A stretch of 22,773 nt of DNA from Rubrivivax sp. (GTDB lineage Bacteria > Pseudomonadota > Gammaproteobacteria > Burkholderiales > Burkholderiaceae), in the NCBI GenBank assembly GCA_016790225.1, contig JAEUOZ010000047.1, forward strand, positions 1-22,773, read 5' to 3'. This document shows, piece after piece, positions 1 to 22,773 of this stretch (positions within the stretch are counted from its first letter, which is position 1; the number at the start of each line of letters is the position of its first letter). Both the position numbers and the translations under genes were made by a program. The notes beneath the pieces were generated by a model. It did no database searches. It was given only the letters and a program-made list of their open reading frames with translations, and had not been told where the DNA came from.

Positions 1-223
1 ACGTGGCGCTCGCCGTGCGGTTGCCGGCGTTGGCGCTGTCGAAGGTGCCGGTGGCGGCCACGATCAAGGTCTCGCTACCTGCCAGGCCGCTGAGTGTGCC
101 CGCGGTGAAGCTGGCAGCTGTGGTGCCGTCGTAGCTGCGGCTGTTCGCGCTGGTGCCGCTGATGCTCAGCGCCGCGGGTGTGATCGTCGCGGCATGTCCG
201 GTGGTGCCGGCCTGGTTGTAGTT
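1..223 (-). pseudogene. In-frame continuation of tpsA beyond its stop codon (partial, cut by window start)
   Basis: After the TAA at 226-224, the same frame stays open to base 1 and encodes the rest of repeat 6 (NYNQAGTTGHAATITPAA) followed by 56 residues of a seventh unit beginning LSISGTSANSRSYDGTT. The match to the other units is in phase, so this is former or actual tpsA coding sequence, not chance. The seventh unit is more diverged than units 1-4 (SANSRS, AASF and LIVA variants), which could mean relaxed selection or simply an older repeat. The true end of the gene lies outside the window. Confidence 0.85.
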
Positions 224-1699
224 TTAAGCCAGGCCGGTGCCGTTGGACAGTGTGTACGTCGCGTTGGCCGTGCGGCTGCCAGCGTTGGCGCTGTCGAAGG
301 TACCGGTGGCGGCCACGTTCAAGGTCTCGCTGCCCAGCAGGCCGCTGAGCGTGCCGGCGGTGAGGGTGGCGGCCGTGGTGCCGTCGTAGCTGCGGCTGGC
401 GGCGGTGGTGCCGCTGATGCTCAGTGCCAAGGGGGTGATCCACGCTTGAGGCATGAACGCGCTCGGCAGGATGTAGTTGGAAGCCAGGCCCGTGCCGTCG
501 GACAGTGTGTAAGTCACGGTGGCCAGGCGCAGGCCGGCATTGGCACTGTCGAAGCTGCCGGTTGCGGCCACGTTCAAGGTCTCGCTGCCCACCAGTCCCG
601 CGAGCGTGCCCGGGGTGAGGGTAGCGGCCGTGGTGCCGTCGTAGCTGCGGCTGGCGGCAGTGGTGCCGCTGATCATCAGCAAGGTGGGTGTGATCGTCGC
701 AGCGTGTCCGGTGGTGCCCGCCAGCGTGTAGTTGGCAGCCAGGCCGGTGCCATTTGACAGCGTGTAGCTCGCGCTGGCCGTGCGGTTGCCGGCGTTGGCG
801 CTGTCGAAGGTGCCGGTGGCGGACACGCTCAAGGTCTCGCTGCCCAGCAGGCCACTCAGCGTGCCAGCGGTGAGGGTGGCGGCCGTCGTGCCGTCATAGC
901 TACGGCCGGCGGCCGTGGTGCCGCTGATGCTCAGCGCCAGGGGCGTGATCGTCGCGGCATGTCCCGTGGTGCCGGCGAGTGTGTAGTTCGAAGCCAGGCC
1001 CGTGCCGTTGGACAGCGTGTACGTTGCGCTGGCCGTGCGGCTGCCGGCATTGGCACTGTCGAAGCTGCCCGTGGCGGACACGTTCAAGGTCTCGCTGCCC
1101 AGCAGGCCGCTGAGCGTGCCTGCAGTCATCGTGGCGGCCGTGGTGCCGTCATAGCTGCGGCCGGCTGCGGTGGTGCCGCTGATGCTCAGCGCCAGGGGCG
1201 TGATGGTCGCGGCATGGCCGGTCGTGCCCGCCAAGGTGTAGTTGACAGCCAGGCCCGTGCCGTCGGACAGCGTGTAGGCCGCGCTGGCCGTGCGGTTGCC
1301 GGCATTGGCGCTGTCGAAGGTGCCGGTGGCGGCCACGTTCAAGGTCTCGCTGCCCACCATGCCGCTGAGCGTGCCTGCGGTGAGCGTGGCGGCCGTCGTG
1401 CCGTCATAGCTGCGGCCAGATGCCGTGGTGCCGCTGATGCTCAGGGCCACGGGCGTGATGGTCGCTGTGTGCCCGGTGGTGCCCGCCAGGGTGTAGTTGG
1501 CAGCCAGGCCCGTGCCGTTGGACAGCGTGTACGTCGCGCTGGCCGTGCGGCTTCCGGCATTGGCGCTGTCAAAGGTGCCGGTGGCGGCCACGTTCAGGGT
1601 CTCGCTGCCGACCAGGCCGCTGAGCGTGCCTGCGGTGAGCGTGGCGGCCGTGGTGCCGTTGTAGCTGCGGCCAGCGGCCGTGGTGCCACTGATGCTCAG
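1..1699 (-). repeat. Tandem 255-bp (85-codon) YDG-domain array in tpsA
   Basis: Six complete units occupy 1699-170 and a seventh, partial one 169-1. The conserved LSIS(G)-encoding segment recurs at exact 255-base spacing (plus-strand gatgctcag or a variant at 161, 416, 671, 926, 1181, 1436 and 1691). Each unit reads roughly LSISGTTAA-RSYDGTTAAT-LTAGTLSG-GSETLNV-ATGTFDSANAG-RTA-ATYTLS-GTGLA-NYTLAGTTGH-ATITP. This resembles the YDG domains found near the C-termini of large haemagglutinin-like adhesins. Unit 5 (679-425) has a different tail (NYILPSAFMPQAWITP) and unit 6 (424-170) carries the TAA. More diverged YDG-like domains precede the array at about residues 1850, 1960 and 2070. Confidence 0.95.
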
Positions 1700-4600
1700 C
1701 ACCGCAGGCGTGATCGTGCCCGAGACGGTGAGGGAACTGACGGTGTAATTGCTGGCGTCTGCCCCTGTCAGCGAGAGTCCAGTGACTTGAACCGGCTTGC
1801 CCACACCGGCGTTGGCATCAGCGAAGTTGGCGCTGGTGACCGAGCCGGAGACCTGCACGTCGTCAGGCTGCGCGCCGCCGCTGCTGTTGAAGATGCTGGT
1901 CAACGGGTTTCCCGCCGTGGGTGATCCGTTGATCGTGGCCAGCGTGGTGCCGTCATAGCTGCGCGTGGCCACGGTCAAGCCACCCACCAGCGGCCTGGGT
2001 GTGATGACGGCCGGCGCGGTGTTGAGGTTGTTGATCTGGATCTGGTAGTCGGTGGGCAGGCCGCCGCCAACGATGTTGGTGGCCACAAAGGGCCCCGACA
2101 CTTCGATGTGGGTGACTGTGCCGACCCCGGCGGCTGGGGACCATGTGTTGATGTCGATGAACCGGGCCGTCGCCCCGTTCGCGGTATCGGGCACGATGCT
2201 CAGCGTATCGGGCGCCGGCGCCTGGAAGCCGGGAATCGTCCACTGCGGAATCCAGCCCAAGGGGGCCGCTTCGGTGCCGTCGTAGACCTTGGTGACGGTG
2301 GTCTGCGCAAGGTCCACCTGCAGGCTGAAGGGCATGATGAATCCCGCGCCTGTGAACGTGGTTGGGCCGGCTGCAGGCTCGTTCAGATAACCGTAAACCG
2401 GCTTGCTGCCAGTGGCTGGGCTGCTGCGCACGCCACCGGGCGCCACGGTGACGATGATGTCCTTGTTGATGGCATTGTTGGACGGGTCCAACTCCACGTG
2501 GCGGTTGGGATAAGCGGCCGTCACGTTCAGCACATCGCCGCCCAGCAGGCCGGAGATGGTGTACGGCGTGCCGAGCGCGGTGGTGCCGTCGTAGGTCTTG
2601 AAGTCGTTGGGCGTGGGCACGGAAAGGCTCGGCGCCAGCTCGAAAACGACGGCCTTGCCGGGGCCTTGGTTGGCCTGATCGCGCACGGTCTGGCCTTGCA
2701 GGGTCTGGCCGAAGACCTTGCCGTATTCCTTGTAGTCGAAATCCAGGTTGCCGACCACGCTGGTGGCCGCATCGCGTGCGTAGACCATCCAGTTGCCGCT
2801 GCCCACGCTGAAGGGGCTGGCGCTGGCGTTGTTGATGAAGTTGCTGGCTGAGCGGATGGTGAGGTTGCCGCCGTCGGTATGGATGCGGCCGGCGCTGCCG
2901 ATGGTGATGCCCGGCCCGTTCACATTGTTGGTCTGCAGCGTCAGGTGGCCGCCAGTGCCGTTGGGGTTGTCCACCACCACCGGCGTCAAGAGATTGATCG
3001 CATCGGTGGCTTGCAGCGTCACATCGGTTCCGGCGTTCAGCATCTGCGTGATGGTCATGGGCCGCATGTTGACGCTGCGGGTGCCATAGTCACCGAATCC
3101 CAGGTTGCCGTTCACCAGGCTGACGGGCTGGGTCACCTGAACCAGACCCACCTGGCTACCCGTCGACATGATGGCGCCGGTTTGCCCTTGTGCGCTGATG
3201 TAGGGCACGGCGGCTTGCCCTTGCACGCTGCTGAAGAAGGAGTTGACGCCCGAAAGATCCCCTCTCATCGCATTGGTGACGCTGTCGCCCAGGGTCACCG
3301 CGCCGTGCACCGTGCGCGGGTTGCTGCTGCTGCCGAAGTGGGGGGAGTAGGTGACGAAGATGTCGTTGCCGAGATCGGCAAAGCCGCCGGAGGACACGCG
3401 GTCCCCAGTGCTCACACCATCGCCGGCTGAAACTCCGACGAAGCTGTTGTCGGCGCTGATGTCCAATGTGCCCAGCAGCGTGGCGGCCAAGCCGCCACTG
3501 TTGGCCAGCAGGGTGGCCGCGCCCCGCGCGCCGTTTGACAAGGGGCTGCCGAGCAGCAACTTGCCATTGCCCAGCAGGACTGCCCGGCCGCCGAGTTGAT
3601 CCCCGGCGCCACCGATCAGGCTGGTGCTGGCCGACAGCGTGCCCGTGGGCGTGGTGTTGGGGGCGATCCAGGTGATGGCACCTTGGCCGCCGCTCCAGGT
3701 GGGTGTCATGAGGAGGTGTCCGCCGCCCAGGGCGAGCAAGCTGGACGCGGCTTCGCCGGTCTGCGTCTGCGCGCCGCTGGCATTGACAGGCACAGTGCGG
3801 AAGACGCCCTGCGTATTGCTGGCGTTGACCAGGCTGTTGCCCGAACCCACCACGCCGATGGGCGGATTGGTGCTGTCCACCACCGTCACGGCGCCCTTGC
3901 CGCCGTCGAAGGCGACATGGCTGATCAGTTGGCGTGTGCCCGTGAGCGGCTGCACCAGCGTGCTTGCGCCGTCGTAGCCGATGCGATCGCCCGCCTGGGC
4001 GCCCACCAGGCTGTTCTGCGCATCCAGCGTGCCGATGGGCAGGGCCGATGCGGTGTCGATCCAGGTCAGCGCGCCGGCGCCAGCCGTGTCGCCGGCCTGG
4101 GCCCGCCACTCCGGGCTGCGCAGCGCAAAGCGGCTGCCGCCCAAGGAGACAAAGGGGTTGCGTGTGGCGCTGTCATCGGGGTCGAACCGTCCCGGCTGAT
4201 TGATGACCTCGGTCACGCCCGCACCCAGGCCCACGCGATCCCCCGCGTGGCGTCCCACCAGGCTGTTGGCCGCGCCCAGGGTGCCCAACAGGTCTGCGGT
4301 GGCCGGGTCGAACAGCGTGGCGGCGCCACGCTCGCCGTTCCACATGGGGCTGAGCAGGGCGTAAGTGCTGGTGGTGCCCAGGCGCACCACGGGCTGGTGC
4401 AGCGGTTCGAGGTTTTGCCACGAGGGAAACAGCCCGTTGCCCAGCTTGTCGCCCGCGCTGGCGCCCACCAGGCTGTTGCTGGCGGAGAGGCTGCCGATCA
4501 GGCGCGTGGCGGCATTGCCCGGGGTGACGAAGGTGGCGGCGCCGGCGTTGCCATTCCATTGCGGGCTGAGCAGGATGGCGCGGTTGCTGCCGACACTGAA

Positions 4601-7600
4601 GAAGCCGCCGGAGCCGATGTTGTCCCCCGATTGGCCGACCAGCGCGGTGGATGAGGACACGGCCGGGGCGGCCAGCGTCGAGGCATTCACGCGCAGCACG
4701 GCACCTTCGTTGGAGCCCCAGTTGGGCAGCGCGACCGCAAAGGCGCCACTGCCCAGGGCGTGCAGCGACAGGCTTGAATCGGTAAAGGCGTTGGCCGGGT
4801 TGACTTGCCCGGTGTGAACGGCATTCGGGCCGCCCCAGAGCACGCTGCGAACGTTGCCGTTGGCAGACAGGCCGTTTTGAAGGTTCAGCGCCCAATAGCC
4901 AGCGCCCAGATCCACCACCTGTGTGGGGCGGTTGACGGTATTGGACAGGCCCGAATAGTTCTCTTCCCAGGCTCCCACGACGTTGATCACGCCGCTGATG
5001 CCTGTGCCTGCGGGCCCATAGGCGAAGGCGCCCCTGCCAGTGGTGCTGAAATTGCCTTCGAAGCCGCCCTGGACCAGATACGCGCCGTTGGAGAGCACCG
5101 TCAGCCCGTTGAGTGAGTAGTTCGAAGCACCGACCAGACTGTTGGCCGAGCTCAGGTTGCCCACGGTCGGGCTGGATGTGCTGGAGAAGGTGTAGGCGCC
5201 GAGACCACCGAAGTTCGACTGCACCAGATAAGTCCCGGAGCCGAGGTCGGTCACGCCGCTGCCGACGCGGGCGTTGGAGGCCGTGCCCACCAAGGCATTG
5301 CCGGCGGCAGGCGCCGCCAGCGAGCCGCGCAAGGTGGTGGCGAAATCGGTGTTGAAGGGCACCAGCCGCGCATAACCGCGGGTGCCGTTCCATTCGGGAT
5401 CGGCAACGACCAGATCGCCGCTGCTCAGCTGCGTGAAGACGCGGGCCTCCACGCCACCCAACAGCAAGGCATTGCTGCTGTTGATGCCGCCCAGCACGCC
5501 GGTGCTGGCGATGGCGGGCGTGAGCGGCACCAGGGCGCTGCTGGCGCTGGAGTTGGCCAGGCTCAACACGTAGTTGGTGCTGCCTGCGCCGCCAAACTGG
5601 ATCAGGCCTTGGCCGGCACGCCCGTCGGCGCGCAGCGCCAGGCCATAGCTGTCGTTCGCGTTGGTACCCACCATGCTGTTGGCCGAAGACACGGCGCCCA
5701 CCAGGGTGCCGTTGTCGATGAGCTGCGGGCTGATGATGGTCACCGCGCCGCGCCCGTCGTTCCAGTGTGGGCTGCCGAGCACCCAGTTGCCCGCGCCGAT
5801 GCTGTGCAGGGTGCGGCTGACGTAGGGTTCTGGGTCCGTGGTGGCGGGGTTGTTGATCAGGTCTTCGCTCGCGAAGACGCCGATAGCATCGCCGCGGGTT
5901 ACGGCGTACCAGGTCTGACTGTTGGGGATTTGAGCGTTGGCGGTACCCGCCGTACTGCCCACCATCGAGTTGGCCGGGCCCACAACACCCGCCGGCAAGG
6001 TGGTGCCGATGCCATTGGCCCTGAAGAAATGGAAGGCGCCACGCTGCAAGGTGTAGGAGTTGAAGCCGGTCTGACCCCGGTCCATCGATGCCGCGTAATA
6101 GCCACCGCCCAGGTCATCAATCGAGCCAAAGCCTCGGCCGTAGGTCGTGTCGCCGACCAGGCTGTTGCTGCTGTCCATGCGGCCGCTGGCGGGCGGGTTG
6201 GCGGCGTCGAAATACGCCACGGCGCCGACGCCGGCATTGGCGCCGCTGTTGGCAATCAGCCAGCGGCTGTTGCCCAGCGAGCGCCAGTTGGTGGTGCCGC
6301 CCGTGTCGCGCAGCGCACTGACGAGGCCGCCATTGCGCAGGAAGACATAGCCCGCACCGCTTCCAATGGCGCTCTGATCTGGGCTGAGCACCAGCAGGTT
6401 GCCGTTGCTCACGTCATGAACGGCGCGGCCGAAGCCGCTGGAGGCGGCGTCGGGGTCCACGAAGGCGGTGATCTCGAAGCCGAGGCCGGGCTCGATGATG
6501 TTGAGCACAGCGGGGTCGAGCAGCAGCTCGCCGGCCTGCACCTGCCCGCCGAAGCCCAGTTGCTGGCGTCCGGAGATTTCAACGAAGCCGCCGTTTGGCG
6601 TGTGCTTCACCCCGCCCTCGGCGCGGCGCGCATCCACCGAGCCGGTGAACAGCGTGGTGCCTTCGCTCCACACGATGGCGCGGCCCCCAGGCCCTTGCTG
6701 CGTGGCCGAGACATCGATGCTGACGGCATTGGCGTTCAGCCCTTCGGCATTGGGCATGTCGGGGTTGCGGCCCTGCAAATCGCCCCCCAGGCGCACCGAT
6801 CCACCGGCTGTGGCGCCCTGCGCCTGCACTCGCGTGGCGTACAGATCGAGCTGGCGGCCACTGACATCGATCTGGCCGCCGCGGCCCTGACTGCCGCTGG
6901 CGCTCAAGGTGCCCGAGAGGTAAGCGCCACCGCCTTCGCCCAGCGCGTGCGCCAGCGACACGCGGCCGCCATCGGTCTGGCCATCGGCACGCAGTTCGGA
7001 CTGCACAGGCATCACCGTGCGGTGTGCATTGACCGTGACGTTGCCGCCCGCGCCGGCGTTGCCCGAGGCGCTGGCCAGGCCGAAGGCGTCGTGCTGCCCG
7101 GACTGGATGTGGATGCTGCCGCCCGTGCGGCCATCGGCACGCAGTTGGCCGCTGTTGGCGATGTGGCCCTGTTCGCGCTCGCCCGTGAGCGGGTTGATGC
7201 TGATGCTGATGCTGGTGCCGGTACTGGCCACCAGCCGGATGACGCCGCCTTGATCCACCAGGCTGCTGGCGCTGACCGTGCCGCGGTTGTTGATGGCCGC
7301 ACCCAGCAGCGCATTGGCCGCCCGTGCCGTCATGATCACCTGGCCGCCTTCGGCCTGCACGAGCTGGTTGTTCTCCACCAGGGCGCGCAGGTTGGCCGGG
7401 TCCACCTGGACGCCCACGCTGCCGCCATCAAAACTGAGCGTGACGGCCTCGCCGGCGGCCAGGGCCACGGTGCCCAGCGTGGCTCGAATGGTGCCGTTGT
7501 TGACCACCTCGCTGCCCAGCAGCGCGATGCCGCCGCCCGGAGCTGCTTGCAGGCTGCCCTCGTTGACGACCTTGCCCGTGGCGTTGCCGCGGGTGAAGCG

Positions 7601-8176
7601 GTAGCGCCCGGCCTGGAAGTCGCTGTCAGTGATGTCGAGCGTGGAGGCCACGAGGCCACCGACATCCACCCGCGAGCCCTGGGTGAACATCACCCCGTTG
7701 GGGTTGACCAGGAAGACCTGCCCATTGGCCTGGATGCGGCCGGCGATCTGCGAGGCATCGCCGCCGATCACGCGGTTGAGCGTGACGGCTTGGGCGGAGG
7801 GCTGCTGGAAGCGTACCGAGGCCTGTGAGCCGACGTTGAAGCTTTGCCAGTTGATGAGCGCCTTGTCGGTGGACTGCTGGATGTCCATCGTCGAGCCTTG
7901 CCGCTGCACGCTTGCCTGGCCTTGCACCACGCGCTCTCCGGTGGGCAGGGTGGCCGCGGGCAGGGGCGTGGGCGCGGCTGAGCCTGCAGCGGCCTGCGCC
8001 AGCACGGCGGGACTTGAAAGCGCCATCGCGGCCGCTGTGACGGCAGCCGACACCGCACTCAGCGCACGGCCTGAACGGCCTTCACGGCTGGGTTTGCCGC
8101 GGCTGCAGGTGACTTCGCTCACGGCCACATAGCAGCGGCTGCGGTGGCTCCAGACGAGGCGGTGGATGTGATTCAT
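224..8176 (-). CDS. TpsA: filamentous-haemagglutinin-like two-partner secretion exoprotein, interrupted by an in-frame stop
   Basis: This is a very large secreted beta-helical exoprotein, 2650 codons to the first stop. Residues 1-60 form an extended signal peptide: the conserved start MNHIHRLVWS, a long charged region, a hydrophobic stretch and a likely cleavage at VLA|Q. The ESPR fixes the start even though no clear Shine-Dalgarno precedes it. Residues about 78-190 are the TPS/haemagglutination domain, with the NPNG motif at 158-161, which family knowledge says is recognised by TpsB. Next come glycine-rich beta-helix repeats to about 560, NSLVG repeats to about 1670, YDG-type domains from about 1850, and exact 85-residue repeats from 2160. 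I noticed no cysteine after the signal peptide, as usual for TpsA. It lies 94 bases downstream of tpsB, so the two are probably co-transcribed. Translation stops at codon 67 of an 85-codon repeat, so the C-terminus is not natural-looking. The likely role is adhesion or biofilm; the ligand is unknown. Confidence 0.93.
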   Translation of the reverse strand: MNHIHRLVWSHRSRCYVAVSEVTCSRGKPSREGRSGRALSAVSAAVTAAAMALSSPAVLAQAAAGSAAPTPLPAATLPTGERVVQGQASVQRQGSTMDIQQSTDKALINWQSFNVGSQASVRFQQPSAQAVTLNRVIGGDASQIAGRIQANGQVFLVNPNGVMFTQGSRVDVGGLVASTLDITDSDFQAGRYRFTRGNATGKVVNEGSLQAAPGGGIALLGSEVVNNGTIRATLGTVALAAGEAVTLSFDGGSVGVQVDPANLRALVENNQLVQAEGGQVIMTARAANALLGAAINNRGTVSASSLVDQGGVIRLVASTGTSISISINPLTGEREQGHIANSGQLRADGRTGGSIHIQSGQHDAFGLASASGNAGAGGNVTVNAHRTVMPVQSELRADGQTDGGRVSLAHALGEGGGAYLSGTLSASGSQGRGGQIDVSGRQLDLYATRVQAQGATAGGSVRLGGDLQGRNPDMPNAEGLNANAVSIDVSATQQGPGGRAIVWSEGTTLFTGSVDARRAEGGVKHTPNGGFVEISGRQQLGFGGQVQAGELLLDPAVLNIIEPGLGFEITAFVDPDAASSGFGRAVHDVSNGNLLVLSPDQSAIGSGAGYVFLRNGGLVSALRDTGGTTNWRSLGNSRWLIANSGANAGVGAVAYFDAANPPASGRMDSSNSLVGDTTYGRGFGSIDDLGGGYYAASMDRGQTGFNSYTLQRGAFHFFRANGIGTTLPAGVVGPANSMVGSTAGTANAQIPNSQTWYAVTRGDAIGVFASEDLINNPATTDPEPYVSRTLHSIGAGNWVLGSPHWNDGRGAVTIISPQLIDNGTLVGAVSSANSMVGTNANDSYGLALRADGRAGQGLIQFGGAGSTNYVLSLANSSASSALVPLTPAIASTGVLGGINSSNALLLGGVEARVFTQLSSGDLVVADPEWNGTRGYARLVPFNTDFATTLRGSLAAPAAGNALVGTASNARVGSGVTDLGSGTYLVQSNFGGLGAYTFSSTSSPTVGNLSSANSLVGASNYSLNGLTVLSNGAYLVQGGFEGNFSTTGRGAFAYGPAGTGISGVINVVGAWEENYSGLSNTVNRPTQVVDLGAGYWALNLQNGLSANGNVRSVLWGGPNAVHTGQVNPANAFTDSSLSLHALGSGAFAVALPNWGSNEGAVLRVNASTLAAPAVSSSTALVGQSGDNIGSGGFFSVGSNRAILLSPQWNGNAGAATFVTPGNAATRLIGSLSASNSLVGASAGDKLGNGLFPSWQNLEPLHQPVVRLGTTSTYALLSPMWNGERGAATLFDPATADLLGTLGAANSLVGRHAGDRVGLGAGVTEVINQPGRFDPDDSATRNPFVSLGGSRFALRSPEWRAQAGDTAGAGALTWIDTASALPIGTLDAQNSLVGAQAGDRIGYDGASTLVQPLTGTRQLISHVAFDGGKGAVTVVDSTNPPIGVVGSGNSLVNASNTQGVFRTVPVNASGAQTQTGEAASSLLALGGGHLLMTPTWSGGQGAITWIAPNTTPTGTLSASTSLIGGAGDQLGGRAVLLGNGKLLLGSPLSNGARGAATLLANSGGLAATLLGTLDISADNSFVGVSAGDGVSTGDRVSSGGFADLGNDIFVTYSPHFGSSSNPRTVHGAVTLGDSVTNAMRGDLSGVNSFFSSVQGQAAVPYISAQGQTGAIMSTGSQVGLVQVTQPVSLVNGNLGFGDYGTRSVNMRPMTITQMLNAGTDVTLQATDAINLLTPVVVDNPNGTGGHLTLQTNNVNGPGITIGSAGRIHTDGGNLTIRSASNFINNASASPFSVGSGNWMVYARDAATSVVGNLDFDYKEYGKVFGQTLQGQTVRDQANQGPGKAVVFELAPSLSVPTPNDFKTYDGTTALGTPYTISGLLGGDVLNVTAAYPNRHVELDPSNNAINKDIIVTVAPGGVRSSPATGSKPVYGYLNEPAAGPTTFTGAGFIMPFSLQVDLAQTTVTKVYDGTEAAPLGWIPQWTIPGFQAPAPDTLSIVPDTANGATARFIDINTWSPAAGVGTVTHIEVSGPFVATNIVGGGLPTDYQIQINNLNTAPAVITPRPLVGGLTVATRSYDGTTLATINGSPTAGNPLTSIFNSSGGAQPDDVQVSGSVTSANFADANAGVGKPVQVTGLSLTGADASNYTVSSLTVSGTITPAVLSISGTTAAGRSYNGTTAATLTAGTLSGLVGSETLNVAATGTFDSANAGSRTASATYTLSNGTGLAANYTLAGTTGHTATITPVALSISGTTASGRSYDGTTAATLTAGTLSGMVGSETLNVAATGTFDSANAGNRTASAAYTLSDGTGLAVNYTLAGTTGHAATITPLALSISGTTAAGRSYDGTTAATMTAGTLSGLLGSETLNVSATGSFDSANAGSRTASATYTLSNGTGLASNYTLAGTTGHAATITPLALSISGTTAAGRSYDGTTAATLTAGTLSGLLGSETLSVSATGTFDSANAGNRTASASYTLSNGTGLAANYTLAGTTGHAATITPTLLMISGTTAASRSYDGTTAATLTPGTLAGLVGSETLNVAATGSFDSANAGLRLATVTYTLSDGTGLASNYILPSAFMPQAWITPLALSISGTTAASRSYDGTTAATLTAGTLSGLLGSETLNVAATGTFDSANAGSRTANATYTLSNGTGLA
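3190..6440 (-). repeat. About 15 imperfect NSLVG repeats in the central part of tpsA
   Basis: The central third of TpsA is built from units of about 50-80 residues. Each ends in a motif like ANSLVG or NSMVG, often followed by AGD-(K/R)(L/V/I)G, a span containing LG-G-Y/LL, then SP-WNG-RGAATL and a GTL/GAV strand before the next NSLVG. Clear examples begin NSLVGDTTYG, NSLVGASAGD, NSLVGRHAGD and NSLVGAQAGD; weaker ones read SNALLLGG and NSFFSSVQG. The alternation of GD-loops and beta strands loosely recalls FG-GAP propeller repeats. Similar repeats occur in other large bacterial surface proteins, but I cannot assign a named family. The boundaries are approximate because the unit length varies. 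Confidence 0.75.
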
Positions 8177-8270
8177 GGTCAGAGGCTCGAAAGAGGAGTC
8201 AAGAAGGCGAGTGCCGGGTCGGACACGCCATGTGCGGGGCAGGCTGGAGCTTTTCGGCGCCAGTGGGCGC

Positions 8271-10007
8271 TCAGAGCGAGCCCTGCACCGACAACCAGAC
8301 CCGCGGCTTGCGCAGCGTGCCGTCGCTGTCGCTGCCGTCCGCGTTGGGTGCGGGGTGGCGGCCCAGTCGCTGGGCGAGGGTCAGGCGGGTGATCACGCTT
8401 TGCGACGGGCTCAGGCGCAATCGCCACTCGGCGGCCAGGCCCACGCCGTTCAGGCTGAGTGATTGGCTGGAGCTGGCACCCCAAGGGCGCGCGTCCTGAC
8501 GCACACGACCGTGGTCGACAAAGGCGGCCAGCTGCCAGGCGTCGCTGAAGCGATGTCGAACCTCCACCGTGGCCACCGTGCCGCTGTCCCCGCTGACCTC
8601 TGACAAGGGGTAGGCGCGCACGCCGGAGGGGCCGCCCAGCGAAATGCGCTCGCTTGAATCGAGGTTGTTGTCGCTCTGCTGTCCATAGGCCTGCAGCCAG
8701 AGCGTGGTGTCGGGCGCCAGCCGCTGCAGGCGGGCCAGTTGCCATCCCAGCTTGGCGTAGGCGCCAGCACGGCGCGGTCCGGCGGCGTCGGCCAGGGCAT
8801 CAGCCGGCTCGCCGCTCAGATCCAGGCTGCCGGTGGTCATGGTGAAACTGCCGGTGGTCACGCCACCGCCAGCCCAGTTGTCACTGCGATCACCGGAGAA
8901 GCTGAGGCTGAGCGTGCGGGCTGACTTGTCGGACAGCACCCCAGCGGTGCTGTCGTTGACGAAGCTGCGCTGCTCGGCCATCAGGCTGGCGTTGAGGCTG
9001 CCCTGCGGCAAGCGCAGCAAGGGATGACTGAGCCCGATGCCCAGGGTGCGAGCTGAGCCGCTGGCCCCGCTCGCGGAAAAGCGGCCCACCAACTCGTACT
9101 GCAGCGCGGAGGCCTGCCACTGGGCGCGGGTGCCTTGTGCGCCCAGCGCAAGACTGCCGGAGACCCGGGCGTGGCGTTTGCCTTCGCTCAGCTGCGCCTG
9201 CAGTTGCCAGTCCTCACCCAGCCCCAGCGGGTTGGCCCATTGCAGGGCCGCCGAGGCACGCACTTCGCCGGTGGCGATCGCGTCGTGGTTGTCCAGCGTG
9301 ATCGAGGCGTCGAACACCGGGCGGGCTGACAGGACGACCTTCACATCGGTTTCGCCTGGGGCTGCGCCGGCCGCCAGTGTGACGCTGGCCTCGACACCCG
9401 GCACTTCATTGGCCAGGCGCGCTGCCCGCGCCAGGGTCTGGATCTGGATGACCTGGCCTGGCTGCTGGCCGGCCTGCATCATTTGTTCGATCAGCTCGAC
9501 CGGCAGCCGGGCACCCGCAGGGCTGCTGACCTGGATGCGGCCCAGCCGCCCCTCGGCCACCACGATGCGCACCATGCCGCCTTCCAGGCTTTGCTCGGGC
9601 AGGTAGGCGGTGGCATGCAGGCCGCGCTCACGGTAGTAGGCTGCCACGGCGTCGGCAGCGGCCTGAAGGCCGGCAAAGCCCAGCGGCTTTCCGACGCGAT
9701 CGGCCAAGGCGGCTTCCAGCTCGGCTGCCGGTATGGCCCGCGAGCCTTCCACCCGAAAGCCCGTGACAGTGACCGTGACGCCAGAGTCCTGCAGGATGCG
9801 CGGAACCTGCTGCGGCGGCAGCGTGGGTACAGGGCGGGCTGGTGGCTGGGTCTGCCGCAGGATGGATCCAGCGTCAGTCTGCGCGTGAACGCCGGGTGCA
9901 CCCAGTCCGGCGAGGAGCAGTGTCAGTGCCGATAGCTGACACAAAGGCCGAAGGACTGCGGGCCTCCTCGACGCAGGGGTGAAGAGGGAATGCGCGGTGT
10001 TGAGCAT
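8271..10007 (-). CDS. TpsB: outer-membrane two-partner secretion transporter (FhaC/ShlB family)
   Basis: TpsB proteins form an outer-membrane beta-barrel with two periplasmic POTRA domains that recognise the TPS domain of the partner and thread it to the surface. With the start at 10007 the protein has 578 residues, usual for the family. Residues 1-42 look like a signal peptide (hydrophobic LSALTLLLAGLG, cleavage VHA|Q). A proline-rich linker follows, then POTRA 1 at about 75-150 and POTRA 2 at about 150-225. The rest is barrel, with the L6-loop motif VRAYP (Arg464), matching the conserved VRGY of FhaC. Upstream in-frame ATGs at 10061 and 10043 exist, but they would give an overlong signal n-region; the chosen ATG has GAGAAGCGAG upstream. 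The protein ends in Gly-Ser-Leu rather than the usual terminal aromatic residue. tpsA follows 94 bases downstream. Confidence 0.93.
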   Translation of the reverse strand: MLNTAHSLFTPASRRPAVLRPLCQLSALTLLLAGLGAPGVHAQTDAGSILRQTQPPARPVPTLPPQQVPRILQDSGVTVTVTGFRVEGSRAIPAAELEAALADRVGKPLGFAGLQAAADAVAAYYRERGLHATAYLPEQSLEGGMVRIVVAEGRLGRIQVSSPAGARLPVELIEQMMQAGQQPGQVIQIQTLARAARLANEVPGVEASVTLAAGAAPGETDVKVVLSARPVFDASITLDNHDAIATGEVRASAALQWANPLGLGEDWQLQAQLSEGKRHARVSGSLALGAQGTRAQWQASALQYELVGRFSASGASGSARTLGIGLSHPLLRLPQGSLNASLMAEQRSFVNDSTAGVLSDKSARTLSLSFSGDRSDNWAGGGVTTGSFTMTTGSLDLSGEPADALADAAGPRRAGAYAKLGWQLARLQRLAPDTTLWLQAYGQQSDNNLDSSERISLGGPSGVRAYPLSEVSGDSGTVATVEVRHRFSDAWQLAAFVDHGRVRQDARPWGASSSQSLSLNGVGLAAEWRLRLSPSQSVITRLTLAQRLGRHPAPNADGSDSDGTLRKPRVWLSVQGSL

Positions 10008-10366
10008 CGGCTCGCTTCTCAACGGTGGTTGGCTGACCCTCATTGTTTCGGCCGCCCTCAAGTGGTGTTACGCGAGAAAAACGCAGGCTTGACCGCCCAT
10101 CTGCTGGCGCGGGGGCATCGGCGGCTCGTGTTTGCGCTCGAATCTCCCGGAACCGAGTGAGCGCGACCGACAGGAGCGCGGGCGGCAGAAGTCGGCACCC
10201 GCGTTGGACCGGCCGAGCGCCCATCGGACTGCGCAGGAATTCACTCGAAGGGCTGCCGCGAAGGCTTCAGCCCGCGCCCGCGGGGTGGGCAGCCAGGCCG
10301 CATCCCCGGATGCTCGCGCCCTCGATCAGCCAGAGCCGCCCGGCCTTGATGCCGGCCTCGAACACC
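10008..10366. other. Divergent intergenic region between tpsB and the oxidase-peroxidase gene
   Basis: These 359 bases must hold the promoters of both the tpsBA pair and the plus-strand lipoprotein gene. The plus frame of the lipoprotein gene is open throughout, but it encodes an Arg/Pro/Ala-rich stretch with no domain, so I regard it as non-coding. I found a TTGACC at 10089-10094 with no convincing -10 box at the right spacing, and no clear sigma-54, Fur or other operator. No strong terminator-like hairpin is visible. Confidence 0.5.
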
Positions 10367-13300
10367 ATGTCGTTGAACACCCCCCTTGGCCGCACGGCCT
10401 GCATGGCCCTGACCCTCCTGGCGCTGACGGCCTGCGGCGGCGGGGGCGGTGATCCGGCGCAGCCGAGCGCCGCGTCGACCGAGGAACGCCAGCGGACGCT
10501 GAGCGTGCCTGGCGGCACCGCCATCCCGGCTGACGCGCATCTCAAGGGCCTGTTCGGCGCCCTCAAGAGCTGGCCGCTGATCGCCGTGCACGGCATCGTG
10601 ATGGCCGACGGGCGCGTGATGAGCTACGGCACGCGTGAGTCCGGCCAGCAGACGGCCTTCTTCACCTACGACATCTGGAACCCGGCGGACGACAGCCACC
10701 TGACGCTCAGCAACAACACGCAGACCGACATCTTCTGCAGCTCGCAGGTCGGCCTGCCCGGCTCCAACTCGGTGTTCATTGCCGGGGGCGACAACTGGAC
10801 CGGCACGCGCACCACGAACACCGGCAACAACAACAGCAACGTGCTGAACGGCAACAGCAACACGCTGGCGCGCGGCAGCAACATGAACCGCGCGCGCTGG
10901 TATTCCAGCTCCACCGTGCTGCCCAGCGGCGAGGTCTATATCCAGGGCGGCTCCGGCGGCACGGACCTGCCCGAGATCCGCGCGGCCAATGGCAGCTTCA
11001 GGTTGCTGACCGGTGCCAGCACCGGCAGCCTGGCCTTCGACTTCCCGCGCAACTTCGTGGCGCCAGATGGTCGCGTCTTCGGGTTCGACTCCAGCGGCCG
11101 CATGTACTTCGTCAATACCACCGGCAATGGTGCGATCCAGCTGCTGTCCAACTTCAACGCCGCCTTTGCCGGCGGCTCGTCCAGTGCGGCGATGTTTGCG
11201 CCCGGGCGCATCCTGCAGTTCGGCGGCAACTCCAACCAGGCTGCGGTGATCGACATCACCGGCAGCGCGCCGGTGGTCAACCAGACCAACTCCCTGCTGC
11301 GCCAGCGCCAGTGGGGCGTGGCCACCCTGCTGGCCGATGGGCAGGTGCTGGCCACGGGCGGCAGCACGGTCAACAACCAGATGACGGGCGTCAGCTACGA
11401 AGCCGAGATCTGGAACCCGGCCACCGGTCGCTGGACAGTCGGCGCGTCGGCGCAGAAGGCGCGGCTGTATCACGGCAACGCGTTGCTGCTGCCGGACGCG
11501 ACCGTGCTGGTCTTCGGCGGTGGCGCACCCGGCCCGCAGGTCAACACCAACGCCGAGATCTACTACCCACCCTACCTCTTCAAGTCAGGCGGCGTGGCAG
11601 CGCAGCGCCCGACCATCACCCAGGCGCCCACGGTCGTCGATGCCGGACGCACGGTGAAGATCAGCGTCAGCGGCACCCGGCCCATCAGCCGCATCGGCTT
11701 CGTGAAGAACGGCTCCAGCACGCACAGCTTCAACATGGAGCAGCGCTACGTGAGCCTGCCCTTCGCCGCCGAGGGCAACAGCCTGTCGGTGCAGATTCCA
11801 TCGCGGGCCGCGGACATTCCGCCCGGCATGTGGATGATGTTTGCCATCGATGACACGGGCACCCCTTCGGTCGCCAAGCTCGTGCGCGTCAACGTGGCAT
11901 CGGCGCCCAACACGGCCGTCACGCCGGTGCTCAGCTCACCGGGCAACCAGGTCAGCGTCTCGGGCTCACCCGTGAACCTGAGCGTCAGCGCGTCCGATCC
12001 CAACGGCGACGCGCTGCGCTTTTCGGCCACCGGCCTGCCGGCCGGCCTGTCGCTGGACAGCAGCTCGGGCCGCATCACCGGCACGCCCCGCGCTGCAGGA
12101 TCGCAGACGGTGGTGCTGGTCGCCAGCGACGGCTACAACAGCACCAGCGTCACCTTCAGCTGGACCGTGAGCAACCCGGTACCCCTGGTGCTGACGCCGC
12201 CATCTGCCGCTGCGCCCAGCGCCGCGGGCGCCAACGCCGCGTTCAACGCCTCAGCCACCGGCCAGGGCGTGCAGTACCGCTGGGAGTTCGGCGACGGCAG
12301 CGGCCCGAGCGCGTGGTCCGCCACAGGGGCCATCAACCACCGCTTTGCCGCGCCCGGCGTCTACTACGTCACCGTGACCGCGCGTGACAGCCGCGGCGTG
12401 GAGCAGCGCCACAGCTTCATGCACAACGTGCACCTGCCGCTGGCCGCGAGCGCGCCGACGGCGTCCAGCTCGATGCTGCTGGAGCCCCGCAGCGGCGCCA
12501 ATGCGCGGCTGTGGGTGGTGAACCCGGACAACGACAGCGTGAGCGTCTTCGACAGCGTCACGCGCGCTCGGCTGGCGGAGATCGCCGTCGGCACGGCGCC
12601 CCGCACGCTGGCGCGTGCCACGGCCACCCAGATCTGGGTCGTCAACCAGCGCAGCCACAGCATCAGCGTGATCGATACCGGCACGCTCGCGGTCACACGC
12701 ACGCTGCCGTTGCCGCGAGGTTCGCAACCCTATGGCGTGGTGGCTTCGCCGGCCAACGGCTTTGCGCTGGTCACGCTGTCGGCCAGCGGCCAGTTGCTGA
12801 AGATCGGCACCACGGCCTTCGAGATCCAGGCCCAGCGCGATCTGGGCACGCATGTACAGCACTTGTCGCTGGACAGCAGCGCCGGCACGGCCTATGTCTC
12901 GCGCTTCATCACGCCGCCATTGCCGGGTGAAGCCACCGTGACGCCACAGACTCCCGCGGGCAGCGGCGCCGAGGTGCTGGCCATCAGCACGGTCAACCTC
13001 GCCTTGCAAAAGCGCATCGTGCTGGGCCACAGCGACAAGCCGGATGCGGAAAACCAGGGCCGCGGCATCCCCAACTACCTGGGCGCCGCAGTGATTTCGC
13101 CCGACGCCTCCCAGGCCTGGGTGCCGTCCAAGCTGGACAACATCAAGCGCGGTGTCGGCCGCGACGGCCTGAACCTCAATTTCCAGAACACCGTGCGTGC
13201 GGTCAGCTCCCGCATCAGCCTGGCGGATCAGCAGGAAGACGCGGCCGCCCGCATGGACCACGACAACGCGAGCCTGGCCAGTGCGGCAGCCTATGATCCC

Positions 13301-15514
13301 TTGGGCGTCTACCTCTTCACGGCACTGGAGACCAGCCGCGAAGTCGCGGTGATGGACGCCCACCGCCGCTTGCCGCTGTTCCGCATCGGCGTGGGCCGCG
13401 CGCCGCAGGCGCTTGTCGTCTCCGCGGACCGCCGCACGCTGTACGTCTCCAACTTCATGGATCGCAGCGTCGATGTCTTCGACCTCTCGCCCCTGATCGA
13501 CCAGGGTCTGGCCAGCGCCACGCGGCGTGCGACGCTCGCCAGCATCGGCACGGAAAAGCTGGCCGCCAACGTCCTCAAGGGCAAGCAGCTGTTCTACGAC
13601 GCCAAGGACACGCGCCTGGCGCGCGACAGCTACATGAGCTGCGCCAGCTGCCACGCGGACGGTGGCCACGACGGCCGCACCTGGGACCTGACCGGCATGG
13701 GCGAGGGCCTGCGCAACACCGTGAGCCTGCGCGGCCGCGGCCAGGGCCATGGCCGTCTGCACTGGAGCGGCAATTTCGACGAGGTGCAGGATTTCGAAGG
13801 ACAGATCCGCGGCCTGGCCGGCGGTTCGGGCCTGATGAGCGACGCCCAGTTTCTGGCCGGTACACGCCGCGAAACCCTGGGCGATGCCAAGGCCGGCGTA
13901 AATGCCGATCTCGATGCACTGGCCGCCTACGTGCGCTCGCTGGACCAGTTCGAGCCCAGCCCGGCGCGCCAGGCCGATGGCAGCCTCTCGGCCGCGGGTC
14001 AGCGCGGACGCACGCTGTTTGCCGCGCAGTGCGCGAGCTGCCACGCCGGCAGTGCCTTCACCGACAGCGACAAGCGCGTGATGCACGACATCGGCACGCT
14101 GAAGGCCAGTTCCGGCCAGCGCCTGGGCCGTCAGCTGATCGCCGGCATCGACACGCCCACACTGCGCGATGTGAGCACGACCGCGCCCTACCTGCACGAC
14201 GGTTCGGCCGCGACGATCGAAGGCGCGATCCAGGCTCACACCCGACCCACGCTCACTGCGGCCGAGCTGGCCGACGTCAGTGCCTACGTGCGCCAGATCG
14301 GCGCCGACGAAGCCGCCGCACCCGGCAACCAGGCGAATCTGGTGGTGCGGGCGATGGCGGCCGTGGCGGACTTCGTGGGCGCCTTCTTCGAAGTGCGCGC
14401 CAACGGCGCCGTGGTCGGGCGAGGCCAGCTGGATGCCACCAGCTGGGTGGACCTGGCCTTCAACACCACGAGCTTTGCGGCGGGCGCCGGCATCGACATC
14501 CTGTTCACCAACGACGCCGTCGTGGGTGGCGAGGACCGCAACCTGGGGCTGGCCTCGATCACGCTGAACGGCAGCACCACCGTCAGCGCGAGCGCACCCG
14601 GCGTGATCCTCGATCAAGGCCGGGGCGCCAGCGCGCTGGACGGGCTGGACACGTTCGAAGCGGCCAGCACCGGGGGCTGGCTGCCTTGGGATGCCGCCAT
14701 CCGTTTCACCGCGCCGCCCACCGTGGGCGGCGGCACCGACCGCATCACGGTGCGCGCAGCGGGCAGCCCGGCCGCTGGCGTCTGGCCGACCCTGGAACTG
14801 CGCATCAATGGCACGCTGGCCGGCACGCGCAGCGTCAGCACCGCCACGCTCAGCGACCTGGTCTTTGCCGTCATGCCGCTGCGTGCAGGTGACCGCATCG
14901 ACGTGGTCTTCACCAACGACGGCCAGGTCGGCACCGAAGACCGCAACCTGCGCGTGGCCAGCGTCATGGCGGCCGGCCAGACCTTGACACCCGATGCAGC
15001 GGGCGTGCTGATCGATGCCGGCGATGGTGCGGCCGCTTTCGACGGCCGGGACACGGTGGCCGCCAACAGTTTCGGGGGCTGGATCCCCTGGAACGGCGCG
15101 ATGCGCTTCCCGCCGCTGAGCACCGGCGCTGAACGGCTGGTGGTGCGTGCGCGCGCCACGCTGGCAGGCGGCACGGGCGCGATCATGCAGGTCTACCTGC
15201 GGGGCGCACTGCTGGGCACCGTCACCGTCAACAACACGGCGCTGCAGGACTTCAGCTTCGATGCGCCGGCCGTGGCTGCCGGCGACCGCATCGACGTGGT
15301 CTTCACCAACGACGCCACGATCAATGGCGAGGACCGCAACCTCGTCGTCGCCGCGGTCACGGCACGCGGGCAGATCCTGCTGCCCACGGACGCCAGCGCG
15401 CAACTCGATGCCGGCAGCGGCGCGGCGGCCTTTGACGGCCAGGACGTGATGCCCGCCGCGGGCATGGGAGGCTGGATTCCCTGGGACGGCGCGCTGCGCC
15501 TGATCGCGCGGTGA
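10367..15514 (+). CDS. Lipoprotein fusing a galactose-oxidase-like copper oxidase, YVTN propeller, di-haem MauG/CCP-like module and three CBM60-like domains
   Basis: The product has about 1715 residues. Residues 1-23 form a lipoprotein signal ending in LTAC (Cys23) followed by five glycines; the absence of Asp at +2 suggests outer-membrane sorting. Residues about 45-510 match galactose/glyoxal oxidase. Cys124 and Tyr179 correspond to the Cys228-Tyr272 crosslink, and Tyr368, His369 and His453 to copper ligands Tyr495, His496 and His581. Next are a putative Ig-like domain (about 515-605), a PKD-like domain (about 606-685, motif WEFGDGS) and YVTN propeller blades (about 700-1060). Two CASCH haem c sites follow (1092-1096, 1222-1226) with the MauG/CCP motif APYLHDGSA. 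Three modules carry FTND with EDRNL (FTND at 1380, 1515 and 1646). The oxidase would make H2O2 and the haem module could use it. Starts at 10349 or further upstream are possible, as no strong ribosome-binding site decides. The substrate is unknown, probably a carbohydrate or aldehyde. Confidence 0.85.
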   Translation: MSLNTPLGRTACMALTLLALTACGGGGGDPAQPSAASTEERQRTLSVPGGTAIPADAHLKGLFGALKSWPLIAVHGIVMADGRVMSYGTRESGQQTAFFTYDIWNPADDSHLTLSNNTQTDIFCSSQVGLPGSNSVFIAGGDNWTGTRTTNTGNNNSNVLNGNSNTLARGSNMNRARWYSSSTVLPSGEVYIQGGSGGTDLPEIRAANGSFRLLTGASTGSLAFDFPRNFVAPDGRVFGFDSSGRMYFVNTTGNGAIQLLSNFNAAFAGGSSSAAMFAPGRILQFGGNSNQAAVIDITGSAPVVNQTNSLLRQRQWGVATLLADGQVLATGGSTVNNQMTGVSYEAEIWNPATGRWTVGASAQKARLYHGNALLLPDATVLVFGGGAPGPQVNTNAEIYYPPYLFKSGGVAAQRPTITQAPTVVDAGRTVKISVSGTRPISRIGFVKNGSSTHSFNMEQRYVSLPFAAEGNSLSVQIPSRAADIPPGMWMMFAIDDTGTPSVAKLVRVNVASAPNTAVTPVLSSPGNQVSVSGSPVNLSVSASDPNGDALRFSATGLPAGLSLDSSSGRITGTPRAAGSQTVVLVASDGYNSTSVTFSWTVSNPVPLVLTPPSAAAPSAAGANAAFNASATGQGVQYRWEFGDGSGPSAWSATGAINHRFAAPGVYYVTVTARDSRGVEQRHSFMHNVHLPLAASAPTASSSMLLEPRSGANARLWVVNPDNDSVSVFDSVTRARLAEIAVGTAPRTLARATATQIWVVNQRSHSISVIDTGTLAVTRTLPLPRGSQPYGVVASPANGFALVTLSASGQLLKIGTTAFEIQAQRDLGTHVQHLSLDSSAGTAYVSRFITPPLPGEATVTPQTPAGSGAEVLAISTVNLALQKRIVLGHSDKPDAENQGRGIPNYLGAAVISPDASQAWVPSKLDNIKRGVGRDGLNLNFQNTVRAVSSRISLADQQEDAAARMDHDNASLASAAAYDPLGVYLFTALETSREVAVMDAHRRLPLFRIGVGRAPQALVVSADRRTLYVSNFMDRSVDVFDLSPLIDQGLASATRRATLASIGTEKLAANVLKGKQLFYDAKDTRLARDSYMSCASCHADGGHDGRTWDLTGMGEGLRNTVSLRGRGQGHGRLHWSGNFDEVQDFEGQIRGLAGGSGLMSDAQFLAGTRRETLGDAKAGVNADLDALAAYVRSLDQFEPSPARQADGSLSAAGQRGRTLFAAQCASCHAGSAFTDSDKRVMHDIGTLKASSGQRLGRQLIAGIDTPTLRDVSTTAPYLHDGSAATIEGAIQAHTRPTLTAAELADVSAYVRQIGADEAAAPGNQANLVVRAMAAVADFVGAFFEVRANGAVVGRGQLDATSWVDLAFNTTSFAAGAGIDILFTNDAVVGGEDRNLGLASITLNGSTTVSASAPGVILDQGRGASALDGLDTFEAASTGGWLPWDAAIRFTAPPTVGGGTDRITVRAAGSPAAGVWPTLELRINGTLAGTRSVSTATLSDLVFAVMPLRAGDRIDVVFTNDGQVGTEDRNLRVASVMAAGQTLTPDAAGVLIDAGDGAAAFDGRDTVAANSFGGWIPWNGAMRFPPLSTGAERLVVRARATLAGGTGAIMQVYLRGALLGTVTVNNTALQDFSFDAPAVAAGDRIDVVFTNDATINGEDRNLVVAAVTARGQILLPTDASAQLDAGSGAAAFDGQDVMPAAGMGGWIPWDGALRLIAR
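14340..15511 (+). repeat. Three C-terminal CBM60-like carbohydrate-binding repeats
   Basis: Three units of about 130 residues end the copper-oxidase fusion. Each contains a strand with a VRA motif, a hydrophobic strand ending in (I/V)(L/V)FTND, a Gly-Glu-Asp-Arg-Asn-Leu or Thr-Glu-Asp-Arg-Asn-Leu loop, and a segment like DAG-GAAAFDG-D followed by GGW(I/L)PW. The FTND motifs are 135 and 131 residues apart. The FTND plus DRNL pattern is characteristic of Ca-dependent xylan/galactan-binding modules (CBM36/60 type), where the acidic loop binds calcium. The third unit stops right after its GGWIPWDGALR segment, so the last repeat looks complete at the ORF end. Confidence 0.7.
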
Positions 15515-15613
15515 ATCCCAGCCGGTCAGGACACTGGACACCCGCGCTGCTGGCCGGACTGAACTCAGGCCCAGGCCGATGGCCCGCCGGCCGCCTTCGG
15601 CGCACCGACCCGC

Positions 15614-17071
15614 TCAGGCGTGCCGCGGAATCACCAGCCGCACCAGGCTGCCCCGCGGCGGCGCGGGCACAACGCTGAGCGAGCCATGTGCCTGCAGCGC
15701 CCAGTTGTGGCAAGCCATCAGCGATTGCGGCAGGGTGGGCAGGGTTCCCGCAGGCGCCGTGGGCGGCATCGGGCCGGAGTCGCGCAGGCTGAGCACCAGC
15801 TCCTGCGTTTGCGCGGCAAGGGTCAGCTCGATGCGCCGTTCGCCGGGCGGCACGCGCGCCACCGCTTGCAGCGCATGGCGCAACAGCTGGTGGACCACCT
15901 GCTCCAGCGCCATCGGATCCGCCATCACCCAGCCGATGTCTTCGTCGGTCGCCAGCGTGGTGACGACACCCAGGCGCTCGCACTCCGGCTCCAGCAGTTC
16001 CAGCGCGTCGCGCAGCAGTTCATCGGGCCGCACGCCCTGCGACCCCTGGCCCAGGCTCCCGGGCTCGGTGTGCGCGCTCAGACGCGAGATCACCTCGGAG
16101 GCCCGGCGCGCCTGCTGCGCGGCCTGACGGATCGCGCCCCGGGCCACCGCGAGCTCGGGGGGCTCCTTGTCGATCTCTCGGAGCGTGACCACCATCGGGT
16201 TGTGACGCGCCAGCGCGGTGCCAGACCGCTCCGCGCTGCCTGGGGCCGGGCTCAACGTGGACAGCCAGACGGCTTCCAGGCTGTCGCTGTGCAGGAACTC
16301 GGTATCGGCCTCGTGGCGCAAGCGGGCCTGACGCTGGAACCAGGCCGCCAGACCGATCGCCAGCAAGCTGGTGGCCAGGCACCAGGCGGCGAGTTCGGCC
16401 CAGGGCAAGGACAACCAGCCCACACGCCGCACGGCCACCAGTTCCGCCGGCAAGGATTCGACCGACAGCCGCTGGCGGAAGCCGTAGCGCCAACCGCCAG
16501 GATCATCGGCGCCGGCAGCGCCCGGCGCCAGGACGCGCCGCTGCCCGGCGTACTCCAGCCAGGCACGGACCTGACCGTGCGTGGCCATGGGGCTGCTTTC
16601 GCCCTGGCTGGCCAGCTGGCGCAGATCCAGCTGCAGCGCGAAGCTGGCGGGATCACCAGCGCGCACCAGCCACTGACGACCGGCGGCCAGTTCCAGCAGG
16701 GCCAGCACCGGACGCTGGCTGGATCGCGACTGTGCCTCCGCCACCGCCAGGCGCTCGGCCATGGCACCGGGCCAGGGATTCTGTGCGTCGTGCCGCAGGA
16801 CCTTCTGCACCGCCGGATGAACCGACGGCAGGCGCGTCTCGGGCATCAGCCGCTCGCCGGGCTCCGGCCTTGGCTGCAGCAAGGCCAGGGTCTCGACCAG
16901 GGCTTCGTGGTGGCGCGCCTGCTGCGAGAGCCAGCGATGCAGGGAATTCGCCTCGTTCTCGAAGACAAATCGCTCGCGCTCCAGGCTCATGTGCACGCCC
17001 GCGATGCAGCCCGCCAGCGTCAGGGCCAGCCAGGCCAGCAGGAGCAGCAGGTTTCTCGCGCGAACCGACAT
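15614..17071 (-). CDS. Membrane sensor histidine-kinase-like protein with degenerate catalytic motifs
   Basis: The product has about 485 residues: a transmembrane segment near residues 7-27, a periplasmic region, a second transmembrane segment near 222-247, a dimerisation-like helix pair and an HATPase_c-like C-terminus. It resembles FixL/TodS-type kinases (QQARRASEVISRL, then MALEQVVHQLL). However, the H-box HEINQPL of relatives reads REIDKEP, with Arg298 at the phospho-acceptor position. The N-box Asn is His399, the G1 box reads DSGPMPP, and the glycine-rich lid is absent (TLPTLPQSLMACHNWALQAHG). I infer that it cannot autophosphorylate and probably does not bind ATP normally; it may act as a pseudokinase or be decaying. 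The frame is intact. A GTG start at 17086 is an alternative; neither has a good ribosome-binding site. It begins 15-30 bases after the hydrolase stop, so it is probably the last gene of the transporter operon. Confidence 0.8.
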   Translation of the reverse strand: MSVRARNLLLLLAWLALTLAGCIAGVHMSLERERFVFENEANSLHRWLSQQARHHEALVETLALLQPRPEPGERLMPETRLPSVHPAVQKVLRHDAQNPWPGAMAERLAVAEAQSRSSQRPVLALLELAAGRQWLVRAGDPASFALQLDLRQLASQGESSPMATHGQVRAWLEYAGQRRVLAPGAAGADDPGGWRYGFRQRLSVESLPAELVAVRRVGWLSLPWAELAAWCLATSLLAIGLAAWFQRQARLRHEADTEFLHSDSLEAVWLSTLSPAPGSAERSGTALARHNPMVVTLREIDKEPPELAVARGAIRQAAQQARRASEVISRLSAHTEPGSLGQGSQGVRPDELLRDALELLEPECERLGVVTTLATDEDIGWVMADPMALEQVVHQLLRHALQAVARVPPGERRIELTLAAQTQELVLSLRDSGPMPPTAPAGTLPTLPQSLMACHNWALQAHGSLSVVPAPPRGSLVRLVIPRHA

Positions 17072-17101
17072 GCGCAGATTCTGCACCCGTAGCCGCGCAG
17101 A

Positions 17102-17971
17102 TCAGTTCCCCAAGAAGAAGCGCTCGACAATCGCGTGCTGTTCCGGGGTGTTCAAGGCAGGCGCATGACCGCAGCCCGGGATCTCCACGACGACCGCGCG
17201 CGGGCCTCTCTGACGCATGGCATCAGCGGTCTCGCGCAGCAGCAGATCGGAGTCCGCGCCCCGCAGACACAGCACCGGCAGCTCCAGGCTGTCCCAGGCG
17301 GGCCAGATCTCGTAGTCGTCCGGGTGATGGATGAACTGCAGCACCATGGCCGGGTCGTAGTGTGGCGTCACGCGCCCATCCGGCAAGCGCCTGACCGAGC
17401 TTTCAGTCAGGCGCAGCCACTGCTCATCGCTGAGCCAGCCGTAGGGCTTGTAGACGCTGCGGAAGTAGGCCTCGAGCTCCGACACGCGCCGGAAAGCGGC
17501 CGGGCTGCCGGCATAGCTGCGGATGCGCTCGATCGCCGCCGGCGCCAGGCTGGGCCCGTTGTCGTTGAGCACCAGACGCGTGACGCGGCCGCGCAGCGGC
17601 CCGGCGGCCGCCAGCGTGCCGATCGCGCCGCCCATGGAAGTGCCCAGCCACAGGCAGTGCTCGACATTCAGGGCGTCCAGCAGGGCCACCGCCAGCCGCA
17701 CATAGAATGAAAGGTTATACTCCGCGCGCGGATCGGGGCTCCACTCGCTCAGACCGCGGCCCAGGGTATCCGGGCAGATCACGCGCCAGCGGCGCGAGAG
17801 GTGCCGCGCGATGTCATCCATGTCGCGGCCCGTGCGGGCCAGGCCATGCCAGGCGATCACCGTCTGCGGGTGCTCGCTGCCCCACTCCGTGACGTGGATC
17901 TCGCGGTCCAGCACGCGCAGGTAGCGCGATTGCGGCGCGGCCATCGTCGTCGTCGAAGGCTCCAGCTGCAT
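17102..17971 (-). CDS. Alpha/beta-fold hydrolase
   Basis: This 289-residue cytoplasmic alpha/beta hydrolase has no signal peptide. The oxyanion-hole motif WHGLARTGRD lies near residues 42-51, the nucleophile elbow GTSMGG contains Ser112, the acid is Asp242 (in GADSDLL; Asp240 is the alternative), and His269 lies in GCGHAP, so the triad is complete. The usual family reaction is hydrolysis of an ester, lactone or C-C bond; the substrate is not evident. The start is supported by GGAG seven bases upstream and lies only two bases after the livM stop (TGA-GC-ATG), which suggests translational coupling. This placement in a Liv-type operon suggests that the imported solute, or a product of it, is hydrolysed in the cytoplasm. 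Another in-frame ATG at residue 10 is possible. Confidence 0.9.
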   Translation of the reverse strand: MQLEPSTTTMAAPQSRYLRVLDREIHVTEWGSEHPQTVIAWHGLARTGRDMDDIARHLSRRWRVICPDTLGRGLSEWSPDPRAEYNLSFYVRLAVALLDALNVEHCLWLGTSMGGAIGTLAAAGPLRGRVTRLVLNDNGPSLAPAAIERIRSYAGSPAAFRRVSELEAYFRSVYKPYGWLSDEQWLRLTESSVRRLPDGRVTPHYDPAMVLQFIHHPDDYEIWPAWDSLELPVLCLRGADSDLLLRETADAMRQRGPRAVVVEIPGCGHAPALNTPEQHAIVERFFLGN

Positions 17972-17973
17972 GC

Positions 17974-19047
17974 TCAGGCTCCGGGCTTGGCCAGCCGCAG
18001 CGTGCGCGCACGCAGACGCCCGACGATGCCGGTCGGAAAGTGGTAGACGGACAGCACGAACAGCACGCCGAGCCACAGCAGCCAGCGGTCCGGCGTCAGC
18101 ACGGCGCTGAGCAGCGGCACGCCTTCCACCGCGCTGCCGGCCAGCTTCAGCAGATCCTGCAGGTAGTTCTGCGCCAGCACGAAGAGCACGCTGCCGATCA
18201 CCGCGCCATACAGCGTTCCCATGCCGCCGATCACCACGATCAGCAGCACGTCGAGCATGATCTCGAAGCTCAGGGTCGTGTCCGGCCCGGTGTAGCGCAG
18301 CCACAGCGCCAGCAGCGCACCGGCCACGGTGGCCAGCAGTGCGGCCAGCACGTTGGACAGGGTGCGGTAGACCACCACGCGCAGGCCGATGGCCTCGGCG
18401 CGGAAATCGTTTTCGCGGATGGCCTGCAGCACGCGGCCGAAGGGCGAGTTGACAACCCGCAGCGTGCCCAGGAACAGCAGCGTCACCACGCCGAAGAGCA
18501 GCCAGTAGCTGAGGTGGCGCCCATCCAGCGCAAAGCCCAGCCACTCGAAATCGAAAGATGGTGAGAGCAGTTCGGGGTTCTTGAAGGTCAGCCCGTCTTC
18601 GCCGCCGGTGAAGTCGGACAACTGCGAGGCCAGGGTCTGGAACGCCGCAGCCACGGCCAGCGTGATCATCGCGAAGAAGATGGCCTTCACGCGCAGGCTG
18701 AAGAGCCCGATCACCAGGCTCAGCAGCAGCGATGCGCCCAGCGCCAGCAGCAGCCCCAGCGCGACCGCATCGAAGCCCGGCCCCAGGCGCGTGCTGGCGA
18801 TCGCCACGCCGTAGGCGCCGATGCCGAAGAACATCGTGTGCGCAAAGCTGACGATGCCGGTGTAGCCCAGCAGCAGGTCGTAGCTGGTGACCAGCAGGAT
18901 GAAGATCAGGACCTTGGCCGCCACGCTGAGGGCCTTGCTGCCGGGCAGCCACAGCGGGGCGAAGGCCAGGCCCACGACGATCAGCAGCAGGGCCGCCGCG
19001 AGCCAGACATTGCGCGGGCGATCATGGGAGAGCAGGCGGTCGATCAT
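17974..19047 (-). CDS. livM: Branched-chain amino acid type ABC transporter permease LivM
   Basis: This 357-residue inner-membrane permease has LivM-family features: a hydrophobic N-terminal helix, the conserved stretch LLLGYTGIVSFAHTMFFGIGAY near residues 58-80, further helices rich in Leu and Ala, the cytoplasmic coupling segment VNSPFGRVLQAIRENDFRAEA near 207-227 and GGMGTLYGAVIG near 285-296. It pairs with LivH to form the translocation channel energised by LivG and LivF. The start has AAGGG a few bases upstream, overlapping the end of livH; the gap between the genes is 10 bases. The downstream hydrolase begins two bases after its stop. The length is normal and no disruption is seen. Confidence 0.95.
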   Translation of the reverse strand: MIDRLLSHDRPRNVWLAAALLLIVVGLAFAPLWLPGSKALSVAAKVLIFILLVTSYDLLLGYTGIVSFAHTMFFGIGAYGVAIASTRLGPGFDAVALGLLLALGASLLLSLVIGLFSLRVKAIFFAMITLAVAAAFQTLASQLSDFTGGEDGLTFKNPELLSPSFDFEWLGFALDGRHLSYWLLFGVVTLLFLGTLRVVNSPFGRVLQAIRENDFRAEAIGLRVVVYRTLSNVLAALLATVAGALLALWLRYTGPDTTLSFEIMLDVLLIVVIGGMGTLYGAVIGSVLFVLAQNYLQDLLKLAGSAVEGVPLLSAVLTPDRWLLWLGVLFVLSVYHFPTGIVGRLRARTLRLAKPGA

Positions 19048-19057
19048 GACGGGCCCT

Positions 19058-20110
19058 TCAGCGGTTGGTCACCGGATAGAGACCCCGCGGCCGCCACAGC
19101 AGCACGGCCACCATCAGCCCGATGTTGGAGAACAGGGCCACCTTGGGTGCGAGAAAGCCGGTGTAGTTGGCCATCACGCCCACCAGCAGTGCGCCGATGA
19201 AGCAGCCCAGCGTGCTGCCCAGCCCGCCGATGATGATGACGATGAAGATGAGCACGTTGACCTGCGCGCCGATCTGCGGCGTGACGTTCTGCTGGTACAG
19301 GCCCCACAACGAGCCGCCCAGCCCCGCCAGCGCGGAGCCGACCACGAAGACACCGACAAACAGCCGCTTCACGCGGTAGCCCAGCGCCTCGACCATCTCG
19401 CGGTCCTGGACACCCGCGCGCACCAGCAGGCCCACTTTCGTGCGCGCCAGCACCCAGCTCATGAGCGCGAAGACCAGCAGGCCGACCACCATGGCCAGCA
19501 CGCGCAGTTTCTCCACCGAGGCATCGCCGAAGAAGATCGAGCCACGCAGCGCTTCGGGCGGCGGCAGCGGCACCTGCAGCGGCCCCCAGATGACCTTGAT
19601 GATCTCCTCGCCGACGATCATGCCGCCCATCGTGATGAGGATCTGCTTCAGGTGCAGCCCGTAGACCGGGCGCACGATGATGCGTTCGAAGGCCAGGCCC
19701 ACCGAACCGGCCACGATCATGGCCGCCAGCATCGCGGCAAACACGGCGACGAGGTTCATGCCCAGCAAGGGGCTGGTCGTGTAGCCGCTCATCGCCGCCA
19801 TGACCGTGGTGGCGACAAACGCACCCAGCGCGATGAAGACGCCGTGGCCGAAGTTCAGCACGTCCATGAGGCCGAAGACCAGCGTCAGCCCCGACGCGAT
19901 GATGAAGATGATCAGGCCCATCGCCAGGCCCGCGATGGTCAGCGTCAGCCAGGTCGACGGGCTGCCCACCAGTGGCAGCGCCGCGAGCATCAGCGCGCCC
20001 AGCAGCAGCAGCGGGACGGCATCGAAGCGCGCCTTGGGGACGGCCTCGGTACTGCCGGCCGCCGGGGGCTGTGGCGCTGCAGGTCGGGCGGTGCTTGCCG
20101 TGGCGTTCAT
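19058..20110 (-). CDS. livH: Branched-chain amino acid type ABC transporter permease LivH
   Basis: This is a 350-residue inner-membrane permease. After an unusually long Ala/Pro-rich cytoplasmic N-terminus (about 30 residues), several transmembrane helices follow. The hallmark segment GLTLVFGLMDVLNFGHGVFIALGA lies near residues 74-97, the coupling loop RTKVGLLVRAGVQDREMVEALG near 222-243, and IIGGLGSTLGCFIGALLVG near 295-313. These are standard for the LivH family, which forms a heterodimer with LivM. The ATG overlaps the livF stop by four bases (20107-20110), a typical coupled arrangement. LivH proteins are often about 290-310 residues, so most of the extra length is the N-terminal extension; a later start is possible but no better Met is evident before the first helix. 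Confidence 0.95.
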   Translation of the reverse strand: MNATASTARPAAPQPPAAGSTEAVPKARFDAVPLLLLGALMLAALPLVGSPSTWLTLTIAGLAMGLIIFIIASGLTLVFGLMDVLNFGHGVFIALGAFVATTVMAAMSGYTTSPLLGMNLVAVFAAMLAAMIVAGSVGLAFERIIVRPVYGLHLKQILITMGGMIVGEEIIKVIWGPLQVPLPPPEALRGSIFFGDASVEKLRVLAMVVGLLVFALMSWVLARTKVGLLVRAGVQDREMVEALGYRVKRLFVGVFVVGSALAGLGGSLWGLYQQNVTPQIGAQVNVLIFIVIIIGGLGSTLGCFIGALLVGVMANYTGFLAPKVALFSNIGLMVAVLLWRPRGLYPVTNR

Positions 20111-20844
20111 GCGTGGGCTCCCAGCGACAGACCGAGCAGTCGCTGCTGAAGTTGATCGTCTGCGCTCAGTTCGGCCATGGAGCCGGCGTGCACGACACGG
20201 CCGTTGTCCATGACCGCCACGCGGTCACCCAGGGCGCGGGCCATGGCCACGTTCTGCTCGACGAGCAGGATCGTCGTCTTCTGGCGCTTGAGCTCCTGGA
20301 AGGCGCGGATCAGGTTCTGGATGATCGACGGGGCCAGGCCCTTGCTGGGTTCGTCGATCAGCAGCAGGTCGCGCGGCTCGACGATGGCGCGCGCCACCGC
20401 CAGCATCTGCTTCTGTCCGCCGGAGAGCTTGCCCGCCGGATAGAGCCAGAACTTGCGCAGCGCCGGGAAGAGATCGAATATCCACGCCAGCCGGGCTTCA
20501 TCCAGCTGCGCCGCGTGGCGGGCGCCACGCGCGGCGAGCAGCATGTTTTCCTGCACCGTCAGATCGGTGAAGATGCCCATGTTCTCGGGCACATAGGCGA
20601 TGCCTCGCATGGCGATCTCGGGCACGGCAAGGCCCGTCAAGGGCTGGCCGCGGAACGTGACGCTGCCCTGGGATGCCGACCACAGGCCCATGATCGTGCG
20701 CAGCGTGGTCGTCTTGCCGGCGCCATTGCGCCCCAGCAGCATGGTCACCTCGCCCTCGGGCACCTCCAGATCCACGCCATGCAGGATGTGGTATGCGCCG
20801 ATGTGCGTGTGCACGCCGCGCAGGCTGAGCAGCGTCTGGCTCAT
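20107..20844 (-). CDS. livF: Branched-chain amino acid type ABC transporter ATP-binding protein LivF
   Basis: This 245-residue cytoplasmic ATPase subunit of the importer has Walker A GRNGAGKTT at residues 38-46, Q-loop region YVPENMGIF near 85-93, ABC signature LSGGQKQ starting at residue 140, Walker B LLLIDEPSKGL near 158-168, and ILLVEQN near the switch region. Gln in place of the H-loop His is normal for LivF. The start is supported by a strong ribosome-binding site. It overlaps the start of livH and follows livG after 58 bases. The length and motifs are intact, so the subunit is expected to be functional. Confidence 0.97.
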   Translation of the reverse strand: MSQTLLSLRGVHTHIGAYHILHGVDLEVPEGEVTMLLGRNGAGKTTTLRTIMGLWSASQGSVTFRGQPLTGLAVPEIAMRGIAYVPENMGIFTDLTVQENMLLAARGARHAAQLDEARLAWIFDLFPALRKFWLYPAGKLSGGQKQMLAVARAIVEPRDLLLIDEPSKGLAPSIIQNLIRAFQELKRQKTTILLVEQNVAMARALGDRVAVMDNGRVVHAGSMAELSADDQLQQRLLGLSLGAHA

Positions 20845-20850
20845 CGCACG

Positions 20851-20858
20851 CTCCTCCC
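20851..20858 (-). promoter_or_regulatory. Strong Shine-Dalgarno of livF
   Basis: The minus strand reads GGGAGGAG six bases before the livF ATG. It is the best ribosome-binding site in the operon and contrasts with livG, which has none visible. Confidence 0.8.
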
Positions 20859-20902
20859 TGCTGCAGGCCGCGGGCTTGGCGCCATGGAAGGACGATGTGC
20901 GC

Positions 20903-21709
20903 TCATCGGCCTGCTCCCGCTGCCGTCGTGGCCGCTTCGTCGTCGGTGGCGATGCCCAGGTAGGCCTGCTGCACCACGGGTGAGGCGATCACCGCGCGCG
21001 GCTCGCCATCGGCCACCAGCTGGCCGTTGTGCAGCACCACGATGCGGTCGGAGAGTTCGCTCACGACGTCCATCTTGTGTTCCACCAGCAGGATGCAGCG
21101 GTCCTTGCGTGCCTTGAGCTGGCGGATCAGATCCAGCACCACCGGCACTTCGTCCAGGCTCATGCCGGCCGTGGGTTCGTCGAACATGTAGACCTTCGGA
21201 TCCAGGGCCATCAGCAGGGCCACCTCGAGCTTGCGCTGATCTCCGTGCGGCAGGGCCGCCACGGGCTGCAAGGCCTTGTCGGACAGGCGCACGCTGTCCA
21301 GGATCTCGCGTGCCTCGGCCGTCCAGTCCTGGCGATCCAGCCAGACGCGCCACAGGTCGATGCCACCCCAGCCGCCGCCGCGCCCCCGCCCCTGCTCGCG
21401 TGCCTGCACGGCCAGGCGCACGTTTTCCTGGGCGCTGAGGTTGGGGAAGAGCTGCGTCAGCTGAAACGCCCTGCCGAGGCCACGGCGCGTGCGCAGCGGC
21501 GCAGGCAGCCGTGTGATGTCTTCACCATCCAGCAGCACGCGGCCCTCGCTGGCCGGCAGCTGCCCGGAAACGAGGTTGAAGTAGGTCGTCTTGCCTGCGC
21601 CGTTAGGCCCCACGATGGCCGTCAGCGTGCCCGCCTCGAAGCGGCAGCTCACGTGGTCCACCGCCACGTGACCGCCGAAGCGGATGGTCAGGTCCTGGGT
21701 TTCGAGCAT
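20903..21709 (-). CDS. livG: Branched-chain amino acid type ABC transporter ATP-binding protein LivG
   Basis: This 268-residue cytoplasmic ATPase partners LivF. Walker A is GPNGAGKTT at residues 34-42, the Q-loop segment is GRAFQLTQLFPNLS near 79-92, the signature reads LPHGDQRKLEVA near 160, Walker B is VYMFDEPTAG near 178-187, and the H-loop is LLVEHKMD near 212. The N-terminus MLETQDLTIRFGG is canonical for the family, so the start is accepted although no Shine-Dalgarno precedes it; instead a GC hairpin abuts the ATG. A Gly/Arg-rich insertion (EQGRGRGGGWGG) lies in the helical region near residue 110. It follows the solute-binding protein gene after 113 bases and precedes livF by 58. Confidence 0.96.
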   Translation of the reverse strand: MLETQDLTIRFGGHVAVDHVSCRFEAGTLTAIVGPNGAGKTTYFNLVSGQLPASEGRVLLDGEDITRLPAPLRTRRGLGRAFQLTQLFPNLSAQENVRLAVQAREQGRGRGGGWGGIDLWRVWLDRQDWTAEAREILDSVRLSDKALQPVAALPHGDQRKLEVALLMALDPKVYMFDEPTAGMSLDEVPVVLDLIRQLKARKDRCILLVEHKMDVVSELSDRIVVLHNGQLVADGEPRAVIASPVVQQAYLGIATDDEAATTAAGAGR

Positions 21710-21711
21710 GG

Positions 21712-21727
21712 GCGGGCTTGGGCCCGC
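21712..21727 (-). promoter_or_regulatory. Perfect GC hairpin directly upstream of the livG start
   Basis: On the minus strand GCGGGC pairs with GCCCGC around a four-base loop (CCAA), and the stem ends two bases before the livG ATG. No T-run follows, so it is not a standard terminator. It occupies the place where a ribosome-binding site would be. The function is inferred: possible limitation of livG translation, or an RNA-processing or stability element behind the solute-binding protein gene. A second, weaker stem (CGCAC with GTGCG) lies at 21775-21793. Confidence 0.45.
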
Positions 21728-21822
21728 GTCGGACGACGGGGCCAGCGGGGTGTCACAGGGAACGCATGGCGCAGCGCACGGGCGCGCGGTGCGTCAGCGG
21801 CAACGCAAGGAGCGTGGGCGAC

Positions 21823-22773
21823 TCAGCGCTTGTTGCGGATCGGCACGACCATCTCTTCGGCCTTGATCACGCGCACCAGCTCGGGCACGCCCCAGGCGAA
21901 GGCCGGATCGACCTTGATGCGGAAGTGGTACATGTCCTGCATCGCCTGGTGATCCTCCTTGCGGAAGGTCATCTTGCCCTTGGGCGTCTCGAAACTCATG
22001 CCGGCCATCGTGGCGATCAGCTTCTCGGTGCTGGTGTCGCCCTTGGTCTTCTTCAGGGCTTCCACCACGGCGATCGCGGCGCTCATGCCGCCGGCCGTGA
22101 AGAAGTCAGGCGGTGTCTTGAACTTCGTGTAGTGGTTGGCCACCAGCCATTCGTTGACCGGGTTCTTGGGAATGCCGAAGTAGTAGTACAGGCCACCTTC
22201 CATGCCCGGGAACTGCTTGTAAGCGGTCATGGCCGGCAGGATGTTGCCGCCCGTGGCGATCTCGATGCCGTGGCGCTTCAGATCCATGTCGGCGATCTTG
22301 AACGGATTGCCGCCGGCCCAGATGATCCAGATGATCTTGCGGCCTGGCTGATCCTTGAGCTTGTCGATGATGCGCTGTGCGGCGGCGGTGAAATCGCTGG
22401 TCGCCGCAGGCAGGTATTCCTCGTGCGCCAGCTTGGCCGTCTTCAGCGCCTCACGGAAGGCCTTGACACCGTCGCGGCCGAAGGCGTTGTCCTGTGCCAT
22501 CGTCACGATCGTGTTGCCGGCCTTGTCGAGCGCGGCGGCGTTGGCGATCGCATCCTGGCTGGAATTGCGGCCCGTGCGGAAGATGTAGCGGTTCCAGCGT
22601 TCACCGGTGATCGAATCGGCCACCGCGGGCTCGACGAGCAGGATCTTCTTGAACTCCTCGGCCACCGGCAGCATCGCCAGCGCCACCGGGCTCGCCGTGG
22701 GGCCGACGGCGAGGTCGACCTTGTCGTCGGCATAGGCCTGCTGCAGCAGCGTCTTGCCCACATCGGGCTTGCC
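21823..22773 (-). CDS. Periplasmic solute-binding protein of the Liv/HAAT family (5' end missing)
   Basis: The C-terminal 316 residues of a type 1 periplasmic-binding-fold protein (Peripla_BP_6, LivJ/LivK-like) are present; the N-terminus and signal peptide lie beyond the window. Visible features are a GPTASPVALAM segment near the ligand cleft, IFRTGRNSSQDA, AQDNAFGRDGVKAF between the two lobes, SDFTAAAQRIID, and WAGGNPFKIADMDLKRHGIE. The protein delivers the solute to LivHM. The family binds branched-chain amino acids, amides, urea or aromatic and other carboxylates; nothing here decides which. It is the first gene of the operon visible, so the operon promoter is probably outside the window. 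The reading frame begins before base 22773, and the internal GTG at 22761 is not the start. Confidence 0.93.
   Translation of the reverse strand, partial: GKPDVGKTLLQQAYADDKVDLAVGPTASPVALAMLPVAEEFKKILLVEPAVADSITGERWNRYIFRTGRNSSQDAIANAAALDKAGNTIVTMAQDNAFGRDGVKAFREALKTAKLAHEEYLPAATSDFTAAAQRIIDKLKDQPGRKIIWIIWAGGNPFKIADMDLKRHGIEIATGGNILPAMTAYKQFPGMEGGLYYYFGIPKNPVNEWLVANHYTKFKTPPDFFTAGGMSAAIAVVEALKKTKGDTSTEKLIATMAGMSFETPKGKMTFRKEDHQAMQDMYHFRIKVDPAFAWGVPELVRVIKAEEMVVPIRNKR

Follow-up and report, generated by a model that had tools for sequence, protein, structure and literature searches.

In the reaction of copper-radical oxidases (CROs), an alcohol or aldehyde loses two electrons and O2 receives them, giving H2O2; in vitro a haem peroxidase is usually added to them. 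How a CRO is switched on, and how a cell handles the H2O2 that it makes, is an open practical and biological question, and it is raised by a gene of Rubrivivax sp. (GCA_016790225.1, contig JAEUOZ010000047.1), which joins a CRO to a di-haem module in a natural single chain that, in some relatives, is encoded beside a copper chaperone gene and a cytochrome c gene. The gene occupies positions 10367-15514 of the window, by which we mean the whole stretch of 22,773 nucleotides that was analysed; it lies on the + strand, as do all of its features given below. An earlier note on this DNA had read the product as a lipoprotein in which a MauG/peroxidase-like part would activate the copper centre, detoxify its H2O2 or exchange electrons with the respiratory chain. 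Do the two cofactor modules belong to one protein, and what might they do for one another?

The gene is a single intact open reading frame of 1715 aa whose translation holds 0 internal stops. An alternative, longer frame would begin at a TTG at 10043, the database copy of the protein (P0002, 1703 aa) starts later than the 10367 frame, and the large antisense frames opposite the gene are taken as mirror frames of high-G+C DNA. Pfam and NCBIfam give the domain order as a CRO (kelch and E-set), He_PIG and PKD, a YVTN propeller, the di-haem module and three CBM60 domains, and together with PDB matches they bear out the galactose-oxidase-like, YVTN, di-haem and triple CBM anatomy that had been described from the sequence; CCP_MauG, PF16841, GO-like_E_set and Kelch_4 all matched, with Glyoxal_oxid_N and GlxA below their cut-offs. 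That both cofactor modules sit on this one chain we regard as very nearly certain. Its N terminus carries a signal peptide (10367-10435) with a lipobox, LTAC, and a lipid-anchored Cys23, predicted by eye, and a loose lipobox pattern occurs within the first 60 aa of 86/119 relatives; the protein is thus probably exported and lipid-anchored, in keeping with its description as a lipoprotein.

A frameshift or misassembly joining two separate genes had been named as one finding that would refute this picture, and such an artefact is rejected because full-length relatives exist. The nearest besides the window's own record, P0003, is 73% identical over 100% of the query length, among the best 120 examined of 1732 relatives (E ≤ 1e-3, 7990 proteins scored). 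Candidates for alignment numbered 178, namely 119 database proteins and 59 locus frames, and the final alignment holds 173 rows: the window protein, 115 of the 119 database relatives and 57 of the 59 locus frames. Of the 178 candidates, 172 thus align with the window protein over the core, and six were left out for length or coverage (P0006, P0010, P0043, P0045, L042 and L018); in a pattern search all six show at least two CxxCH, RWY and RxYH, and 3/6 the pattern of the H453 region. One of these, P0006, has two tandem di-haem modules with four CxxCH. Each aligned row keeps the four copper ligands as well as the two CxxCH motifs (173/173), so that, at the level of sequence, both cofactor sites are shown to be intact and kept together on an exported-type chain. 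The same signal appears in a GTDB-based contig set, where 184/195 pattern stretches encode a relative (the best 80 of the 184 were kept), and in one family, where 21/200 genomes have a di-haem match at E ≤ 1e-60, a count that takes fused and unfused forms alike; within one 2568-aa frame (G118, contig C1, 320397-323996) there are two di-haem matches. The relatives' records are titled Pseudomonadota, Myxococcota, Verrucomicrobiota, Chloroflexota and Deinococcota, and many are metagenome-assembled; cultured bacteria with a relative include Paracidovorax wautersii, Undibacterium curvum and Variovorax sp. dw_308. The CRO/di-haem architecture is therefore confirmed as real and widespread. The earlier note did not recall such a fusion as characterised, and we likewise found no description in one open-access library, judged on titles and the starts of abstracts, with subscription papers and preprints outside that scope; the fusion counts as a combination of known kinds of modules in a form for which that library yielded no description.

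The CRO domain (residues 57-508; 10535-11890) consists of a kelch propeller and a GO-like E-set. Pfam places GO-like_E_set at 414-508 (E 2e-21) and also matches Kelch_4, with Glyoxal_oxid_N under its family cut-off (E 2.3e-8), the NCBIfam GlxA model scores 136 bits (E 1.1e-39) against an equivalog cut-off of 800, and the top PDB sequence matches of the whole protein are galactose oxidase 9g8h/9g43, over residues 117-508 (E 3.8e-41). An AA5-like assignment is borne out by a seven-bladed kelch propeller with the E-set fold and by the copper ligands Tyr, Tyr, His and His together with the Cys of the Tyr-Cys pair. These are C124, the cross-linking Cys of the cofactor (10736-10738; Cys in 171/173 aligned rows), Y179, a copper ligand and radical site (10901-10903), and the copper ligands Y368-H369 (11468-11473) and H453 (11723-11725), the ligands being present in 173/173 aligned rows. 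In galactose oxidase (GO) numbering we take Y179 to be Y272, Y368-H369 to be Y495-H496 and H453 to be H581. A second-shell Trp at the place of GO W290/GlxA W288 is found in 17/173 rows and is lacking in 156/173, including the window protein, where heads of the window type have an RWY motif. A Trp at that place is not universal among CROs, since an AA5_1 enzyme takes it from another place (PMC13094651). Two head types, one GlxA/GalOx-like and one of the RWY type, are joined to the di-haem module.

Between the two cofactor modules lie a spacer set (residues 520-685; 11924-12421), in which Pfam delimits He_PIG at 520-602 and PKD at 616-685 and which may also be termed Ig and PKD, and a seven-bladed YVTN propeller (residues about 700-1050; 12464-13516) that resembles hydrazine synthase beta. 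NCBIfam matches YVTN repeats here, as well as a hydrazine synthase beta-gamma fusion model (E 8e-19) that, at 67 bits, stays below its curated cut-off of 1250; the closest solved fold is an archaeal surface-layer protein and the second is hydrazine synthase beta. A metal site in the propeller, to which a weak L-NosZ match had pointed, was rejected, as conserved His or Cys number 0 and the only conserved Met is M1031, at 95%. Strictly conserved Trp and Tyr residues are spread across the propeller and haem module: W716, Y904, W1106 and Y1188.

The di-haem module (residues 1066-1316; 13562-14314) is matched in Pfam by CCP_MauG (E 1.1e-10) and Cytochrom_C (1212-1310). Its best PDB profile match is hydrazine synthase gamma (5c2v_C, E 2.3e-21); MauG and 6e1c, which we take to be MbnH, are also matched, and the superfamily is PF03150. 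Both haem sites read CASCH, as the earlier note had claimed (haem 1, residues 1092-1096, 13640-13654; haem 2, residues 1222-1226, 14030-14044), with both Cys and the His present in 173/173 rows. Near haem 1 lies a family signature, HWSGNFDEVQDFEGQIR (13760-13810), which the alignment with 1iqc puts at the place of the distal Gln/Pro/Glu of CCP and MauG. In pattern form this signature is HWSGNFDExQDFExQIR, with H1132, E1139, D1142, F1143, E1144, Q1146 and R1148 invariant (173/173) and with W1133, presumably at the place of MauG W93/CCP W94, conserved in 172/173. The distal Gln, Pro and Glu, which are conserved across bCCP, MauG and BthA (PMC6405878), are not present in that alignment, a comparison of sequence rather than of pocket structure, in which a gap, Q1146 and G1152 stand instead. 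H1291 (14237-14239; His in 172/173) is the predicted second axial ligand of haem 2; it lies at HDG+14 in the alignment, a place taken by Met in 1iqc, 3o5c and 1eb7 and by Tyr in MauG. A third haem cysteine like that of hydrazine synthase gamma-I has no counterpart, as the conserved Cys (at least 95%) are the four CxxCH cysteines only, and the alpha-subunit family of hydrazine synthase is not among the Pfam and NCBIfam matches of the fusion protein. One structural model (L061) spans both the copper and haem parts, with a pTM of 0.61; the haem part is of lower confidence in both models, and in fold searches neither a di-haem peroxidase nor 5c2v_C was among the matches listed, in which other folds dominate. 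Because the distal peroxide-binding residues appear from the alignment to be missing, family membership would not imply peroxidase activity. What stands of the MauG/CCP reading is thus the family match and the two CxxCH, while likeness in function is not supported given the predicted axial His and the distal residues, and the label of peroxidase seems to go beyond the sequence.

Downstream, three CBM60 domains (residues about 1324-1676; 14336-15394) form a variable C-terminal add-on. PF16841 matches in 3 stretches (E 3.9e-40, 136.7 bits, above the gathering score), of which 1591-1676 is the best by Pfam, the limits of the first two having been set by internal repeat. C-terminal domains shuffle freely among the relatives, and PF16841 is carried by only 26 of the 120 best-listed, the window's own record included, most others having PA14 by eye; CBM60 as a core part of the fusion was accordingly rejected. 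The idea that the CBMs hold the enzyme on a glycan could apply only to the CBM60 variant, and the CBMs are peripheral to the conserved unit.

CROs of either head type are also common as stand-alone proteins (239/240 of the matches listed lack CxxCH, in a search that takes proteins 0.55 to 1.75 times the query length and so favours short ones), and some lie on long contigs (P0189, P0206 and P0313). In a CRO tree that took in 64 of the 173 fused rows and 78 solo rows (231 of the 240 listed were usable), fused and stand-alone CROs interleave, with 4 changes for G-type fusions, at least 3 of them forced, and 6 for W-type, at least 4 forced; the tree is unrooted, comes from a quick search and has long branches, and contig-end fragments may account for some of its 'solo' rows. 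The joining therefore appears to have been made or broken several times, gain and loss being treated alike in an unrooted tree, and a single clean fusion event is unsupported. In one locus (L072:9119-15047) the CRO and the propeller/di-haem part are in two overlapping frames, either as separate genes or through a frameshift. Where the modules are fused, their divergence is correlated (r 0.68 in 135 dereplicated of the 173 rows, to which shared ancestry contributes), a value reached by 0/200 label shuffles.

The propeller and di-haem part also occurs in 11 CRO-less relatives. HWSGNFDExxDF is present in 11/11 of these, with the following E in 10/11 and the full signature with ExQIR in 6/11, and His1291 in 5/11, all five from Lautropia records. 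Because the signature and His1291 occur in such proteins, the module is broader than the copper partnership, neither feature being exclusive to CRO fusions. In the Lautropia proteins (L064, L066, L069, L070 and L056) the propeller/di-haem part stands alone, with HWSGNFDE..DF and His1291 both retained. Five others (L065, L073, L076, L077 and L078) have Big_5 and PKD ahead of the propeller/di-haem part, LVIVD repeats in 4/5, and no His at the H1291 place, that is, a different head and a different haem-2 ligand.

Genome context was read from 57 loci with the full core, 45 of them with more than 1.5 kb of flank on both sides. In 24/57 an SCO1/SenC gene with the same orientation as the fusion frame is found no more than 0.6 kb from it (33/57 are without SCO), its identity resting on PF02630 in 5/5 cluster members scanned, and a mono-haem cytochrome c gene is nearby in 16/57, all 16 among the 24 with SCO. 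In a locus tree of 64 rows (the 57 loci, plus 7 database proteins for which there is no flanking DNA), the SCO-bearing loci fall into two separate clades, one with SCO only (8/10 rows) and one with cytochrome c and SCO (16/17 rows), the latter 17 rows being exactly the clade with GlxA/GalOx-like heads. Among the exceptions, L010 meets a contig edge just 3' of the gene, and in L023 only 156 bases follow it; L074, flanked by DNA on both sides, is still without SCO. Around the window gene there is neither SCO nor cytochrome c, and in its clade (16 rows, with flanking DNA for nine loci and the window) either gene is found in 0/9 loci, three of which (L001, L002 and L005) have fewer than 300 bases on one side. 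CRO-less relatives gave an SCO match in 0/9 loci flanked by 3 kb or more on both sides, the other 2/11 having shorter flanks, so that SCO adjacency differs between fused and CRO-less forms at a Fisher p of 0.02, uncorrected for kinship. The fusion gene's neighbours in the window, all on the - strand, are a divergent two-partner secretion pair at 224-10061 (a 2650-aa TpsA with ESPR, TPS, DUF5650 and YDG, the last in 7 stretches, and a 596-aa TpsB transporter of the ShlB/FhaC type), a 490-aa protein at 15614-17086, possibly a divergent sensor kinase, whose only match is a weak one to HATPase_c that stays under the cut-off (E 6.5e-4), and at 17102-22761 an alpha/beta hydrolase followed by an apparent branched-chain amino-acid ABC transporter set (Liv-type, by eye).

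Because the modules stay together in many lineages and because SCO and cytochrome c genes lie beside relatives, it is reasonable to infer a functional redox unit; to that extent the proposal of a self-contained unit stands, but the window has neither partner gene. Tentatively, we favour a CRO whose on-board di-haem unit would handle its peroxide and redox state using cytochrome c electrons. Here, the Tyr-Cys site would receive its copper, in relatives from the adjacent SCO protein, and the copper site would oxidise a primary alcohol or aldehyde and deliver two electrons to O2 to give H2O2. Electrons from the cytochrome c pool would enter via the bis-His haem 2 and cross to haem 1, which would reduce H2O2 near the site of its formation and, once oxidised, would also keep the copper/tyrosyl centre active. 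The propeller would act as the scaffold between the copper and haem centres, and the enzyme's location would be set by its variable C-terminal domains (CBM60 in the window protein). For hydrazine synthase gamma, an exposed bis-His haem is the proposed entry point for cytochrome c electrons on their way to the catalytic haem (PMC12607021), and maturation of Streptomyces GlxA needs Sco and a haem peroxidase, its authors also proposing peroxide removal (PMC4736821). However, several points weigh against this arrangement. The electron-entry haem of CCPs is unlike a low-potential bis-His haem. Haem 2 may be of just that kind, gamma-II being placed at about -330 mV (PMC12607021). By alignment, the protein lacks the distal residues considered important to how bCCP, MauG and BthA bind peroxide. 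All 11 CRO-less relatives contain HWSGNFDExxDF, so what the haems do need have nothing to do with the copper enzyme, and all but one of the stand-alone CROs listed are without CxxCH, so a CRO can function without a haem module. SCO is absent from more than half of the loci, and neither partner gene lies beside the window gene or in the nine loci of its clade, three of which have short flanks.

Other readings draw on the same observations. The di-haem part could be an activation or maturation device that oxidises the Cu/Tyr centre or helps Tyr-Cys formation, with little bulk removal of peroxide. Haem peroxidases do oxidise, and so activate, the copper/tyrosine centre of galactose oxidase, and both the Trp kept at W1133 and the strictly kept W716, Y904, W1106 and Y1188 would suit such a role; however, a Tyr-to-His replacement in MauG reportedly abolished the bis-Fe(IV) state. 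The Tyr ligand of MauG is His in the fusion protein (the replacement paper is cited in PMC6405878) and many stand-alone CROs have no haem partner on the chain, so that activation is, in our view, a lesser possibility despite the need for DtpA in GlxA maturation under low copper (PMC4736821). We consider it rather unlikely that the di-haem part, with haem 2 ligated by two His and haem 1 in a new kind of pocket built on the family signature, swaps electrons directly with the copper/tyrosyl centre and so gates the CRO; if it did, the cytochrome c pool would switch the radical enzyme on or off, and substrate electrons would be exchangeable with the respiratory chain. CROs react readily with O2, and their tyrosyl radical is of high potential. 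A dehydrogenase mode, in which substrate electrons leave copper through the haems for cytochrome c and the respiratory chain rather than O2, is energetically doubtful, as low-potential bis-His c-haems (gamma-II at about -330 mV, PMC12607021) would make re-oxidation of the centre uphill, and we hold it to be improbable, even though 16/57 loci include a cytochrome c gene in the cluster, haem 2 is predicted to be bis-His and of the electron-transfer type, and cytochrome domains are a known theme as built-in mediators of oxidoreductases (PMC6472588). That hydrazine synthase gamma and beta are among the nearest PDB relatives, and that the module exists without a CRO in Lautropia-type and LVIVD-headed proteins, would fit a di-haem module with an unrelated reductive chemistry of its own, hydrazine-synthase-gamma-like and acting for example on nitrogen oxides, to which the copper domain is merely tethered. 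This is quite improbable given that both modules share one chain in many lineages with correlated divergence, that the third haem cysteine of gamma-I has no counterpart and that no alpha-subunit family is listed. Least of all do we expect ordinary domain shuffling of an adhesin-like surface protein without catalytic coupling, or an annotation artefact: invariant copper ligands and CxxCH motifs in 173/173 rows and SCO linkage in two clades make this highly improbable, even though the C-terminal domains shuffle freely, the gene adjoins a two-partner secretion locus and fused and stand-alone CROs interleave.

Set beside known systems, the favoured on-board di-haem CRO shares with the bacterial galactose oxidase of Pseudoarthrobacter siccitolerans (9g43/9g8h) and with AA5 CROs the kelch and E-set fold, the copper ligands and the Tyr-Cys pair; those chains are without a di-haem module, whereas fusions of the window type lack the Trp of GO W290/GlxA W288 and have RWY. 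Streptomyces GlxA, Sco and DtpA likewise bring together a CRO, a copper chaperone and a haem peroxidase (PMC4736821), much as SCO accompanies the fusion in 24/57 loci, but they are separate proteins, and the peroxidase there, DtpA, is of the DyP type rather than a c-type di-haem module. With the di-haem CCPs (1iqc, 3o5c and 1eb7) the fusion shares two CxxCH, a Trp between the haem sites and a PYxHDG-type motif; it differs from them in a predicted axial His in place of Met and, by alignment, in the absence of the distal Gln, Pro and Glu. MauG, MbnH and BthA belong to the same superfamily, PF03150, with their axial Tyr replaced by His in the fusion and their distal triad likewise absent by alignment. 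Hydrazine synthase beta/gamma (5c2v) has in common both the propeller and the di-haem part, along with a bis-His second haem, as predicted for the fusion, which nevertheless lacks the alpha subunit and the third haem cysteine. In a profile alignment, hydrazine synthase gamma has Thr at the H1291 place, so its second His ligand must lie elsewhere. With the fusion family, the hydrazine-synthase-like branch of di-haem proteins gains a large group.
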